Positions 1-64,000 of a stretch of DNA of 64,000 nucleotides are shown in pieces. The notes beneath the pieces are model-generated. The model was not told the origin of the DNA, made no database searches, and saw nothing but the letters and a program-made list of their open reading frames with translations. The stretch's first letter is position 1, and each line of letters begins with the position of its first letter. The position numbers and the translations under genes were made by a program. The DNA is from Clostridium minihomine (GTDB taxonomy: Bacteria > Bacillota > Clostridia > Oscillospirales > Acutalibacteraceae), in the NCBI RefSeq assembly GCF_900240385.1, contig NZ_OEQH01000005.1, positions 224,368-288,367 of the forward strand, written 5' to 3'.

Positions 1-1
1 A

Positions 2-2068
2 GCTTTGACCGGTGAGTCGAATCCGGTGGAAAAGTTCAGCGATGCCAAAAATAACTCTAACGATGGACTTACCGATTTGCAGAACCTTGGTTTCATGGGT
101 TCAAACGTGATTAGCGGCAGCGCAACGGCGATTGTGCTGGCTACCGGAAACAATACGTATTTCGGTTCCATGGCAAAATCATTATCTGGCGACAGGGCAA
201 AAACCAGTTTTGAGCGCGGTGTGGATTCGGTCAGCAGTCTGTTGGTTCGCATGATGCTCATTATGCTTCCCACTGTATTTTTGATTAATGGACTGGTGAA
301 GAATGACTGGCCCGGTGCGCTGCTTTTTGCCATCAGCATTGCGGTGGGGCTTACCCCGGAAATGCTGCCTGTGATTATGACCTCCACTTTGGCAAAAGGT
401 GCAGTTACCATGTCGAAACACAAGGTCATTGTGCGCACCCTCGGCGCCATACAGACTTTTGGGGAAATGGATGTGCTTTGCACCGATAAAACCGGAACGC
501 TGACTGAGGATAAGATTGTACTGGAAAAGTACATGAACCTTCATGGTGAAGATGATGACCGTGTACTGCGCCATGCTTACCTGAACAGCTATTTTCAGAC
601 GGGGCTTAAAAATTTGATTGATCTTGCCATTATCAATCGAGCGGTGCAGACCAGTTTAGAACCTGTTTTAGACTCTTACAGCCGTGTGGATGAGATTCCC
701 TTTGATTTTTCCCGCCGCAGAATGAGTGTGGTTTTGGCGGACAAAAATGGCAAACGGCAGCTTATTACAAAAGGTGCGGTAGAAGAGATTCTTGCTATTT
801 CCTCTTTTGTAGAGATGAACGGGCGTGTTTTGCCCATGGATGAAGAAACAAGACGCGCTGCCCTTGATGTTTATGAAAAACACAATGCCGACGGCCTTCG
901 AATGATTGCAGTGGCACAAAAAAATGAGATCTCTGACAGTGAAACGTTTGGCGTAGCAGATGAAAAAGAGATGGTCTTAATCGGCTTTGTGGGATTTCTG
1001 GATCCGCCGAAAGAGAGCGCCAAGGCGGCGATTACTGCGCTGCGGGAACATGGGGTTCGCACCGTTGTACTTACCGGCGACAGCGAAGGCGTAGCCTTGA
1101 AGGTTTGCGGCAAAGTGGGGGTGAATACGTCACGCCTTCTGACAGGCCGCGATATTGAAAAAATGGACGACACAGAATTGCTGGATGCGGTAAACAGCTG
1201 CGATCTTTTTGCAAAATTATCGCCTTCCCAAAAAGAAAGAGTGGTAAAAGCACTTCAGACAGCAGGCCATACGGTTGGTTACATGGGGGACGGCATCAAC
1301 GATGCTCCTGCGCTTAGCCAAGCGGATGTGGGGATCTCTGTGGACAGTGCTGTGGATATTGCCAAAGAAACGGCGGATATTATTCTGCTGAAAAAAGACT
1401 TGATGGTGCTGGAAGAAGGTGTCATCCAGGGACGCCGCACCTTTGGAAACATTGTAAAATATATCAAGATGGCGGCAAGTGGAAATTTTGGCAACATGAT
1501 ATCAGTGATTGCAGCCAGTATCTTTCTTCCGTTTTTGCCAATGCTGCCGGTTCAGATATTGACGCAAAACCTTTTGTGTGATTTTTCTCAAATGGGCATG
1601 CCCTTTGATAATGTGGATGATGAATATGTAAAAAAGCCGCGCAGATGGGAAACGAAATCGATTAAGACCTTTATGGCCTTTTTAGGGCCTCTTAGTTCGG
1701 TGTTCGATCTTTTATGCTTTGCCATCATGTGGTGGGCAATTGGGGCAAATACAATGGAGTTGTCCCCGCTGTTTCAATGCGGATGGTTTGTATTCGGAAC
1801 CGTGTCGCAGGTGTTGGTTATTCACATGATTCGTACGGCAAAATTACCATTCCTGCAAAGCAAACCCTCTATGCCGCTGTTCCTGTCCACACTGATTGTA
1901 GCGGTGATAGCGCTTACCATCAGCTTTACCGGATTTGCAGTCGGTATCGACATGATGCCGCTCCCGGTTTCGTTTATCCCATGGCTTGTGCTGATTCTGG
2001 CAGGATATTTCCTGTCGGCACAGTTGGTTAAAAAAATCTATGTCAAGCGATATAAAGAATGGCTTTGA
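2..2068 (+). CDS. mgtA: Magnesium-translocating P-type ATPase, 5' end cut by window
   Basis: This is a P-type (P3B) ATPase that imports Mg2+ at the cytoplasmic membrane. The first visible residues (ALTGESNPVEK) hold the TGES dephosphorylation motif of the actuator domain, so about 200 N-terminal residues lie outside the window; full-length MgtA/MgtB proteins are near 900 residues. Further motifs in order are DKTGTLTED, with the phosphorylated Asp, near residue 160, a nucleotide-binding domain, GDGINDAPAL near residue 430, and a C-terminal block of about six membrane segments containing QILTQNLLCDFSQMG. The resemblance to MgtA along the whole visible length is strong and I see no frameshift. 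A hairpin terminator follows about 100 bp after the stop. Upstream regulation, for example an M-box, cannot be seen. Confidence 0.93.
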   Translation, partial: ALTGESNPVEKFSDAKNNSNDGLTDLQNLGFMGSNVISGSATAIVLATGNNTYFGSMAKSLSGDRAKTSFERGVDSVSSLLVRMMLIMLPTVFLINGLVKNDWPGALLFAISIAVGLTPEMLPVIMTSTLAKGAVTMSKHKVIVRTLGAIQTFGEMDVLCTDKTGTLTEDKIVLEKYMNLHGEDDDRVLRHAYLNSYFQTGLKNLIDLAIINRAVQTSLEPVLDSYSRVDEIPFDFSRRRMSVVLADKNGKRQLITKGAVEEILAISSFVEMNGRVLPMDEETRRAALDVYEKHNADGLRMIAVAQKNEISDSETFGVADEKEMVLIGFVGFLDPPKESAKAAITALREHGVRTVVLTGDSEGVALKVCGKVGVNTSRLLTGRDIEKMDDTELLDAVNSCDLFAKLSPSQKERVVKALQTAGHTVGYMGDGINDAPALSQADVGISVDSAVDIAKETADIILLKKDLMVLEEGVIQGRRTFGNIVKYIKMAASGNFGNMISVIAASIFLPFLPMLPVQILTQNLLCDFSQMGMPFDNVDDEYVKKPRRWETKSIKTFMAFLGPLSSVFDLLCFAIMWWAIGANTMELSPLFQCGWFVFGTVSQVLVIHMIRTAKLPFLQSKPSMPLFLSTLIVAVIALTISFTGFAVGIDMMPLPVSFIPWLVLILAGYFLSAQLVKKIYVKRYKEWL

Positions 2069-2166
2069 GCCAATAAAGCAAAGCGTTTACTTGCAAAGGC
2101 GGGATAAAGAACTGTTTATCGTTCCTGCTGTTAAAAATTCGGCTTGATAGGAAAAAACATCAAACC

Positions 2167-2203
2167 AAAAGGCGGCATCAGCAAAGAGCTGATGCCGCCT
2201 TTT
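2167..2203 (+). terminator. Rho-independent terminator after mgtA
   Basis: A perfect 12-bp stem (GGCGGCATCAGC with its complement) around an AAAGA loop is flanked by A4 and T4. The rest of the 480-bp gap to 2551 shows no convincing gene. Confidence 0.85.
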
Positions 2204-2550
2204 CTACTTCTGTATCAATACTTTATGCAAGGTGTTTTACGGGAGAAAGAAATCATGGTGACAGGCAAATTCCTCTGTTACCGCAGCAGACCAAACTTTT
2301 CAGGCAGATTGATACGGGGAAACACTTTATGCTGCAAAATAAAAAAAGATTGAGCCTAACCGGGGCTGTATGTTCCTGTTGTGATTTTTCACTATCCCTT
2401 CATATAAATTCCGCATAACCCATTCATGCTTATGATTCGCATAAATTGTGCACTGAATAGGTTAGGGGCACAATATGTTGATAAGTCGGTTGAAACGGTG
2501 GAATCATTCCAGTGCGTAATGACATATATTAGGATTATCCTTATAGAAAT

Positions 2551-2856
2551 GTGGTGCCAAAATTGAATGGAAATTATAGAATATCGCTGCGTACTCCGCT
2601 TGGCGTTCAAAATGGAATAATTACCTTTGTAAATAAAGAGGGGGCGCTTAGCGGTTCTATTCGAGCAATGGGGAATGTCAGTTTTTTTAGAAATGGAAAA
2701 ATCGATGGAAATCGATTTGAATTTTCCGGAATTCTGAATGCCGGTTTATTGAATCTTAAATATACCGCGCAGGGTGTTGTGGATGGAGAGAAACTTCAGG
2801 TCACAGCAGTAACCAGTTACGGAACCTTTTTGATCGTTGGAACAAAAACAGTATAA
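2551..2856 (+). CDS. Conserved small hypothetical protein (101 aa)
   Basis: The product is a compact 101-residue protein with no signal peptide or membrane segment. It alternates beta-type stretches with Gly turns (NGNYRISLRTPLGVQNG, LSGSIRAMG, NGNRFEFSG-like blocks), which suggests a small all-beta fold, and it resembles short hypothetical proteins I associate with Clostridia. The start is a GTG (2551, or the next GTG at 2554), and no strong ribosome-binding site is visible, so the start is uncertain. It stands alone and is followed directly by its own terminator. The regular Gly/hydrophobic pattern and the tight fit to the terminator argue that it is real. The function is unknown. Confidence 0.6.
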   Translation: MVPKLNGNYRISLRTPLGVQNGIITFVNKEGALSGSIRAMGNVSFFRNGKIDGNRFEFSGILNAGLLNLKYTAQGVVDGEKLQVTAVTSYGTFLIVGTKTV

Positions 2857-2857
2857 G

Positions 2858-2893
2858 AAAAGCGCTTAGCTTGGCAGCTAGGCGCTTTTTTCT
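2858..2893 (+). terminator. Rho-independent terminator
   Basis: A 9-bp stem (GCGCTTAGC with GCTAGGCGC, one G-T pair) is preceded by A-rich sequence and followed by a T run. It starts right after the stop codon of the 101-residue gene. Confidence 0.85.
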
Positions 2894-3037
2894 GTTTTTA
2901 CACGGTTTATTAGGACAATCCCTGCCTGAAAAGAAGAAAGTGTCTCAAACAAAAAAGTGTGGCTTATGATTCAAATGATTTCATATTTGTGGTTAAAGTT
3001 TTGCGTAATGGAACACACTACTGTTGAGGTGATAAGT

Positions 3038-3217
3038 ATGAATCATAACAGCAATATGCCCACTGGGTTAAGAATGGCACTGACTGGAAATTTGGATGCT
3101 TTAAACCATTTTTCTTCTTTATCGCAGGGGGAGCAAGAACGTTTTATTGAGGGAGCAAAACAAGTGAGCTCAAAGCAGGAAATGCAGTCGTATGTCGATC
3201 ATCTAACATTGAGGTAA
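3038..3217 (+). CDS. Small conserved Clostridia protein (59 aa)
   Basis: The ATG at 3038 is chosen because GAGGTGAT lies at the correct distance upstream. A longer in-frame opening to 2957 has no ribosome-binding site. The 59-residue product (MNHNSNMPTGLRMALTGN...) has a Gly-Leu-x-Met-Ala-Leu segment followed by an amphipathic helix-turn-helix-like region (LSQGEQERFIEGAKQVSSKQEM). It looks like a family of short hypothetical proteins common in Clostridia, but I cannot name a function. It is the first gene of a two-gene unit: the stop codon overlaps the ribosome-binding site of the 50-residue gene that follows. Confidence 0.65.
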   Translation: MNHNSNMPTGLRMALTGNLDALNHFSSLSQGEQERFIEGAKQVSSKQEMQSYVDHLTLR

Positions 3218-3222
3218 AGAAT

Positions 3223-3375
3223 ATGGAAGCAAAAAGAAGTCAAAATGTACAGCCACCGAAAAAAGATAATGCAGAAAAACCCATCCCGAAAGATATTTAT
3301 CCGGTCATCGATACCGACCTTGCCCGGGATAATCTTCAAAACGATATTCCAGATGCTGATTTGCAGGACTTATAA
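3223..3375 (+). CDS. Very small hypothetical protein (50 aa)
   Basis: This is a 50-codon reading frame starting at ATG 3223, preceded by GAGGTAAAG, which overlaps the stop codon of the 59-residue gene, so the two are translationally coupled. The product is hydrophilic, with a Lys-rich N-terminus and an acidic C-terminus (IDTDLARDNLQNDI, then DADLQDL). It has no Cys, membrane segment or signal peptide. A strong terminator starts seven bases after its stop. The spacing, ribosome-binding site and terminator support a real gene. I recognise the DTDLARDNL-type tail only vaguely from Clostridia hypothetical proteins, and the function is unknown. Confidence 0.6.
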   Translation: MEAKRSQNVQPPKKDNAEKPIPKDIYPVIDTDLARDNLQNDIPDADLQDL

Positions 3376-3381
3376 TCTTTC

Positions 3382-3407
3382 ACCGCCCATATGGGCGGTC
3401 TTTTTTT
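3382..3407 (+). terminator. Rho-independent terminator
   Basis: A perfect ACCGCCCAT/ATGGGCGGT palindrome is followed by seven or more T residues and ends the two-gene small-protein unit. From 3408 to 3760 I see no supported gene. Confidence 0.85.
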
Positions 3408-3760
3408 GATTAAAAAAGAGATTTCACCGTTTTTGCGGCTGCGCCTTGTGCCTGAGAATCTTCGGAATAAAAGGAAGTGCTTTCTAAACAGTGTCGGTTG
3501 GTTTCTGCCTTTTGCAGGATAGCCCCATTCCATTGCTGCAATGCTCTGGCAGCCGATAATTTTATTCAGCAGACGGTAAAGAGTCTTGCAAAGAAATTGT
3601 ATACCGGTTTACCCGTTTGACGTCCGATCCATCGCACCCGGTCAAGGGGACTGAAGTGGTTCCCAAAATGCAGATCATTTTTATTGTGATGCCGGTTTTA
3701 GGCAGCTTTTTCTTATTCTTTTTCATCATTGAAACTTTTTAGCAAATTTAAACAAGAACC

Positions 3761-3789
3761 TTGACGAATGTGCTCGAAAAGATTAAAAT
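3761..3789 (+). promoter_or_regulatory. Sigma-A-type promoter for the OPT transporter
   Basis: The -35 is TTGACG (3761-3766), the spacer is 17 bp, and the -10 is TAAAAT (3784-3789), placed about 75 bp before the start of the OPT transporter gene. Confidence 0.6.
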
Positions 3790-3863
3790 GATTTTATCTC
3801 TGTAGTGTGTAACGGATTTACAGTGATAAAAACAACTTGACAGAAAAAACGGGGGTAAGTATA

Positions 3864-5756
3864 TTGGACGACAAAAATTTTAAGCCTTATATTCCGGCAG
3901 ACAAAGTGATGCCGGAATTTACCGTTTATTCGGTAGGGCTGGGTATCCTGTTGGTTATTCTTTTTGGTGCTGCAAACGCATACCTGGGTTTGCGTGTCGG
4001 CATGACGGTTTCGGCGGCGATTCCTGCAGCAGTTATTTCTATGGGTATTATCCGTGTGGTCTTAAAACGTGATTCTATTCTGGAAAACAACATGGTACAA
4101 ACGATTGGATCAGCTGGTGAAGCGCTGGCGGCTGGCGCAATTTTCACCATGCCTGCTTTGTTTATGTGGGCAAAAGAAGGTCTTTCAGACATGCCTTCTT
4201 TGACTGAGATTTCTTTGATTGCACTTTGCGGCGGTATTCTTGGTGTTCTGTTTATGGTGCCTTTGCGTACGGCGCTGATTGTAAAAGAACACGGTACATT
4301 AGCCTATCCGGAAGGACAAGCCTGTGCGCAGGTTTTGATGGCCGGTGAGGAGGGTGGAAACAAAGCTTCCACCGTATTTATCGGTTTGGGTGTAGCTGCA
4401 GGCTATAAGTTCATTACAGATGGAATGAAGCTGTTCCCCAGCGAGATCGATTGGGCAATCCCTGCTTATCGGGGTGCCGGAATCGGTGCCGACGTGCTTC
4501 CTGCATTGGCCGGTGTCGGTTATATCTGTGGGGCAAAAGTGTCTTCTTATCTTTTGGCCGGCGGTGCAACTGCCTGGTTTGTCATTATGCCTTTGATGGC
4601 TCTTTTTGGCAGTGATCTGGTTATTTTCCCTGCCAGTGTTTCGGTTGCGGAACTGTGGGCAACCGGCGGCACATGGGGCCTTTGGAGTAATTTCGTCCGG
4701 TATATCGGCGCAGGAGCAGTTGCGGCCGGCGGTATTATTACATTGATTAAAACGTTACCCTTAATTGTAAGAACATTCCGGGATGCAATTTCTGGTTTTG
4801 GCCAGAATACAAAGGGAACACTGCGCACAGAGCAGGATATTCCCATGAAATATCTGCTGGGCGGCATCGTTGTCATTGCTTTGGTGATGTGGCTGGTTCC
4901 GGCAATCCCTGTGAACCTGTTGGGTGCATTGATTATCATTGTATTCGGTTTCTTCTTTGCGACTGTTTCTTCTCGCATGGTGGGACTGATCGGTTCTTCT
5001 AACAACCCGGTTTCGGGCATGTCGATTGCTACTTTGCTAATCGCCACCATGATTTTGAAAGCAACCGGCAATGGCGGCATTGGCGGTATGATTGCGGCGA
5101 TTACCATCGGTTCTGTTATTTGCATCACAGCGGCAATGGCCGGCGACACCTCTCAAGATTTGAAAACCGGTTATCTTGTGGGCGCTACGCCCATCAAGCA
5201 GCAGGTTGGCCAGCTGATTGGTGCAGTTGTTTCTGCTTTAACCATCGGCGGTGTTCTGTACCTGCTTAATATGGCTTGGGGATACGGCTCCGCTGAGCTC
5301 CCTGCGCCTCAGGCTACTTTGATGAAGATGGTTGTAGAAGGCGTTATGGGCGATAATCTGCCCTGGTCACTTGTTTTCACCGGAGTTTGCATTGCAATCG
5401 TGATTGAGATTTTGCAGATTCCTGTGCTTCCTTTCGCAATTGGTCTGTATCTGCCGATTCACCTTTCTGTGCCGATTATGGCAGGCGGTTTGATTCGTCT
5501 GTATCTGGAAAAACGCAAGGCTTCCTCTGAAAAAGCAAGGGAAGATATGGTACAGTCTGGTGTTCTGTATAGCTCTGGCCTGATTGCGGGCGAGGGATTG
5601 ATCGGTGTTCTGCTGGCTGTGTTTGCCGCAGTTGGCGCTAATTTGGCGCTGCCCGAGAATCTTCGCTTTGGCAATTTCGGCGGCCTGATTGCGTTTATTC
5701 TTCTGCTGCTGACCATGCTGAAATTCACTGTTTGGAATAAGAAGCTGAACAAATAA
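3864..5756 (+). CDS. OPT family oligopeptide transporter
   Basis: The protein belongs to the oligopeptide transporter (OPT) family of proton-coupled secondary transporters, bacterial TIGR00733-like branch. I place the start at TTG 3864, because GGGGGT ends seven bases before it; an earlier in-frame TTG at 3837 lacks a ribosome-binding site. The roughly 630 residues hold about 15-16 hydrophobic segments. The diagnostic first block, NAYLGLRVGMTVSAAIPAAV, is followed by EGQACAQVL in the middle and SSNNPVSGMSIATL in the second half. It is followed by a PqqD-like gene and a PepD dipeptidase, which fits a peptide uptake and hydrolysis role. The exact substrate is not shown; some OPT members carry metal chelates instead. 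Confidence 0.9.
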   Translation: MDDKNFKPYIPADKVMPEFTVYSVGLGILLVILFGAANAYLGLRVGMTVSAAIPAAVISMGIIRVVLKRDSILENNMVQTIGSAGEALAAGAIFTMPALFMWAKEGLSDMPSLTEISLIALCGGILGVLFMVPLRTALIVKEHGTLAYPEGQACAQVLMAGEEGGNKASTVFIGLGVAAGYKFITDGMKLFPSEIDWAIPAYRGAGIGADVLPALAGVGYICGAKVSSYLLAGGATAWFVIMPLMALFGSDLVIFPASVSVAELWATGGTWGLWSNFVRYIGAGAVAAGGIITLIKTLPLIVRTFRDAISGFGQNTKGTLRTEQDIPMKYLLGGIVVIALVMWLVPAIPVNLLGALIIIVFGFFFATVSSRMVGLIGSSNNPVSGMSIATLLIATMILKATGNGGIGGMIAAITIGSVICITAAMAGDTSQDLKTGYLVGATPIKQQVGQLIGAVVSALTIGGVLYLLNMAWGYGSAELPAPQATLMKMVVEGVMGDNLPWSLVFTGVCIAIVIEILQIPVLPFAIGLYLPIHLSVPIMAGGLIRLYLEKRKASSEKAREDMVQSGVLYSSGLIAGEGLIGVLLAVFAAVGANLALPENLRFGNFGGLIAFILLLLTMLKFTVWNKKLNK

Positions 5757-5777
5757 TCAGACTTTTATGAAATAGGA

Positions 5778-5816
5778 TCGGGCTGTATACTCGAAAGAGT
5801 GTACAGCCCGGTTTGG
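5778..5816 (+). terminator. Hairpin terminator after OPT gene
   Basis: CGGGCTGTA-ACTC pairs with GAGT-TACAGCCCG around a GAAA loop. The trailing sequence is GTTT rather than a long T run, so read-through to the PqqD-like gene is possible. Confidence 0.6.
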
Positions 5817-5836
5817 ACAAATTAGGAGAAGATCGG

Positions 5837-6196
5837 ATGAAGAAGAGAAAAAGAGAAAACTATCTGGACTTTGTGCCGGTTATAAATCCTCGCAACACAT
5901 GGGATGAAAAGAAAAGTATTGTTACGATTCACATGGTGAATCGAGGCTTTGCCCACACGATAGCCCAGAAGCTGTTTCGCTCTCCCCGGGTCAGCCATAT
6001 TGCGCTGGATCAATACGGCAGCTTTCTCTGGAAGAAAATTGACGGTGTTAGAACGGTGGGGGACTTGGCCAATGAAATGAAAGCACAGTTCGGTGATAAG
6101 GCAGAACCGCTTTATGATCGGCTGATTCATTATATGAAGATTCTGCACAACAACCGATTCATCCTGTATCAAGGCAAAGATAAGATAAAGTCATAG
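5837..6196 (+). CDS. PqqD family protein
   Basis: The ATG at 5837 follows AGGAGA at good spacing. The 119-residue product shows the PqqD pattern: a beta-rich N-terminal half, then SFLWKKIDGVRTVGDLANEM, in which the 'iW..iDG..tv..l' block is typical, and a C-terminal helix with LHNNRFILY. In PQQ and RiPP systems PqqD domains bind the precursor peptide and present it to a radical SAM enzyme. No radical SAM enzyme or precursor is visible here, so this is an orphan PqqD-like protein, as often seen in Clostridia. Its position between a peptide transporter and a dipeptidase is suggestive of peptide handling, but its role is unknown. Confidence 0.75.
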   Translation: MKKRKRENYLDFVPVINPRNTWDEKKSIVTIHMVNRGFAHTIAQKLFRSPRVSHIALDQYGSFLWKKIDGVRTVGDLANEMKAQFGDKAEPLYDRLIHYMKILHNNRFILYQGKDKIKS

Positions 6197-6356
6197 TGTG
6201 CCGGCAGATGACGATTACTGTTCTGCTTTTTAAGCAATACAATCGTGCAGAACCAAAAGATTTTGTAAGGCGGATGATTGGCGGTTCAATCACTGGTTGA
6301 GTCTGCCGAAAATGTATATACCGTTTATCATAGTAAATCGTAAAGGAGCGAGTGTC

Positions 6357-7796
6357 ATGGGAGTATTAGAACATTTGGAACCCCGCAGTGTTTTTCATTT
6401 TTTTGAAGAGATTTCTGCGATTCCGAGAGGATCAACGAACACCAAAGGCATTAGTGACTGGTGTGTAGCCTTTGCAAAAGAGCGTGGGCTGGAATATTAT
6501 CAAGATAGCTTCAACAATGTGATTATCATCAAAGAAGCGACAGCAGGGTATGAAAAAGCCGAGCCGATTATTTTGCAGGGACATTTGGATATGGTTTGCG
6601 AAAAGGCCCCGGATTGCACCAAGGATATGGAGAAGGAAGGCCTTGACCTGATGGTGGATGGCGACTTTATCCGGGCAAAGGGCACAACGCTGGGCGGTGA
6701 CAACGGAATTGCGGTTGCCATGGCTTTGGCCGTGCTTGATTCCAAGGAATTGTCCCATCCCCGTGTAGAAGTTATTCTTACCATTGATGAGGAAATCGGT
6801 ATGCTGGGGGCCGTTGAACTGGACTTGTCCCCTTTAAAAGGAACCAAGCTTATCAACATTGATTCCGAAGAAGAGGGAATTTTCACCGTTAGCTGCGCCG
6901 GCGGAAATATGACCCGCTGCCGTTTGCCTTTGCAGAGAGCTCCCTTTGCCGGAACTGTGCTGAAAGTTACAGTGGGCGGCCTGTTGGGCGGCCACTCTGG
7001 CGCTGAGATCGATAAAGGACGTGCAAACGCCAGCATGCTGCTGGGCCGCTTGTTGTTTGCGGCACAGAAAAAGTCCGAATTCCGTTTGGTGGCGGTTGAG
7101 GGCGGCAAAAAGGATAATGCCATCCCGCAGGAGTCCTATGCTTTGCTGGTGGCTTCTGATGCCGATTCCATCGGCGCTGTGGCAGAAGAGATGGAAGCGG
7201 CTTTCAAACATGAATACCTGAGCACAGATTCTGGTGTGTTTGTCAAAGTGGAAGCAGCCCGGACAGAACAGCTGCCTATGGACGAAAGCTCCACCTTGAA
7301 AACCGTTAACCTGCTCACCTGCATGCCGAATGGAATTCAGGCAATGAGTGCCGACATTGCCGGACTGGTTCAAACCTCGCTGAATTTGGGCGTGTTGGTA
7401 ACCGAAGAGAAAGAGCTGTTTGCTTCTTTCTGCATCCGCAGCAGTGTGGCTACCCAAAAGCAGATGTTGGTTGACCGCCTTGCCTGCCAAATGCAGTTGT
7501 TAGGCGGCAGTATTGAGATTTCAGGGGATTATCCCGCGTGGGAATACAAACAGGAATCGTCTTTGCGCAATCTGATGGTTGAGGTTTTCCAAAAGCAGTA
7601 TGGCCGTGATCCAGAGATTTCGGCAATCCATGCCGGATTAGAATGCGGCATGTTTATGGGCAAACGCCCGGAACTGGATTGTGTGTCAATTGGACCGGAC
7701 ATGTGGGAAGTTCATACTTACCGTGAAAGCATGAGTATTTCGTCAGTTCGTCGTGTGTGGGAATACCTTACTGAGCTTCTGAAATGCTCGAAATAA
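6357..7796 (+). CDS. pepD: Aminoacyl-histidine dipeptidase (PepD, M20 family)
   Basis: This is a cytosolic M20-family metallopeptidase that splits Xaa-His and other dipeptides. The ATG at 6357 follows AAGGAG; the in-frame upstream stretch from 6297 lacks such a site. At 479 residues it matches the usual PepD length. Metal-site motifs are visible in order: GHLDMVCEK, with His and Asp ligands, near residue 78, GGDNGIAVA near 115, DEEIGMLGA with the catalytic Glu near 145, and a C-terminal AIHAGLECG. The central dimerisation 'lid' domain contains GGLLGGHSGAEIDKGRANA. Together with the OPT transporter upstream this makes a plausible uptake-and-hydrolysis pair, although a 160-bp gap and no shared operator separate them from each other. 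Confidence 0.93.
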   Translation: MGVLEHLEPRSVFHFFEEISAIPRGSTNTKGISDWCVAFAKERGLEYYQDSFNNVIIIKEATAGYEKAEPIILQGHLDMVCEKAPDCTKDMEKEGLDLMVDGDFIRAKGTTLGGDNGIAVAMALAVLDSKELSHPRVEVILTIDEEIGMLGAVELDLSPLKGTKLINIDSEEEGIFTVSCAGGNMTRCRLPLQRAPFAGTVLKVTVGGLLGGHSGAEIDKGRANASMLLGRLLFAAQKKSEFRLVAVEGGKKDNAIPQESYALLVASDADSIGAVAEEMEAAFKHEYLSTDSGVFVKVEAARTEQLPMDESSTLKTVNLLTCMPNGIQAMSADIAGLVQTSLNLGVLVTEEKELFASFCIRSSVATQKQMLVDRLACQMQLLGGSIEISGDYPAWEYKQESSLRNLMVEVFQKQYGRDPEISAIHAGLECGMFMGKRPELDCVSIGPDMWEVHTYRESMSISSVRRVWEYLTELLKCSK

Positions 7797-7842
7797 AATA
7801 GAATCAGGCTATTTCCGATTGCAATGGGAGATAGTTTTAAAA

Positions 7843-7882
7843 GAAAACAGGATGCCTTCTAAACCAGAAGGCATCCTGTTTC
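7843..7882 (+). terminator. Rho-independent terminator after pepD
   Basis: A perfect 14-bp stem (ACAGGATGCCTTCT with its complement) around AAACC, flanked by A and T residues. Confidence 0.85.
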
Positions 7883-8107
7883 TATGTTAATATAAAAAGA
7901 AAGTTTGGCAATAGAAAGTGCTTTTCTCCATGCAGTTTCTTTGCGCAGCATTTCGGCGGTTTTGCTATCTTCATGCCATCATTACAAAATCGGAAAGCCC
8001 GCAATTGGTGGCTTTCCGGTGAAGAGCCTTATGAAGTCTTTTAGTGCCAAAGTTCTCGTTTATCACTAAAAAGTGCCCCTAGCATATGATATGGCGAGGT
8101 GACATGT

Positions 8108-8296
8108 ATGGCCAATTACTGTGTTCCGGGCGAAGATTTAGTGCTGATTGCTTCTTCCATTGCCGTCTCGCTGGCAAATGGGCGCAGCACGGACGAAGTG
8201 AACGTCTTGGGCAATTTGCTTCAGGCAATTGGTGAGAATCTGTCGCTGATCGCTTCTCAAAGAAGTGCTTGTGAAGGCTGGACTTCGAATAAATAA
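8108..8296 (+). CDS. Small hypothetical protein, paralogue of the gene at 21868
   Basis: The ATG at 8108 follows GAGGTG six bases upstream, so I prefer it to the GTG at 8099. The 62-residue protein has a pattern PGEDLVLIASSIAVSLANG, then a Asp/Glu-containing turn, then LLQAIGENLSLIASQR. It aligns almost gap-free with the product at 21868-22059 (shared PGE-L---A---AI-, AIG-NLS-IA-QR), so the window carries two paralogues. I associate this pattern with a short domain of unknown function in Clostridia (perhaps DUF6774; not certain). It is predicted to form two amphipathic helices and has no clear membrane segment. The function is unknown. Confidence 0.65.
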   Translation: MANYCVPGEDLVLIASSIAVSLANGRSTDEVNVLGNLLQAIGENLSLIASQRSACEGWTSNK

Positions 8297-8378
8297 CGCA
8301 TCTTCTTGCCGGCTGATTTGCTTTGGCTGGTATGGGGGAGAGCACACAGGTTTCCCTTTTTTATCGAGGAAGCACAGA

Positions 8379-9203
8379 TTATTTTGAAAATAGAAATATC
8401 GCTGCCACGATAACACCAAGAACAATTCGATACCAACCAAATACTTTAAAGTTGTGACGTTTGATGTATACGGTTAAAAATCGAATGGCAAGAATAGAGA
8501 CGAAAAAAGCCACAATGGTTCCTGTCAATAAAACGGCGATTTCCAAGCTTGTGCCTGGCAGGCCAAGCTTTGCTGTTTTTAGCAGACTGGCGCCAAACAT
8601 CACCGGGATTGCCAAATAAAAGGTGAATTCAGTGGCTGCCACTCTAGAAGTGCCAAGAAGCATGGCTCCGATAATCGTTGCCCCGGATCGGGACGTGCCG
8701 GGGATGAGCGCCAGTACTTGAAATATCCCAATCAGAAGTGCAGTTCGATAATCAATTTGATGAACCTCTTTGATTTTGGGGGTTCGATCCATAGTCTTGT
8801 TTTCAATCAGAATAAATAAAATACCATATAAAATCAATGTAAAGGATACGGTTTGATAGTTATAAAACAGGCTGTCGATCCAATCATCCAGCAAAAGACC
8901 GATGATAGCTGCCGGAATGCATGCAAACAGTATTTTTCCCCAAAGAGACAGGATGTCTTTTTTTACATGAAGCTTTCCTTCGTTGGAGAAGGGCAATAGC
9001 TTTTTCCAATAAAATGTGATTACTGCAAAAATTGCCCCAAGCTGTATCACCACAAAGAACAGTTCTTTAAACTCTTGAGACGCATTTAACTTTAAGAATT
9101 CATCTAATAGAATCAAATGTCCCGTGCTGCTGATGGGCAGCCATTCGGTAATCCCTTCTACGATTCCCAAAAGGATGGCTTTTAAAATTTCTATCATGTC
9201 CAT
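8379..9203 (-). CDS. uppP: Undecaprenyl-diphosphatase (UppP/BacA)
   Basis: UppP dephosphorylates undecaprenyl pyrophosphate at the membrane to recycle the lipid carrier for peptidoglycan and teichoic acid synthesis, and overproduction gives bacitracin resistance. The 274-residue protein is the usual length, with about eight membrane segments. It carries both signature motifs: GIVEGITEWLPISSTGHL near the N-terminus, with the catalytic Glu and the first polar loop, and PGTSRSGATI near residue 170. The start could be residue 1 or the Met three codons later. It stands alone. Functionally it relates to the BceAB-type module at 25-29 kb, but the two are not linked in one operon. Confidence 0.95.
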   Translation of the reverse strand: MDMIEILKAILLGIVEGITEWLPISSTGHLILLDEFLKLNASQEFKELFFVVIQLGAIFAVITFYWKKLLPFSNEGKLHVKKDILSLWGKILFACIPAAIIGLLLDDWIDSLFYNYQTVSFTLILYGILFILIENKTMDRTPKIKEVHQIDYRTALLIGIFQVLALIPGTSRSGATIIGAMLLGTSRVAATEFTFYLAIPVMFGASLLKTAKLGLPGTSLEIAVLLTGTIVAFFVSILAIRFLTVYIKRHNFKVFGWYRIVLGVIVAAIFLFSK

Positions 9204-9887
9204 ATAACGATTCGAGCTCCCATTCTATCAATCAAAAATTTCTGTATGTTGGAAGGACAAGCCGAAATTACTTTTTCTGTTTGGCTTGATATCAAAGGAA
9301 CTGCTGTTTGGGGATCCCTTATTTTTTTCCACTTGATATTCCTCCATTCTTGGTAAGATTGTTCTTCGATATTTTGGGATGGGTTGTTTCATTTCTCTTT
9401 TGCTGCCCGGTAATTTTGATTTTATGGAATCTTTTTCCCATCTTGTTCGGGCTGGATGTTTGCTTTAATGATTTGCTTCTAATTTTTATCCCACGATATC
9501 ATACCATTTTTTCGGGGCTCAGAAAACCATTCACAGAAAAGTTTACAGTTCTGACACGGACGGCCGCTTTATAACTTGATAAGAATAAATAAAACAGAAA
9601 ATGTTTGTGGCACAAAGGGGAAAATCAAAGATTATTTTCTCGTTTATTCCTGCTGATCCGGTTCCTTTTTCCGTTTTTATCCGTTATAATAAAAACAAAG
9701 AATTTTGCCTTTTTGTGTGCAAATCAAGACAGTTTTCATTCTTTGTTAGTCAGAATATGAACCGGGTTTTTGGGATCCGCTGTTTCCGGTTTTTGTTATT
9801 TTAAGGGGAGAAAAACGTGTTTGGGCATAGCTGGAACTCAACTTTATTTTCGTATTTTTAAAAATCATTTGGGTCAGGAGGTTCCTT
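9204..9887. other. Long non-coding stretch upstream of 5-formyl-THF cyclo-ligase
   Basis: About 680 bp, T-rich on the plus strand, with short open frames that lack ribosome-binding sites and read as Phe/Leu/Ile-rich strings. I do not accept any of them as genes. A TATAAT (9685-9690) with a weak TTCCTT 17 bp upstream may be the promoter for the cyclo-ligase. The resulting ~190-nt leader has some hairpin potential (CAAAGAA near 9696 with TTCTTTG near 9740; ACCGG with CCGGT further on), but I cannot match it to a known RNA. Confidence 0.4.
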
Positions 9888-10463
9888 ATGACACTTGTGG
9901 AAGAAAAAAAATTACTTCGTACTGAAATTAAGAATCGAATCTCGAACCTTTCCGCAGAATATGTTCGCGAGTCGGACAAAGCCATTGTTCAAAACATGTT
10001 ACAGCACCCCTGGTATCAAGAAGCAAACATGATTTTCTGCTTTGTGGGGACTGAGAAAGAAATTCATACAAAACTATTTCTCGAGCAGGCATTTGCCGAT
10101 CACAAAAGAGTGTGTGTTCCTTTGTGTGTGGCAAAAGGAGTGATGGAGCCCCGAGAGATCGGTTCCCTTTCGGAACTTGTTCAACAAGGCCATTACGGAA
10201 TTTTAGAACCGGCAAACAATAGCCGGCGTGTTTTAACCGATGAAATCGATTTGGCAATTCTTCCTTGTGTTACCTACAATAAAAAAGGGGAAAGGCTGGG
10301 GCATGGCGGCGGCTATTACGATCGCTTTTTGGAAAAGGCAGGCTTTCGCTCTATCCTTATTTGCCGGGAACAGCTTTTAAGCGAGCAAATTCCCATGGAA
10401 GAACATGATATCCGAATTCCGGCTGTCATTACGGAGCTGGGTTGCTTTTCCACCATGGAGTGA
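9888..10463 (+). CDS. 5-formyltetrahydrofolate cyclo-ligase
   Basis: The enzyme (MTHFS, YgfA/YqgN type) converts 5-formyl-THF to 5,10-methenyl-THF using ATP, and so salvages the inhibitory storage form of folate. The ATG at 9888 follows AGGAGG. The 191-residue length fits the family. Visible motifs are the N-terminal basic helix with R-x-E-I-K-N-R, a central PxC-like ligand segment (VCVPLCVAKG), and the highly diagnostic GERLGHGGGYYDRFL near residue 135, which binds ATP and Mg. It is monocistronic between the long non-coding stretch and a strong terminator. Confidence 0.95.
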   Translation: MTLVEEKKLLRTEIKNRISNLSAEYVRESDKAIVQNMLQHPWYQEANMIFCFVGTEKEIHTKLFLEQAFADHKRVCVPLCVAKGVMEPREIGSLSELVQQGHYGILEPANNSRRVLTDEIDLAILPCVTYNKKGERLGHGGGYYDRFLEKAGFRSILICREQLLSEQIPMEEHDIRIPAVITELGCFSTME

Positions 10464-10516
10464 TGCTGAGCTATGACATGTTTCTGTCTCAAAAAAGAGA
10501 GAAACCCAATGAAACT

Positions 10517-10570
10517 GAAAGGAACCGTACAAAAATCCCATGCAGGGATCTTTTGTACGGTTCCTTTATT
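10517..10570. terminator. Bidirectional terminator
   Basis: A long stem, AAGGAACCGTACAAAA with its complement, enclosing an inner GATCCC-type hairpin. It separates the plus-strand cyclo-ligase from the minus-strand iron operon and can work for both. Confidence 0.8.
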
Positions 10571-10667
10571 CATTTACAATAAAGATAGTGCGTTCTAGAT
10601 GCAGTTTGCGGTGTTGCATTTGAACTCAACCTGTGCTAATAATGCAGCGAATTCAGAAAGGGAAACG

Positions 10668-11465
10668 CTATTGCTTGATCAGGTTATAAGAAATGCAGGT
10701 GGGGCGTCCGGTATGGGGCTCCGCCATAATTTCTGCATCAATATGAAAGGTTTCTTTTAACACTTCGTGAGTCATCACTTGTTCCGGTGTGCCGTGGCAA
10801 ATAATATTGCCGGAGCGGATGGCTATCATATAATCGGCAAAGCGGGCGGCCAGATTCAGATCATGAAGCACCATTACAATGGTGCAGCCCTGTTCCCGGT
10901 TGAGCCGATACAGCAGTTCTAATACTTCCAGCTGATAGGCCAAATCCAGATAGGTGGTGGGTTCATCCAGCAAAATTAAGTCGGTTTGCTGCGCAAGAGC
11001 CATAGCAATCCAAACCCGCTGACGCTGCCCGCCGGACAAATTATCTACGGCTGTTGTTTCCAAATCGGTTAGCTTTGTCACTTCCAGCGCCCAACGGATG
11101 ATCTGTTTATCCTGTGGCTGTAATTTTCCGAATCCCCGCTGGTGGGGAAAGCGGCCATAAGCGACCAGTTCACCCACGGTAAGCCCTGCCGGTGCTTGGG
11201 GGGACTGAGGCAAAATGGCCATTTTCTGCGCCACTTCTTTTGTGGTAAGCTGGCGGATATCATCGCCGTTTAAATACACCATGCCGCCTTTGGGCTTTAA
11301 AATGCGCCCCACAGCTTTTAATACGGTGGATTTTCCGCATCCGTTGGGGCCGATAATGGTGGTGATTTTCCCCTGAGGGATCTGCATGTCCAAGTCATCA
11401 ACCACCAGATGATCTTCATAAGAAATGGCCAGATTTTCTGCCACGATGCTGTTCATTTCACTCAC
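10668..11465 (-). CDS. Iron-siderophore ABC transporter, ATP-binding protein
   Basis: This is a FhuC/FepC-type ATPase powering a type II (BtuCD-like) importer. In its 265 residues I see Walker A (GPNGCGKST, near residue 40), the Q-loop at LPQSPQAP, a signature LSGGQRQRVWIAMALAQ, Walker B LILLDEPTTYLDL, and an H-loop in VLHDLNLAAR; the TYLD variant is typical of siderophore ATPases. It is the last gene of a five-gene minus-strand order: binding protein, exporter-fold ABC protein, FecCD, FecCD, ATPase. It lies 17 bp after the second permease. The importer presumably serves the three binding proteins encoded upstream. Confidence 0.93.
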   Translation of the reverse strand: MSEMNSIVAENLAISYEDHLVVDDLDMQIPQGKITTIIGPNGCGKSTVLKAVGRILKPKGGMVYLNGDDIRQLTTKEVAQKMAILPQSPQAPAGLTVGELVAYGRFPHQRGFGKLQPQDKQIIRWALEVTKLTDLETTAVDNLSGGQRQRVWIAMALAQQTDLILLDEPTTYLDLAYQLEVLELLYRLNREQGCTIVMVLHDLNLAARFADYMIAIRSGNIICHGTPEQVMTHEVLKETFHIDAEIMAEPHTGRPTCISYNLIKQ

Positions 11466-11482
11466 TCCTTTGAAAAGGGTTT

Positions 11483-12535
11483 TTATGCATTGCTTTTTGC
11501 CAGCAAATAAAGGAAATAGGGGGCGCCGATGATTGCCACCATGATTCCTGTTGGGATTTCAGAGGGCTGTACGATCACCCGCGCGATGGTGTCGGCAACA
11601 GACACCAACACGGCTCCTGTCAATGCACAGGTGGGGAGAAGCACCGCATGACGGGGCCCCACCAGCCGCCGGGCCAAATGGGGGGCTATCAGCCCGACAA
11701 AGCTGATGCTGCCGCTGACGGCCACACAAGAAGCTGCCAATGCAACAGAAGCCCCCAGCAGCCTGCGCCGTTCTTTTTCTACAGAGGCACCCAGGCTGTA
11801 AGCCACGTCGTCCCCCAAGCTTAAAACATCCAATACCCGGGCTTTTGTCAAAACATAGGGGATCAGAACCAACAACCATGGCAAAAGGGCTAACACAAAC
11901 TTCCAGTTGCTGCCCCAGATGCTGCCGGCTTGCCAGGTTGCCACAAAGTCAAACTGGGTTTCGTCCAGCTTGACCACCAGCACGGTAGTCAAAGCCGAAA
12001 TTCCGGCCTGTATTGCCACACCGGTTAAAATTAGGCGCATGGGGGCAACGCCTTCTCCTTTTTTAAAGGCCAGTGCATAAATAGCCACGGCGGTTACCCC
12101 GGCCCCGGCCAGCGCCAGAAACGGCAAAGTAAACACGGATAAAAAGGACTGTGCACCAAAGAACAGCACATACAGAATCACCATGAGCCCTGCGCCCGCA
12201 TTGATTCCCAACAGGCCGGGATCTGCCAGCGCGTTTTTCGAAATGCCCTGTATTATGCAGCCGGACAGCGCAAGCCCGGATCCCACAAGCATAGAAACCA
12301 CAATACGGGGCAGCCGGAACCCGAACAGAATCAGGTTTTCTTTGCCGGTTCCCCCGCCAAACAGTGTTCTAAGGGTGTCCAGGGGCGATAGCTTTGTATA
12401 TCCGGTATTCATGCTAATGAGAAAAGAAAGAACCAGCAGTATTGCGCATCCAATGACAATGGCAGCATTCCGTTTGGCTATTTTGCGCTGATAGGCTTCG
12501 TTTTTTATTTGTTGAGCAGTCATTTGCTTGTTCAT
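11483..12535 (-). CDS. FecCD family iron-siderophore permease (second)
   Basis: A 350-residue inner-membrane permease of the FecCD family, with about ten membrane segments and an N-terminal cytoplasmic stretch of roughly 25 residues. Family motifs include GFRLPRIVVSMLVGSGLALSG near residue 75, NPLADPG-like NALADPGLLGINAGAG, and the GLIAPHLARRLVGPRH coupling loop near residue 275 that contacts the ATPase. It starts 3 bp after the preceding permease gene and probably forms a heterodimer with it. The sequence differs clearly from its neighbour, so the pair is not a recent duplication. Confidence 0.93.
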   Translation of the reverse strand: MNKQMTAQQIKNEAYQRKIAKRNAAIVIGCAILLVLSFLISMNTGYTKLSPLDTLRTLFGGGTGKENLILFGFRLPRIVVSMLVGSGLALSGCIIQGISKNALADPGLLGINAGAGLMVILYVLFFGAQSFLSVFTLPFLALAGAGVTAVAIYALAFKKGEGVAPMRLILTGVAIQAGISALTTVLVVKLDETQFDFVATWQAGSIWGSNWKFVLALLPWLLVLIPYVLTKARVLDVLSLGDDVAYSLGASVEKERRRLLGASVALAASCVAVSGSISFVGLIAPHLARRLVGPRHAVLLPTCALTGAVLVSVADTIARVIVQPSEIPTGIMVAIIGAPYFLYLLAKSNA

Positions 12536-12537
12536 CC

Positions 12538-13590
12538 TTAGATCGCCCTCCTTTGTTTTCGGGATAGATACAAAAAGAAGGGAACGCCCACAAGGGCAGT
12601 GAGAACGCCGATGGGGGTTTCAAAGGGGGGATTCAGCATTCTTGCGCCCAAATCTGCCAGCACCATTAAAATTGCGCCCAATACGGCAGAGGAGGGAATG
12701 ATCCAACGGTAATCCACACCCACCAGATAGCGGGCCAAGTGCGGAATCATCAGCCCCACAAAGCCCACTGATCCCACAACCGAAACAGAGGCTCCCGCCA
12801 AAATCAAAACAATCAGAGAACAAAGCACATTGACGGCGATGGTATTCAGCCCCAAGCCTTTTGCCACATCTTCCCCCAGACTTAACAGGGATACCGAACG
12901 GGATAAAACAATCGCTGCCAGCAAGGCGCCCAAAATCCAGGGAGTCATAATTTGAACTTGCTCCCAATTGGAACCCGCAACTCCGCCCACTGTCCAAAAC
13001 ATAATATCCTGAGCCACATGAAAGTACAGGGCAATTCCCTGGCTCAAAGCGGCCAAAAGCGCACTGACTGCCGCGCCTGCCAGCACCAGGCGCATGGGGG
13101 TGGCCCCACCCCGGCGCATAGAAGCGATGCCTTGAACCAAAACGGTTCCCAGTGCTGCCCCCAAAAAGGAAAAGAGAATGATTTGAAGGTAACCCATTCC
13201 GGGGAAAAAGGCAAAACAGAGCGAAAGTGCAAAACCTGCCCCTGCGTTCAGGCCCAACAAACCCGAATCGGCCATGGGGTTGCGTGTGGTTCCCTGCATA
13301 ATGGCCCCGGATACAGCAAAGGCTGCACCCACCAAAGCGCTGGCGATTACGCGGGGCAGGCGCAGATCCAGAACAATGAGGTGGTGGGTGTTTTCTTTAT
13401 CAAAGCGGAACAGGGCATCCCATACCGTTTGCAGCGAAATCTCGGCTGCCCCTTTGGTGATGGAAAACGCCATCAAAAAGCAAAGCAGTCCGGATCCGCC
13501 AAACAGAATGAGCCATGCTACCCAGACCCGGCTGTTTTGTTTATGTTGTATGGTTTGAGCCGGCTGTGCCGGATTGTTCGGTGAATTCAT
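12538..13590 (-). CDS. FecCD family iron-siderophore permease (first)
   Basis: A 350-residue FecCD-family permease with about ten membrane segments and a Gln/Asn-rich cytoplasmic N-terminus. It contains LRLPRVIASALVGAAFAVSG, then NPMADSGLLGLNAGAG and the coupling-helix region VGLMIPHLARYLVGVDYR near residue 280. Its ATG overlaps the stop of the exporter-fold ABC gene (ATGA), so the importer and the exporter-fold protein are translationally coupled. With its partner permease and the ATPase it forms a complete siderophore importer. Confidence 0.93.
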   Translation of the reverse strand: MNSPNNPAQPAQTIQHKQNSRVWVAWLILFGGSGLLCFLMAFSITKGAAEISLQTVWDALFRFDKENTHHLIVLDLRLPRVIASALVGAAFAVSGAIMQGTTRNPMADSGLLGLNAGAGFALSLCFAFFPGMGYLQIILFSFLGAALGTVLVQGIASMRRGGATPMRLVLAGAAVSALLAALSQGIALYFHVAQDIMFWTVGGVAGSNWEQVQIMTPWILGALLAAIVLSRSVSLLSLGEDVAKGLGLNTIAVNVLCSLIVLILAGASVSVVGSVGFVGLMIPHLARYLVGVDYRWIIPSSAVLGAILMVLADLGARMLNPPFETPIGVLTALVGVPFFLYLSRKQRRAI

Positions 13591-15365
13591 TTTGATTTGT
13601 TGCCTCCTTGCCGCTTTGCTCCGGCCTGTGCCTGATGCAGGCGGCTATAGATTCCCCCCTGCTGTATCAGTTCTTGATGTTCTCCTTGCTCTGCAATTCC
13701 GTTTTCGCTCAGCACGATGATACGGTCGGCCTGTTGTATGGTTGCCAAACGGTGAGCAACCACCAATGTGGTGCGTCCTTTGGAAAGCTCTGCCAAAGAC
13801 TGCTGAATGGCAGCTTCTGTTTGTGTGTCCAGAGAAGACGTGGCTTCGTCTAAAATCAGAATCGGTGGGTTTTTCAGAAACATTCGGGCGATGGAAAGCC
13901 GTTGTTTTTGTCCGCCGGACAGCTTTACGCCCCGTTCCCCAATGACCGTGTCCAAGCCATTCGGTTGTTGGCTGATAAATTCATCCAGCTGTGCCTGCCG
14001 GGCTGCTTCCCGAATTTCTGACTCAGTGGCATCCAGCTTTCCGAACCGAATGTTTTCCCGAATGGTGCCAGAGAATAAGAAAACATCTTGCTGCACCACG
14101 CCGATTTGCCGGCGAAGAGAAGCCAGCGTCATCTGGCGGATATCGATTCCATCAATGGTAATGCGGCCGGAATCCGGTTCATAAAACCGGGGAAGCAGGC
14201 TGCATAGTGTGGATTTCCCCGCCCCAGAGGTTCCCACAAAGGCAACGGTTTCTCCGGCATGGATGGTCAGGCTGATGTTTTCCAGCACATGGCGATTTTC
14301 TTCATAGCCGAATGTGACGGCTTCATAACGAATATCCCCTTTTAACGAGGTAACTTCCACAGCATCTTTTGCGTCCTGAATTTCCGGCTCGGTATCCAAC
14401 AGTTCCACACAATTCTGAAAGCCCGCCATACCGTTAGGAAATCGAACAGAAAAAGCTGCCAGCATTCGAATGGGCGCCATGGTTACGTTTGTTAAAAGAA
14501 TAAAGCGGAACAGTTCGCCGTTGCTCATCGTTCCGTTTAGGGTAAAATAACTGCCCCCCAGCAAAGCAAGAACTGGCAGAATGCTGAGAAAAACATAAGA
14601 AACCGCTTCGTTTTTTGCCGTGTTACGAAAGCCCTCTATTTTGGCTTCACAAAAACTTCGGTTATCTTCAATAAAAAGATCTCTTTGGTAATCTTCATTG
14701 GCAAAGGCCTGTACCACGCGGATGCCCCCAATGCCGTCTTCCAGACGGTTTAGAAAACCGCCGATGGCTCCAAACAGTTTTGATCTGGCTGCCACCAGTT
14801 TGTGCATATAATAGATGTTGATCATGAGCAGAACCGCTACACAAATGCTTAGAAGCAATGCCAGCTGCCAGTTAGTTCGGAACATCAGGGTCATAGAACC
14901 GAGCAAAGTGAAGGTGGCGATTAAAAAATGTTCCGGCCCGTAATGAGCCATGTTGCCCACATCCAGCAAATCGTTGGAAATCCGCGAGGCAAGCTGTCCG
15001 GTTTTATGATTATCGAAGAATCGGAAGGAAAGCTTTTGCAGGTGGGTGTAAAGTTCTGTGCGCAAATCGGTTTCAATGTACAGCCCAAGACACTCGCCCC
15101 AATAACCCACGATGTATTTCAGACCGGTGTTGATAAGATAAATTACCGTAAGGGCGGCGCAGGCAGAAAGAATCAGGTTCCAGTTTCCGGTGGGAAGGAG
15201 CGAATCCACAATGTGGCTGACGGTAACCGGAAAAAGCAGTTCCAGCAAAGCGGCCGATACGGCACAGAATAAATCCAGAAAAAATAGTCCTTTATAAGGA
15301 CAGTAATATTTAAAAAATCGTTTGACAGTTTGAATCACAGCTGATTTTTCTTTCCTTTCACTCAA
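13587..15365 (-). CDS. ABC transporter, fused membrane and ATPase domains (exporter fold)
   Basis: This is a 592-residue half-transporter with six membrane segments (residues ~15-310) and a C-terminal ATPase with Walker A VGTSGAGKST near 385, Q-loop VVQQDVFLFSGT, signature LSGGQKQRLSIARMFL, and Walker B ILILDEATSSLD. It would work as a homodimer. It is in one operon with a FecCD importer, overlapping it by 4 bp. Exporter-fold proteins beside siderophore genes may export siderophores or their products, but in mycobacteria (IrtAB) and Yersinia (YbtPQ) such proteins import siderophores, so direction cannot be assigned. The start is uncertain: the TTG at 15365 is the longest option, and a GTG nine codons later is possible. 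Confidence 0.88.
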   Translation of the reverse strand: MSERKEKSAVIQTVKRFFKYYCPYKGLFFLDLFCAVSAALLELLFPVTVSHIVDSLLPTGNWNLILSACAALTVIYLINTGLKYIVGYWGECLGLYIETDLRTELYTHLQKLSFRFFDNHKTGQLASRISNDLLDVGNMAHYGPEHFLIATFTLLGSMTLMFRTNWQLALLLSICVAVLLMINIYYMHKLVAARSKLFGAIGGFLNRLEDGIGGIRVVQAFANEDYQRDLFIEDNRSFCEAKIEGFRNTAKNEAVSYVFLSILPVLALLGGSYFTLNGTMSNGELFRFILLTNVTMAPIRMLAAFSVRFPNGMAGFQNCVELLDTEPEIQDAKDAVEVTSLKGDIRYEAVTFGYEENRHVLENISLTIHAGETVAFVGTSGAGKSTLCSLLPRFYEPDSGRITIDGIDIRQMTLASLRRQIGVVQQDVFLFSGTIRENIRFGKLDATESEIREAARQAQLDEFISQQPNGLDTVIGERGVKLSGGQKQRLSIARMFLKNPPILILDEATSSLDTQTEAAIQQSLAELSKGRTTLVVAHRLATIQQADRIIVLSENGIAEQGEHQELIQQGGIYSRLHQAQAGAKRQGGNKSK

Positions 15366-15424
15366 AATTTGTTTATCCGTTCAAAAATGCGAAGTTTTTT
15401 GAAAATAAACAGAGCGAAGCAAGG

Positions 15425-15480
15425 CAAAAACCGGGTGTCGTCCGCTGTCAGCGGGCTGCGCCCGGTTTTTCCTTTTTTAT
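15425..15480 (-). terminator. Internal terminator or attenuator of the iron operon
   Basis: Read on the minus strand, AACCGGG pairs with CCCGGTT around an inner CCGCT/AGCGG hairpin and is followed by TTTTTG. It lies between the binding-protein gene and the exporter-fold gene, so the binding protein would be made in excess over the membrane parts. Confidence 0.65.
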
Positions 15481-15488
15481 TTTTTAAA

Positions 15489-16457
15489 TCAGTGATTTGT
15501 TTCTTCTACCACACGAACCACCTCATCCAAAGCCCAGTCCAGAGTCAAAACATCCCCTGCGGACAGACGTGCCCCCAAGGTATAAACATGATTGTTTTTG
15601 ACTGCGGACAAAGAGTTCCAAACCGAATGATTGGTAAATTCCTGTTTCAGTTCTGGCATGCTTGCGTCGTTTACACTGGTCAGAAAAATATAATCCGGGT
15701 TATATTCGGTTAGCTGATCCAAAGACAAATTCGCCCCTGCGGTCAATTCTTTCAGGGGGGCTGCATCCGGCAGAGTCAGACCCAAGACCTCATAAATAGT
15801 TGGCCAGGTGCTGGCGGGATAAATATAGGTGGCATTTTTAGATGACAGCTGGATGAGCAGAGCGGTTTTTCCTTCCGGAATCTCATCAGACAGTTTTGAC
15901 TTTACGTTTTTTGCTTTCTCTTCATAAGAGGAAATCCAAGATTCTGCCTCTTCAGCTTTTCCCAATATATCACCGATGGTGCGAAGGTTTTCAATGGCAT
16001 TGCCGAAAAAAGGCCCGACAACAGTTGGGGCGATTTTACTAAGTGCTTCAATGGTATCTTCATTGGTGACATTCATGGGTGTAATGATTAGTTCCGGCTC
16101 AAGTTCCAGAATTTTTTCATAATTCAGGTTGCTTACTGCCCCCACAGATTCAATGCCCTCTTTTTGCGTTTCGTCTAAACTGGTCAGCCAGTTTTCGGCA
16201 GCACCTGCAGGTTTTATTCCCAAAGCGATGGCTTCTGCGGTCATATTAATGGTTACAATCCGCTGCGGATTCACAGGGATTTCTACCTCACGCCCAGCTT
16301 TATCCACATAGGTTTTGGTTTGTGTCGTACCGGCAGAAGAGGATTCCGACACTCCCGGGTTACTGCTTTCTGGGGAAGTGCCGGCACAGCCGGTCAATAC
16401 GCCGGCCAGCAATGAGATAGAGGCAAAGATTCCGATCCATTTATTCGTTGTTTTCAT
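15489..16457 (-). CDS. Siderophore-binding lipoprotein 1
   Basis: A periplasmic-binding-protein-like (FepB/FhuD, class III) lipoprotein that captures ferric siderophore outside the membrane. I choose the second Met (16457), because AGGAGA directly abuts the first. A signal peptide ends in a lipobox, LAGVLTGC. The mature part has the family opening VEIPVNPQRIVTINM, the spacer helix, and the EPELIITP/IAPTV segment. It is the first gene ahead of the exporter-fold and FecCD genes, and is therefore the likely main partner of that importer. An iron-box promoter precedes it (16486-16543) and an attenuator follows it. Confidence 0.9.
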   Translation of the reverse strand: MKTTNKWIGIFASISLLAGVLTGCAGTSPESSNPGVSESSSAGTTQTKTYVDKAGREVEIPVNPQRIVTINMTAEAIALGIKPAGAAENWLTSLDETQKEGIESVGAVSNLNYEKILELEPELIITPMNVTNEDTIEALSKIAPTVVGPFFGNAIENLRTIGDILGKAEEAESWISSYEEKAKNVKSKLSDEIPEGKTALLIQLSSKNATYIYPASTWPTIYEVLGLTLPDAAPLKELTAGANLSLDQLTEYNPDYIFLTSVNDASMPELKQEFTNHSVWNSLSAVKNNHVYTLGARLSAGDVLTLDWALDEVVRVVEETNH

Positions 16458-16485
16458 ATGTTTCATTCTCCTATTCGGACAAAGG

Positions 16486-16543
16486 TTAGCGTAACCTAAC
16501 GTTATGCCTTAGTTAGTATAGCAAAAGTGCTTTTCGATTGGAA
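16486..16543 (-). promoter_or_regulatory. Promoter with TTAG-N6-CTAA operator, binding protein 1
   Basis: On the minus strand the -35 is TTCCAA (16538-16543), the spacer is 17 bp and the -10 is TATACT (16515-16520). The inverted repeat TTAG-CGTAAC-CTAA (16486-16499, plus-strand reading) lies just after the expected start of transcription. DtxR-family boxes are similar. Confidence 0.75.
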
Positions 16544-16559
16544 TGGAATAATTCTGAAT

Positions 16560-17384
16560 TCACCATGTATTATTCTTGAATTTGTTTCGAAACTCGCTGG
16601 GGGAAATTCCGAACTGCTTTTTAAAGGCACGGCTGAAATGATAGGGATCTGTGTATCCCACGCTTTTTGCCACAACACTGACCGTAAGAGAAAAATTCAA
16701 CAGAAGTTCTTTGGCTCGGTTTAGCCGGTAAGCAATCAGATAATTCCCCGGCCCCATACCGGAGTATTTTTGAAACAAATAGGACAGGCGGTTTTCGTTT
16801 ACCTGATAGTGCTTGGCCAGCGCACCCACAGAAAGAGGATCCATATAATTCTCGTGGATATAGGCTATGATTTGATCAAACAAAACCTGTGTTTCATTGC
16901 TGTTTGAGCGGTGAACACTGCGAAATAACTCGTCCAGTACACAGCGGAACAGCATTTCGGTGCGAAAGGCATAAATGCCGCCGGGTCGGCTGGAAATCTG
17001 CCACAAGCGTTCCAGCAGTTCCATGAGCCGGGGGCTCTGACCGGTTTGCAGTTCAAAGTGAGAAGAAAGCAGAGAGAAATCTTTCGGTTCGCTGCCGCAG
17101 ATGCTGTAAAGCACCAAAAGGTATTCCCAGTTTTCCTTCCCGACCACCCGGCGGCTTAACTGCAGATTTGCACCGCCATGAACCACATTCCCCGGCGCAA
17201 GAAGATAAGGGGTTCCGTCAAATACAAATTCTGCTTTGCCGCTCAGCGGAAATACAAATCCGGGGCAGGGATCGGACTGACTGCTGTAATACATGCCAGG
17301 TTCCCGAACGAATCGGTGCACCAGCTCAACCCGAAAGGCGGTGTGCGCAAAGTGTTCGGCCAGTGTGTTCATGTCCAGTTTCAC
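16560..17384 (-). CDS. AraC family transcriptional regulator 1
   Basis: The GTG at 17384 follows GGAGG at eight bases. In 274 residues there is an N-terminal cupin-like sensing domain (residues 1-150; FVFPLSGKAEFVFDGTPYLL is the typical block) and a C-terminal double helix-turn-helix of AraC type (residues 170-270) with LSVGALAKHYQVNENRLSYLF and the signature SVGYTDPYHFSRAFKKQFGISPSEFR. It lies 50 bp after binding-protein gene 2, so the two probably share a transcript, and directly before the promoter of binding-protein gene 1. By analogy with YbtA, PchR or Btr it may activate transport genes when siderophore is bound; this is inference. Confidence 0.9.
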   Translation of the reverse strand: MKLDMNTLAEHFAHTAFRVELVHRFVREPGMYYSSQSDPCPGFVFPLSGKAEFVFDGTPYLLAPGNVVHGGANLQLSRRVVGKENWEYLLVLYSICGSEPKDFSLLSSHFELQTGQSPRLMELLERLWQISSRPGGIYAFRTEMLFRCVLDELFRSVHRSNSNETQVLFDQIIAYIHENYMDPLSVGALAKHYQVNENRLSYLFQKYSGMGPGNYLIAYRLNRAKELLLNFSLTVSVVAKSVGYTDPYHFSRAFKKQFGISPSEFRNKFKNNTW

Positions 17385-17433
17385 TTTGGGTTCCTCCTTC
17401 CGGGTGCTGCTTTTCTATTCGGCTGGGGTTCAT

Positions 17434-18426
17434 TTATTCTTTCTGTAAACTATTTACCACAAAATCAACACCGTATTGAGTGGCAATGGGGGAGTTAAAA
17501 GCAAAAATGGAACGATCGGTCTGATAGATATTTCCCTTTTGAATGGCTGAGATGGAAGTCCATACGGAATTTTTGTTCAGCTCTTCTAACCGTTGTTTTG
17601 CGGTTTCATCGCCATAGTCGGTCATCAAAAAGATATGATCCGGATTGCATTCCGCCAAAGTTTCCAGCGAGATTGGATCAGAACGATTGGTCACCACCGG
17701 ATAAGCTTCGGGCGCTGTCAGACCCAGTCCGCTTTTTTCATCGTATACCACTTGAAGTTGAGATACGCTGTAGGGCCATATGGTCTTATCGTTGATCGAA
17801 ATAAAAATTAAAGTTTCTCCTTTGGAACGAAAATCCTGAAGCTTTTTGGCTGAATCTGAAACAGTGGTTTCCACTTTGGCAATGGCGGCATCTGCCTCGG
17901 CTTCTTTGCCCAAAAGTTTTGAGAATTCTGCCACGCCATATTTCCAGTCGGAATTGATCTGGTTATAGTCCAGAACAACGGTGGGGGCAATTTTAGAAAG
18001 TTCTGCATAGATATCTTCGTGCAGGGGAGCGGCAAGAATCAAATCTGGCTCTAATTCCAGAATCTTTTCCAGATTGGGGGCAGTTGGACTTCCGACATCA
18101 ACAATGGATTGGTTAGAGGTATAATCCCGATAGGCAGCCCATTGATTGAGCAATGTATCGGCAGATGCAACGCCCACGGGTGATACCCCAAAAACATACA
18201 GATAATCTGGGTACATGGCATGAAACACAGAAACCACCCGCTTCGGCTGCTGTTCCAAAACTACCTCATGGCCCAAAGAATCCACATAGGTGTTGGGGAA
18301 TGAGGTTTCGCTGGCAGAGGGTGTGCTTTCGTTCGCTGAGGGATTTTCTGTGGATGGCTTAGCGCATCCAGCCAACAGCCCTGTCAAAATGGCAAGTGAG
18401 ACCATCAGTCCCATAAATCGTTTCAT
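17434..18426 (-). CDS. Siderophore-binding lipoprotein 2
   Basis: The ATG at 18426 is chosen because GGAGGA precedes it; five residues upstream are open but have no site. A signal peptide with lipobox LTGLLAGC is followed by a Ser/Glu-rich linker and a class III binding-protein fold. Shared features with the other two copies are YVDSLGHEVVLEQQPKRVVS, NLEKILELEPDLI and KIAPTVV. The middle and C-terminal parts differ strongly from copies 1 and 3, which suggests a different ligand. It is preceded by its own iron-box promoter and followed closely by the AraC 1 gene. Confidence 0.9.
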   Translation of the reverse strand: MKRFMGLMVSLAILTGLLAGCAKPSTENPSANESTPSASETSFPNTYVDSLGHEVVLEQQPKRVVSVFHAMYPDYLYVFGVSPVGVASADTLLNQWAAYRDYTSNQSIVDVGSPTAPNLEKILELEPDLILAAPLHEDIYAELSKIAPTVVLDYNQINSDWKYGVAEFSKLLGKEAEADAAIAKVETTVSDSAKKLQDFRSKGETLIFISINDKTIWPYSVSQLQVVYDEKSGLGLTAPEAYPVVTNRSDPISLETLAECNPDHIFLMTDYGDETAKQRLEELNKNSVWTSISAIQKGNIYQTDRSIFAFNSPIATQYGVDFVVNSLQKE

Positions 18427-18452
18427 ACTAGATTCCTCCAATGTTATTTTAG

Positions 18453-18508
18453 TTAGGTTTGGCTAACTTGTACCAAGCCAGTATAGCAAAGGATAAAAAG
18501 GATTGGAA
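18453..18508 (-). promoter_or_regulatory. Promoter with TTAG-N6-CTAA operator, binding protein 2
   Basis: Minus-strand -35 TTCCAA (18503-18508), 17-bp spacer, -10 TATACT (18480-18485). The operator is AGTTAG-GTTTGG-CTAACT (core 18453-18466), again just inside the transcript. Confidence 0.75.
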
Positions 18509-18597
18509 TGGGGCTGTTTACAAAACACCATGGACTTTTGCCGGAAAACAATAGGCCAATCCGTACCAAGCATAGACATGGCAAGTTACAGAAAAGA

Positions 18598-19590
18598 TTA
18601 TTGGGAATCTACATTTTTGACAATGGTTTCAATTGCAAGCTGCACACCCAAAGGTGAACCGGTAACACAAGAGGCATCCAGAAAATAAACATTCCCATTT
18701 TGTACGGCTTTCAGGGATTTCCAGACCGATGATTCCTCGGTGGTTTTGTGCAAATAAGTCTGCTGATATCCCGTTTCTTCCGAGCCAAGCTGTCCCACAA
18801 TGAAAATAGAATCCGGATTCCAATCTGCCATGGTTTCCAGTGAGATTTGGCCGTATTTTTCCGGGTATCCTGCCGGAGCAGTTAGGCCAAGCCCGTTTTC
18901 TGTGTCAAAGAAAGATTGCTGAGAGGTTGCTTTGGATCCAAAAGCGCCAAACGTATTTTTCTCTTGAGACCAGGCGATCACAAAGGTTTTGTTGCGATAA
19001 GCAGAAAGCTTTTCTCGCGATGTTGTCATCAGAGCATCCACTTGCTGAATGTATTCTTCTGCTTCTTTTTCTGCACCTAAAAATGCCGCATAGTCATTCA
19101 GATTATCTTTCCAGTCTGTGCTGTCAAACAACAGGGTGGGGGCGATTTGATTGAGTTCCTCATATCGTTCCGTAAAGAAGGCAGTGCCCACGATGAAATC
19201 GGGTTCTGCTTCCAGAATTTTTTCCAGATTCGGTTCTCTTGGATTTCCCAAATCAATAATTTCTGCTTCTTTGGCGTATGGCTGAAGTGTGCCGAATCCA
19301 TTCATCGCAGTGGTTGCCCACCCGGCGGCGACTGGGGGACTCCCCAGCACAATCAGGGGTTCTATGTGGCCAAAGTATAAGCAGACAATGCGCTGCGGCT
19401 TCTGTTCTAAAGTAATTGTATGTCCAAAATCGTCTGTTACGGTTCTGGGCCATGCAGATTCAGAATCGTCATTGCTTGTTTGTGCCATGCTGGCTTCCAT
19501 CTGGCTGTTTTCAGCGGGTGTCCCGGTGCATCCGGACAGAATTCCGGTAAAAAGCGCAAAGGACAAAATCAGTCCCATTCGTTTTTTCAT
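18598..19590 (-). CDS. Siderophore-binding lipoprotein 3
   Basis: A 330-residue lipoprotein; the ATG at 19590 follows GGAGGG. Lipobox LFTGILSGC is followed by a class III binding-protein fold with HTITLEQKPQRIVC, PREPNLEKILEAEPDFI and QIAPTLLF. It is closer to copy 2 than to copy 1, sharing the GLGLTAP block in the C-terminal lobe, so these two probably arose by duplication followed by divergence. It has its own iron-box promoter. No permease lies in its transcript, so it presumably docks on the FecCD pair encoded downstream. Confidence 0.9.
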   Translation of the reverse strand: MKKRMGLILSFALFTGILSGCTGTPAENSQMEASMAQTSNDDSESAWPRTVTDDFGHTITLEQKPQRIVCLYFGHIEPLIVLGSPPVAAGWATTAMNGFGTLQPYAKEAEIIDLGNPREPNLEKILEAEPDFIVGTAFFTERYEELNQIAPTLLFDSTDWKDNLNDYAAFLGAEKEAEEYIQQVDALMTTSREKLSAYRNKTFVIAWSQEKNTFGAFGSKATSQQSFFDTENGLGLTAPAGYPEKYGQISLETMADWNPDSIFIVGQLGSEETGYQQTYLHKTTEESSVWKSLKAVQNGNVYFLDASCVTGSPLGVQLAIETIVKNVDSQ

Positions 19591-19620
19591 GATATATTCC
19601 CTCCATTTTGTTTTTTTTGG

Positions 19621-19676
19621 TTAGATGTCGCTAACTTATCACAAGCCAGTATACCAAACCGAAAAATAGATTGGAA
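19621..19676 (-). promoter_or_regulatory. Promoter with TTAG-N6-CTAA operator, binding protein 3
   Basis: Minus-strand -35 TTCCAA (19671-19676), 17-bp spacer, -10 TATACT (19648-19653), then GTTAG-ATGTCG-CTAAC (core 19621-19634). The string TATACTGGCTTG is identical to that of the binding-protein 2 promoter. Confidence 0.75.
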
Positions 19677-19820
19677 TGGAATGAATGCCCGAATCCTATG
19701 GAATTTTTCCCGACTGTTTATACAAGGTAGTGGTTGAGGAGAAAAACACAATTTTTTAGAGCTGTTTGCTATTTGGGAAACGGAAACAATTGGGGGAAGA
19801 ATCTTTGCACTTAAAACATT

Positions 19821-20648
19821 TTACATGCGGTTTTGGGTATGTATCCGGAATTCAGAGGGAGAGATTCCGGTCTTTTTGCGGAATACTTTGCTAAAATAAA
19901 GATTATCAGTGTATCCCACACACTCCGCCACTTGTTTTATGGGGCAGGAACAGGTGCGCAGCAGTTCTTGGGCATGCTGAATACGAAGTTCAGACAAATA
20001 GCGGGAAGGATTCACACCCATATGTTTGCGGAACAATTCAGCAAACTGCCTTCCGTTTAGCCGGTATTGTTCCGCCAGCTGGGTAATAGAAAGCGGCTGC
20101 GAATAGTTCTCCTGCAGAAAAACGGCGGCATCTTCCATCAAGCTGCCATGATTCTCACGATGCTGCCGTTTGGCGGATAACAAAATTTCTTCCAGCAACT
20201 GGTGAAACAGAGAGCGGCTGCGCAGCGCCGCCATGCTGCCGGGTGCTGCATCACTGGCCAAAAGCTGCCGGGTCATATCGATGATTCGGGAGTTGATTCC
20301 GATTGGAAGATTAAAATGAGTATGATAAAAAGGGGAAGACTGATGTTTTTGATCGGGAATTCGATAATGAATCAAAGCATAATGCCATTTTTTGTTTCCG
20401 ATGACTTCTTTGTCCAGCCGCATGCCGGGGCCGGCGTGAATCAGCATACCGGGTTCCATCACATAAGGTGTGCTGTTTAGTGTAAAACAGGCGCTGCCTG
20501 CCAAAGGGATTACCAGGCCGCATACATTTTGAGCTGTGGATCCGTTGGACAGTGCGTTCCCCGGAACAACACAGTCTTCAAACGTATCAGAAAGGGACAG
20601 ATTTGCGGTTGCATAGTAATCCGTCAGGTCACTCAGGTCAATCTTCAT
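19821..20648 (-). CDS. AraC family transcriptional regulator 2
   Basis: A 275-residue regulator whose ATG (20648) follows AAAGGAG. The N-terminal cupin-like domain contains GLVIPLAGSACFTLNSTPYVMEPG-type sequence, and the C-terminal double helix-turn-helix contains LSITQLAEQYRLNGRQFAELF and ECVGYTDNLYFSKVFRKKTGISPSEFR. It lies 22 bp after AraC 3 and is probably cotranscribed with it. It resembles AraC 3 in the order of blocks throughout, so these two are paralogues. It sits just upstream of binding-protein gene 3. Confidence 0.9.
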   Translation of the reverse strand: MKIDLSDLTDYYATANLSLSDTFEDCVVPGNALSNGSTAQNVCGLVIPLAGSACFTLNSTPYVMEPGMLIHAGPGMRLDKEVIGNKKWHYALIHYRIPDQKHQSSPFYHTHFNLPIGINSRIIDMTRQLLASDAAPGSMAALRSRSLFHQLLEEILLSAKRQHRENHGSLMEDAAVFLQENYSQPLSITQLAEQYRLNGRQFAELFRKHMGVNPSRYLSELRIQHAQELLRTCSCPIKQVAECVGYTDNLYFSKVFRKKTGISPSEFRIHTQNRM

Positions 20649-20670
20649 GCCGTCTGTTGACTCCTTTGCA

Positions 20671-21498
20671 TTAAATGCGGTTTCTCATAGATTCTCGATA
20701 TTCCGAAGGGGAAAAGCCGGTTTGCTTTTTGAATGCTCTGCTGAAATACAGGCTATCTGCATAGCCGACACTTTCTGCCACTTGTTTTACCGGGCACTCA
20801 CAAATGTGCAGCAGTTCTTTTGCCTTTCGCATTCGGCATTCAATTAAGTATTGAATGGGACTCATTCCCACATGGCGCTCAAATAAATACGAGAGCCTTC
20901 GCCTATCTATTTCATATCGTTCCGCAATTTGAGAAACCGTCAGCAAGGTTGCGTAATTTTGCCGAATGTAATCCATAATCTGTTCAATTTGAAGGGTATC
21001 ATCGTTTACTGTTTGCCTTTTGGCTAAAGTGAAAAATTCCCCCAACAGATTGCTGAATAAAATCTTAGACTGAAAGGCTGCCAGCGCACCGGGAATGGAT
21101 TGCTGAGAAAGCAGCTGCTGAATTAAATCGGTAATTTTAGCGTTTTCACCGGTAGAAAAGGAAAAGTGAGATTGGAAAAAAGGAAATCTTTTTATTTCAT
21201 TTATAGGAATTCGGTAATGAATAACAGCAAACCGCCAAGGTTCGCGGCCTGCTCCCTTTATGTTCAGGTTCATACCCGGGCCTGCGTGAACCACTATGCC
21301 GGGTTTCATCAAATAAGAAGTGCCGTTTAGGGTAAAATGTGACATTCCGGCAAGGGGAATAGCCAGTCCACCATACAGTGCATTGGTTTTTCGGTGAATG
21401 CCCGGTTTGCCCGGTAAGGCTTGTTCCAGAAAGATTCCCACAAACGACCAGTTTGCTTTTGCGTAATAATCAATTATGTCATTGATGTTTCTTTCCAA
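20671..21498 (-). CDS. AraC family transcriptional regulator 3
   Basis: I set the start at TTG 21498, because GAGGTG lies six bases upstream and the product then aligns residue for residue with AraC 2 from position 1; the GTG three codons earlier overlaps the ribosome-binding site itself. About 275 residues: a cupin-like N-terminal domain (GLAIPLAGMSHFTLNGTSYL) and a C-terminal double helix-turn-helix (LTVSQIAERYEIDRRRLSYLF; SVGYADSLYFSRAFKKQTGFSPSEYR). An iron box lies about 100 bp upstream, so the AraC 3-AraC 2 pair is itself probably repressed by metal. Confidence 0.88.
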   Translation of the reverse strand: MERNINDIIDYYAKANWSFVGIFLEQALPGKPGIHRKTNALYGGLAIPLAGMSHFTLNGTSYLMKPGIVVHAGPGMNLNIKGAGREPWRFAVIHYRIPINEIKRFPFFQSHFSFSTGENAKITDLIQQLLSQQSIPGALAAFQSKILFSNLLGEFFTLAKRQTVNDDTLQIEQIMDYIRQNYATLLTVSQIAERYEIDRRRLSYLFERHVGMSPIQYLIECRMRKAKELLHICECPVKQVAESVGYADSLYFSRAFKKQTGFSPSEYRESMRNRI

Positions 21499-21602
21499 CA
21501 GGTTCACCTCGTTGCGCCCAAATCAGTTGTAAGCGGGCCGGACTCTATTGTATTTGACACAAAAAATGGTCTATCCGTTTTCTGTTTTGGAAAAAGAAAA
21601 AG

Positions 21603-21616
21603 TTAGACACAGCTAA
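21603..21616 (-). promoter_or_regulatory. TTAG-N6-CTAA operator upstream of AraC 3
   Basis: AGTTAG-ACACAG-CTAACT lies next to an AT-rich stretch with TATA-like hexamers (21620-21640) that could serve as the -10 on the minus strand. The -35 is not clear. Confidence 0.6.
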
Positions 21617-21867
21617 CTTTTATATAGTATCATAATTATTTCTATTTTACAAGAGAAGCAAACATAGACAGGACTTCGAAAAAAGGTGAATAAAATTTAG
21701 TTTAGAGGGGTGATGCTACACTTGCCATTCTTTCATTTTTGGTGTGTCTGTTAAAATCAAAACAGGCTGGAATCGCCGGAATAACAGCTGGCTTTCTGAC
21801 AGAATATTTTTCAAAGGGGATGTATGTTTGTCCGGATCCCTTCATATAGATTTCATGGGGTGTTTTT

Positions 21868-22059
21868 TTGCCACATCTAAAAGATATTCCAGGGGAGACA
21901 CTTGCCTATTTGGCCACTACTACAGCCATTGCCATATCACAGGATTTTGATCTGGATGATCTAGCTATTTTATCCAGCTTCTTTGGCGCAATTGGTTCCA
22001 ATTTAAGCATCATTGCCGCTCAAAGAGGTGCACAAAAGGGGATTATTATAGATCCATAA
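21868..22059 (+). CDS. Small hypothetical protein, paralogue of the gene at 8108
   Basis: A TTG start at 21868 follows GGGGTG at five bases. The 63-residue product (PGETLAYLATTTAIAISQD... AIGSNLSIIAAQRGAQKG) matches the 62-residue product at 8108-8296 at the PGE, the alanine-rich helix and the AIG-NLS-IA-QR block. Together the pair argues that both are translated. It is soluble, without Cys or membrane segments, and has unknown function. It sits inside the iron region but on the opposite strand, and has no clear iron box of its own. A terminator follows at 22121. Confidence 0.6.
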   Translation: MPHLKDIPGETLAYLATTTAIAISQDFDLDDLAILSSFFGAIGSNLSIIAAQRGAQKGIIIDP

Positions 22060-22120
22060 CTGGTATCAATGGCTGTTTACTTTTGGGGTATGACAGAAAG
22101 AGCGAATCTGAAAATCAAAA

Positions 22121-22149
22121 AAAACCAGCTGTAAAACAGCTGGTTTTTT
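22121..22149. terminator. Bidirectional terminator
   Basis: AAAACCAGCTG pairs with CAGCTGGTTTT around TAAAA, with A and T runs on both sides. It ends the small plus-strand gene and the minus-strand Shr-like gene. Confidence 0.85.
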
Positions 22150-22189
22150 CGCCGAAAGCAACAAGTGTTGTTTTTTAATAAAAGGGGAA

Positions 22190-24472
22190 TTAGCCTTCTT
22201 CAGACAAGTCTTCCGATTCCGAAGATTCCTCGATAGAAGGGCTTACTTCTTCGGTGGATTCCTCGATGGTGGTTTCTTCTTCTATGTCATCAGATTCTTC
22301 TACAATCGGTGTTTCTTCCGTTTCTTCTTCCTCTTCAATTAAAACAATTTCGGAAGTATCTTCTTCCTCTAACACAAAAGAATCCGGCTCTTCTGTCACT
22401 GCCATGGATTTTCCGGTTGCTTCCGGTTCTGCCAAGCGGGGAATTTCAAGAACAATATCTACATATTCCGGGTTAGAGAGCACCAGTATGTTGGTTTCTT
22501 CTGTAAAATACTGGAAGGGAATGGCAAGACCGAATCCGGAAGAGTTTATGTTTGTGAAGCTTTCTCCGTTTAACGTGGCGGTTACATTATCGGCAAAGCT
22601 AAAATCGGTATATCCATCGCTGCGGAAGGAAAGAATCAATTCTTTATACCAATTGTTTTCACTTTGAACGGCCTGCGCCTCTTTCAGAATGATGAAGGTG
22701 GCGGTGACATCATCATAGCCCTGCGCCTGAATGGTCAGCCTGTTCTTTCCGGGATCTTCAAAGTAATCACCTGCAACCACAATGGTGTCGCCCTGAATTT
22801 GATAATTTACCTCTTTGGTGTGCTGGCGGGGATAGGTCAATACAATTTTGGTAATATTCTCTTTCCAGTTGTCGTATCCGGCATCGAACAGGATGGCGAC
22901 ATCTTTGCCCTGCAGCGTGTTTTCTACTGTGATCTGAGGTGCTTCATCGGGGACGATGATTTCGTCAGGGCAGGTAATGCTCAGCACTTGGGTGCTGTAA
23001 TATTTGGTTTTGTCTGTGATGCGCAGAGTATAGGTTTCGCCGGGAGTAAAGTTCTTTGCTAGAATCTCAATTCCGCCCCAAGAGGGTTTCAGGACAAAGT
23101 CTTCGTTTTCTACCAGTTTTCTGTCATTCAGTTCAAAGATACATTCTTGTCTGAGATATACAGATACGCTGCTTTCTGCCTCGACGATTTCCAGACTATT
23201 ATTGCCTTGTGTCAGCCACTTGGTGCTGAGTTCCGGCGCTTGTACGCGGGGGCTGAAGTTTACCCAAACCGGATTATATCCGGGCACCGATACAATTACC
23301 TGATACAAAGAATAATTGTAAAGGGATGTTGTTTCGGGAATTGCCAGAATAAAGCGGTTGTTTTCCAGATCTTTTTCCAAAGTCCACCCGCGCATCTGGA
23401 AGGGAACTTCATTGGGGAACATGATATTGTACTGATAGGTGATGTGTTCCTCTTTCAGATCATTGAGCCAGTCTTGGGAATTTTCACCCACAGCATCAAT
23501 GACGAGCGGAACACCGTATCCCTCAACCATTTCAATTGCTGCAATGGCCGGTGCAATTTTTGGCATGACAAAATCATTGGGTGTGGTGAAGTGAAGCGTT
23601 ACATTCTGATAGCCTTGGGCAGTTAAAACAATGGTGTTTTCGCCGATGTTCAGAAACTTATAGGGGACCTGTACCTGAGTAAGAGAATACGGGCCGCACT
23701 CTGCTTTGCGCTCAACACCGTTGACATAGATTGCGTCCAGATTCTCACTGTAATAGAACAGGTAGTCCAGATCCTTAATTTCCATGACCGCCACACAGGT
23801 AACGTCATCCCATTTTAACTGAATTTCGGGTCCTTTTTCCCCAGTGTTTTCTGGGATATCGGTGTTGCCGTTATTACCTTCAGAGCCACCGGGATTAGTA
23901 CTTTCACCGGGATTGGTGTTTTCATTAGAACCACCGGGATTGGTGTTGCTGCCAGTGTTGCTGCTGCTTTTTCCGCCGCTGCTTTTTTTGCTGCTTCCGC
24001 CGCCGGAAGAGCTGCCGGTGGGAATGACATCATTGCCGGGAGCAGAAATAACGTCTTGAGCAGGAGGGGTTGTATCCACAACGGGAGCGACCAAAGGAAC
24101 TTGGGGCTCCACAATGTTCTGCTGCTGTGCAGGAGCCGTATTTGGGGACACGGCAGAGTTTTTAGAACCAGCAGAGTTTTTAGGATTGGAGGCTACAGCA
24201 GGTTGTCCCTTTGCTGCGGCAGCCGGAACCACTGAGTCTGCTATGATTTCGAGCTCGGCTTCTTCGGTTGTTTGTGCTGCAATGTTTTCTTCGGTGTCAG
24301 GTTCTTCTGCCAGCGGAATTTCTGTTTCTTCCGCTGTAATAATTTCTTCGGCCTGTGATATTACCGATGTGGTTTCTTCCACTGTTTTTTCGTTGTTTGG
24401 CCACACAAAAAAAACCAGCAAAAGTGCAAACAATGCCGCACCTGCTCCAAACCAAACTTTCTTTTTTATCAC
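22190..24472 (-). CDS. Membrane-anchored protein with five Shr-HID-like (DUF1533) domains
   Basis: A 760-residue surface protein. Layout: basic N-terminus and one hydrophobic segment (residues 8-24) without a clear cleavage site, an acidic and Ala/Pro-rich stalk (25-150), a Ser/Gly/Asn linker (152-212), five tandem beta-rich domains of 80-100 residues (about 215-296, 303-407, 413-502, 512-595, 600-678), and a strongly acidic tail (694-760). Domains 1 and 4 best show the pattern: a VNG turn, then F-x-x-G-x-N-x-I-x-I-A-x-GY-x-D/N-x-T-x-x-F, as in the haemoglobin-interacting domain (HID, DUF1533) of streptococcal Shr. There is no LPXTG signal and I see no NEAT domain. Two iron boxes lie upstream. 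A role in binding haem proteins is inferred. Confidence 0.7.
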   Translation of the reverse strand: MIKKKVWFGAGAALFALLLVFFVWPNNEKTVEETTSVISQAEEIITAEETEIPLAEEPDTEENIAAQTTEEAELEIIADSVVPAAAAKGQPAVASNPKNSAGSKNSAVSPNTAPAQQQNIVEPQVPLVAPVVDTTPPAQDVISAPGNDVIPTGSSSGGGSSKKSSGGKSSSNTGSNTNPGGSNENTNPGESTNPGGSEGNNGNTDIPENTGEKGPEIQLKWDDVTCVAVMEIKDLDYLFYYSENLDAIYVNGVERKAECGPYSLTQVQVPYKFLNIGENTIVLTAQGYQNVTLHFTTPNDFVMPKIAPAIAAIEMVEGYGVPLVIDAVGENSQDWLNDLKEEHITYQYNIMFPNEVPFQMRGWTLEKDLENNRFILAIPETTSLYNYSLYQVIVSVPGYNPVWVNFSPRVQAPELSTKWLTQGNNSLEIVEAESSVSVYLRQECIFELNDRKLVENEDFVLKPSWGGIEILAKNFTPGETYTLRITDKTKYYSTQVLSITCPDEIIVPDEAPQITVENTLQGKDVAILFDAGYDNWKENITKIVLTYPRQHTKEVNYQIQGDTIVVAGDYFEDPGKNRLTIQAQGYDDVTATFIILKEAQAVQSENNWYKELILSFRSDGYTDFSFADNVTATLNGESFTNINSSGFGLAIPFQYFTEETNILVLSNPEYVDIVLEIPRLAEPEATGKSMAVTEEPDSFVLEEEDTSEIVLIEEEEETEETPIVEESDDIEEETTIEESTEEVSPSIEESSESEDLSEEG

Positions 24473-24581
24473 AAAAACTCCTCCTCGTTTTTAGCATTTG
24501 CCACAGATTCCGCAATTCGGTCGGCAAAAGCATGTGATTCTTCTTCTTTTTGTTCTTCCGGGGCGCGTTCGAAAGCGTATG

Positions 24582-24595
24582 TTAGTTATATCTAA
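24582..24595 (-). promoter_or_regulatory. Second TTAG-N6-CTAA operator before the Shr-like gene
   Basis: TATGTTAG-TTATAT-CTAACATA is a perfect 22-bp palindrome in the leader of the Shr-like gene, 110 bp before its start codon and 112 bp from the promoter-proximal copy. It may serve a second promoter (TATACC on the minus strand near 24607) or help repression through DNA looping. Confidence 0.65.
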
Positions 24596-24693
24596 CATAC
24601 GCTGATGGTATAATCTCGTTTTGCTGTTCTGCCGGGGGGACTCCCCTGAAATTGTCTGTGTTTCCCCCTTTCTTAATTCAATTAACGAGAATG

Positions 24694-24744
24694 TTAGTTA
24701 TTACTAACATTCCAAACTATACAGAAAATAATACCAATAGTCAA
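24694..24744 (-). promoter_or_regulatory. Promoter with TTAG-N6-CTAA operator, Shr-like gene
   Basis: On the minus strand the -35 is TTGACT (24739-24744), the spacer 17 bp and the -10 TATAGT (24716-24721). The perfect palindrome GAATGTTAG-TTATTA-CTAACATTC (core 24694-24707) covers the start of transcription. The leader is about 235 nt. Elsewhere in 24473-24900 I see no gene. Confidence 0.75.
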
Positions 24745-24904
24745 TATCCAGTTTTGAGCAAAGGAATGTGAAAACTGGTACTATTGTAGGAAATAGTGCA
24801 ACTTTTTTTAGCGGATTTTAAAGTATTTAAAAGAAAATACAGGGTTTTGCAGGCTTTTAGAAGAGCGGAATTTTAGAAGATTATTATCTGAAAGTGATCA
24901 AATG

Positions 24905-24943
24905 AAAAAAGGATCTGGCTTTTCATGCCAGATCCTTTTAGAC
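24905..24943 (-). terminator. Terminator after the BceB-like gene
   Basis: AAAAGGATCTGGC pairs with GCCAGATCCTTTT. On the minus strand it follows the permease gene at a distance of about 60 bp. Confidence 0.8.
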
Positions 24944-25000
24944 CGTAATGGGGGCTGTGTTTCGAGAAGCAACTTCTCATGGTTCTTGAATCAATCAAAA

Positions 25001-26977
25001 TCAGCTGACGATTTTATAATACGTTTTTGCTGTTGCTGCATAAATAAGGGTGTAGAATACCGCAAAAACCAGCAGGCATCCAATGGTGCAGTAAGTGAAC
25101 AAGGCCGTATTCGTCAGGCCTAAAGCAGACAAAAGCAGTGTGACCACCGGGAAAGAAAAGGCAACATGAACAGCGGCAGTGATAAGGGGAAGGAAGAATA
25201 CCGTCAGCACTTGTGAGTGAATGGATTTTTTGACTTCTGCATGGCTCATGCCCACTTGCTGCATGATTCGGAACCGTTCTTTATCCTCATAACCTTCAGA
25301 AATCTGCTTGTAGTAGATAATCAGAATGGTTGCCATTAAAAACAGAATTCCCAAAAAAATTCCTATGAAAAACAGTCCGCCATAAGCGCCGAAAACTTCT
25401 TGTGTATTATTGTCGCGGGACTGCAAAGAGCCTTGGAAGTGAAATGGTTCCATCGTGTCTATCCATTGCTGGATGGCGGTTTGGACAGTGGAAGAGTCGG
25501 CGTCCAAATCAAATCCGTATATGGTTTGAATTCTGGATTCGTCTTGAGGGGATACTTGCTGAAACTGTGAGTCTAATTGTTTTAAAACAGAAGCATCCTT
25601 TACAAACACCACATAGGTGTTTAGCGAGCGGGAAGCAAGGATTGGGGAATCCTTTAATTCATCCAGCTTTTGGGTGATCTGAAATTCCTGATCCCAGATT
25701 TTTAAAGTATTCGGCTGATAAGTGGATTGACTGGAGTAAAGCAATGCTTCCCCGGGGTTTAGGGTCAGTGATGTTCCGGCCGAACGGTTATAATCATCCA
25801 CGGGAACAAAAAACATCAAGTTCATATTGTTGACATCCCCATTGGGCTGGCTCAACTGGAACTCATTTTCCTGACGGTTTGTGGTAACGATTAAATAGGT
25901 GTATTCCACTGGGTTTTCTGCTGTCAGGCTGTTTTTTTCCAGAGTGTTATCGATCCACTGGTGCATGATCTCTTGGGAATCGGGAGCCGTATTATTTGCG
26001 GTAATCAGAATCCTTTTTGGATACATGGTGTGGATAATGTCGTCAAGCCCCATGTAAAGCGACAGTGTGGTGGAAACCGTGACCAGAACCATAGTCGACA
26101 GAATACAAATATTGGCCAGACCCGCCGCATTTTTTTTCATCCGATACATCATACCGGACACGGAAATAAAATGCTTGGTGCGGTAATAGTAGTTTTTATT
26201 TTTGCGCAGCAGCTTTAAAAGAGCAATGCTGCCTGCGGTAAACAGGCAATAGGTGCCGAAAATCACCAGAATAACGGCCATGAAAAAGCGATAAAGTGCA
26301 GCTACGGGATTTGTAGTTGTTACGGAAATAAAGTATCCGGCTCCCAAAAGGATCAAACCAATCAGAGCCAAAATCCACCGGGCTTTGGGTTCTTTTTCTC
26401 CTACAGCACCGCCGTGCAGCAGCTCGATGGGGTTGGAAAGATGAATTTGGCGCAGACTGTTGAGCAAGATTAAAAGAAAAATTCCGGCAAACAGAGCGCA
26501 GGAAATTCCCAGTGAAGAAAGCGAAAAGTCAAATCCCAGCGGGATATCGGCATTCATCACTTTCAGCACGGCTAGATACATCAGTTTGTACAGCAAAATT
26601 CCAATCAGTAAGCCCGAAATCAGGCTGATGATACCGATAAAAGCGGTTTCCCATCCAATAATACGAGAGATATGCCTTTTTTCCATTCCAAGAATATTGT
26701 ATAGGCCAAACTCTTTTTTTCTGCGTTTCATCAAAAAACTATTGGTATAAAACAGAAAGATAACAGAAAAGATTGCGGTAATCCAGGACCCAAGACTTAA
26801 AATGATCGTCATGGTTCCTCCGCCATGGATTTGCTGCAATCCCGGGTTGCGGGATAAAGCCAGAATCATGTAATACATGGCGATGGTGCCGATACAAGTC
26901 AGGATGTAGGGAAAATAGGTTTTGCTGTTTTTTCGAATATTGATTGCCGCCAGTTTGGGATAAAAAGCTTTACTCAT
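25001..26977 (-). CDS. BceB-type ABC transporter permease (FtsX-like)
   Basis: A permease of the BceAB/type VII ABC family, which senses and removes cell-wall-active peptides such as bacitracin from the lipid II cycle. The ATG at 26977 overlaps the ATPase gene by 8 bp, which decides the start. Its ~658 residues carry about ten membrane segments in a 1+3 / 2 / 1+3 arrangement, with FtsX-like blocks (KKEFGLYNILGMEKRHISRIIGWE near residue 90; RFRIMQQVGMSHAEVKKSI near the C-terminus) and an extracytoplasmic domain of about 200 residues (roughly 310-520) that is the usual ligand-sensing part. It is coupled to the ATPase and lies beside its own two-component system. Confidence 0.9.
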   Translation of the reverse strand: MSKAFYPKLAAINIRKNSKTYFPYILTCIGTIAMYYMILALSRNPGLQQIHGGGTMTIILSLGSWITAIFSVIFLFYTNSFLMKRRKKEFGLYNILGMEKRHISRIIGWETAFIGIISLISGLLIGILLYKLMYLAVLKVMNADIPLGFDFSLSSLGISCALFAGIFLLILLNSLRQIHLSNPIELLHGGAVGEKEPKARWILALIGLILLGAGYFISVTTTNPVAALYRFFMAVILVIFGTYCLFTAGSIALLKLLRKNKNYYYRTKHFISVSGMMYRMKKNAAGLANICILSTMVLVTVSTTLSLYMGLDDIIHTMYPKRILITANNTAPDSQEIMHQWIDNTLEKNSLTAENPVEYTYLIVTTNRQENEFQLSQPNGDVNNMNLMFFVPVDDYNRSAGTSLTLNPGEALLYSSQSTYQPNTLKIWDQEFQITQKLDELKDSPILASRSLNTYVVFVKDASVLKQLDSQFQQVSPQDESRIQTIYGFDLDADSSTVQTAIQQWIDTMEPFHFQGSLQSRDNNTQEVFGAYGGLFFIGIFLGILFLMATILIIYYKQISEGYEDKERFRIMQQVGMSHAEVKKSIHSQVLTVFFLPLITAAVHVAFSFPVVTLLLSALGLTNTALFTYCTIGCLLVFAVFYTLIYAATAKTYYKIVS

Positions 26978-27737
26978 TTCTGGCACCGCCTGTCGCAATC
27001 ATCGTCAGGGTATCCGAAATTTTTTGAAACATGGTTTCTGTGCTGGAAGAACCCTTATACAGCTGATGATAAATTTCGCCGTCTTTAATAAACAGTACCC
27101 GTTTGGCACTGCTGGCGGCTTTGATGCTGTGTGTTACCATCAAAATGGTCTGGCCGCTTTCGTTAATCTCAGAAAAAATACGCAGAAGTCCATCGGTTGC
27201 GCGGGAATCCAGCGCGCCGGTGGGTTCGTCTGCCAGAATCAGCTGTGGGTTGGTAATCAGAGCACGGCAAACGGCGGCTCGCTGTTTTTGTCCGCCCGAA
27301 ACTTCATAAGGATATTTTTCTAAAAGCTCTAAAATTCCCAACTTTGCTGCCAAAGGCTGAAGTCTGCGGTTCATCTCGTCATAGGTTTTCCCGGATAAAA
27401 CAAGGGGAAGAAAAATATTATCTTTTAAAGAAAAAGTATCCAAAAGATTAAAATCCTGAAAAACAAACCCCAAATTATCCCGCCGAAAAGCAGAAATTTC
27501 TTTTTCTTTTAAATCCGGCAGGCTTTTTCCGTTCAAAAGCACCTCGCCGCTGGTGGGTTTGTCCAAAGCAGCCAAAGTGTTCAGAAGCGTGGTTTTTCCC
27601 GAACCGGATTCGCCCATGATGGCGACATATTCACCCTGTTCTACCGAAAAAGTGACGTTGGACAAGGCTTGCACGTGATTTCCGCCAAAGCGGGTTGTAT
27701 ATACTTTTTTTAGGTTGTTTACTTCTAAAAGGGTCAT
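26970..27737 (-). CDS. BceA-type ABC transporter ATP-binding protein
   Basis: A 255-residue ATPase of the MacB/BceA group. Walker A is GESGSGKTTLLN, the Q-loop is FVFQDFNLLDTFSLKDNI (typical of this group), the signature is VSGGQKQRAAVCRAL, and Walker B is LILADEPTGALDS, followed by the H-loop in VTHS. A ribosome-binding site GGAGG precedes the ATG at 27737. It is probably transcribed from a response-regulator-dependent promoter in the gap after the kinase gene. Confidence 0.93.
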   Translation of the reverse strand: MTLLEVNNLKKVYTTRFGGNHVQALSNVTFSVEQGEYVAIMGESGSGKTTLLNTLAALDKPTSGEVLLNGKSLPDLKEKEISAFRRDNLGFVFQDFNLLDTFSLKDNIFLPLVLSGKTYDEMNRRLQPLAAKLGILELLEKYPYEVSGGQKQRAAVCRALITNPQLILADEPTGALDSRATDGLLRIFSEINESGQTILMVTHSIKAASSAKRVLFIKDGEIYHQLYKGSSSTETMFQKISDTLTMIATGGARNE

Positions 27738-27770
27738 AGGTTATTTTCCTCCTTTGTGGTTTCCTTGTCC

Positions 27771-27838
27771 AGTATAGCAAAAAGGAGAAATGGGCTGCCA
27801 TTGCTTTGGCTTACATTTCTCCCGCTGTTCTTACATTT
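27771..27838 (-). promoter_or_regulatory. Probable response-regulator-activated promoter of bceAB
   Basis: On the minus strand a -10 TATACT (27771-27776) has only a poor -35 (GGCAGC, 27794-27799). Two direct repeats, CTTACATTT in plus-strand reading, lie at 27810-27818 and 27830-27838, exactly 20 bp apart (two helical turns), upstream of the -35. This is the expected layout for an OmpR-type activator. Confidence 0.55.
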
Positions 27839-27852
27839 TTGAAAGACCGAAT

Positions 27853-28860
27853 TTATTCCCCGCGCAGGTCCAGTGTATTTAAATCCAAAATTACTTTGGT
27901 TCCCTGGCCGGGGGTAGATTCAATGGAAATTGTGTGCGACAGTTTTTTGCAGATTTGTTTGCACAGATACAAACCCAGCCCGGTGGCTTTTTTGTCGGTG
28001 CGTCCATTGTATCCGGTAAAGCCCTGTTCAAAAATACGGGGAAGATCCTCCGGCGCGATTCCGATGCCCGTATCCTCAATGACCAAAATGTTTTCTGCTT
28101 GCAGATAAATGGAGATACTGCCGGTCATCGTGTATTTCAGTGCATTGGATAAGAGCTGCTCGATGACGAATACCAGCCATTTTTCATCGGTTAATACTTG
28201 GCAGTCCATCGGCTGCAGGTTCAGGCGGATCTTTTTGTGAATAAACAGGGGGGCATATTTTCGAACAGCTTGTTTTACCAGTTTTTCCAGAGGATGGCGA
28301 CGAAATACAAAATCGGTACTGGTGCTGTTCAGGCGAAGATAAGACAGAACCATTTGGACATATTGTTCAATTTTAAAAAGTTCAGCCAAAAGCTGGCTGT
28401 TTTGTTCGCTTTCTTCTTCTTTTAGCAGCAGTCGCATAGCGGCGATAGGGGTTTTAATTTGATGTGCCCAAAGGGTGTAATAATCCACCATATCTGTAAT
28501 TGCACTGTCGGCCCGGTAGCTTTGCCGCGCGCTTTCTTTCATCATGACGGCAATCAAATCGTGATAATCCTGATCCACAGCGTTGTGGGGTTCTGGTAAT
28601 TGACCCAAAAGAAAAATGACCCGGTGCCTTAGTTCCAGCAACTGAAGCCGCTGTTTATAATAGCGCAAAAAATCGACTAAAGCGAAAACAGCCCCCAAAC
28701 AAAGGCATAAAATAGCTGCATAAAATACCGCTTCAGTTTCCAAACGGTACAACGAAAAGACAAGGCCGAAGATCAGAATGAATGAAAACAACAGAAAAAG
28801 CAGTTTGGCATGTCCCCGAAAATAATCCCATACAGCGTCCCAAAAACTTAGTTTCTCCAT
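27853..28860 (-). CDS. BceS-type sensor histidine kinase
   Basis: The ATG at 28860 lies one base after the stop codon of the response regulator gene, which decides the start. In about 335 residues there are two membrane helices (residues ~20-65) with almost no extracytoplasmic loop, so this is an intramembrane-sensing kinase as in BceS. The phosphoacceptor box is LWAHQIKTPIAAMRLLL near residue 170, followed by an N box (EQLLSNALKYT), G1 (VIEDTGIGI) and G2 (GLGLYLCKQIC). Such kinases do not detect the peptide themselves but receive the signal from the BceB-type permease. Confidence 0.92.
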   Translation of the reverse strand: MEKLSFWDAVWDYFRGHAKLLFLLFSFILIFGLVFSLYRLETEAVFYAAILCLCLGAVFALVDFLRYYKQRLQLLELRHRVIFLLGQLPEPHNAVDQDYHDLIAVMMKESARQSYRADSAITDMVDYYTLWAHQIKTPIAAMRLLLKEEESEQNSQLLAELFKIEQYVQMVLSYLRLNSTSTDFVFRRHPLEKLVKQAVRKYAPLFIHKKIRLNLQPMDCQVLTDEKWLVFVIEQLLSNALKYTMTGSISIYLQAENILVIEDTGIGIAPEDLPRIFEQGFTGYNGRTDKKATGLGLYLCKQICKKLSHTISIESTPGQGTKVILDLNTLDLRGE

Positions 28861-28861
28861 C

Positions 28862-29542
28862 TTACTGCACCAAATATCCAATTCCCTTGCGGGTAGAGAT
28901 AAAGTCGGTTAGCCCGGTTTCTTCCAGTTTGCGTCGCAGCCGTGTCATATTGACGCTCAAAGCGTTTTCGTCCACAAAACTGTCCGTTTCCCAAAGCTTG
29001 GTCATCAGGGTTTCGCGGCTGACTACCTTTCCTTTGTTTTGCAGAAGAGTCTGCAAAAGTTTATACTCATTTTTGGTCAGTTCGGTTTTGTTTCCCTGAT
29101 AGGTTAGCGTGGCGTCGCTGGTGTTCAGAATGGCCCCCCGATGTTCCATCAGGCCGGTTTGGCCGACAAAATCATAGGCGCGGCGCAGGACAGCCTGCAC
29201 TTTGGCAGTTAATACTTCCAGATCAAAGGGCTTGGCAATAAAATCATCCCCGCCCATATTCATTGCCATTACAATATTAATATTGTCTGAAGCCGAAGAA
29301 AGGAAGATAATCGGCACTTTGGAAAGCTTTCGGATTTCATTGCACCAGTGATATCCGTTAAAAAACGGCAAAGAAATATCCAGCAGAACCAGCTGAGGCT
29401 GAAACTCTGCAAATTCCGCCAGAATATTTTGAAAATTGGTTGCGCATTTTACCTCGCATCCCCATGTGGCGATATGTCTTTCAATAGAAGATGCGATCAC
29501 AGCATCGTCTTCCACAATCAATATTTTATACATATAAATCAC
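28862..29542 (-). CDS. BceR-type response regulator (OmpR family)
   Basis: A 226-residue response regulator. The receiver domain has the acidic pocket EDD near residue 10, the phosphoacceptor Asp in LVLLDISLP near 55, and the conserved Lys in FIAKPFDLE near 105. The C-terminal winged helix (residues 130-226) contains LTKNEYKLLQTLLQNKGKVVSRETL and VDENALSVNMTRLRRKL. It is the first gene of the two-component unit and presumably acts on the promoter before the bceA-type gene. Confidence 0.93.
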   Translation of the reverse strand: MIYMYKILIVEDDAVIASSIERHIATWGCEVKCATNFQNILAEFAEFQPQLVLLDISLPFFNGYHWCNEIRKLSKVPIIFLSSASDNINIVMAMNMGGDDFIAKPFDLEVLTAKVQAVLRRAYDFVGQTGLMEHRGAILNTSDATLTYQGNKTELTKNEYKLLQTLLQNKGKVVSRETLMTKLWETDSFVDENALSVNMTRLRRKLEETGLTDFISTRKGIGYLVQ

Positions 29543-29911
29543 CGGACCTTTCGCAACGAGTATACCATTTTGTGACAGGAAAATACAAATAAAAAAAGAA
29601 TCATTTGGCCGGATTAAGGCACCGAGAAAAAGAAACTTTCTTTATCTTTACCCGTTTCTTACAAGAAACCAGAAAGAAATCGGAGCCGGAAAATTCGTGC
29701 TGATTTCGTATCATTTGGTTTCTCATCAAGAAGCAATTAGCAGTTGCTTTTCTGATCTGGCAGGATGGACATCCAGAGTTTAATAAGGCCGGTGTGCAGA
29801 AAAAGCAAAATGATAAAATCATTGCATCTGATCATTTTTGGGTTCTTAGGCTGTTTTTCTGGATGCGCCTGATTCTATGAAAATACAATTTAAAAGAATT
29901 TTTACAGATAG
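29543..29911. other. Non-coding stretch
   Basis: About 370 bp between the response regulator gene and the tRNA terminator. I see no supported gene; one short minus-strand open frame lacks a ribosome-binding site. Confidence 0.4.
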
Positions 29912-29949
29912 AAAAAACCACTTATAACGATTGTTATAAGTGGTTTTTA
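29912..29949 (-). terminator. Terminator after tRNA-Leu
   Basis: A perfect 11-bp stem, CCACTTATAAC with its complement, around a 4-nt loop, with A and T runs on either side, just beyond the encoded CCA end of the tRNA. Confidence 0.85.
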
Positions 29950-29953
29950 TTTT

Positions 29954-30040
29954 TGGTGCGAGGGAGGAGACTTGAACTCCTATGAACTTGCGTTCACTAG
30001 AACCTGAATCTAGCGCGTCTGCCAATTCCGCCACTCTCGC
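29954..30040 (-). tRNA. tRNA-Leu, anticodon CAG
   Basis: An 87-nt tRNA with the CCA end encoded. The anticodon stem CTAGA/TCTAG holds the loop TTCAGGT, so the anticodon is CAG and the tRNA reads CUG. A long variable arm (TGAAC-GCA-GTTCA) confirms the class II type for Leu, the D arm has TTGG, and the T loop is TTCAAGT. The acceptor stem, GCGAGAG with CCCTCGC, has one A-C mismatch at the sixth pair, which is slightly odd but does not break the fold. Confidence 0.95.
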
Positions 30041-30073
30041 GAGTTTTTTTCGCAATCCCTTGACTGCTTGAGT

Positions 30074-30102
30074 ATTATAACATGGGTCTAATGGTTTGTC
30101 AA
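30074..30102 (-). promoter_or_regulatory. Promoter of tRNA-Leu
   Basis: On the minus strand a consensus -35 TTGACA (30097-30102), a 17-bp spacer and a consensus -10 TATAAT (30074-30079), ending 33 bp before the tRNA. Confidence 0.8.
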
Positions 30103-30223
30103 CAAAATACTAAGAGAAATTTCAAATTATTTCTAAATCCCTTTTTTCTCTCATAATAGCTATCTGTAGCGGTGTGACGTTTGAAAAACACGATAGAATG
30201 TTTGGGTAACGTTGGGTCATTTT

Positions 30224-30270
30224 TAGAGGGTAGAAAGACACTGAAAAGCAGTGCCTTTCTACCCTTTTTA
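30224..30270. terminator. Bidirectional terminator
   Basis: AGGGTAGAAAG pairs with CTTTCTACCC around an inner CACTG/CAGTG hairpin. It can end the methyltransferase transcript on the minus strand. Confidence 0.7.
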
Positions 30271-30340
30271 AAACAAAATCAGTATAGAAAAACGAAACTT
30301 TTGCTAGTTGAGTTTCTTTGTTTTGAGAAATTTTCTATTC

Positions 30341-31138
30341 TTATTTTTTGCCCCAAATAAGCCCCATGTTTCCGGCTACCATCGGCGTTTTTAACAGCAA
30401 GGGAACAAAATTATTTTGCCGGGTATCCACAAAATGAAGTTCTTGCACCTCTTTTGAAAGTTCGGCAAGAAGAGCATCTAAGTCCGGATAATGTTTGACT
30501 GAGTAAAAGATATCCTCAAAAGCAAAAGGCGCACCGGGCTTTAGCACCCGCAAAGCTTCTCGAATCAAAGCCAGTTTGTCCGGCTGGCTGCGCACCTCGT
30601 GAAATACAAAATTGCTGACTGCCGCATCAAAATGTGCATCGGGAAAATCAAGCTGGGCCGCATCCCCTTTTTGAAAAGAAGTCTGTTTTATAACGCCCTC
30701 TAATGCTGCATTGGTTTCACATTGGCTTTGAGCATAGTCCCACTCGTTCCCCCAGTAGTCGATCCCTACCACGTGAGCCTGCGGGTATTTCTTGGCCGCT
30801 TTTATTGTTAATGCACCGCTGCCGCATCCAATGTCCAGCAATTGTCCATTTCCGTCCCAAGAAAGAAAATGAAGGACATTGTCTAAAATTTTTCCCTGTA
30901 TGCCGCCGCCTTGATAAGAAAGCAGCCTGCGGGCACAGATTAGATAACCAAAAACCAACAGGCAAAATGCAGCGGCTGCTGCCATTAAGACCTGAAAAAC
31001 GGTTATTAACAGCCCACTGGGCAGCAGAAAACTCAAGAAAAACAGCAGAGCAAGAATCCCGCCGGTCAGGCCGGGGGCCAGGGCAACTTTCAGGGGGATC
31101 CAATTGGCATAATCAATCTTTTTTGATTCTTTCATCAT
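30341..31138 (-). CDS. Membrane-anchored class I SAM-dependent methyltransferase
   Basis: A 265-residue protein with two N-terminal membrane helices (residues ~20-65) followed by a Rossmann-type methyltransferase domain. Motif I is LLDIGCGSGALTI near residue 100, with the acidic motif II at VVGIDYW and a motif IV region at FDAAVSNFVFHEV. The N-terminal helices are unusual for a class I enzyme and point to a lipid or membrane-bound substrate. A TTAG-N6-CTAA box overlaps its promoter, which places it in the presumed metal regulon. The substrate is unknown. I see no partner gene in the transcript. Confidence 0.82.
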   Translation of the reverse strand: MMKESKKIDYANWIPLKVALAPGLTGGILALLFFLSFLLPSGLLITVFQVLMAAAAAFCLLVFGYLICARRLLSYQGGGIQGKILDNVLHFLSWDGNGQLLDIGCGSGALTIKAAKKYPQAHVVGIDYWGNEWDYAQSQCETNAALEGVIKQTSFQKGDAAQLDFPDAHFDAAVSNFVFHEVRSQPDKLALIREALRVLKPGAPFAFEDIFYSVKHYPDLDALLAELSKEVQELHFVDTRQNNFVPLLLKTPMVAGNMGLIWGKK

Positions 31139-31290
31139 TTCTTCCTCCGCTTTGGTCTGCCTGAACTTGCGTGTTCATACAGCACTCAATTTTCTATGTA
31201 GTAAAAAACAACAACACAGCAGAGTTTGGGCTTTCACAGGCTTTTCGGATATTTGTTTTTAGCCGTAAACAAACCAAGTTGCCGCGTTTG

Positions 31291-31338
31291 TTAGCTTAAT
31301 CTAACTTATAGTTTACTACTGATTTGCTGAGAAATCAA
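31291..31338 (-). promoter_or_regulatory. Promoter with TTAG-N6-CTAA operator, membrane methyltransferase
   Basis: Minus-strand -35 TTGATT (31333-31338), 17-bp spacer, -10 TAAACT (31310-31315). GTTAG-CTTAAT-CTAAC (core 31291-31304) covers the expected start of transcription. The leader is about 160 nt. Confidence 0.7.
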
Positions 31339-31592
31339 TATGAAAAGAAAAAAGCACAAAACATTTACATCTTTGCCTGATATAGAAAGAAACAAAGTTG
31401 GTTTTTTACGCCGCCGCATAGAACAAGGCCGTTGCGAAAATGATTACCATAGATTCCAGCCAATCTGTACGAAAGAGCGGGTTGAGCTATTGCAAGGCTC
31501 CTTAAAAAGTTGATATGCAAATTATTTTGGTGGGTTGCCCTTTCGAATGAACAGAGGGTTAATAAAGAATTAATACCGGATTAAAATAAGGT

Positions 31593-31640
31593 TAAAAGCA
31601 CCTTTATTGCACAAAACAATTGCAGTAAAGATGCTTTTCT
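31593..31640 (+). terminator. Long hairpin without an assigned gene
   Basis: AAAAGCA-CTTTA-TGCA pairs with TGCA-TAAAG-TGCTTTT, with two mismatches, followed by a pyrimidine-rich run. It would end a plus-strand transcript from 31320-31590, where I find no gene. Confidence 0.45.
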
Positions 31641-31774
31641 TCTTCCTTTTCCCAATTGTAAAAGGATATGTATAGTGCTAGTATATAGTTAAATGAATAA
31701 AAATAGAAATGAATCCTGTTTTTTTACGTCTTTTTATTGCGTTTTAAAATATTTTATTTTATGGAGGGATAATC

Positions 31775-32548
31775 ATGAGTTTATTTGAGCTAACAGGAAA
31801 AGTGGCTTTTGTTACCGGGGCTTCCGGCGGACTTGGTGCGGATGCCGCACGCGCTTATGCGGAATATGGAGCAGATGTTGTTTTGTTTGCCCGCAGAAAG
31901 GAACGCTTGGAGGCGCTTGCCAAAGAAATTGAAGCAACCGGCCGAAGAGCCTTGGCAGTTGATGGCGATGTGACGAATGAAGATGATGTAAAAGCTGCTG
32001 TGCAGAAGGCCATCGATACCTTCGGACATATTGATATTTTACTTAATAATGCGGGAGTGGCTGCTGCCGGAACCGTAGAAACCCTGACCATTGAAAACTG
32101 GGATAAAAGTATGGATATCAACGTTAAGGGCATGTTCCTTACTTCCAAATATATTGTGCCGCATATGCGCAAGCAGAAGTATGGCAAGATTGTCAATATC
32201 GCTTCGATCAACGCGCTTTTAGCGTCCAAAGACCCGTCGCTTTCCCGCCATGTGTACAATGCCTCTAAGGCAGCCGTTCGCGGTCTTACAGCGGGTATGG
32301 CGGCATCTTATATGGCCGAGAACATTACGGTGAATTCCGTTGGCCCGGCTCTGTTTGAAAGCGAAATGACGGAAAATACGCTGTTTAAACATGAGGCGTT
32401 TTTAAATAGCTATAATACGATTTGCCCTGCTTCCCGGCCGGGAAAAAAGGGTGAACTGAACGGAACCATTCTTTATCTGTCCAGTGACGCTTCCAGCTAT
32501 GTAACCGCCCAGCACATTTTAGTGGATGGCGGAATGGCTATTGTTTAA
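31775..32548 (+). CDS. SDR family NAD(P)-dependent oxidoreductase
   Basis: A 257-residue classical short-chain dehydrogenase. The ATG at 31775 follows GGAGGG. Cofactor motif TGASGGLG is near residue 14, the basic pair at FARRKERL suggests NADPH preference, NNAG is near 91, the catalytic Ser lies in IVNIASINA, and the catalytic YNASK is near 160. The C-terminal YLSSDASSYVTAQHILVDGGMAIV is typical. The overall pattern is nearest to gluconate 5-dehydrogenase or 3-oxoacyl-ACP-reductase-like enzymes. The gene is alone with its own terminator, so the substrate is not indicated by context. Confidence 0.88.
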   Translation: MSLFELTGKVAFVTGASGGLGADAARAYAEYGADVVLFARRKERLEALAKEIEATGRRALAVDGDVTNEDDVKAAVQKAIDTFGHIDILLNNAGVAAAGTVETLTIENWDKSMDINVKGMFLTSKYIVPHMRKQKYGKIVNIASINALLASKDPSLSRHVYNASKAAVRGLTAGMAASYMAENITVNSVGPALFESEMTENTLFKHEAFLNSYNTICPASRPGKKGELNGTILYLSSDASSYVTAQHILVDGGMAIV

Positions 32549-32562
32549 TAAAATAGGTGAAA

Positions 32563-32594
32563 AGATGCCGGAGAATGATTCTCCGGCATTTTTA
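32563..32594 (+). terminator. Terminator after the SDR gene
   Basis: ATGCCGGAGAA pairs with TTCTCCGGCAT, followed by TTTTTA. Confidence 0.85.
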
Positions 32595-33118
32595 CAGCAT
32601 TTTTTCTTTTGATAGGATTCTTTAAAATACGAAATCAATGAGAAGGTGCCGCCATAAGAAAGAAACTGTGATGCTGCATTTGCAAAATTACGTTTCTGCT
32701 GGTTCTTTGCACTTTTCGCATCACACAGGTACCTTTGAAAAAAGAACCGCACCAGAGTCGAAATTACTCAAGAGAATAAGCAGGGAGAAAAACTGTGCTT
32801 TTGCGCCAGAAGCGAGCTGACGTTCTTTTGAAAATATTATATTTGAAAGCACAATGAAATAGAGAGTGTCTGCTGATTTTAAGCGTCTGCATACGGCTTT
32901 TGGCCTTAACTTTGTTTCGCAAGCCAGCTATTGAAAGAGCAGGCCTTTTCAAAGCAAATATAAGATTTTACAACCGTTTCTTTTAAACTATGAATGGTAT
33001 CTTTCTAAACCGCTTATTTTCTGATTTCTTCATCATAATTACTCAATGCATAACAAAAAAGTTGCGTTTTTTTATGAATGCAGACATTTTTTACAGATAT
33101 AGGGAATAATCATATTTT
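32595..33118. other. Non-coding stretch
   Basis: About 520 bp. Short open frames on either strand lack ribosome-binding sites and family resemblance. I see nothing supported until the promoter at 33119. Confidence 0.4.
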
Positions 33119-33151
33119 TTGACAAGATTCATCATCGGGTTTCGGTATAAT
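33119..33151 (+). promoter_or_regulatory. Promoter with 21-bp spacer (Spo0A-type layout)
   Basis: The -35 is a perfect TTGACA (33119-33124) and the -10 a perfect TATAAT (33146-33151), but they are 21 bp apart, too far for normal sigma-A recognition. The same spacing is seen here in front of spoIIGA and spoIIE. The reverse strand over the -35 reads TTGTCAAAA, one base from the 0A-box core TGTCGAA. Confidence 0.55.
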
Positions 33152-33194
33152 ATCATTGAATATGAATCATAAAAAGAAAGGATGTCTAAACCTG

Positions 33195-33407
33195 ATGAAA
33201 ATTATTGTTACCTGGGAGGATCTCCAAAGAAAGATGGAACAGACAAATAAGGGAGATTTGCTGGAACTTTGTATTGTTCCGTCGCAAGTGGATGGGCTCG
33301 AGAGCAATCCCGCTTTTTTGCATATAGCGTCGATACATAACGGATGCTATTCTGATTTGGAGTCAATTGATGCTTATTCTACGGATGCCGTCATTAAAAC
33401 AGCATAA
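33195..33407 (+). CDS. Small hypothetical protein (70 aa), possible sporulation gene
   Basis: I prefer the ATG at 33195. The ATG at 33156 would lie at the expected start of the transcript. GAAAGGA lies about 12 bases upstream, slightly far. The 70-residue product is MKIIVTWEDLQRKMEQ... with an acidic C-terminal half (SIDAYSTDAV); it is soluble, has two Cys and no membrane segment. I do not recognise the family. Its promoter has the 21-bp spacer typical of Spo0A-activated genes, which suggests early-sporulation expression. A terminator shared with adhE follows at 33575. Confidence 0.6.
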   Translation: MKIIVTWEDLQRKMEQTNKGDLLELCIVPSQVDGLESNPAFLHIASIHNGCYSDLESIDAYSTDAVIKTA

Positions 33408-33574
33408 TCTTATTTTTTTTGATACACTTTATCTATACTATAACAATAACGGCTTTTCATCCTTTTAACGCTGATTCAGTGTGTATCAATTAAGATTTGC
33501 AATGTCTGGCAGGCAGAGGTAAAAAGCTGATAACGTTACACTTTTCCAATATAATATTTTCTCATACCCACCAG

Positions 33575-33605
33575 AAAACCCGCCTAAAATAGGCGGGTTT
33601 TCTGG
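33575..33605. terminator. Bidirectional terminator
   Basis: AAAACCCGCCT pairs with AGGCGGGTTTT around AAAAT. It ends adhE on the minus strand and the small gene on the plus strand. Confidence 0.85.
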
Positions 33606-33642
33606 GGTTCATTACATATTTATGGGAAAAGTATGTCGTAAG

Positions 33643-36264
33643 CTATTTTCCGTAATACGCTTTTCGATACATTTCGCGTATTTCGTTCATTAAAGGATAT
33701 CTGGGGTTCGAGCCGGTGCACTGATCATCAAAGGCCTGCTCGGTCATTTCATCCAGTGTATCGAGGAAATCCGACTCTTTTATGCCGTAATCTGCAATGG
33801 TAGCCTTAATTCCTATTTTTGTTTTCAAATCCTCTACAGCCTGAATCAAACGCTCCAGTTTTTCCTCATCGGTTTTTCCGCCCAGTGCCAAGAAATCTGC
33901 ACATTCGGCATATCTTGCAAGAGCGTGAGGATATTGATATTGCGGGAAGGTTCCCATTCGCACCGGCGCCTCTGCGGAGTTAAAACGCATGACCTGAGTA
34001 ATCATCAGTGCGTTGGCAACACCGTGGGGCAGGTGATGGAATGCGCCCAATTTGTGCGCCATGGAATGGCAGACACCCAAAAAGGCGTTGGCAAACGCCA
34101 TGCCTGCGTTGCAAGAGGCATTGGCCATTTTTTCTCGTGCCACCGGGTCATTGGAGCCATTGTCAAAGCAGCGGGGCAAATAAGCAAATATATTCTTCAT
34201 GGCCTGTAAAGCAAGGCCATCGGTATAATCGGTCGCCATGACAGAAGCATACGCTTCTAAGGCGTGAGTCAGCGCGTCAATGCCAGATGCTGAGGTGAGG
34301 CCCTTCGGGGCATTCATCATATTGTCTGCATCGACAATCGCCATATGGGGCATCAGCTCATAATCGGCCAGGGGATATTTAATTCCGGTTTTTTCATCGG
34401 TAATAACGGCAAACGGGGTGCATTCCGAACCAGTTCCCGCTGTGGTGGGAATGGCAATGAAATAGGCTTTTTCGCCCATTTTCGGGAAAGCATACACGCG
34501 CTTGCGAATATCCATAAAGCGCATGGCCAAATCCAAAAACTCGGCTTCGGGATGCTCATACATTACCCACATAATTTTTGCGGCATCCATGGCAGAACCG
34601 CCGCCCAGTGCAATAATGCAATCCGGCTGGAAGGCACGCATGGCTTCGGCACCCTGTTTGGTGCAGGCTAATGTGGGGTCCGGTTCCACTTCAAAGAAAA
34701 CGGAATAAGCGAGCCCCATTTCTTTGAGCTGGTCGGTAATGGGTTTGGTATAGCCATTCTGGTATAAGAAAGAATCCGTAACAAGAAATACTTTTTTCTT
34801 ATTTAAGACATCTTTTAATTCATGCAGAGCCACAGGCATGCAGCCCTTTTTGAAATAGACCTTTTCGGGCGCACGGAACCACAGCATATTCTCTCTCCTG
34901 TCTGCGACGGTTTTGATGTTGAGAAGATGTTTGACACCAACGTTTTCCGAAACGGAGTTGCCGCCCCAGGAACCGCAGCCCAATGTCAGCGACGGAGCCA
35001 AATTAAAGTTATAAAGGTCACCAATGCCGCCCTGAGCCGCCGGTGTGTTAATCAAAATCCGGCAGGTTTTCATTGCTGCGGAAAACCGGGCAATTTTATC
35101 CGGCTGGGTGATCGAATTTACATACAAAGAGGAGGTGTGGCCATATCCTCCGTCTGCCACCAGCTGTTCTGCTTTCTTTACGGCATCCTCAAAGGATTTT
35201 GCCCGATACATCGCCAGAACAGGGGACAGTTTTTCGTGGGCAAAAGGCTCTTCAATATCGGTAGAGGTTACTTCACCGATTAAAATCTTAGAAGATTCCG
35301 GAATCTGGACTCCTGCCATCGAAGCAATGGTAAAAGCGGACTGACCGACAATTTTAGCGTTCAGTGCGCCGTTAATTAAAATAGTATCGCGAACCGGGTT
35401 TAACTCTTGCTTTTGCAAAAAGTAGCAGCCGCGTGCTTGAAATTCTGTTTTTACTGCATCATAAATAGAATCACTGACAATAACCGATTGTTCGGAAGCG
35501 CAAATCATACCATTATCAAATGTTTTGGAATGGATAATGGAGTTAACCGCCAAACGGATATCAGCAGTTTCATCAATGATAGCCGGGGTATTTCCGGCTC
35601 CCACGCCAAGAGCGGGCTTGCCAGAGGAATAAGCAGCTTTTACCATTCCCGGGCCGCCGGTAGCCAGTGTCAAATCGGATTCGCACATTAACTGGTTGGT
35701 CAGCTCTACCGAAGGCTGATCAATCCAACCGATAATTCCCTGGGGGGCGCCGGCTTGCACCGCAGCTGCTAAAACGACTTTGGCTGCCTGAATGGTGCTG
35801 ATTCTGGCGCGGGGGTGGGGGGAAAACAAAATGGCGTTTCGGGTTTTTAAAGCCAGTAAAGCCTTAAAAATAGTAGTGGAAGTGGGGTTGGTGGTTGGAA
35901 TGACCGCTGCGATTACACCGATGGGTTCTGCAATGATTTTGGTGCCATAAGCGGGATTTTCTTCAATCACACCACAGGTTTTCGTGTTTTTGTATGCATT
36001 GTAAATGTACTCTGCAGCATAGTGGTTTTTAATGACTTTGTCCTCGACCAGACCCATACCGGTTTCTGATACCGCCATCTTGGCCAAAGGAATTCTTTTC
36101 TGGTTGGCCGCAGTCGCGGCGGCCAGGAATATGCGATCCACTTGCTCTTGGGAATAAGAGGAAAATTCCCTCTGTGCGGTTCTCAGTTCTGCCAGTTTTG
36201 CCGTCAAGGCCTCTGCGCAGTCCACCGAACCTGAAATAACAGTATTTGTGCGTTTGGTTGTCAT
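33643..36264 (-). CDS. adhE: Bifunctional acetaldehyde-CoA/alcohol dehydrogenase
   Basis: AdhE reduces acetyl-CoA to acetaldehyde and then ethanol, oxidising two NADH, and forms helical filaments (spirosomes). A perfect AAGGAGGT before ATG 36264 sets the start and gives 873 residues, as usual. The N-terminal aldehyde dehydrogenase domain has VGAGNTPAIIDETAD and the catalytic Cys in NGMICASEQS near residue 255. A linker leads to the iron-dependent alcohol dehydrogenase domain, with ALGGGSAMDAAKIMWVMYE near 555 and the metal-binding His residues in CHSMAHKLGAFHHLPHG near 730. Both active sites look intact. The promoter holds a palindrome that may be a redox-responsive operator. Confidence 0.96.
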   Translation of the reverse strand: MTTKRTNTVISGSVDCAEALTAKLAELRTAQREFSSYSQEQVDRIFLAAATAANQKRIPLAKMAVSETGMGLVEDKVIKNHYAAEYIYNAYKNTKTCGVIEENPAYGTKIIAEPIGVIAAVIPTTNPTSTTIFKALLALKTRNAILFSPHPRARISTIQAAKVVLAAAVQAGAPQGIIGWIDQPSVELTNQLMCESDLTLATGGPGMVKAAYSSGKPALGVGAGNTPAIIDETADIRLAVNSIIHSKTFDNGMICASEQSVIVSDSIYDAVKTEFQARGCYFLQKQELNPVRDTILINGALNAKIVGQSAFTIASMAGVQIPESSKILIGEVTSTDIEEPFAHEKLSPVLAMYRAKSFEDAVKKAEQLVADGGYGHTSSLYVNSITQPDKIARFSAAMKTCRILINTPAAQGGIGDLYNFNLAPSLTLGCGSWGGNSVSENVGVKHLLNIKTVADRRENMLWFRAPEKVYFKKGCMPVALHELKDVLNKKKVFLVTDSFLYQNGYTKPITDQLKEMGLAYSVFFEVEPDPTLACTKQGAEAMRAFQPDCIIALGGGSAMDAAKIMWVMYEHPEAEFLDLAMRFMDIRKRVYAFPKMGEKAYFIAIPTTAGTGSECTPFAVITDEKTGIKYPLADYELMPHMAIVDADNMMNAPKGLTSASGIDALTHALEAYASVMATDYTDGLALQAMKNIFAYLPRCFDNGSNDPVAREKMANASCNAGMAFANAFLGVCHSMAHKLGAFHHLPHGVANALMITQVMRFNSAEAPVRMGTFPQYQYPHALARYAECADFLALGGKTDEEKLERLIQAVEDLKTKIGIKATIADYGIKESDFLDTLDEMTEQAFDDQCTGSNPRYPLMNEIREMYRKAYYGK

Positions 36265-36441
36265 CAACGTACCTCCTTGTATTGAAAAGAAAATGGTGAA
36301 AATTCGATGGAAAAGATTGTGCAAGGAGTGAATCTGGGATGAAATCAACTGTTTTTGTCATAGCCTTTTAGTACATTGAATTTCGAAAATCACACGATCG
36401 ACTCATAAGGACCAAAAGGACGCTGTACTGTGTTTGATAAT

Positions 36442-36470
36442 ATAATAACAAAGTGTTATTTTTTTGTCAA
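36442..36470 (-). promoter_or_regulatory. adhE promoter with overlapping palindrome
   Basis: On the minus strand TTGACA (36465-36470), 17-bp spacer, TATTAT (36442-36447). The perfect inverted repeat AATAACA-AAG-TGTTATT (36444-36460) fills the spacer and part of the -10. The stretch over the -35 also partly matches clostridial Rex sites (TTGTTAA-N4-TTAACAA). A repressor binding here would block the promoter. Confidence 0.55.
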
Positions 36471-36677
36471 TCATATTTTCAGTTATTTTGTAAATTTTTT
36501 AATAAGTATTTATAAAATTTTCTAGTCAAATATAAAAATTGTTTTCAAAGGTTTCCTTTTTATAAGGAAAAGAATGGAATAGATGAGAATATTTTCTTCG
36601 ACAGAAAATTGGATTTTTCCTGTGATTTCATTTGGAGTATCCTGTCTTTTTTTGCAAATGCATTCATAAAAGTTCTT

Positions 36678-36707
36678 TTGACATCTCTTACCAAATAATG
36701 ATAGACT
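36678..36707 (+). promoter_or_regulatory. Promoter of the 177-aa hypothetical gene
   Basis: TTGACA (36678-36683), 18-bp spacer, TAGACT (36702-36707), about 40 bp before the start codon. The rest of 36265-36677 is AT-rich with no gene apparent. Confidence 0.55.
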
Positions 36708-36749
36708 GAATTTAATCTTACGATTGGAATCGTTAAGGGGGGATTTGCC

Positions 36750-37283
36750 ATGAACAAGGTACGCTATGCGAAAAAACCGGCTGTTTGGGTTTGTGTGGGA
36801 ATAGCTGCGGCGCTATTAGCCGGATTCTTTTTGATTTATCGTCCGGCCGCAAACGTATCCCAATTGGGAGCGGAACAAGAGAAACAGGAAGTCGTGTCTC
36901 TTGTTGAATCCTTTGGTGATGCGCTAAAAATGGTTTCGCTGACCGCACCGGATGATGTTGTGGCAAAAAATATCAAAGAACAGTATGCAGCGTTTGTGAC
37001 ACCAGAGCTTTTGGCGATATGGCAATCAAAACCGCAGAGCGCGCCGGGCCGCAGGGTTTCAAGCCCTTGGCCCGACCGAATAGAGGTCAAAAAGATAGAA
37101 GCCGACGGCAATGGCGGCTATGTGGTTTTGGGAGAAGTAATCGAAGTGACGAGTACGGAACTGGAAAGCGGCGGTGCCGCGGCCCAATATCCGATTACAC
37201 TTCAGGTGATAAAACAGGAGAATGCGTGGCGGATATCCAGTGTAGAACAGAACGATACACCGGAAACGCAACCGGATTTTTGA
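36750..37283 (+). CDS. Membrane-anchored hypothetical protein (BlaR1/M56 tail-like)
   Basis: The ATG at 36750 follows AAGGGGGG. The 177-residue protein has a basic N-terminus, one membrane helix (residues 11-31) and an extracytoplasmic domain of about 145 residues with SAPGRRVSSPWPDRIEVKKIE and YVVLGEVIEVTSTE. I recall such blocks from the C-terminal extracytoplasmic part of some clostridial M56/BlaR1-like proteins; here they stand alone without the peptidase. It has no Cys and no lipobox. It could be a sensor or an inhibitor, and the function is unknown. Confidence 0.65.
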   Translation: MNKVRYAKKPAVWVCVGIAAALLAGFFLIYRPAANVSQLGAEQEKQEVVSLVESFGDALKMVSLTAPDDVVAKNIKEQYAAFVTPELLAIWQSKPQSAPGRRVSSPWPDRIEVKKIEADGNGGYVVLGEVIEVTSTELESGGAAAQYPITLQVIKQENAWRISSVEQNDTPETQPDF

Positions 37284-37552
37284 ATGGTTTTGAGTTTGCA
37301 TGAGTGTTTAAATATTGTATTTGAATTGCGGTTGGCAGCAAGGGGCATTCGGGCAGAATGCTGGCAATTACTTTACGGAATGACGGGAAGAAGCCTTTTA
37401 ACGGCAGAAAGAATCGAGAAACAAGGTTTGTTGCCTGGGAAATAACGATCGATGAGAATTTCAAAGGAAAAGAGTGCGTTTCCCAGCTGACTGTGCAGAT
37501 ATCACACAGATGGCTGGGAATTTGAGAAAACATCGGGAAGGATGTCATAAAA

Positions 37553-38656
37553 ATGAAAACTAAGTTTGATTGTGCCTGGTTGGGCAAAGGAACTGAAATT
37601 GGCGGCCGAGTGCAGAAAACCCGCTGGCAGTTTGAGTATGCGGGGCTTCGGCATTTTATCCCGGTCATTTACCATTTTGAAGAAGGAATTATTTTTGACG
37701 TTGTTACTCTGTTGGAGGAAGAACAGATGCGAAACTTTTTCGCCAAATATGAAGGTGATGAAGATGACTTTTCTCCCCAGAAGCAAATGGATGCGGAGCG
37801 GGACCACCCTTACCACCCAGCGTCTATCCAAAACATTTGGCTAAATGGCCGGCAGATAGAAGGTGGATTTTCTTCTTCCAGTTGTGTTTATTCCAAATGG
37901 AACCAGCAGGATAGGGAGGGGAAAACGTTTCAAAAAGCATATGCTTCGATTTTGCAGGGCAGCTCCTGCTTTGCTTGTCAGAGGTATCAGATTCCCTTTG
38001 ACACCGAACCTTCGGGCTGGGAGAGATTTATTCGTCGTTTTTTCCCCAAGAAACTTAAGACCCTGCGGATAGAAACGGAGCCTTTCATAGTCTATTATCC
38101 GGTGGAAGGTGCAGTGGAGATTTGCCCTGATGAGCTGGAAACTGCTGTTTCGTCCATTGTATTTCAGCATCCGGTAACCGGACAGGAACACACTGTGATG
38201 CTTAGTCGGGGGAAAGAAGAAGAACTGCCGATAAATTTTTCGGGTTTTCCGCAGCTTTATTGTGCATCTGCCTATTATGAAATAACACCACCGCTGTCAA
38301 AGGGCGAGCAGCTGCAATTCCAGACCGCCATGCAAGAAGATTTTTCGCCGGAAGAATCCCCGGTTCCGGAGGATGCATGCAGCGTTGGCGTGATATTCTC
38401 TCCGGAACGGGGAGCGTGTGAGGAATGCATGGGTTCGGATGAAACCGAGAATGTAGAGAGCGTGGGAATTATTGGGTCAGCGGATGGCCCGACTGCTATC
38501 TTAATTGCAACCCAGAATTCGGAAGAAATGAACAGCGGGGGACTGCCGCTTGCCAGTTGCTGTTCGGTTCCTTCCACGAAAAAACCGCAAACATATCGAT
38601 TCGAGATTTCTTCGATTCAGATTCAGGCTTCGGACAGGCAAATATTTGAGTTTTAA
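37553..38656 (+). CDS. Hypothetical protein with GIIGSADGPT motif
   Basis: A 367-residue soluble protein; ATG 37553 follows GGGAAGGA at slightly long spacing. The N-terminal part (1-70) starts FDCAWLGKGTEIGGRV and is rich in aromatic residues; the middle (100-270) is beta-rich; the C-terminal part carries VGIIGSADGPTAI at residues 304-316. That motif is almost the same as a conserved membrane-region motif of the beta subunit of Na+-translocating decarboxylases (OadB/GcdB), yet this protein has no membrane segments. Cys pairs flank the motif (CEEC; SCCS). No neighbour suggests a role. I cannot assign a function. Confidence 0.6.
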   Translation: MKTKFDCAWLGKGTEIGGRVQKTRWQFEYAGLRHFIPVIYHFEEGIIFDVVTLLEEEQMRNFFAKYEGDEDDFSPQKQMDAERDHPYHPASIQNIWLNGRQIEGGFSSSSCVYSKWNQQDREGKTFQKAYASILQGSSCFACQRYQIPFDTEPSGWERFIRRFFPKKLKTLRIETEPFIVYYPVEGAVEICPDELETAVSSIVFQHPVTGQEHTVMLSRGKEEELPINFSGFPQLYCASAYYEITPPLSKGEQLQFQTAMQEDFSPEESPVPEDACSVGVIFSPERGACEECMGSDETENVESVGIIGSADGPTAILIATQNSEEMNSGGLPLASCCSVPSTKKPQTYRFEISSIQIQASDRQIFEF

Positions 38657-38662
38657 ACAAAA

Positions 38663-38705
38663 AGAAAAGCCAATTTTTCGCTTCATACGAAAAATTGGCT
38701 TTTTC
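38663..38705. terminator. Bidirectional terminator
   Basis: AAAAGCCAATTTTTCG pairs with CGAAAAATTGGCTTTT. It separates the hypothetical gene from the convergent metal transporter operon. Confidence 0.9.
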
Positions 38706-38719
38706 TATGGGGAAAGAAG

Positions 38720-39829
38720 TCAGGCAAACAATTCCTGATATTCCTTGCGGCTTTGATTTAGCCCATGGGGCGTTAACACAATTACATCCGACTGTATCTG
38801 AATGCATCCGCTTTTTAAAAGGCGGTTCAGGATTTTCTCGGTAAAATTCTGGTTCCAGCGCAACTGACCCGACACAGATGCCACGGCGGTTTGTTCTTCC
38901 CGTTCCGTTTCGTTGTTTAACAGATGGAACAGCAGAGCTTTTTCCGCAAATTCCAAACGCTGTTTTTTACGAAGGGTTAATGTTCTGACCAGACCTCTGG
39001 ATGGGGCAAATAAAAACACCAGGAAAAAGACAAAACCGGTCATGACGGCCATGCTTCCTGCTATGGATACGTCCAGCCATACGGCCAGATGATATCCGGC
39101 AATTCCGTTAAATGCACCGATCAATCCGCTGAGCCAAAGCATTCGCTTTAAATTATCCGTTAAAAGGTATGCCGTTACCGGCGGGCCAATCATGAAGGCG
39201 ACCACAAGAACGGAACCCACCGCCTGAAAGGAGCCCACCGCGGTCAGGGAAACCAAGGTCATCAGGCCGTAATGAACCAGCCCCGGCGAAAATCCCAATA
39301 CGGCAGCCAGCATCGGATCAAAGGTGGAAACTTCCAGCTCTTTGCAAAACAGCAAAATAGCCGCTAAGTTCATGAAAAGAAGGATTCCTGTGGTGTAAAG
39401 AGCCTTGGCGCCGATGTCCACCCCGCCGACGATCATGCGGTCAAAGGGGGCAAAGGCCAACTCGCCCAAGAGTACGGAATCCGTATCCAGATGAACAGAT
39501 CCGGCATAGCGGGTAATTAAAATAATAGCGATAGAAAATAACAAAGGGAATACCAGCCCAATGGCGGCGTCCTCTGCAAACAGGCGGGTACGGTTCAGTG
39601 TTTCGGTTAGCCAGACAGTAATGACCCCCATCAGAGCGGCCCCCACAATTAAAATGGGGGAGGATAAGTCCTGAGTCAGAAAAAAGGCCAGAACAATTCC
39701 CAAAAGAATGGTGTGAGTGATAGAGTCAGACATCATAGACATTTTTCTCAGCACCAGAAAAACACCGGGCAGCGCACTGGCCACTGCCACAAAAACGGCT
39801 ATCAGTTGTATTTCAAGTCCCGGGGACAT
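38720..39829 (-). CDS. Metal ABC transporter permease with C-terminal winged-helix-like extension
   Basis: A permease of the ZnuB/MntB family, with about nine membrane segments in residues 1-280 and the family block SDSITHTILLGIVLAF near 35. Unlike the usual ~290-residue permeases it has an extra 80-residue cytoplasmic tail (about 285-369: KKQRLEFAEKALLFHLLNNE ... NQNFTEKILNRLLKSGCIQIQSDVIVLTPHG) that reads like a winged helix of the DtxR type. It overlaps the previous permease gene by 17 bp and is the last gene of the regulator-binding protein-ATPase-permease-permease operon. Confidence 0.88.
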   Translation of the reverse strand: MSPGLEIQLIAVFVAVASALPGVFLVLRKMSMMSDSITHTILLGIVLAFFLTQDLSSPILIVGAALMGVITVWLTETLNRTRLFAEDAAIGLVFPLLFSIAIILITRYAGSVHLDTDSVLLGELAFAPFDRMIVGGVDIGAKALYTTGILLFMNLAAILLFCKELEVSTFDPMLAAVLGFSPGLVHYGLMTLVSLTAVGSFQAVGSVLVVAFMIGPPVTAYLLTDNLKRMLWLSGLIGAFNGIAGYHLAVWLDVSIAGSMAVMTGFVFFLVFLFAPSRGLVRTLTLRKKQRLEFAEKALLFHLLNNETEREEQTAVASVSGQLRWNQNFTEKILNRLLKSGCIQIQSDVIVLTPHGLNQSRKEYQELFA

Positions 39830-40739
39830 GGGGAACGCCTCCTTCGGGTTTCAGGACATATTGATTTTTTCTTCTGGCCCACATCTTTGAAAGCATACCG
39901 CGGCCGGGTGCAAACAGAATGCTGATGAACACCAGCAGGCTGACACACACCACAATGGCAGGGCCGGTGGGCATCTTTTGCATCAAAGAGCTGGCAGTTG
40001 TTCCGGCAATTCCAGACACCGCACCAAAGGCGGCGGAAAGCAGAACCATCACCCACAGGCGGTTGGTCCATTGGCGTGCAGCGACCGCCGGGGCAATCAG
40101 CATGGCGCTCATTAGAATCACGCCCACGGTTTGCAGGCCGATGATAATGGCCACAACAATCATAAAAGAAAGAAGCAGGTTCAGTCTTTTCTGCGAAAAG
40201 CCCAAGCTTTGGGCAAATTCCGGATCAAAGGTAAAGAGTTTAAACTCTTTCCAAAACAGCAGTACCACCAGCAGCAAAACAGCGCCGCAAACAGACATCA
40301 GCAATACGTCACGCTGCAAAAGGGTAGACGCCTGCCCGAAAATAAAACGCTTGAGTCCCGCCTGATTGGAATTGGGGATTTTTTGAACATAAGTCAAAAG
40401 TACCATTCCCAGTCCAAAAAAGACAGACATGACCAGGGCAAGCGCGCTGTCAAACTTAATGCGGGTATGGCGGACAATGCTGATGATAAACAAAGTGGCC
40501 ACAAGACCGGAAAGCAAACCGCCTAAAAGTAAAATCTCTGTGTTTTTGCTGCCCAGCAGCAGAAATGCCAAGACCACACCGGGCAAAGCGGAGTGCGATA
40601 CTCCGTCCCCCAGCAGACTTTGCTTTCTTAACACGGCAAAGCTTCCCAAGACGCCGCTGATCAGGCCCAAAATGGCAGAGCCCAGTGCAACGGTTTGAAA
40701 TGTATAATCCGTCCAAAGAGCCAGCAGCGTATTCATCAT
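39813..40739 (-). CDS. Metal ABC transporter permease (first)
   Basis: A 308-residue permease of the ZnuB/MntB family with about eight to nine membrane segments. Family features are GVLGSFAVLRKQSLLGDGVSHSALPGVVLAF near residue 30 and FDPEFAQSLG near 175. Its ATG overlaps the ATPase gene by 4 bp. With the second permease it would form the membrane channel of a Mn2+/Fe2+ importer. Confidence 0.92.
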   Translation of the reverse strand: MMNTLLALWTDYTFQTVALGSAILGLISGVLGSFAVLRKQSLLGDGVSHSALPGVVLAFLLLGSKNTEILLLGGLLSGLVATLFIISIVRHTRIKFDSALALVMSVFFGLGMVLLTYVQKIPNSNQAGLKRFIFGQASTLLQRDVLLMSVCGAVLLLVVLLFWKEFKLFTFDPEFAQSLGFSQKRLNLLLSFMIVVAIIIGLQTVGVILMSAMLIAPAVAARQWTNRLWVMVLLSAAFGAVSGIAGTTASSLMQKMPTGPAIVVCVSLLVFISILFAPGRGMLSKMWARRKNQYVLKPEGGVPHVPGT

Positions 40740-41494
40740 GACGCGGCACTTCCCAACAGGCTGCCGGTGCTGTGATAAGCCTTTTTCAGATTTTCTTCGT
40801 TAAACGCTTCGTCTACTCGTCCGCAGGCAATCACCCGCAAATTAATTAAAGTTACCCAGTCAAAATAATCGGATACGGTTTGCAGATCATGGTGTACGAC
40901 AATAACTGTTTTTCCCTGATCCTTTAATTCTTTCAGCAGCTGGATAATGGCCTTTTCTGTTTGAACGTCTACCCCTTTAAAAGGTTCATCCATAAAATAT
41001 AGATCTGCCTGCTGAATCAGAGCTCTGGCCAAAAAGACGCGCTGCTGCTGGCCGCCGGAAAGCTGGCTGATCTGCCGATTGGCGTACTCTCGCATTCCCA
41101 CCTTTTCCAGTGTTTGCAGGGCAAGTTCTGCATCGCTGCGCTTTGGGCGGCGCAGCCAGCCCAAACGGCCGTAGCACCCCATCAGCACAACATCCAGCAC
41201 TGTGGCGGGAAAGTCCCAGTCCACACTGCCGCTTTGGGGAACATATCCAATGCGGTTTTTCTGTTTGCCGGCAGGTTCTTTGCTGTCCGGGAAAAATTCT
41301 ACGGCGCCGGTTATCGGCTTCATCAGCCCCAGCATAGTTTTAATTAATGTAGTTTTTCCGGCGCCGTTGGGCCCCACAATTGCCATCAGGGTTCCCTGTG
41401 GAATTTTTAGGTCAATATCCCACAGCACCGGTTTTGCATCATATGCCACGGTCAGGTCTTCCACCTTGACTGCATATGCCAGTTCTTTTTCCAT
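40736..41494 (-). CDS. Metal ABC transporter ATP-binding protein
   Basis: A 252-residue ATPase of the ZnuC/MntA group: Walker A GPNGAGKTTLIKT, Q-loop GYVPQSGSVDWDFP, signature LSGGQQQRVFLARALIQ, Walker B LYFMDEPFKGVD, and H-loop VHHD. The VDWDFP block after the Q-loop is characteristic of manganese and iron members. The ribosome-binding site is AAGGAG, and the gene lies about 15 bp after the binding-protein gene. Confidence 0.93.
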   Translation of the reverse strand: MEKELAYAVKVEDLTVAYDAKPVLWDIDLKIPQGTLMAIVGPNGAGKTTLIKTMLGLMKPITGAVEFFPDSKEPAGKQKNRIGYVPQSGSVDWDFPATVLDVVLMGCYGRLGWLRRPKRSDAELALQTLEKVGMREYANRQISQLSGGQQQRVFLARALIQQADLYFMDEPFKGVDVQTEKAIIQLLKELKDQGKTVIVVHHDLQTVSDYFDWVTLINLRVIACGRVDEAFNEENLKKAYHSTGSLLGSAAS

Positions 41495-41508
41495 GTCGAT
41501 TCTCCTTT

Positions 41509-42453
41509 TTATTTCAGGGCATCTACGATGGTGTCAATATTCGCTTTGAAAGAAGTAATATAGGTATCGGTTCCGGCTTCTGCATCCCCCAAAGAGTCGG
41601 AATACAGCTCGCCGCCGATGACGCTTTCAAATCCTTTGGCGCGAATTGCCGCCTGAAGCGCCTGAATGGTTTTGGGCGGGACAGAAGATTCTACAAAGAT
41701 CGCTTTGATTTTGCGTTCCACAATAAAATCGGCAAGGGTGCTCACATCAGCCGTTCCCGCCTCTGCATCTGTGCTGATGCCCTGCAGGCCCTTGACTTCA
41801 AATCCATATGCTCTTCCAAAATATTGAAAAGCATCATGGGCTGTTACTAATACACGCTGCTGCTGGGGAATTTCTTCTGCCCGGCTGTGAATATAGGCAT
41901 CCAGCTCTTCCAGCTCTGTTAAATAAGTTTTCATGTTGGCCTGATAAGTGTCTGTGTGGGCACTGTCGGCTTTTGATAATCCATCCGCCACGGTTTGTGC
42001 CGCTGATTTCCACAAGGAAACATCAAACCAAATGTGGGGATCTGGAATATCGGAACTGCCTTCTGCACTTAGAAGCTGGGAAGGCTCCAATCCGTTTTCA
42101 ATGCAAATGACATGATCACCCCGAGTGGAAAGAGACTGGAAGATTTCTCCCATTTTTCCTTCCAGGTGCAGACCATTGTAAATGACCACGTCTGCTTGCT
42201 GCATCAAAGAAACATCACCGGCGCTGGCCTGATAAAGGTGAGGATCGATGCCGGGCCCCATCAGTGCACTGACATTGGCATATTCTCCACCGATGTTCCG
42301 CGCCAGATCGGCCAGCATTGTGGTGGTGGCCACAACCTTGAGCGGTTCATCCGAAGAAGCTGTGGTAGGGTGATTCGCGGTCTGGCCGCAGCCGGTTAAC
42401 ATTAAAAGGGCGGCGCAAAACACCCCCAACAGGCTTTTCATACTTTTTTTCAC
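41509..42453 (-). CDS. Metal-binding lipoprotein (cluster A-I, probably Mn2+)
   Basis: The GTG at 42453 follows GGGAGG at seven bases. A signal peptide ends in lipobox LMLTGC. The mature protein has the ligand set of ZnuA/PsaA-type proteins: His in GIDPHLYQ, His in PDPHIWFD, Glu in FVESSVPP and Asp in GTDTYI. The fourth-ligand pattern and the lack of a His-rich loop favour manganese (or iron) over zinc; ISTDAEAGTADVSTL is also typical of the manganese branch. It lies just after the DtxR-family regulator gene and probably shares its autoregulated promoter. Confidence 0.92.
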   Translation of the reverse strand: MKKSMKSLLGVFCAALLMLTGCGQTANHPTTASSDEPLKVVATTTMLADLARNIGGEYANVSALMGPGIDPHLYQASAGDVSLMQQADVVIYNGLHLEGKMGEIFQSLSTRGDHVICIENGLEPSQLLSAEGSSDIPDPHIWFDVSLWKSAAQTVADGLSKADSAHTDTYQANMKTYLTELEELDAYIHSRAEEIPQQQRVLVTAHDAFQYFGRAYGFEVKGLQGISTDAEAGTADVSTLADFIVERKIKAIFVESSVPPKTIQALQAAIRAKGFESVIGGELYSDSLGDAEAGTDTYITSFKANIDTIVDALK

Positions 42454-42480
42454 ACAAAAACCTCCCAATCATATTGTATC

Positions 42481-43134
42481 TTAAGCGATATTCGTCCCCA
42501 TATAGAGTTTGCAGGAAGCCTTGTAGCTGAGTTGTACTTTGTTGCCGTCAATCACGACGGTCAGCGGCCCTTCATAGGGCGCTTGTTCTACAAGTGTAAT
42601 TTTACTACCGATTTTCACACCCAGCGTTTGCAGGTAATCCATCAATTCGGTTTCTTCCACAACGCGCCGTACATAAGCAGAAGCGCCGGGCGCTAACTGA
42701 TTTAGTGGAACCAAAGGCACTACCTCAATGCTTCCGTCCGGGTGAGGGATCGCGCTTCCGTGGGGACAGTAGGCAGGAAAATTTAAAAATTGATCCAAGC
42801 GTTCGATGAGCCGAATGGGCGTCATATGTTCCAGCATTTCCGCATCCTCGTGAGCCTCGCTCCAGGAATACCCCAAATGGCGCATTAAAAACACTTCCCA
42901 AAGGCGGTGGCCTCTTAATAGGGATATAGCTTTCCGAATTCCTTCGGCAGTCAGCTGAGAGCCATGGTACGGTTTGTATTCAATTAATTTTTCGTGTTGC
43001 AGTTTGCCCAGCATTTCGGTAACAGAAGGCGGTGTGACTTTCAGTGCCTCTGCCAGTTTTTTGTTTCCAACCTGCTGTTCCGCTCCGCCCAATTTATACA
43101 ATTCTTTAATATAATCTTCTTTTTGTGGTGTCAT
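42481..43134 (-). CDS. DtxR/MntR-family metal-dependent repressor (SloR/ScaR-like)
   Basis: A 217-residue regulator. Residues 1-60 form the winged helix (LAEALKVTPPSVTEMLGKLQ), 65-140 the dimerisation and metal domain, and 145-217 an SH3/FeoA-like domain (TLGVKIGSKITLVEQAPYEGP). Metal-ligand candidates are D7, H76, E80, H95, E99, E102 and H103. The Glu at 99, where DtxR has Cys102, is a MntR/SloR trait, while the SH3 domain and length fit SloR, ScaR and PsaR. It starts the Mn/Fe transporter operon and has the TTAG-N6-CTAA box in its own promoter. It is the likely repressor of all eight such boxes in this window. Confidence 0.9.
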   Translation of the reverse strand: MTPQKEDYIKELYKLGGAEQQVGNKKLAEALKVTPPSVTEMLGKLQHEKLIEYKPYHGSQLTAEGIRKAISLLRGHRLWEVFLMRHLGYSWSEAHEDAEMLEHMTPIRLIERLDQFLNFPAYCPHGSAIPHPDGSIEVVPLVPLNQLAPGASAYVRRVVEETELMDYLQTLGVKIGSKITLVEQAPYEGPLTVVIDGNKVQLSYKASCKLYMGTNIA

Positions 43135-43153
43135 TGTTTACTTCCCCTTATTT

Positions 43154-43206
43154 TTAGGTTATCCTAACTTTAATTTTATTATATGCCTAAAAAATTGTTT
43201 TGACAA
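43154..43206 (-). promoter_or_regulatory. Autoregulated promoter of the DtxR-family gene and metal operon
   Basis: Minus-strand -35 TTGTCA (43201-43206), 17-bp spacer, -10 TATAAT (43178-43183), then TTAG-GTTATC-CTAA (43154-43167) at the transcript start. Confidence 0.75.
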
Positions 43207-43285
43207 GTCAAATGAAGAAAATTAGAAGAAGTCACAATCTGGTGCCAAGAGCCAAGCATTTTGTTTTGCAATGTAGCCGGTAAAA

Positions 43286-43340
43286 TAAAAAAAGCCCGGG
43301 CAGAAAAGGCTTTTGACCTTTTCTGCCCGGGCTTTTTTTA
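43286..43340 (-). terminator. Terminator after the pit-DUF47 operon
   Basis: A very long perfect stem, AAAAAAAGCCCGGGCAGAAA and onward (16 bp of GC-rich core), around CTTTTGA, with A7 and T7 flanks. Confidence 0.9.
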
Positions 43341-43355
43341 TTTCAGGGAAGAAAA

Positions 43356-43979
43356 TTATGTGTTTTTCATGATAACGCTTTCCACCACATTGGCTACGTC
43401 TTCGCATTTATCGCAGCAGCGCTCAAAATGGTTGAAGATTTCGGTCCAGGTGAAAATTTCGATGGGATCTTTGGGGTTCGAGTACAGGGCATGCATGGCA
43501 TCTGTGTACAGCTTGTCCCCGTCTTCCTCTAAACGGTTGATTTCCACAATCATCTGATGGATGGTATTGGATTTGCTAAAGTTATGGAATTCTTCCATCA
43601 TGTTTTTCATTGCATGACAGCAGGATACAATTAAGGTACAGAACTCCAAAGCTTCGGGACGAATGGTTTTGGTATGGAACATATACATTCTTAAAAGGAC
43701 GTCTTCGATACCGTCGGTCACATCGTCAATGGTCTGAGCCAGTTCGATAATATCTTCCCGCTCAATGGGGGTGATAAACTCTTTGACCAATTTGCTCATC
43801 ATCACATGCTTGGCCAAATCCGCTGCATGCTCAATGGCGTGCATCTCTTTGATGCGGGTATCCATTTCTTCCGTCTGGTAATTCTTCAGGGTTTCATAAA
43901 GCAGTTCAGCCGCCTGTACGCAATATTCCACACCTTCCGTTAAAACCTTATAATAATACTGATCACTTTTTCTAGCCAT
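43356..43979 (-). CDS. DUF47 family (PhoU-like) Pit accessory protein
   Basis: A 207-residue all-helical protein of the DUF47/YkaA family, related to PhoU. It has the typical E/DxxxD clusters: MHAIEHAADLAKHVM near residue 45, IELAQTIDDVTDGIEDVLLRMY near 85, INRLEEDGDKLYTDAM near 145, and a C-terminal FERCCDKCEDVANVVESVIMK. It starts 48 bp after pit, so the two are one operon; such proteins are thought to control or assist the Pit transporter. Confidence 0.92.
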   Translation of the reverse strand: MARKSDQYYYKVLTEGVEYCVQAAELLYETLKNYQTEEMDTRIKEMHAIEHAADLAKHVMMSKLVKEFITPIEREDIIELAQTIDDVTDGIEDVLLRMYMFHTKTIRPEALEFCTLIVSCCHAMKNMMEEFHNFSKSNTIHQMIVEINRLEEDGDKLYTDAMHALYSNPKDPIEIFTWTEIFNHFERCCDKCEDVANVVESVIMKNT

Positions 43980-44027
43980 CTTTTGTATTCTCCTGTTCCA
44001 TCAAGTTACCGGGCGGATGCCGGTGGG

Positions 44028-45080
44028 TTAAAATATAGCCATAAACAGCTTTGCCATGAGATAACCGATGATTCCACAGCCGGGGAAGGTAAGTACCCAG
44101 GTCAATACCATTTCTTTGACTACGCCCCAGTTTACGGAAGACAAACGCTTTGCAGCGCCAACGCCCATAATAGAGGTTGTTTTTGTATGAGTGGTGGAAA
44201 CCGGAATGCTGGTTAAAGATGAAATAAGCAGACAGCCGGCCGCAGCCAAATCTGCCGAAAAACCTTGATGCTTTTCAAGCTTTACCATGTCCATTCCCAC
44301 CGCTTTAATAATCCGGTAACCGCCAATAGAGGTGCCCAAGCCCATGACAATGGAACAGAACAGCATGAGCCAAATGGGAATTTGAAATTCAGGAACGTTG
44401 GATTCCCCTTTTGCCAGGAACATTCCCAACATGAAAACGCCCATGAATTTTTGCCCGTCCTGCGCCCCGTGCATAAAGGCCATTGCAGCACCGCCGCCGA
44501 TTTGAGCCTTTTTAAAAAATGAGTTTGTATTACGGCGATCCATGCCACGACAGATCAAAAGGGTCAGTTTTGAGGTAATCCAGCCCATGCCAAAACCCAA
44601 AAAAGTGGAAAGAACCAAGCCGTAAAGAACCTTAATCCATTCAGAACCGTTGATACCGGCCAGCCCGCCGTGCAGTGCAATCGCCGCACCGGAAAGTCCC
44701 GCAATCAGCGCGTGGCTTTCACTGGTTGGTATTCCAAACCACCAGGCGGCAGTCGCCCAAATCACAATGGCTAAAAGAGCCGCGCATAAGGCTACCAGGG
44801 CTTCATGAGTATTTCCGCTGAAATCGACCATATTATAAATGGTCGCGGCCACACTGGCATTGACAGCAGTCATCACAAAAACACCCAGAAAATTGAACAC
44901 AGCTGCCATTAAAATCGCAGACTTTGCTGTCATTGCCCGGGTGGACACACAGGTAGCAATTGCGTTGGGGGCATCTGTCCAACCGTTTACCAGTATCACT
45001 CCGGTGGTCAAAACTACGGTTACCGCCAACATGGGGTAAGCCGTTATCCATACAAGAAAATCCGCAAGCGAAACAGTCAT
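44028..45080 (-). CDS. pit: Pit family inorganic phosphate transporter
   Basis: A 350-residue membrane protein with about ten helices. It carries the two inverted PD001131-like repeats of the PiT family: GWTDAPNAIATCVSTRAM near residue 33 in the first half and FMHGAQDGQKFMGVFML near 210 in the second. It imports phosphate, usually as a neutral metal-phosphate complex, driven by protons. It is the first gene of a two-gene operon with DUF47. The only signals I see upstream are AT-rich; no Pho box is recognisable. Confidence 0.94.
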   Translation of the reverse strand: MTVSLADFLVWITAYPMLAVTVVLTTGVILVNGWTDAPNAIATCVSTRAMTAKSAILMAAVFNFLGVFVMTAVNASVAATIYNMVDFSGNTHEALVALCAALLAIVIWATAAWWFGIPTSESHALIAGLSGAAIALHGGLAGINGSEWIKVLYGLVLSTFLGFGMGWITSKLTLLICRGMDRRNTNSFFKKAQIGGGAAMAFMHGAQDGQKFMGVFMLGMFLAKGESNVPEFQIPIWLMLFCSIVMGLGTSIGGYRIIKAVGMDMVKLEKHQGFSADLAAAGCLLISSLTSIPVSTTHTKTTSIMGVGAAKRLSSVNWGVVKEMVLTWVLTFPGCGIIGYLMAKLFMAIF

Positions 45081-45625
45081 TTACACTCCCCTTACACTTT
45101 GTCGTTTCATTATTTAACAGAACCTTAACATGTGCTTTACATGTTTAACTTCATTATATCACAAGATAAAAGAATCGAAAGATGTTTTGTCCAGAAAAAT
45201 AAAGTTTTCAAAGTATTCCAATGAGTTGGGGGATTTGAGGAGAAATTGGCATGAATTTTCACAATAATTTTCCCCCGTTTTAAAAGTATGGAAGGAAAAC
45301 AAAGGGAAAAATGTGAAATTTCACAAGAGAAAGAATCAGTTATTACTATATAATCTATAGTAATAAAATAGAAATAAGGCATATATTAGGAAGAAAACGC
45401 AAAAATTATCAGAAAATAACCGGCATTGATACTCTTTCGGAAAATCAGGTATTTTATTATAATTTATATTCGATATTAAATTATAATTAAATATTTTATA
45501 AGAATACTATAGTTAATATATTTTTATCTATTGAACTTATTATAGAACTTTGTAAAAAATCGGATTTCGGATTTGTGCTTGTTAAGAAGAGTAATGAAAC
45601 AAAAGGAAAAATGACTAAAATTATT
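45081..45625. other. AT-rich non-coding stretch
   Basis: About 545 bp of strongly AT-rich sequence between divergent pit and dps. A minus-strand open frame in it has no ribosome-binding site and low-complexity content. I see no supported gene or RNA. Confidence 0.4.
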
Positions 45626-45644
45626 ATTAATAATCATTATTAAT
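45626..45644. promoter_or_regulatory. Perfect 19-bp palindrome upstream of dps (Fur/PerR-box-like)
   Basis: ATTAATAAT-C-ATTATTAAT is a perfect 9-1-9 inverted repeat. It resembles Fur-family boxes (Fur core ATAATCATTAT; PerR TTATAATNATTATAA). It lies 26 bp upstream of the likely dps -35. Confidence 0.55.
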
Positions 45645-45670
45645 TTTACGCCTTATTTTTAGAAAAAGCG

Positions 45671-45699
45671 TAGACATTCTATTGCTATTATGGTATCAT
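45671..45699 (+). promoter_or_regulatory. Promoter of dps
   Basis: TAGACA (45671-45676), 17-bp spacer, TATCAT (45694-45699), about 85 bp before the start codon. Confidence 0.5.
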
Positions 45700-45782
45700 T
45701 TTCCTAAAGAATACTAGGCTTATAAAATATCATAGTTCTTCTGTGGTATTACAATTTTTTAAAAAAGAAAGGAAGAGGATCA

Positions 45783-46217
45783 ATGAGCTTAACAGAAAAA
45801 ATGAACGTTTATTTAGCAAACCAGCAGATCTCTTTCATCAAGCTGCATAATTTACATTGGTATGTACAGGGCAGCGCATTTTTCACATTGCATGCAAAAT
45901 TCGAGGAACTTTACGATCATACCGCAGATGTTATTGATGATGTGGCAGAGCGTTTGCTGGCAATGGGTCAGTCCCCGATTGCCAACCTGAAGCAGGCATT
46001 GTCTGTGGCAACCATTAAGGAATTGGAAAGTGTTGCGATTTCTTCTGATGCCGCTATCAAACATTTGACAACAGATGTAGAGTACTGGGTGAAGGATACC
46101 AAGGAGATCATTTCTTTGGCTGAAGAGCAGAATGACGTAGTAACGGCAGATCTGTTTACCGGATATCTGAATCATTACGAAAAACTGGCTTGGATGCTAA
46201 AGGCTTATCAGGCTTAA
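45783..46217 (+). CDS. dps: Dps family ferritin-like DNA-protection protein
   Basis: A 144-residue Dps/ferritin-like protein that oxidises and stores Fe2+ in a dodecamer and protects DNA from peroxide. The ATG follows AAAGGAAGAGG. The inter-subunit ferroxidase ligands are visible: His in KLHNLHWYVQG near residue 23, then HAKFEELYDHTADVIDDVAERLLAMG with His, Asp and Glu near 38-63. The length is slightly short, as is usual in the Firmicutes MrgA group. It is monocistronic, with a strong terminator and a Fur/PerR-like palindrome upstream, which fits peroxide or iron control. Confidence 0.94.
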   Translation: MSLTEKMNVYLANQQISFIKLHNLHWYVQGSAFFTLHAKFEELYDHTADVIDDVAERLLAMGQSPIANLKQALSVATIKELESVAISSDAAIKHLTTDVEYWVKDTKEIISLAEEQNDVVTADLFTGYLNHYEKLAWMLKAYQA

Positions 46218-46231
46218 ATAACCCCAAAATC

Positions 46232-46276
46232 AAGGCGGAGCGTTTCACCAAAGGGTGAGCGCTCCGCCTTTTTATT
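46232..46276 (+). terminator. Terminator after dps
   Basis: AAGGCGGAGCG pairs with CGCTCCGCCTT around an inner TCACC/GGGTGA hairpin, followed by TTTTTATTTTTT. Confidence 0.9.
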
Positions 46277-46313
46277 TTTTACAGTTTTGTTATTCTTCCG
46301 GCGGGAACAAGTT

Positions 46314-46346
46314 TTGACAGAAACAGCCGTTTTGGGCAGTTATAAT
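46314..46346 (+). promoter_or_regulatory. spoIIGA promoter with 21-bp spacer
   Basis: Perfect TTGACA (46314-46319) and TATAAT (46341-46346) are 21 bp apart. In Bacillus subtilis the spoIIG promoter has an equally long spacer and needs Spo0A~P. TGTCAAA on the reverse strand at the -35 is one base from the 0A-box core. Confidence 0.7.
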
Positions 46347-46375
46347 ATTTTTGTGACGCAAAAGGAGGGGGCGGG

Positions 46376-47275
46376 ATGAAGCAAATCATCTATGTGGATG
46401 TCTTAATTGCCGTCAATCTTTTTGTGAATTATTTTCTTCTGCTGACTGTTGCCGGATTTTTACATATTTCTGTTTCACGGCTGCGTTTGGTATGCGGGGC
46501 ATCTGTGGGCGCACTTTCTTCGTTGATCATTTTGCTGCCGTACTTGCCGGCCCCGGTGTCTTTTCTTTTAAAACTGATGATTTCGGTTGTTGTTGTGCTG
46601 GCTGCGTTTGGGGCGCCTTCCTGGCGATTCTTTTTGCGGACAGTAGGCAGCTTTTATTTAACCAGTTTTGGGTTTGCGGGGCTGATGATTGCAATCTGGT
46701 ATTTGGCTGCGCCCAAAGGGATGGTTATGAAAAATTCGGTTCTTTATTTTAATATTTCTCCGCTGATGCTGTTGGCGTTAACCGTGATATGTTATGGCTC
46801 GATTACTTTACTCAATCGTATCACCGGCCAGCGCTCGCCCAACTCTTTGTTTTGCACCATAACGGTAACAGCGGGCGGGAAGTGTGCGCGGCTTACCGCG
46901 AAAATTGATACGGGCAACAGCCTGAAAGAGCCTTTTTCGGGGTTTCCGGTTATTGTGGCAGAATATCAAAGCGTTCGGGACTTGGTGCCTCAGGGAGTAA
47001 ATTCTTATTTATTTGCAGCGGTAGGAGAAAAAAAGGGAGAGCCGGAATCAGGTCTTCGGCTGGTGCCCTTCCGGGTGGTGGGCGGCGAAGGAATTTTGCC
47101 GGCATTTCGTCCGGAAAGCATCACGATTCAAACAGGGAAGGAAAGCATTACGGTGACAGAAGCGTACTTGGCTGTTTCTGTCAAAAAGCTTGGCACAACA
47201 GGTTTTAGCGCGTTGCTGAATCCGGAGCTCATTACACAGGGCAGGCAAACTGTCAGAAAGGAGAAATCATTGTGA
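46376..47275 (+). CDS. spoIIGA: Sigma-E processing peptidase SpoIIGA
   Basis: SpoIIGA is a membrane aspartic protease in the mother cell that cuts the pro-sequence from pro-sigma-E when signalled by SpoIIR from the forespore. The ATG at 46376 follows AAAGGAGGGGG. In 299 residues there are five membrane helices (residues 1-150) and a cytoplasmic C-terminal protease domain with the catalytic Asp in KIDTGNSLKEPF near residue 178. It overlaps sigE by 4 bp, the classic spoIIG operon. Confidence 0.95.
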   Translation: MKQIIYVDVLIAVNLFVNYFLLLTVAGFLHISVSRLRLVCGASVGALSSLIILLPYLPAPVSFLLKLMISVVVVLAAFGAPSWRFFLRTVGSFYLTSFGFAGLMIAIWYLAAPKGMVMKNSVLYFNISPLMLLALTVICYGSITLLNRITGQRSPNSLFCTITVTAGGKCARLTAKIDTGNSLKEPFSGFPVIVAEYQSVRDLVPQGVNSYLFAAVGEKKGEPESGLRLVPFRVVGGEGILPAFRPESITIQTGKESITVTEAYLAVSVKKLGTTGFSALLNPELITQGRQTVRKEKSL

Positions 47276-48000
47276 AAAGGGGAATGGAAAAGTTGATTTC
47301 CGGAATCAGAGGATGGTTGTGGAGGTTGATCAAGCGGTTTTCACCGGCTTCAGAGGTTCACTATATCAACGGACCCGAAACCCTTCCTCCGCCGCTGACG
47401 CCGGATCAGGAAGCGATTGTGATGAAAAATGTGCGGGAAGGAAGGGAAAATGCACGCGAGCCTTTGATTACCCATAATCTGCGCTTGGTTGTGTACATAG
47501 CAAAAAAATTCGAATCCAGCTCGGCCGGGGTAGAAGACCTTATTTCGATTGGAACCATTGGTCTAATCAAGGCGGTGAATACATTTTGTCCGGAACGAAA
47601 CATCAAGCTGGCCACTTACGCATCACGATGTATTGAAAATGAGATTTTGATGTATCTGCGAAAAAGTTCTCAGCTAAAAAATGAAATTTCCATTGACGAT
47701 CCGCTGAATGTGGATTGGGATGGAAATGAGCTTTTGCTCTCTGATGTGCTGGGAAGTGAGCAGGATACCGTAAACAAAGGAATTGAAAAGGAGGTGGAGA
47801 AGGATCTGCTGCTGGAAGCGGTGGGGCACCTTTCTTCCAGAGAACAGCAGATTATGCAGTTGAGATTTGGGCTAAACAACCGCAGGGAACACACACAAAA
47901 GGAGGTAGCGGATACGCTTGGCATTTCTCAGTCTTATATCTCTCGGTTGGAAAAAAGAATCATCGAAAGGCTCAAAAAAGATTTGGAAAGAGTAGGATGA
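47272..48000 (+). CDS. sigE: RNA polymerase sporulation sigma factor SigE
   Basis: Sigma-E directs mother-cell transcription after asymmetric division. The GTG at 47272 follows AAAGGAG and overlaps the spoIIGA stop (GTGA). The 242 residues begin with an amphipathic pro-sequence (MEKLISGIRGWLWRLI) that is removed by SpoIIGA, followed by region 2 (NLRLVVYIAKKFESSSAGVEDLISIG), the -10-recognising TYASRCIENEILMYLR, and region 4 with the helix-turn-helix KEVADTLGISQSYISRLEKR. All regions look intact. Confidence 0.96.
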   Translation: MKRGMEKLISGIRGWLWRLIKRFSPASEVHYINGPETLPPPLTPDQEAIVMKNVREGRENAREPLITHNLRLVVYIAKKFESSSAGVEDLISIGTIGLIKAVNTFCPERNIKLATYASRCIENEILMYLRKSSQLKNEISIDDPLNVDWDGNELLLSDVLGSEQDTVNKGIEKEVEKDLLLEAVGHLSSREQQIMQLRFGLNNRREHTQKEVADTLGISQSYISRLEKRIIERLKKDLERVG

Positions 48001-48057
48001 GTATCAAAATCTTCTTTTTAAATCTGACGTTTCCAACAGCAAAAGGAATCCTGTCCA

Positions 48058-48096
48058 AACAGCTGGCACCGTATCAAACAGTGCCGGCTGTTCTTT
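48058..48096 (+). terminator. Terminator after sigE
   Basis: A 12-bp stem, AACAGCTGGCAC with GTGCCGGCTGTT (one G-T pair), followed by CTTT. Confidence 0.75.
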
Positions 48097-48290
48097 ATTG
48101 AGAAACACACCCTTCTTTATTTTTAAAAATAAAAGAAAAATTTTTATTAAAAAGGTCACAAAACAGATCTTTCAATTGTTATCTATATGGAAGAAATTAC
48201 AAATCAGATGATCCTTATCCAATCAAATTTCAGTTCATTCCCGCTGCGCTGTTTTGCCGCAATGTGGGAAAAAGACAAACGGAGGACTTT

Positions 48291-48860
48291 ATGCTGGATG
48301 TACAGTTTTCAAAATTAAACAGGGTTCGGAAACAACCGCCGGATAGTTCAGATCGAAGCGATCCGGACTGGAGTGTGATTCCCTCTAAAGGGATGGCCCG
48401 TTTCAGTAAAGAAGAGTTAATTTGCAAAATACAGCAGCTGGCGGCTGAAGATGCAAAAGCAATGATTTTACAGGATGAAACTAAATTTAGAACCATCAAA
48501 ACGCAAAGGGAAGTGTTATGTGCACAGTACATATCCCAAGTTTCACCGGATCGACAAAAAATGTATCAGAAAGCAGTGGAAAACACCTATGGGCTTTCTT
48601 TTATTTCGCCCAAAACGCCCATTGAACTGCTGTTTGAAAAAGAGGGAATTCACATCTCTTCGGTGGGATCTCAAATTTCAAGAATCGAAAGCAGTGGTCA
48701 GCTGGTGTTAGAACACAATACAGTGGGATGGAGCTATCAAAAAACGCCGGAAGAAGCCAGAAAACAAACAGAGTTTTACCAAGTGTATCACAGTGCCTAT
48801 GATGCTGCAAAACGCACCATGGGGATCCAGTCAAATTTTTCAGCCTTCAAAACCACATAA
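48291..48860 (+). CDS. Hypothetical protein (189 aa)
   Basis: The ATG at 48291 follows GGAGG, which decides the start against the open stretch to 48264. The 189-residue product is soluble and helical, with a basic N-terminus (LNRVRKQPPDSSDRSDPDWSVIPS), a central EELICKIQQLAAEDA segment and a Tyr/Lys-rich C-terminus (KTPEEARKQTEFYQVYHSAYDAAKRTMG). I see no membrane segment or signal peptide. It follows the spoIIGA-sigE operon but has its own transcription unit. I do not recognise the family. Confidence 0.6.
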   Translation: MLDVQFSKLNRVRKQPPDSSDRSDPDWSVIPSKGMARFSKEELICKIQQLAAEDAKAMILQDETKFRTIKTQREVLCAQYISQVSPDRQKMYQKAVENTYGLSFISPKTPIELLFEKEGIHISSVGSQISRIESSGQLVLEHNTVGWSYQKTPEEARKQTEFYQVYHSAYDAAKRTMGIQSNFSAFKTT

Positions 48861-48944
48861 AAACCATACATAATAAGGGAAAAGGAACCGCAAAGGCATA
48901 GGCCGATCACAACATTCTAATTGATTATTAAAAAAAGAAAAAAC

Positions 48945-48988
48945 ATGCCGTCTGTTCTCATGTTTCAATGAGAGCGGACGGCATTTTA
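48945..48988. terminator. Bidirectional terminator
   Basis: ATGCCGTC and CTCAT pair with ATGAG and GACGGCAT, with A-rich and T-rich flanks, between convergent genes. Confidence 0.7.
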
Positions 48989-49030
48989 TCATTCTGTTTG
49001 ATGGAATCTGTTTTGTGCGATTTGAGCTTG

Positions 49031-49528
49031 CTATGTTAAGTAGTCCAAAAGAACCCGGTACTCTTCTAAAAGCCGCTCCATAGGATATCTTCCCCGGTTG
49101 GCCGGGCTGGTAGAGGGAAGAGGAATTAACGGCAAATCGTTTTTGGATAACCAGAAGGAACGGTAAAAAGAGGTCGATTTTGTTCCGGTAGTAAAAACAG
49201 CGCGAATGTTTGCATGGTTCAAAATCAAATTCAAATCGTTTGGAACGGCATTTTTGATGCTGGCATCGTCAGCACCTTCAATAGAACAGCTTTTCAGCAC
49301 ATCCCATAAAGCAATGCGGTTATGAAACAAAAACTCAGTTTTTGCCTCGTTGCTTTGGGGAAGATTTTGTTTTAAAAGCTGTGACAAAACCGGCCAGAAC
49401 CGGTTTTGCGGATGGGCATAATAAAAACCTTGTTGGCGGGATTTTGGGGAAGGCATGGATCCCAAAATCAGAATTTTGGAGTTTTCGTTATAAATGGGAG
49501 AGATGGTATGTTCAACATTGCTTCTCAT
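49031..49528 (-). CDS. DNA-deoxyinosine glycosylase (UDG superfamily)
   Basis: A 165-residue member of the uracil-DNA glycosylase superfamily, of the hypoxanthine (deoxyinosine) glycosylase type. The hallmark is ILILGSMPSPKSRQQGFYYAHPQNRFW (quoted as its parts: LGSMPSPKSR near residue 22, YYAHPQNRFW near 36), with the second active-site motif LPSTSPANRGRY near 138. Enzymes of this group remove hypoxanthine formed by adenine deamination. The gene overlaps cca by 17 bp, so the pair is cotranscribed. The ribosome-binding site, inside cca, is weak. Confidence 0.88.
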   Translation of the reverse strand: MRSNVEHTISPIYNENSKILILGSMPSPKSRQQGFYYAHPQNRFWPVLSQLLKQNLPQSNEAKTEFLFHNRIALWDVLKSCSIEGADDASIKNAVPNDLNLILNHANIRAVFTTGTKSTSFYRSFWLSKNDLPLIPLPSTSPANRGRYPMERLLEEYRVLLDYLT

Positions 49529-50852
49529 GGTATTTTTCTGCTGCTAATTGCAGCAAAACCTCCTTATCATTGGGCGCTTTGCCGTCAATTACTGCATTGA
49601 GCAGCCAGGTTAACAGTTCCCCCAGAATGGGACCAGACGGAATCCCCAGATTTTGCAAATCGGCTCCGTTTACCTGCAACTGCTTTAAGGAAAAACACTG
49701 GCTTTCTGCCAGAACTTGTTCCAGAATTGGCTTGATGGCTGCTAAAGCATCTAGCCTGTCCCGATAAATAGGGTTTTGTGCCAGACTATCTGCCTGCTTT
49801 ATCGCCAGAAGAGCGCGAAAGTCTTCTTCTCCCATTCGGTTCAGCCGGCGGCGCACCCAAGCCGGATTCAGCTGCAAAGGGACATCGTGCAGGCGGATGA
49901 GCAGGCAAACCCGCCGAATGGTTTGATGATCCATTCTGAGCCGGTGCAGCGCTTCCTCTGCCAGCTGGACGCTGACTGCTTCATGTCCATAAAAATGCCC
50001 AACCCCTTTTTTGTCTTTGGTAAAGGTGTGTGGTTTTCCGCTGTCATGAAGTAAAATGGACAAACGCAGCACAGGATCCGGCGCCACAGTGTCCAGAGCA
50101 TGAAGCGTATGCTCCCATACATCATAAATATGGTGGGGGTTTTGCTGCTCAAACCCAATCATCGGCAGAATTTCTGGCAGAATTTGACCGATGATTCCAG
50201 GGAATTGCCGCAGTGTTTCTGCGGCCTTTTGTCCGCAGAGCAGTTTTACCAGTTCGGCACCAACTCGCTCTCGGGCAATGTGATCTAAGAGATGTTTGTG
50301 CTCGTTCATGCTTTGGGAGGTTTTTTGTTCCGGAGTCAAACCCAGAACCGAGCAAAAGCGAAGACCTCTTAAAATACGCAGCGCATCTTCTTCAAATCTG
50401 CGGTCAGGTTCCCCCACACACCGCAGAATTTTGTTTTTCAGATCTTCCTGCCCGCCAAAGCAATCGATCAACCCATGCTGTTCTGAATAGGCCATGGAAT
50501 TGATTGTAAAATCACGTCGTGCCAAATCTTGCTCGATATTTCCGGTAAAGCAGACGCTGTCCGGGCGGCGGTTATCGGAATATTCCCCATCAATGCGATA
50601 AGTGGTTACCTCAACTGCCATACCGCCGGATAAAGCGGTGAGGGTGCCGTGTTTTAATCCGGTTTCTAACAGCTTCAGGCCGGATAAGGCCTGTTTGACC
50701 TCGTCCGGCCTGGCAGAGGTGGTGATGTCCCAGTCCTTTGGGGAAAGCCCAATCAGGCGGTCCCGTACACAGCCGCCCACCACAGCGGCTTCATATCCAT
50801 GAGACAGCCCGTGCAAAATAGTTTGTACCGGTTGTGGGATGTCCAGTTTCAT
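49512..50852 (-). CDS. cca: CCA tRNA nucleotidyltransferase
   Basis: The enzyme adds or repairs the 3'-CCA end of tRNAs. The ATG at 50852 follows AAAGGGG; the frame is open 40 codons further upstream, but without a site. The 446-residue product has the nucleotidyltransferase motif GGCVRDRLIG near residue 25, the catalytic DWDITTSARPDEV, then RRDFTINSMAY, RRFEEDALRILRGLRF and an HD domain (LRLSILLHDSGKP near 255). It is a class II enzyme of the Firmicutes type. Because the tRNA-Leu seen here encodes its CCA, the role is probably mostly repair. Confidence 0.95.
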   Translation of the reverse strand: MKLDIPQPVQTILHGLSHGYEAAVVGGCVRDRLIGLSPKDWDITTSARPDEVKQALSGLKLLETGLKHGTLTALSGGMAVEVTTYRIDGEYSDNRRPDSVCFTGNIEQDLARRDFTINSMAYSEQHGLIDCFGGQEDLKNKILRCVGEPDRRFEEDALRILRGLRFCSVLGLTPEQKTSQSMNEHKHLLDHIARERVGAELVKLLCGQKAAETLRQFPGIIGQILPEILPMIGFEQQNPHHIYDVWEHTLHALDTVAPDPVLRLSILLHDSGKPHTFTKDKKGVGHFYGHEAVSVQLAEEALHRLRMDHQTIRRVCLLIRLHDVPLQLNPAWVRRRLNRMGEEDFRALLAIKQADSLAQNPIYRDRLDALAAIKPILEQVLAESQCFSLKQLQVNGADLQNLGIPSGPILGELLTWLLNAVIDGKAPNDKEVLLQLAAEKYHEKQC

Positions 50853-50955
50853 TTGCCGGTGCCCCTTTCTGCTATCGTTTTTTCTCATGATACCACAAAA
50901 CACATAGCAAGGAAAGATTGGTTCCCCAAGTTCAGCTGCCGAACGTGGCAGGCCA

Positions 50956-51165
50956 TTAATACGTCCAGCCAATACTTGTCATGGCCTTTTCCATAATGAG
51001 CAAATAACTGGGAATTTCTACCCCAAGTACTTTTAAAACGGCAAAACAGGCGACCAGTACAAAAAATACAGAATAGAGGATGAGCTCGCGTTTGTTTTTT
51101 TCCCGGATTAAAGGGGGAAGATCTATGGCCAGGATGATGAGGAAAGCAGTAATTAGTAAAATCAT
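50956..51165 (-). CDS. Small membrane protein at the end of the ger operon
   Basis: A 69-residue protein with two membrane helices (residues 1-16 and 29-48) joined by a short basic loop (REKNKRE), and a short C-terminal tail. The ATG lies 16 bp after gerKB, with GGAAGTG upstream. Its size, two-helix layout and position resemble the small D-type subunits reported for some gerA-type operons in bacilli, but the sequence match is not diagnostic. It probably belongs to the germinant receptor. Confidence 0.65.
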   Translation of the reverse strand: MILLITAFLIILAIDLPPLIREKNKRELILYSVFFVLVACFAVLKVLGVEIPSYLLIMEKAMTSIGWTY

Positions 51166-51181
51166 AAGCCAGTTTCACTTC

Positions 51182-52345
51182 CTATACGGATTGAGATTGG
51201 TAGGAGGCCGAAGGCTTGGAATCAGAGGAACTCTGTTTTGGCTCTTTCTTTTTGTCTTGTGTCAGGCCGCGCATTTTGCCAATTAATAAGGTGAGGGCTG
51301 GAATACCGATTTCCAATATCAGCCACACAAAAGGAGCAACCCTTTGAGCAACGGCAGCATGTGCCAGCGAATTTGGGAAAAGATTAAAAACTAAAATTGT
51401 TGTTAATGCACCTGTCAGAAGAATCAACCGTTTGTAATTTTGAAAGCGGAACAGCTGAGCCATACTGAGCACACTGACATAATAGAGCCAGATTACTTTA
51501 AAGCATAAAAGTACAATTAAAATAAACGAAAACAGAATTTCCATTCGGCTCAAAGCTTGGGTAACGCTGACCATTCGCAGTGTTTCAAAAGAGGGAAGCG
51601 CAAACATCGTAATGGTATTTCCCAACACTGCAATATCGCGCATTACGATTAACAGCACGCTCATACAGCCAATAAAAATTCCGATGGCAAAGTAAAAGAA
51701 AAAGCTTCTTTTACCAACATCTACATTTTGACTAACCATTAAAAATATGATAATTTCAGCAAATGGAATTGTAATGACAATATTTGTTCCCTGAATATAG
51801 TTTTTTGCTGGGAGTTCAAACATGGGCAAAAAATTTTCCCAATCCATTAAATTGAGAGTCAGAATAATGGTGAGAAAACTAATAATAACAGAAAGCATTG
51901 TCATCATGAATCCATATTTCACCATCTGTTTGAGTTTGCCCACATAAACGGCCCAGGCAGTGGTTAACAAAAACGTGACCGCAATGACAATGTCTGGGGT
52001 TTGCGGCATAATCGTATTGTTCACAAAAGTAGTCAAATCTCTGGAATTCAGTGCAGTCAGGGTAATGAAAAAAACAAGCAATAGAAAACACAAAAATTTA
52101 CCCAGATATTTTCCATATACGATTTGAAACATACTAAATAGATTTTTGCCCGGAAATGCTTCAACCAGTTTGGCGTATACCCATACAACCGGAAGGCAGA
52201 TTATAAATCCAATCAGAACCACAATCCAGGAGTCCTGTCGTGTAATTGACACAAAAAAGGAAGAAAGAAGAGAGGAGGATTGGATATAGCAGGCGATTGC
52301 AAACATGAAATCCAGTCCATGAACTTTTGTTGTATCTAATTTCAT
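51182..52345 (-). CDS. gerKB: Spore germination permease-like protein GerKB
   Basis: The B subunit of a GerA-type nutrient germinant receptor in the spore inner membrane. It has 387 residues, with ten membrane helices of the APC-superfamily type and a Ser/Lys-rich C-terminal tail. Typical blocks are the N-terminal QDSWIVVLIGFIICLPVVWVY region and the helix near NSRDLTTFVNNTIMPQTP. B subunits bind the germinant molecule (amino acids or sugars). The start codon overlaps gerKC by 4 bp. Confidence 0.9.
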   Translation of the reverse strand: MKLDTTKVHGLDFMFAIACYIQSSSLLSSFFVSITRQDSWIVVLIGFIICLPVVWVYAKLVEAFPGKNLFSMFQIVYGKYLGKFLCFLLLVFFITLTALNSRDLTTFVNNTIMPQTPDIVIAVTFLLTTAWAVYVGKLKQMVKYGFMMTMLSVIISFLTIILTLNLMDWENFLPMFELPAKNYIQGTNIVITIPFAEIIIFLMVSQNVDVGKRSFFFYFAIGIFIGCMSVLLIVMRDIAVLGNTITMFALPSFETLRMVSVTQALSRMEILFSFILIVLLCFKVIWLYYVSVLSMAQLFRFQNYKRLILLTGALTTILVFNLFPNSLAHAAVAQRVAPFVWLILEIGIPALTLLIGKMRGLTQDKKKEPKQSSSDSKPSASYQSQSV

Positions 52346-53511
52346 TTATGCCCCTCTTTCATTATCAAAGATTCCGAAATTTTACCTCTGGAACTGATAT
52401 TCACATTCATAGTTACCTCTAAAGTGACTGTGGGGTATAATTCAGACCAAGCGTATTCCATCTTTTCCCATTCCTTGGGATGGTGCTTATGAATATGAGC
52501 TCCGATTCCGTAAATATCAGCTTTCAGCCGCTGAGATTCCGCAAAACTAGATCGGACTTTTGTTTCTAAATCTTTCTTTGCTTCTTTTTGTAAGAATTCT
52601 GTGACTTTGATAATATCCATGCTTCGAAAGCCATGCAGTTCAGAAATGGCAAGTTCGGTATCGATATTCATTTTTACGGTGACATTGCCCTCTTCATCCA
52701 TCTCGATTTTTCTTTCACACAGGGATTTGTTCACTTTTAGATTGGCGTTTCCCAAGTCGGAAGCCAGCTCAAGATTTCCGCCGTTTACGGTCCCCATTCC
52801 CAAAATGAATCCCTGCATTAAAGAAGCGTCCATAATACTGACCAGAACATCATCCTTAAAAACAGCCATTCCGGAAAAAGTCAGGCTGGTCAGGCCGTCG
52901 ATCTCTTTGGGCTCTACCACAAGAGCAACCGGAGCGGTGGAGCGATCGACCAGACGAGAGGTAAAATGAAGCATGTTGGAACTGGTATAAGGAGAAATTT
53001 GTCTTTCATTCCGGATCATCTGCGCCAGCGCCATAGCGGATAATTTCTCTTGCTTTGTTTCGGTAGTCAGAATGCTTTTTGCATCGTTTTTTGCTACTAA
53101 AATCCAAACCTCCATACGGGTTTCGGTGTTTCTCATAAACATATCCAGATAGGGTTTGACGCCTTTTCGAGCCAGATCGTTCCCGAAAATAATTACCTGA
53201 TTATGATGCATAAATAATTTTCGGCTGTTTGAATAGCGCAAAGAGTCGATGCCGCCCAAAACAAAGCGATCGGTTGCTTCCAGCGTTATAAAGGAGCCAT
53301 TGCTGCTGGAATCTTCTTGTGTAGCGGCATTATTCACCATGGCAACCTGAAAGCTGAGATCCAACTGGCCCGGCTGCTCGCTGGCGTCCAGCCCCACACC
53401 AGTGACAATGGAAATCGCATCTAACTCTTCCACGTCCCAGCAGCCGGTCATCAGAATGATAAGGGAGCAGCAAATGGCTGCGGCACCCCATTTCTTTATC
53501 CGTTTCTTCAT
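52342..53511 (-). CDS. gerKC: Ger(x)C family spore germination lipoprotein GerKC
   Basis: The C subunit is a lipoprotein on the outer face of the spore inner membrane. In 389 residues it starts with a basic signal peptide and lipobox LMTGCWD, where the Cys-Trp-Asp is typical, followed by VEELDAISIVTGVGLD and three domains up to the C-terminal VTMNVNISSRG. It overlaps both gerKA (4 bp) and gerKB (4 bp), so the A-C-B order is translationally coupled. Confidence 0.93.
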   Translation of the reverse strand: MKKRIKKWGAAAICCSLIILMTGCWDVEELDAISIVTGVGLDASEQPGQLDLSFQVAMVNNAATQEDSSSNGSFITLEATDRFVLGGIDSLRYSNSRKLFMHHNQVIIFGNDLARKGVKPYLDMFMRNTETRMEVWILVAKNDAKSILTTETKQEKLSAMALAQMIRNERQISPYTSSNMLHFTSRLVDRSTAPVALVVEPKEIDGLTSLTFSGMAVFKDDVLVSIMDASLMQGFILGMGTVNGGNLELASDLGNANLKVNKSLCERKIEMDEEGNVTVKMNIDTELAISELHGFRSMDIIKVTEFLQKEAKKDLETKVRSSFAESQRLKADIYGIGAHIHKHHPKEWEKMEYAWSELYPTVTLEVTMNVNISSRGKISESLIMKEGHK

Positions 53512-55160
53512 TTGTTTTCCTCCGTTGTTTTAGTGCTTTTCTGGTTATTGGAGGATTTCTGCGGAGGCTGAGGATTTGGGGGGACAAAATAGTTCCTTCG
53601 GGTTACGTCACCCTTTGCCAGCCGTGCAGGACGTTTTGTCATCATCCACAAAGGCATACGGATAAATCCGTCTTTCAAATCTCTTGCGACAGAGAATCCA
53701 TTAAAATAAGTGACACCAAAAGATTCCATGGCGCCCAGCTGAATTAACATTCCTAAAAATGCAAGGCAAATTCCATAACCACCCAAAAAGGCGGCAAAAA
53801 ACATGATAACCAGGCGCAGAACCGACATGGAGTCGTTTTGTTCGGGAATGACAAATCCAGCCACTGAGGTCAGTGCAATGGTAATGACCATGGGGGCACC
53901 CACCAGTCCCGCAGAAACAGCTGCGTCACCCATCACCAGAGCACCTACGATACTGATTGCCTGGCCCACCGGACGGGGAAGCCGCAGGCCAGCCTCCCGT
54001 AAAATTTCAAACGAAAACACCATGATCAGCGCCTCAAAAAAGGCGGGGAAGGGGGTGCCTTCTCTGGCGCTGGCAATGGTAATCAGCAGTGTGGTAGGAA
54101 TGAATTCCTGATGATAGGTGGTAAGAGCGATATAAATACCCGGGAAAAAAACCGAAATAAAAAATGCGATATATCGCAGCATTCGCATAATGCTGGCATA
54201 TAATGGGCGGATGTAATAATCTTCCGCTGTCTGAAATGTTTCGATAAAGAGCAGGGGAGCAGTTAATACGAAAGGGGTGCCGTCTACAATAATGGCAATC
54301 CGTCCCTCAAGTATTTTGGCCGCAGCCACGTCAGGTTTTTCGGTATATCCAACGGTAGCAAATATCGAGAAAGGGGAATCTTCAATGTATTCTTCCAAAT
54401 ATCCAGAATCTAAAACAGAGTCCACATCCAAACGATTCAGACGTTCTCTTACTTGATTCACAACCTCGGGAATTGCCACACCTTCCAGATAGGCAATACA
54501 CACATTCGTCAGAGTTTTTCGCCCAATTGTCATGTGTTCCATTCGCAGCTGTGGGCTTTTGATTTTTCTGCGCAGCAAAGAGGTGTTGGTTCGGAAGTTT
54601 TCCGTAAAGCCTTCTCTGGGGCCGCGGACAACCGATTCCGTCTCCGGTTCTGTTACACTTCTTTTATCCCAGCCTTTTGTGCTCACGCCAAGGCCGGTGG
54701 TGCAGCCATCCACCAGCAGTGCAGTGTCGCCCGACAGAATACCAGCAACTGCCTGAGAAAGCTTGGCATACATCTGAGTATCGCCGGAACACACGATTTT
54801 TTCTCTTAATTGATTGATGCGATCTTGTCCCCGGGAGGGTGTGACCGAATAATCAAGGGCCATAATAGGGAACAAAATACCATCCGAGATAATCTGCTGG
54901 TTTACCAGCCCGTCGATAAACAGTAAAGCGGCTTTGCATCGGCGTTCATTGCCGATAAAAAAGCGATGTATTTTGACGTCGCCGCTGTTGCCCAAATGTT
55001 TGCTGATGTATTCCAGGTTTGTTTCCAGATTTTCTTGAATTTCTGGATCCTGGCTGTCTTTCAACTGCTCTTGTTCCTGATCTTTCTGTTGTTTTTGACT
55101 TTCGGTATTTTTTTTATGGCTATAAAAACCCATTTTGCGCTTAAACAGATTCCATATCAT
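53508..55160 (-). CDS. gerKA: Spore germination protein GerKA (GerA family)
   Basis: The A subunit of a GerA-type germinant receptor. The ATG at 55160 follows GGAAGGA; the frame is open far upstream without a site. In 550 residues there is a Gln/Glu-rich N-terminus, a soluble domain with FIGNERRCKAALLFIDGLVN and the typical VRGPREGFTENFRTNTSLLRRK block (given here as VRGPREGFTE), then four to five membrane helices (residues ~310-490), and a short cytoplasmic tail. It is the first gene of the operon. Confidence 0.94.
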   Translation of the reverse strand: MIWNLFKRKMGFYSHKKNTESQKQQKDQEQEQLKDSQDPEIQENLETNLEYISKHLGNSGDVKIHRFFIGNERRCKAALLFIDGLVNQQIISDGILFPIMALDYSVTPSRGQDRINQLREKIVCSGDTQMYAKLSQAVAGILSGDTALLVDGCTTGLGVSTKGWDKRSVTEPETESVVRGPREGFTENFRTNTSLLRRKIKSPQLRMEHMTIGRKTLTNVCIAYLEGVAIPEVVNQVRERLNRLDVDSVLDSGYLEEYIEDSPFSIFATVGYTEKPDVAAAKILEGRIAIIVDGTPFVLTAPLLFIETFQTAEDYYIRPLYASIMRMLRYIAFFISVFFPGIYIALTTYHQEFIPTTLLITIASAREGTPFPAFFEALIMVFSFEILREAGLRLPRPVGQAISIVGALVMGDAAVSAGLVGAPMVITIALTSVAGFVIPEQNDSMSVLRLVIMFFAAFLGGYGICLAFLGMLIQLGAMESFGVTYFNGFSVARDLKDGFIRMPLWMMTKRPARLAKGDVTRRNYFVPPNPQPPQKSSNNQKSTKTTEENK

Positions 55161-55290
55161 GGTGAATCCTTCCTTTCCCAGGGGTATTTTTCTAGTATGA
55201 CAGAAAACAAGGATTTCATACGGAATCAGGGAGCAAATCCGATGATTTTGATGATTTTTCAGAATTGTTTTACAATATGTATGAATGCTA

Positions 55291-55319
55291 TTGACATAAT
55301 ACACAATATAGAGTATCTT
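55291..55319 (+). promoter_or_regulatory. Promoter of the NrdD-like mini-gene
   Basis: TTGACA (55291-55296), 17-bp spacer, TATCTT (55314-55319), about 36 bp before the start codon. Confidence 0.6.
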
Positions 55320-55355
55320 AAAGGAAAGGCAAGAGAAACAAGGAGGGACTAGGCG

Positions 55356-55631
55356 ATGAAAGAAAAGATTACGGTGACAGGCGGAGCCCTGGAAGAGAAT
55401 GAGCTGAATCATTATTTGGAATATGTACAAAAGAAAAATCCGGGCCGGCGCTTGGAATCCCTGGATATTGAGCTGGATGGAGAATTCGTTAATTTAAAAT
55501 ATCAGTTTGAGCCGGTACCCTTTGACAGAATCCGCCGAATCACCGGATATCTGGTGGGCGGAACCGACCGGTGGAACGACGCAAAGCTGGCGGAACTGAA
55601 CGACCGCTTGAACCACGGCACAAAAAATTGA
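55356..55631 (+). CDS. Small protein resembling the NrdD C-terminal region
   Basis: A 91-residue protein; ATG 55356 follows AAGGAGGG. Its C-terminal third, RIRRITGYLVGGTDRWNDAK, resembles the end of anaerobic ribonucleotide reductase NrdD (the ...RITGYLVG-x-x-DRFNNAK... region), but the Cys residues of the NrdD zinc site and the glycyl-radical loop are absent. The N-terminal part (LEENELNHYLEYVQKKNPGRRLESLDIELDGEFV, given as parts) is typical of a short clostridial family often labelled 'anaerobic ribonucleoside-triphosphate reductase'. The label is almost certainly wrong as an enzyme activity. It stands alone, without nrdD or nrdG. Confidence 0.75.
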   Translation: MKEKITVTGGALEENELNHYLEYVQKKNPGRRLESLDIELDGEFVNLKYQFEPVPFDRIRRITGYLVGGTDRWNDAKLAELNDRLNHGTKN

Positions 55632-55729
55632 TTTCAGGCGGTGAAACCACGCTGGAACATCAGAATACAAAATCAGGGCTCTGAATGGAAGAATCGGCAT
55701 GATGGCCGAAAAAACATATTTAAAACACG

Positions 55730-55765
55730 AAAAAGGAGTCAACTTGTAAGTTGACTCCTCTTTCT
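55730..55765. terminator. Bidirectional terminator
   Basis: A perfect 11-bp stem GGAGTCAACTT with its complement around GT, with A- and T-rich flanks. It ends the candidate RNA on the minus strand and can end the NrdD-like gene on the plus strand. Confidence 0.85.
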
Positions 55766-55889
55766 AAAATATCCATGTTTATCACTCTGAAAGACTCGCC
55801 CGATTCTTTCAGAAACCGATGAATATTTTTATCAGACCCCCGCCAGAACGGGTCACTTCCGCAAAGCGAAAGTTTATGTATATCGGTTT
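55731..55889 (-). ncRNA. Candidate structured small RNA with own promoter and terminator
   Basis: This stretch contains no reading frame but has all parts of an independent transcript. On the minus strand TTGACG (55914-55919, over the stop codon of the PemK-type gene), a 17-bp spacer and TATTAT (55891-55896) form a promoter. The ~150-nt RNA would fold into an 8-bp closing stem (AAACCGAT with ATCGGTTT), two adjoining hairpins inside it (55835-55854 and 55855-55873, no bases between), a separate perfect 8-bp hairpin (CTGAAAGA/TCTTTCAG, 55787-55812) and a terminator at 55735-55758. It does not match any riboswitch or housekeeping RNA I know. Confidence 0.5.
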
Positions 55890-55890
55890 A

Positions 55891-55919
55891 ATAATAGCAC
55901 TGTTTTTGAGCAACGTCAA
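55891..55919 (-). promoter_or_regulatory. Promoter of the candidate small RNA
   Basis: Minus-strand -35 TTGACG (55914-55919), 17-bp spacer, -10 TATTAT (55891-55896). No gene follows before the terminator. Confidence 0.6.
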
Positions 55920-56461
55920 TCCTTTTTACTCAAATCTAACTCAATTTTTATTGCTTCTGCTACCTGCTCCCAAGCTTCGCTTTTGGTATCAATGACATCA
56001 ATCCGGTTACTCAGGCGATTTTTGGAAATACAACGCATTTGTTCGATCAGAATAACACCCCGAACAGGACAATTTGCCTTCAGGCGGCGGATGTAAATAT
56101 GAGTGGGAAGTTTGGCCTTGGTTTCGTCGGTGATGGGCGCAACGATGGTGGTGGGGCTGTGAAGGTTTCCCTTGTCATTTTGCAATACAATGGCAGGCCG
56201 GAATTTGTCCTGTTCTGAACCAATGTTCCGGCCAAAATTGCAATGATAGATTTCACCCTTTTTGACCACTAAAGAGTTGGGTGGATTACGAAATTTATAT
56301 TTGTATTTTTCTTCAAACCACGATACATAATCGGTGACTTCAGCAAGCCAGCGGGCATTGTGATTTTTGAGCCGTATATCTTCTAAAATCATTTGAAGAA
56401 TTTTGGATATTGTATTTTGTATTTCTTGTGTTTTTGCTTTATCTGCGTCAGCCGGCACCAA
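55916..56461 (-). CDS. PemK/MazF family protein without visible antitoxin
   Basis: A 181-residue protein. Residues 65-181 match the PemK/MazF endoribonuclease fold: VKKGEIYHCNFGRNIGSEQDKFRPAIVLQND near the start (given as parts), PTTIVAPITDE, and GVILIEQMRCISKNRL near 135. An extra N-terminal helical region of about 65 residues (KTQEIQNTISKILQMIL; YVSWFEEKYKYKF) is not part of classical MazF toxins. No antitoxin gene of the usual small type lies up- or downstream. It may be a domesticated RNase or may carry its control element in the N-terminal part. Confidence 0.8.
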   Translation of the reverse strand: MVPADADKAKTQEIQNTISKILQMILEDIRLKNHNARWLAEVTDYVSWFEEKYKYKFRNPPNSLVVKKGEIYHCNFGRNIGSEQDKFRPAIVLQNDKGNLHSPTTIVAPITDETKAKLPTHIYIRRLKANCPVRGVILIEQMRCISKNRLSNRIDVIDTKSEAWEQVAEAIKIELDLSKKD

Positions 56462-56708
56462 AGGCCCCCCTTTTTATATCTATGCTATTATATTACGATA
56501 AGTCACCCTTATAGTAAATATGTTTTGGGATTATTCTGAAATATTATTTGCTTTTTTTTGTGAAAAATGCTGCCGGTGATGGGGAAATCCCATTACCGGC
56601 AATTATTATGCGCCGATTTTAATTTTTTTTGATAGTCAGGCAAATACGGAAAGTTTCCATCATATAGTGAAAGTAAGAGCATCGTAAAAAAGGATGGAGG
56701 GGTTGGAC

Positions 56709-57614
56709 ATGTCATTTGGACTGGCACTTTCCGGCGGGGGCATACGGGGCGCAGCGCATGTGGGGGTACTTTTGGCGTTAGAAGAGGCCGGGATGGTTCC
56801 GGATTCTGTTGCCGGTGCCAGCGCTGGCGGAATTGTGGCAGGACTTTATGCCGCGGGGTATTCTGCCCATGAGCTGAAAGAGATCGTGCTGGATTTATGT
56901 CACAGCGGATACCGGATGCTGGATCCGGATTATGTGGGGTTGGCCAGAGCCATTCCGCAGCTTTTAACAAGACGGGAAGTGACGGTTTCCGGATTTTTAA
57001 AGGGAAATCGGCTGGAAGATTATTTGTGCGGCCTGACCGGGGGAAAGCTGATGCGGGATTTGACCATGCGCACAGTGATTCCCTGTGTGGATCTAAATAC
57101 CGGCAACACCATTGCCTGCACCAGTCAGCTCAGGGGAGTGAAGCAGATGGAGCGGGTACGATGGAATTCGGGTTTGCGAATCTGTGAGGCTCTGCGGGCT
57201 ACTTCGGCGGTTCCTGCGGTATTCCGCCCCAAGCAAATCGGGGATTTGTGTCTGGTGGATGGGGGGGTAACCGATGTGCTGCCGGTGAATCTGCTGATTG
57301 CAGCCGGGGAACCCAATGTGCTGGCGGTGGATGTGGGCAAAGCTTACCGCATGCCGGAAGAGATCAATTTGTGGGAAGTCGCTTCTCATTCTCTTGGGGT
57401 GATGCAGGATCATTTGAGGGACTATGTAGCTCACGGAGAAAAATTACAGCTGAATCCGCCTTTGCCTGACAATACGAATCTGTTGGGATTCCGAAAAATG
57501 GAGGAATGTATGGAGTTAGGATATGCCGAAACGAAAAAATGGATGCCGGAAATTCGAAAGCTCTTTTCACCTTCTTATCCCGGTTCCCGCCGGGTGTTTC
57601 GAACCCGGGATTAA
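56709..57614 (+). CDS. Patatin-like phospholipase family protein (RssA-like)
   Basis: A bacterial patatin-like serine hydrolase with a Ser-Asp dyad. The ATG at 56709 follows GGAGGGG. In 301 residues it shows the oxyanion motif SGGGIRGAAHVGVL near residue 10, the nucleophile in GASAGGIVAG near 40, and the catalytic Asp in LVDGGVTDVLP near 183. It is soluble, with no signal peptide, and resembles the RssA/YchK group. The true lipid substrate is unknown. Confidence 0.92.
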   Translation: MSFGLALSGGGIRGAAHVGVLLALEEAGMVPDSVAGASAGGIVAGLYAAGYSAHELKEIVLDLCHSGYRMLDPDYVGLARAIPQLLTRREVTVSGFLKGNRLEDYLCGLTGGKLMRDLTMRTVIPCVDLNTGNTIACTSQLRGVKQMERVRWNSGLRICEALRATSAVPAVFRPKQIGDLCLVDGGVTDVLPVNLLIAAGEPNVLAVDVGKAYRMPEEINLWEVASHSLGVMQDHLRDYVAHGEKLQLNPPLPDNTNLLGFRKMEECMELGYAETKKWMPEIRKLFSPSYPGSRRVFRTRD

Positions 57615-57627
57615 TCCACTTTGAAAC

Positions 57628-57686
57628 AAAAAATCCCCCTGAAAACCATAGCGGACAGTATCCGCCTGGAATTCGGGGGGATTTCT
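57628..57686. terminator. Bidirectional terminator
   Basis: AAATCCCCC pairs with GGGGGATTT around an inner CGGA/TCCG hairpin. It lies between the convergent patatin-like gene and trpS. Confidence 0.75.
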
Positions 57687-57693
57687 GATTGTA

Positions 57694-58704
57694 TTAAAAC
57701 TTCTTGGGAAGAAACCCAATCTTTTTCATAACCTTATTTAAAGTGCGGATGGAAATAGAAAGTGCCTGCTGTGCGCCTTCGGTATAGCATTGTTCCAGAT
57801 ATTCTTTGTCAGAAATCAGCTGGCTGTACCGCTCTTGCACCGGGCGCAATTCTTCGATGACTGCTTCGGCTACCCGCACCTTAAAGTCGCCGTAGCCCTT
57901 TCCTTCAAATTCGACTTCAATTTGCTCGTTTGTCAGGCCGGTAATGCTGGAATAAATACCCATCAGGTTATTTACGCCTTCTTTTTCCGGTGCAAAATGA
58001 ACTCTTGCTTCACTGTCGGTAATCGCACGCTTGAATTTACGCAGGATATCATCGGGTTTATCCAGAACAGCAATATAACTGTTTGCGTTTTCATCAGATT
58101 TGGACATCTTGCGGGTGGGCTCTTGCAAAGACATAATTTTAGCACCCACTTTTGGGATATAAGGTTCCGGAACCGTAAAGGTGGGGCTGTAGGCTCCGTT
58201 AAAACGTTCCGCAATATTGCGTGCCAGCTCCAGATGTTGTTTCTGATCTGCACCTACCGGAACCAAATCTGATTGGTACAGAAGGATATCTGCCGCCATC
58301 AGGCTGGGGTAAGTGAACAGCCCGGCGTTGATGTTGTCGGCGTGTTTGGCCGATTTATCTTTAAACTGAGTCATACGAGAGAGCTCGCCAAACTGGGTGT
58401 AACAGTTTAATATCCAAGCCAGTTCTGCGTGGGTATGCACTTGGCTTTGCAGAAAGAATGGATTTTTCTTCGGGTCGATTCCGCAGGCCAAGAACAAGGC
58501 ATAAGCTTCCAGCGAATGGCGCCGGAAGGCGGCGGGATCTTGCCGTACGGTGATGGTGTGCAAATCTGCCAAAGCAAAAATGCAGCGGTAATCGTCCTGC
58601 ATGGTGACCCAGTTTTTAATCGCCCCCAGATAATTCCCCAGTGTAATGGTTCCACTGGGCTGAACGGCGCTGAATATAACTTTTTTCGGTGTTGCTGTTT
58701 CCAT
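57694..58704 (-). CDS. trpS: Tryptophan--tRNA ligase
   Basis: TrpRS, a class Ic synthetase that charges tRNA-Trp. The ATG at 58704 follows TAGGAGT; eight earlier codons are open without a site. Its 336 residues fit the bacterial family. The HIGH-like motif is in PSGTITLGNYLGA near residue 12, the Trp-binding region includes LACGIDPKKNPFFLQSQ, and the KMSKS motif is RKMSKSDENANSYI near 190. It starts 26 bp after the aminotransferase gene, so the two form one transcript. There is no room for a T-box leader in front of it. Confidence 0.96.
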   Translation of the reverse strand: METATPKKVIFSAVQPSGTITLGNYLGAIKNWVTMQDDYRCIFALADLHTITVRQDPAAFRRHSLEAYALFLACGIDPKKNPFFLQSQVHTHAELAWILNCYTQFGELSRMTQFKDKSAKHADNINAGLFTYPSLMAADILLYQSDLVPVGADQKQHLELARNIAERFNGAYSPTFTVPEPYIPKVGAKIMSLQEPTRKMSKSDENANSYIAVLDKPDDILRKFKRAITDSEARVHFAPEKEGVNNLMGIYSSITGLTNEQIEVEFEGKGYGDFKVRVAEAVIEELRPVQERYSQLISDKEYLEQCYTEGAQQALSISIRTLNKVMKKIGFLPKKF

Positions 58705-58729
58705 AAAAAAGGGACTCCTATCTATCAAA

Positions 58730-59920
58730 TTAATATAGCAGTTCTTTTGCGAGCTGCCCTAATTGTTCTATGCCTTGTGCTAATTGTTCGTCGGTGGGGG
58801 CGCTGTAATTGATGCGGAAGGATTGGCAAGGCTGACTTTCGTCCACTAAAAAGGCGTTGCCGGGCACTACGCAGACGTTTTTTTCCATAGCACGGCGGCA
58901 GAAATCCATCATGTCAATTTTTTCAGGAAGACTGCACCATAAAAACAGTCCGCCTTCAATGGGTTCCCAAGAAATGTCCGGGGCCAGATGCTGCTGGGCC
59001 AACTGGAGCAGAAGCTCTGCCTTTTTCCGGTAGATACCGCGAATCCTATCCAGATGCGCCTCAAAATTATAGTTTTTCAAAAATTCTTCGCAAATCAACT
59101 GAGACCAGATATTGGTATGCACATCTTCGCCTTGCTTGCACACCACCATCTTTTGAATGATAGGCTGGGGGGCCAGTGTGTACCCCACCCGCATTCCGGG
59201 GGAGATCACTTTCGAGAACGATCCGGCATAAATCACCAGGCCGTCTTCATCCAGCGCTTTTATCGGCGGAATTTCTTCCCCGGTAAACCGCAAATCACCG
59301 TAAGGGTTGTCTTCCAGAATCAAAACGCCGTACTGCTTTGCGAGGCGATACACTTCACGCCGCTTTTCTGCGCTCATAGTAATACCCGAGGGATTTTGAA
59401 AATTTGGAATCGTATATAGGAATTTGGCACGCGGCTCTTCGCGCAGGGCCTGTTCCAGCTTTTCCAGATGAATGCCGTCAGATTCCATTTCCACACCCCG
59501 CAGGCGCACCTGATAAGAGCGAAAGGAATTCAGCGAGCCAATAAAGCTGGGGGCTTCGCAGATGACAACATCACCGGGGTTGCAAAGTGCCTTGGTGGCC
59601 AAATCCATAACCTGCTGTGCGCCAGAGGTAATCAACAGGTCGTCAAATTCCCGTCCTGCGCCATGACGCTCCTTTAAATAAGAAGAAAGTCGATTCCGCA
59701 GGGGAAGGTAGCCTTCCGTCACATTATACTGTAAAGCGTCGATAGGGCGCTCTTGAAAAACATGGGCGGAAATTTCGGCAATTTCTTTGGCTGGGAAGGC
59801 TTCCGGCGCCGGATTCCCTACGGAAAGGGAGATCATTCCGGGGGTTCCGGCGGATTTTAAAATCTCCCGAATAGCGGAAGGTTTTAGATTTTTCACCCGA
59901 TCTGAAAAGAAATATTCCAT
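58730..59920 (-). CDS. PLP-dependent aminotransferase (class I/II, 2-aminoadipate type)
   Basis: A fold-type I aminotransferase of 396 residues, of the LysN/ARO8-like group without the GntR DNA-binding domain of MocR proteins. Visible motifs are the N-terminal MISLSVGNPAPEAFP, LQYNVTEGYLPLRNRLSSY near residue 85, the TSGAQQVMDLATKAL cofactor region, NPSGITMS near 180, and the PLP lysine in YAGSFSKVISPGMRVGY near 235. Its broad specificity for aromatic or branched-chain 2-oxo acids is known in the family; cotranscription with trpS hints at aromatic substrates but does not prove it. Confidence 0.9.
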   Translation of the reverse strand: MEYFFSDRVKNLKPSAIREILKSAGTPGMISLSVGNPAPEAFPAKEIAEISAHVFQERPIDALQYNVTEGYLPLRNRLSSYLKERHGAGREFDDLLITSGAQQVMDLATKALCNPGDVVICEAPSFIGSLNSFRSYQVRLRGVEMESDGIHLEKLEQALREEPRAKFLYTIPNFQNPSGITMSAEKRREVYRLAKQYGVLILEDNPYGDLRFTGEEIPPIKALDEDGLVIYAGSFSKVISPGMRVGYTLAPQPIIQKMVVCKQGEDVHTNIWSQLICEEFLKNYNFEAHLDRIRGIYRKKAELLLQLAQQHLAPDISWEPIEGGLFLWCSLPEKIDMMDFCRRAMEKNVCVVPGNAFLVDESQPCQSFRINYSAPTDEQLAQGIEQLGQLAKELLY

Positions 59921-60040
59921 AAAAAGCGACCTTTCCGACTAAAAATCATTAAAAATAGTCTAGCACAAATTGGAAAAAGAATCAATTCAGCTTTGTTGCC
60001 TAAAACTACGGCATTTTATGCCAAAAAATAACAGCGAGTT

Positions 60041-60073
60041 ATGACAATTCTGTAACTATACACAATGTATAAT
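60041..60073 (+). promoter_or_regulatory. spoIIE promoter with 21-bp spacer
   Basis: ATGACA (60041-60046) and a perfect TATAAT (60068-60073) lie 21 bp apart, as at the Spo0A-dependent spoIIE promoter of Bacillus subtilis. No hexamer at the normal 17-bp distance fits (CAATTC). Confidence 0.65.
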
Positions 60074-60108
60074 AAGTAGGACAAGCTAAATGGAAGTGGT
60101 GATGCGGA

Positions 60109-62454
60109 ATGATGAAAGAAAAAGCGGTTGTGCGGCAAAGGCTGACCTTTGGCGAACTGCTTGAGACACCTGCAGCCAGAAAAATCATGGTTCAGGTGGT
60201 TTGCTTTGCGGTTGGATTTGCCTGTTCACGAGCGATTGTATTCGGAAGATATGCTCCTTTTGGCGTGGCGGCCGTTGGTGCTGTTCCTTTCGGGGGAATG
60301 TGGGGTATGGTGCTGGGGGTGCTGCTCGGTTATCTTTTGCCGACACCGGTTTTATTCCCCGTGCGGTATGTGGCGGCGGTTTTGGCGGCGGCAGCCATTC
60401 GCTGGACACTCAACGATTTAGTCAAGCTGCGGATGCATCCTTTTTTCGCTCCGCTGATTTCTTTTGCCCCGGTTTTAATGACGGGGCTTGCGATGGCCAT
60501 GGTCAATGGGACCGATGCCAGCGGTGTGGCCATGTATGTGGCAGAATCACTTTTGGCAGCGGGCGGCGCTTATTTTTTGGTTCGCAGCGGCACGGTACTG
60601 CTTCGGGGCAAAGGAATTTCTTCGCTGAAGAATCAGGATTTGGCCTGTGTCACGCTATCTTTGGGAATTCTGGTGTTGGCTTTTTCGAATATTAAGCTGG
60701 GCGGAATTTCTTTGGGACATGTGATTGCGGTAATTGGTATTTTGTTTGCGGCCCGCTATGGCGGAGTCACGGGGGGCAGTGTGACCGGAATCGGTGCGGG
60801 TGTGATTCTCAGTCTGTCCACTGCCGGGGTCAGCTATCTTTCCGGAGCCTATGCGTTGGGCGGAATGATGGCAGGCGTATTTTCTCCTTTGGGCCGGTTG
60901 GTTTCGGCTTCGGCCTTTGTGGTGTCTAATGCGGTGGCGTCCCTTCAGGTGGGAAGCCGGGAGTCGGTTTTAATTGGTTTGTATGAAGTGATGGCGGCAA
61001 CCGTCATTTATATGGTGTGGCCGAAAGACGTGGGCAGCCGGCTTTCTGCAGTTTTTACCCAGCCGGTGGATTTGCTGCACAGCGAAGGGCTGCGGCGTTC
61101 TGTGATTATGAAGCTGGACTATGCGGCCAAGGCATTGGAGAACATATCGGATTCCGTGGAAGAGGTATCCCGCAGATTGGACAAGTTCAGTGCGCCGGAT
61201 ATTAACGGAATCTATAGCAGGGTAATCGACAACACCTGCATTCGCTGCGGCCTGCGGGTTTATTGCTGGGAACGCAACTATAATGATACGATGCAGTCCT
61301 TTAATGATATTACCCAATTGCTTCGAAAAAACGGGAAAGTGACAAAAGATGATTTCTCTAAGCAGTTTTCTGAGCATTGCAGCCATATGGCAGAAATCGT
61401 AGAGAATATCAACCGGCAATATTCCGAGTTTTTAACCCGAGAAGCGGCAGAGCGGCGGGTATCGCAAGTTCGTGGGGTGGTGGCGGATCAGTTTGAAACC
61501 ACTTCTCAGATGCTGAAAAACATGGCAGAGGAACTGGAACTGTTTGAGCGGTTTGACTTTACGGCTGCCCAGCGGATTAGTGAAGTGTTGAGTCAGGCCG
61601 GGATTATTCCCATTGATGTCAGCTGCCGGGTAGACCGGTATGATCGGATGACGGTGGAAGCGGAAGCGACTCAGGTAGACAAAACCAGACTGAATAAAGC
61701 AGAACTCACCCGGCAGATTTCTTATGTATGCGGGCGAACGTTTGAGGCCCCCTGTATCAGCGTGGCTCAGGGTAAATGCCGAATGCAGATGAGCGAACGC
61801 CCCGTTTACCGAATTCAGAGCGGATTTTTCCAGCATGTTGCCGGCAACGCACAGCTTTGCGGTGACAGTCAAGAGATGTTCTCTGATGGAAATGGCAGAC
61901 AGATTGCCATTATCAGTGACGGCATGGGAACCGGAGGCCGGGCAGCGGTGGATGGCGCCATGGCTGCTGGGATTATGGCAAAGCTGATTAAAGCGGGAAT
62001 AGGATTTGATTGTGCACTGAAAATCGTCAATTCGGCTTTGCTGGCCAAATCGGGGGATGAGTCCCTTGCAACTCTGGACGTAGCCGCCATCGATTTGTTT
62101 AATGGCAAAACAGAATTGATGAAAGCGGGAGCTACGGTTAGTGTCCTTCGCAAAAACGGCCGGGCGATTACCATTGATGCCCCTTCCTTGCCGGTGGGAA
62201 TTTTAACGGAAGCCAAGTTCAGCAAAGAAACGGTTCGCTTGTCTGACGGTGATTTGCTGGTGATGTTCTCTGACGGTGTAGTCGCTTCGGGGGATGATTG
62301 GGTCAGAGAACTGATTACCGAATGGAAGGGAACGGTTCCCCAGGAGTTGGCGGAGAAGATTGTATCTCAGGCAATGAAACAGCGAAACGATGGCCATGAC
62401 GACGACATTACTGTTTTGGTTATGGCGGTCAGCGAAACCAAAAAAGACCTTTGA
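60109..62454 (+). CDS. spoIIE: Stage II sporulation protein E (SpoIIE)
   Basis: SpoIIE is a PP2C-type phosphatase at the asymmetric septum that dephosphorylates SpoIIAA and so releases sigma-F in the forespore. Of 781 residues, the first ~310 form about ten membrane helices, followed by a central cytoplasmic regulatory part (residues 320-560, with Cys-rich CIRCGLRVYCWERNYND) and the PP2C domain (about 580-775) with IISDGMGTGGRAAVDG near 600, DLLVMFSDGVVASGDDW near 715 and NDGHDDDITVLVM near 760, which hold the metal-binding Asp residues. The start has only a weak ribosome-binding site. Confidence 0.96.
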   Translation: MMKEKAVVRQRLTFGELLETPAARKIMVQVVCFAVGFACSRAIVFGRYAPFGVAAVGAVPFGGMWGMVLGVLLGYLLPTPVLFPVRYVAAVLAAAAIRWTLNDLVKLRMHPFFAPLISFAPVLMTGLAMAMVNGTDASGVAMYVAESLLAAGGAYFLVRSGTVLLRGKGISSLKNQDLACVTLSLGILVLAFSNIKLGGISLGHVIAVIGILFAARYGGVTGGSVTGIGAGVILSLSTAGVSYLSGAYALGGMMAGVFSPLGRLVSASAFVVSNAVASLQVGSRESVLIGLYEVMAATVIYMVWPKDVGSRLSAVFTQPVDLLHSEGLRRSVIMKLDYAAKALENISDSVEEVSRRLDKFSAPDINGIYSRVIDNTCIRCGLRVYCWERNYNDTMQSFNDITQLLRKNGKVTKDDFSKQFSEHCSHMAEIVENINRQYSEFLTREAAERRVSQVRGVVADQFETTSQMLKNMAEELELFERFDFTAAQRISEVLSQAGIIPIDVSCRVDRYDRMTVEAEATQVDKTRLNKAELTRQISYVCGRTFEAPCISVAQGKCRMQMSERPVYRIQSGFFQHVAGNAQLCGDSQEMFSDGNGRQIAIISDGMGTGGRAAVDGAMAAGIMAKLIKAGIGFDCALKIVNSALLAKSGDESLATLDVAAIDLFNGKTELMKAGATVSVLRKNGRAITIDAPSLPVGILTEAKFSKETVRLSDGDLLVMFSDGVVASGDDWVRELITEWKGTVPQELAEKIVSQAMKQRNDGHDDDITVLVMAVSETKKDL

Positions 62455-62555
62455 TTCTATTACATTATAGTCTTTCTTAAAATAGTATTGTGTGTTTGCG
62501 AAAGAACAGTGTGCGTTTGTGCTTATGAAAGGAAATCTATATTACATATAGAAAG

Positions 62556-62597
62556 AAACCCCTCGCTTGGCCGGTTGGCTAAGCGAGGGGTTTTGTC
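62556..62597. terminator. Bidirectional terminator between spoIIE and metA
   Basis: A perfect stem, AAACCCCTCGCTT with its complement, around an inner GCC/GGC hairpin, followed by TTTTG. Confidence 0.85.
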
Positions 62598-62635
62598 ACA
62601 CAATCAGAATAGGCAGCATATTATAATGGGTTACT

Positions 62636-63559
62636 TTAGGATTCGGACAAGTCCTTTAAATCGTAAGGAGTCTGCTGGTATACATAATAGTTCATCCAGT
62701 TAGAAAACAGCAGGCTGGCCCCGCTTCGCCAAGTGAGCTGGGGAATCATAGACGGGTCGTTGTTCGGAAAGTAATGTTCCGGCAGCTCCGGGAAGGTTCC
62801 CTTATTTTTATCGCGGTAATATTCGTTTGCCAGGGTTTCGCGGTCATATTCTGCGTGGCCTGTCACAAAAAATTGTCTTCCGTTCTTGTTGGCAATGATA
62901 TGTGCCCCCGCTTCTTCCGAGTCGGCCAAGATAACCAAATCGTCGTGTTTTTTCACATCTTCCCGGTGAATATCGGTGTTTCGGGAATGGGGAGCAAAAT
63001 AGATATCATCAAATCCGCGAAGCAGCGGATGCAGGGGAGCCATCACCTGATGCCGATAAATTCCAGAAAGTTTTTTTTGTAAGGTATATTTTGGAATCTG
63101 ATAAAAATAATATAACGAGGCTTGTGCTCCCCAACAGATGCTCAGCAGGGAATACACATTTTTTCGGCTCCACGCAAAAATCTCGCAAAGTTCCGGCCAA
63201 TAATCCACCTCTTCAAACTCCATCAGCTCGATGGGGGCCCCGGTGATGATCATGCCGTCAAACTTTTCGTCTTTCAATTCATCAAAGGTTTTATAAAAGG
63301 TATTGATGTGAGAGGAAGAAGTGTTTTTAGAAACGTGGCTTGCCATATGCATCAGTTCAACATCAACCTGCAAAGGGGAGTTACCCAAAAGGCGAAGCAG
63401 CTGAGTCTCGGTTTCAATCTTGGTAGGCATCAGGTTTAAGATGACAATTTTCAGTGGGCGAATGTCCTGAGCCATGGCACGTTCGTGAGTCATCACGAAT
63501 ATATTTTCGGATTCCAAGACTTCAATGGCCGGCAGCGATGTTTGAACTTTAATTGGCAT
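62636..63559 (-). CDS. metA: Homoserine O-acetyltransferase (MetA family)
   Basis: MetA acylates homoserine in the first committed step of methionine synthesis. The ATG follows GGAGG. The 307 residues carry the catalytic Cys142 in [14 protein letters not shown] and the His-Glu pair in [13 protein letters not shown] near 235. Residue 111 is Glu ([16 protein letters not shown]). In Bacillus cereus MetA this Glu selects acetyl-CoA, while Gly selects succinyl-CoA, so the enzyme should be an acetyltransferase in spite of frequent succinyltransferase labels. The leader is short, with no room for a SAM riboswitch or T-box. Confidence 0.94.
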
Positions 63560-63589
63560 AGCAAAGCCTCCTTCAGTAGAATGCTTTCC

Positions 63590-63618
63590 ATTATAGCAAA
63601 TGGGGACAGATTGTTCAA
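63590..63618 (-). promoter_or_regulatory. Promoter of metA
   Basis: Minus-strand -35 TTGAAC (63613-63618), 17-bp spacer, -10 TATAAT (63590-63595). The transcript leader is only about 25 nt. Confidence 0.6.
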
Positions 63619-63662
63619 GAAAGGGGAATTTCCAGTTTTTTTAAAAAAAATGAAAAAAAGTG

Positions 63663-63691
63663 TTGACTTTACTTTCTGACCATGGTATTAT
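63663..63691 (+). promoter_or_regulatory. Upstream promoter P1 of a putative rRNA operon
   Basis: TTGACT (63663-63668), 17-bp spacer, TATTAT (63686-63691). It is preceded by an A/T-rich UP-element-like stretch. Confidence 0.65.
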
Positions 63692-63809
63692 AGCTAAGCC
63701 GTCGAGAGATGGGCACGAAAATTCGATAAGATGAACGAAAGTTTTTCGGAACGAAATCGTGAGTTCGTCGGAAATGACGAAAAAATGTCGAAAAAAAGAA
63801 AAGAAATGC

Positions 63810-63838
63810 TTGACAAGCGAAATTCGCTGTGATATAAT
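63810..63838 (+). promoter_or_regulatory. Downstream promoter P2 of a putative rRNA operon
   Basis: Consensus TTGACA (63810-63815), 17-bp spacer, consensus TATAAT (63833-63838). Confidence 0.75.
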
Positions 63839-63844
63839 ACGAAG

Positions 63845-64000
63845 CATCTTCTTTACAAAACATTTTGACAGAAGACAGGACCTTGAAAATTAAACAACGA
63901 GAAAGACAAGAAGGAACCCGTAATTTTTGAGAGAAAACTTCTTGGAAACGAGAAGTGAGTACTTCCGGATATAAGAGCGTCTCGTAGCTCTATAAAAAGT
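63845..64000 (+). other. Probable 16S rRNA leader, cut by window end
   Basis: The leader contains ACCTTGAAAATTAAACAAC, close to the boxA-region sequence that precedes 16S rRNA genes in Clostridia, and runs without any reading frame to the window end. The mature 16S gene is not yet reached. A tRNA or other stable RNA operon is an alternative. Confidence 0.6.

Follow-up and report, generated by a model that had tools for sequence, protein, structure and literature searches.

HID domains are known as the part of a streptococcal virulence protein that grips haemoglobin. In that protein, Shr of Streptococcus pyogenes (HID1 and HID2; PDB 6dkq, 8dov, 7cud and 7cue), the haemoglobin contacts of HID2 have been mapped to Ile224, Ser225 and Met238 and also to Arg196-Tyr197 (PMC10912661). 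The shr gene is repressed by the DtxR-family protein MtsR (PMC6593403), and in the iron regulons of the DtxR/IdeR/MtsR type palindromic operators stand ahead of iron-uptake genes. The Isd/NEAT route of haem uptake likewise embodies the idea of iron-regulated capture at the cell surface. Clostridia also possess proteins of the Shr-like_HID family (PF07550), in which the same domain often occurs in tandem and, in the order considered here, often within S-layer proteins; literature searches brought up no description of HID or DUF1533 from Clostridia.

We analysed a stretch of 64,000 nt (the window) from Clostridium minihomine, a member of the Oscillospirales whose habitat we take to be of the gut or commensal type. 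The genus resembles Faecalispora, which NCBI places in the Eubacteriales, Oscillospiraceae: a SpoIIE-like protein shares 87% identity with that of F. jeddahensis and 86% with that of Clostridium sporosphaeroides. The window carries a gene for a HID protein (Table 1) that resembles Shr in its HID sequence profile, in its predicted surface location and in its apparent DtxR-family type of control, represented by boxes at the gene. It differs from Shr in having no NEAT domain and no leucine-rich repeat match, in its siderophore-type neighbours, with no sia-type haem operon seen, and in its predicted N-terminal anchor and acidic tail. From the Isd/NEAT proteins it is set apart by the lack of both a NEAT domain and an LPXTG-like motif.

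Table 1. Features of the HID gene, its upstream region and its surroundings (window coordinates)
Feature	Position	Strand	Basis or remark
HID-domain surface protein gene	22190-24472	minus	760 aa; GTG start, GAGGAGG ahead; own promoter-like site and terminator-like hairpin
Predicted N-terminal membrane anchor, residues 1-28	24389..24472	minus	hydrophobic stretch in sequence; anchor inferred
Stalk, residues 29-214	23831..24388	minus	first acidic, then Gly/Ser/Asn-rich; sequence
Domain 1, residues 215-296, HID match	23585..23830	minus	Pfam 25.6 bits; hhalign
Domain 2, residues 303-407, weak HID-like beta-domain	23252..23566	minus	hhalign 21.0 (shuffles <=13.8); AlphaFold2 model
Domain 3, residues 413-502, very weak HID-like beta-domain	22967..23236	minus	hhalign 17.4 vs 15.5; AlphaFold2 model
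Domain 4, residues 512-595, clear HID	22688..22939	minus	Pfam 41.6 bits; hhalign 56.1
Domain 5, residues 600-678, beta-domain, HID unsupported by sequence	22439..22675	minus	hhalign 12.5 < best shuffle 16.5; AlphaFold2 model
Acidic tail, residues 679-760	22193..22438	minus	35/82 residues D/E
Box 1, perfect	24692-24709, dyad 24689..24712	.	9-base arms; begins 3 bases after -10-like hexamer
Box 2, perfect, in 5' leader	24580-24597, dyad 24574..24603	.	12-base arms
Promoter-like TTGACT-17-TATAGT, 10/12	24716..24744	minus	consensus match only
Iron-chelate uptake neighbourhood	10668..21507	minus	profile matches below curated cut-offs, except two genes named by eye
ATPase	10668-11465	minus	match below curated cut-offs
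Permeases	11483-12535, 12538-13590	minus	second named by eye only
ABC exporter-type protein	13587-15365	minus	match below curated cut-offs
FecB-type binding proteins	15489-16466, 17434-18441, 18598-19590	minus	matches below curated cut-offs
AraC-type regulators	16560-17384, 19821-20648, 20671-21507	minus	first named by eye only
Boxes of uptake neighbourhood	16484, 18451, 19619, 21601		palindrome search
DtxR/MntR-family regulator gene	42481..43134	minus	box with 2 mismatches at 43152-43169; three DtxR-family genes seen in all

Domain architecture of the HID protein

Between its stalk and its tail the protein has a beta-rich part of about 465 residues. The layout agrees largely with that described in an earlier note on this DNA: the low-complexity stalk is Gly/Ser/Asn-rich up to about residue 214, and no LPXTG-like motif was found in the protein sequence. 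The N-terminus is hydrophobic, from which the claimed membrane anchor may be predicted, and the tail is indeed acidic (30 E, 5 D and 2 K/R) but spans nearer 82 residues than the 65 originally given. A Pfam scan found no FMN_bind domain in the protein, an NCBIfam scan returned nothing above any cut-off, and one near-identical protein was found in a large protein database. A terminator-like hairpin lies 3' of the gene at 22118..22150 on the minus strand (one found against 0.6 in shuffles). Short open stretches resembling remnants of a membrane protein gene lie at positions 21700-22080, separating the AraC gene from the HID gene, and on the other side (25001-29542) are genes recognized by eye as those of a BceAB-like ABC transporter and a two-component system, without exact boxes.

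PF07550 is the sole Pfam family to match the whole protein above its cut-off, with 62.2 bits (E 6.9e-17) over two stretches against a curated threshold of 22.3 bits; taken singly, domains 4 and 1 score 41.6 and 25.6 bits. Each domain was also compared by hhalign with 40 HIDs from other genomes, the best of 100 shuffles serving as control. Domains 4 (56.1, best shuffle 14.1) and 1 (43.2, best shuffle 15.7) match clearly and domains 2 (21.0, best shuffle 13.8) and 3 (17.4, best shuffle 15.5) weakly, and domain 5 (12.5) falls below its best shuffle (16.5). By these profile comparisons two of the five domains match HID, and the initial description of five HID-like domains is too strong.

An AlphaFold2 model of medium confidence (pLDDT 71.0, pTM 0.41) predicts five beta-domains with a similar order of elements in all. 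The model of domain 4 superposes on Shr HID2, and equally well on unrelated beta-sandwich domains, and a fold comparison returns mainly Ig/FnIII-type and S-layer domains; the fold is a common beta-sandwich. The outcome that the earlier note had named as speaking against its proposal, matches to generic Ig-like folds only, thus describes the fold comparison alone; it is untrue of the sequence profiles, because the HID profile finds below E 0.1 only Shr HID2 chains (3e-11), the next structure chain being at 0.12.

Palindromic boxes at the gene and across the genome

The two perfect boxes said to precede the HID gene are present as copies of GTTAG-N6-CTAAC, one of them directly after a promoter-like site; four sites of this kind were found in the region, where shuffles gave 1.3. 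With at most two mismatches allowed, the longer pattern TGTTAGN6CTAACA is found at 11 places in the window (1.88 expected), and in the 2.7 Mb genome GTTAG-N6-CTAAC has 28 copies against six for the reversed pattern. Most of these boxes (24 of 28) sit 3-250 nt ahead of an ORF start, one overlaps the start of FTR1, and three have no start so near. Half of them (14 of 28) go with genes for FecB-type binding proteins (six, one fused to AraC), FTR1 (one), DtxR-family proteins (two, one of which has FeoB on the other side of its box, 563 nt away) and AraC-type regulators (five). A further two are those of the HID gene, and others precede genes for ribosomal protein S4 (two boxes), Crp-type and activase-type proteins, an ABC exporter, an NMT1-like binding protein, a hydrolase, a GntR-type protein and a methyltransferase, and a 208-aa ORF.

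Because the palindrome marks iron-uptake genes throughout the genome and recurs before other HID genes of the order, iron control of the HID gene is well supported at the level of sequence, and the reading of its upstream sites as iron boxes stands on both observations. The arrangement resembles that of a DtxR/IdeR/MtsR regulon with a motif of its own. Candidate binders are DtxR-family proteins, but the genome has two Fur-family genes beside the three DtxR-family genes seen; simple patterns revealed no Fur-type box upstream of 13 HID loci of the order and 24 HID genes of the class. From the iron-chelate uptake neighbourhood and its shared boxes (Table 1) we infer that the HID protein works with the adjoining FecB-type proteins.

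Some boxes lie at genes of other kinds. The S4 gene (L068 2039-2736, G000 C3) has both of its boxes no more than 75 nt from its start and may be an S4 copy that responds to iron. The methyltransferase gene at window positions 30341-31306 has a box 152 nt upstream, and genome G248 likewise has boxed methyltransferase genes (L179, L132). Genes for DUF3793 proteins are found near a box and not far from FeoB both in this genome (L072 5521-6069), where one box is near FeoB (Pfam) and another 423 nt ahead of the DUF3793 gene, and in G333 (L180 8270-8830), where an ORF that looks FeoB-like by eye and the DUF3793 gene each have a box upstream.

Boxed HID genes in the order and the class

PF07550 matches were found in 43 of 394 sampled genomes of the order, C. 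minihomine included. A box was counted if it lay within 600 nt upstream of a gene or in its first 60 nt. An initial set of HID loci had a box upstream in 8 of 13 cases (13 of 14 loci covered), and in the order sample 10 of the 47 other HID genes are boxed, against 3 of 286 neighbouring ORFs, a mechanical control set that includes some spurious frames; the reversed pattern occurs at none of the 47. Fisher's test of 10/47 against 3/286 gives p 2.6e-7, a value that treats related genes as independent, and the boxed genes, from nine genomes, four genera and three families, are not independent of one another. One of the three boxed control ORFs lies just upstream of the HID gene of G134, whose two boxes are about 1.8 kb before its start. 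In G235 the box overlaps the first codons of the HID gene frame. Genes with short upstream sequence were all counted, two of the 47 having fewer than 150 bases (L103, L105) and one of the 24 in the class sample 283 (L153). Since the box precedes 10 of 47 such genes against 3 of 286 neighbours, HID proteins recur, as judged from sequence, in the palindrome regulon within the order, and this is our main new result.

All 10 boxed genes are among the 18 whose best HID scores at least 28 bits, and none of the 29 genes below 28 bits is boxed. This split was drawn after the order-sample result and fixed before the class sample was taken; one boxed gene, in G280 (C17), scores 28.7 bits in the genome search and 22.6 in Pfam. 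The class sample comprised 391 genomes, from which only HID genes of at least 28 bits were taken outside the order (n = 24), and a box was found at one of them (G509, with the box twice). Because only this one is boxed, the link of box and HID appears to be characteristic of this order, perhaps also of one other family, but not of HID generally. The proposition that every HID gene is iron-boxed was rejected, and most PF07550 proteins of Clostridia differ from the present one in being unboxed: no palindrome precedes 37 of the 47 genes sampled from the order or 23 of the 24 strong matches from the rest of the class. Among six genomes checked, the box is enriched over its reversed form in G248 (22 vs 1), G280 (14 vs 2), G333 (11 vs 0) and G162 (33 vs 1), and not in G357 (7 vs 4) or G262 (5 vs 7).

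Three searched congeners have no HID, so the gene would seem dispensable in the genus. Their FecB matches are closest in G003 (37% over the full length and 46% over a shorter ORF) and 21-25% in the others. The HID gene and the uptake cluster may both have been gained or lost recently in the genus.

Function of the HID protein

The iron-gene palindrome occurs twice at the gene and two domains match the haemoglobin-binding domain of Shr, and for this reason we lean slightly towards a membrane-anchored surface receptor, with two Shr-family HIDs among five beta-domains, that is repressed by a DtxR-family protein via the two boxes and captures an iron-carrying ligand for the neighbouring siderophore-type transporters. 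Receptor function is suggested by the HIDs, the predicted location and the company of the protein. With ample iron, an iron-loaded repressor would occupy both boxes; the gene would be on in iron shortage. The N-terminal helix is predicted to stay in the membrane and the stalk to carry the domains outward, where the HIDs would hold an iron-bearing ligand close to the membrane; it could be a haem protein, which is what Shr binds, or else a ferric chelate or some other protein that carries iron. Next, iron or chelate would move on to binding proteins of the FecB type and permeases of the FecCD type; the acidic tail may have a part in retaining cations. The same logic is likely for boxed HID proteins of related genera; S-layer domains are found in eight of the nine scanned (ten boxed in all; L047 left out). 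Against a receptor so controlled count the absence of NEAT, the commonness of the beta-sandwich, the unboxed majority of HID genes in the order and in the rest of the class, the unrecognisable Shr contacts, the missing enrichment of the box in G357 and G262, its position over the first codons in G235, the relatedness of the boxed genes, the lack of HID in the congeners and the two Fur-family genes.

Haemoglobin is a possible ligand. The loop after the VNG strand, the site of Ile224, Ser225 and Met238, differs by eye in length and letters in domains 1 and 4, and Arg196-Tyr197 of Shr falls outside the stretch aligned with the focal domains. As had been claimed, the genome has no NEAT match at E 0.001, and the Pfam scan of the protein found none; across 16 genomes NEAT gave one match (G363), below cut-off. 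The further claim that haem transport genes are absent was examined in part: the best HutW match reaches 153.5 against a 400-bit cut-off, with weak matches also in all 14 control genomes. A haemoglobin or haem receptor exactly like Shr, from which non-NEAT proteins would pass haem on, accords with the HID homology and with DtxR-type control, as for shr (PMC6593403), but these findings make it decidedly improbable, as does the score of the three FecB-type proteins against the IsdE haem model (31-56 bits, cut-off 298.65). An adhesin or coat protein under iron control, with beta-domains that attach to surfaces of the host or of food and with iron shortage as no more than the cue for expression, is also unlikely, if less so. 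The Ig/FnIII-type and S-layer folds returned for the domains and the S-layer (SLH) proteins that carry HIDs in relatives would suit it, as would the attachment of Shr to laminin (PMC6593403); it fits poorly with a gene that adjoins a boxed iron-chelate uptake cluster, and with a box of which half the copies lie at genes for iron uptake or for the kinds of regulator that accompany them.

Flavin-related genes are recurrent companions of HID genes. ApbE genes lie near them in G309 (L036), G262 (L045), G248 (L041), G223 (L044) and G280 (C17; L131), in four genera, and FMN_bind is found inside the HID protein itself in G309, G363, G262 and G280 (C17); the HID genes of G363 and G223 are unboxed, so boxes are not part of all these cases. 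Such company points to S-layer proteins at these loci that are flavinylated and, in some cases, under iron control. Tp47-type domains (PF14888, PF14889) also occur in the HID proteins of G280 (L131) and G363 (L042). In C. minihomine the single ApbE match belongs to a boxed cluster (L073 2335-17116; G000 C5:31000-49000) with FTR1, P19-type Iron_transport, FtrD-like and FMN_bind genes (Pfam), accompanied by FtsX-type permeases and ATPases (by eye) and then by a boxed fusion of AraC with Peripla_BP_2. A reductive system, in which the HID protein holds the iron source and flavinylated surface proteins reduce it, could draw on the ApbE and FMN_bind associations and on this boxed cluster, but the focal protein has no FMN_bind domain and its own ApbE match is about 200 kb away, and we regard this as very unlikely here.

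A wider form of the receptor reading, offered tentatively and with more doubt than conviction, is that HID arrays serve as the capturing parts of an iron-scavenging system, undescribed so far, repressed by iron and independent of NEAT, on the surface of gut Oscillospirales. In several genera these arrays would be physically linked with flavinylated S-layer proteins, which would reduce the captured iron or haem extracellularly. HIDs without NEAT, accompanied by the palindrome of iron genes and found again before S-layer HID genes of related genera, make it testable what HIDs bind in the absence of NEAT and how these bacteria take up iron at their surface. If the receptor reading is true, it would yield a group of candidate iron receptors that a single palindrome and a single domain suffice to identify.
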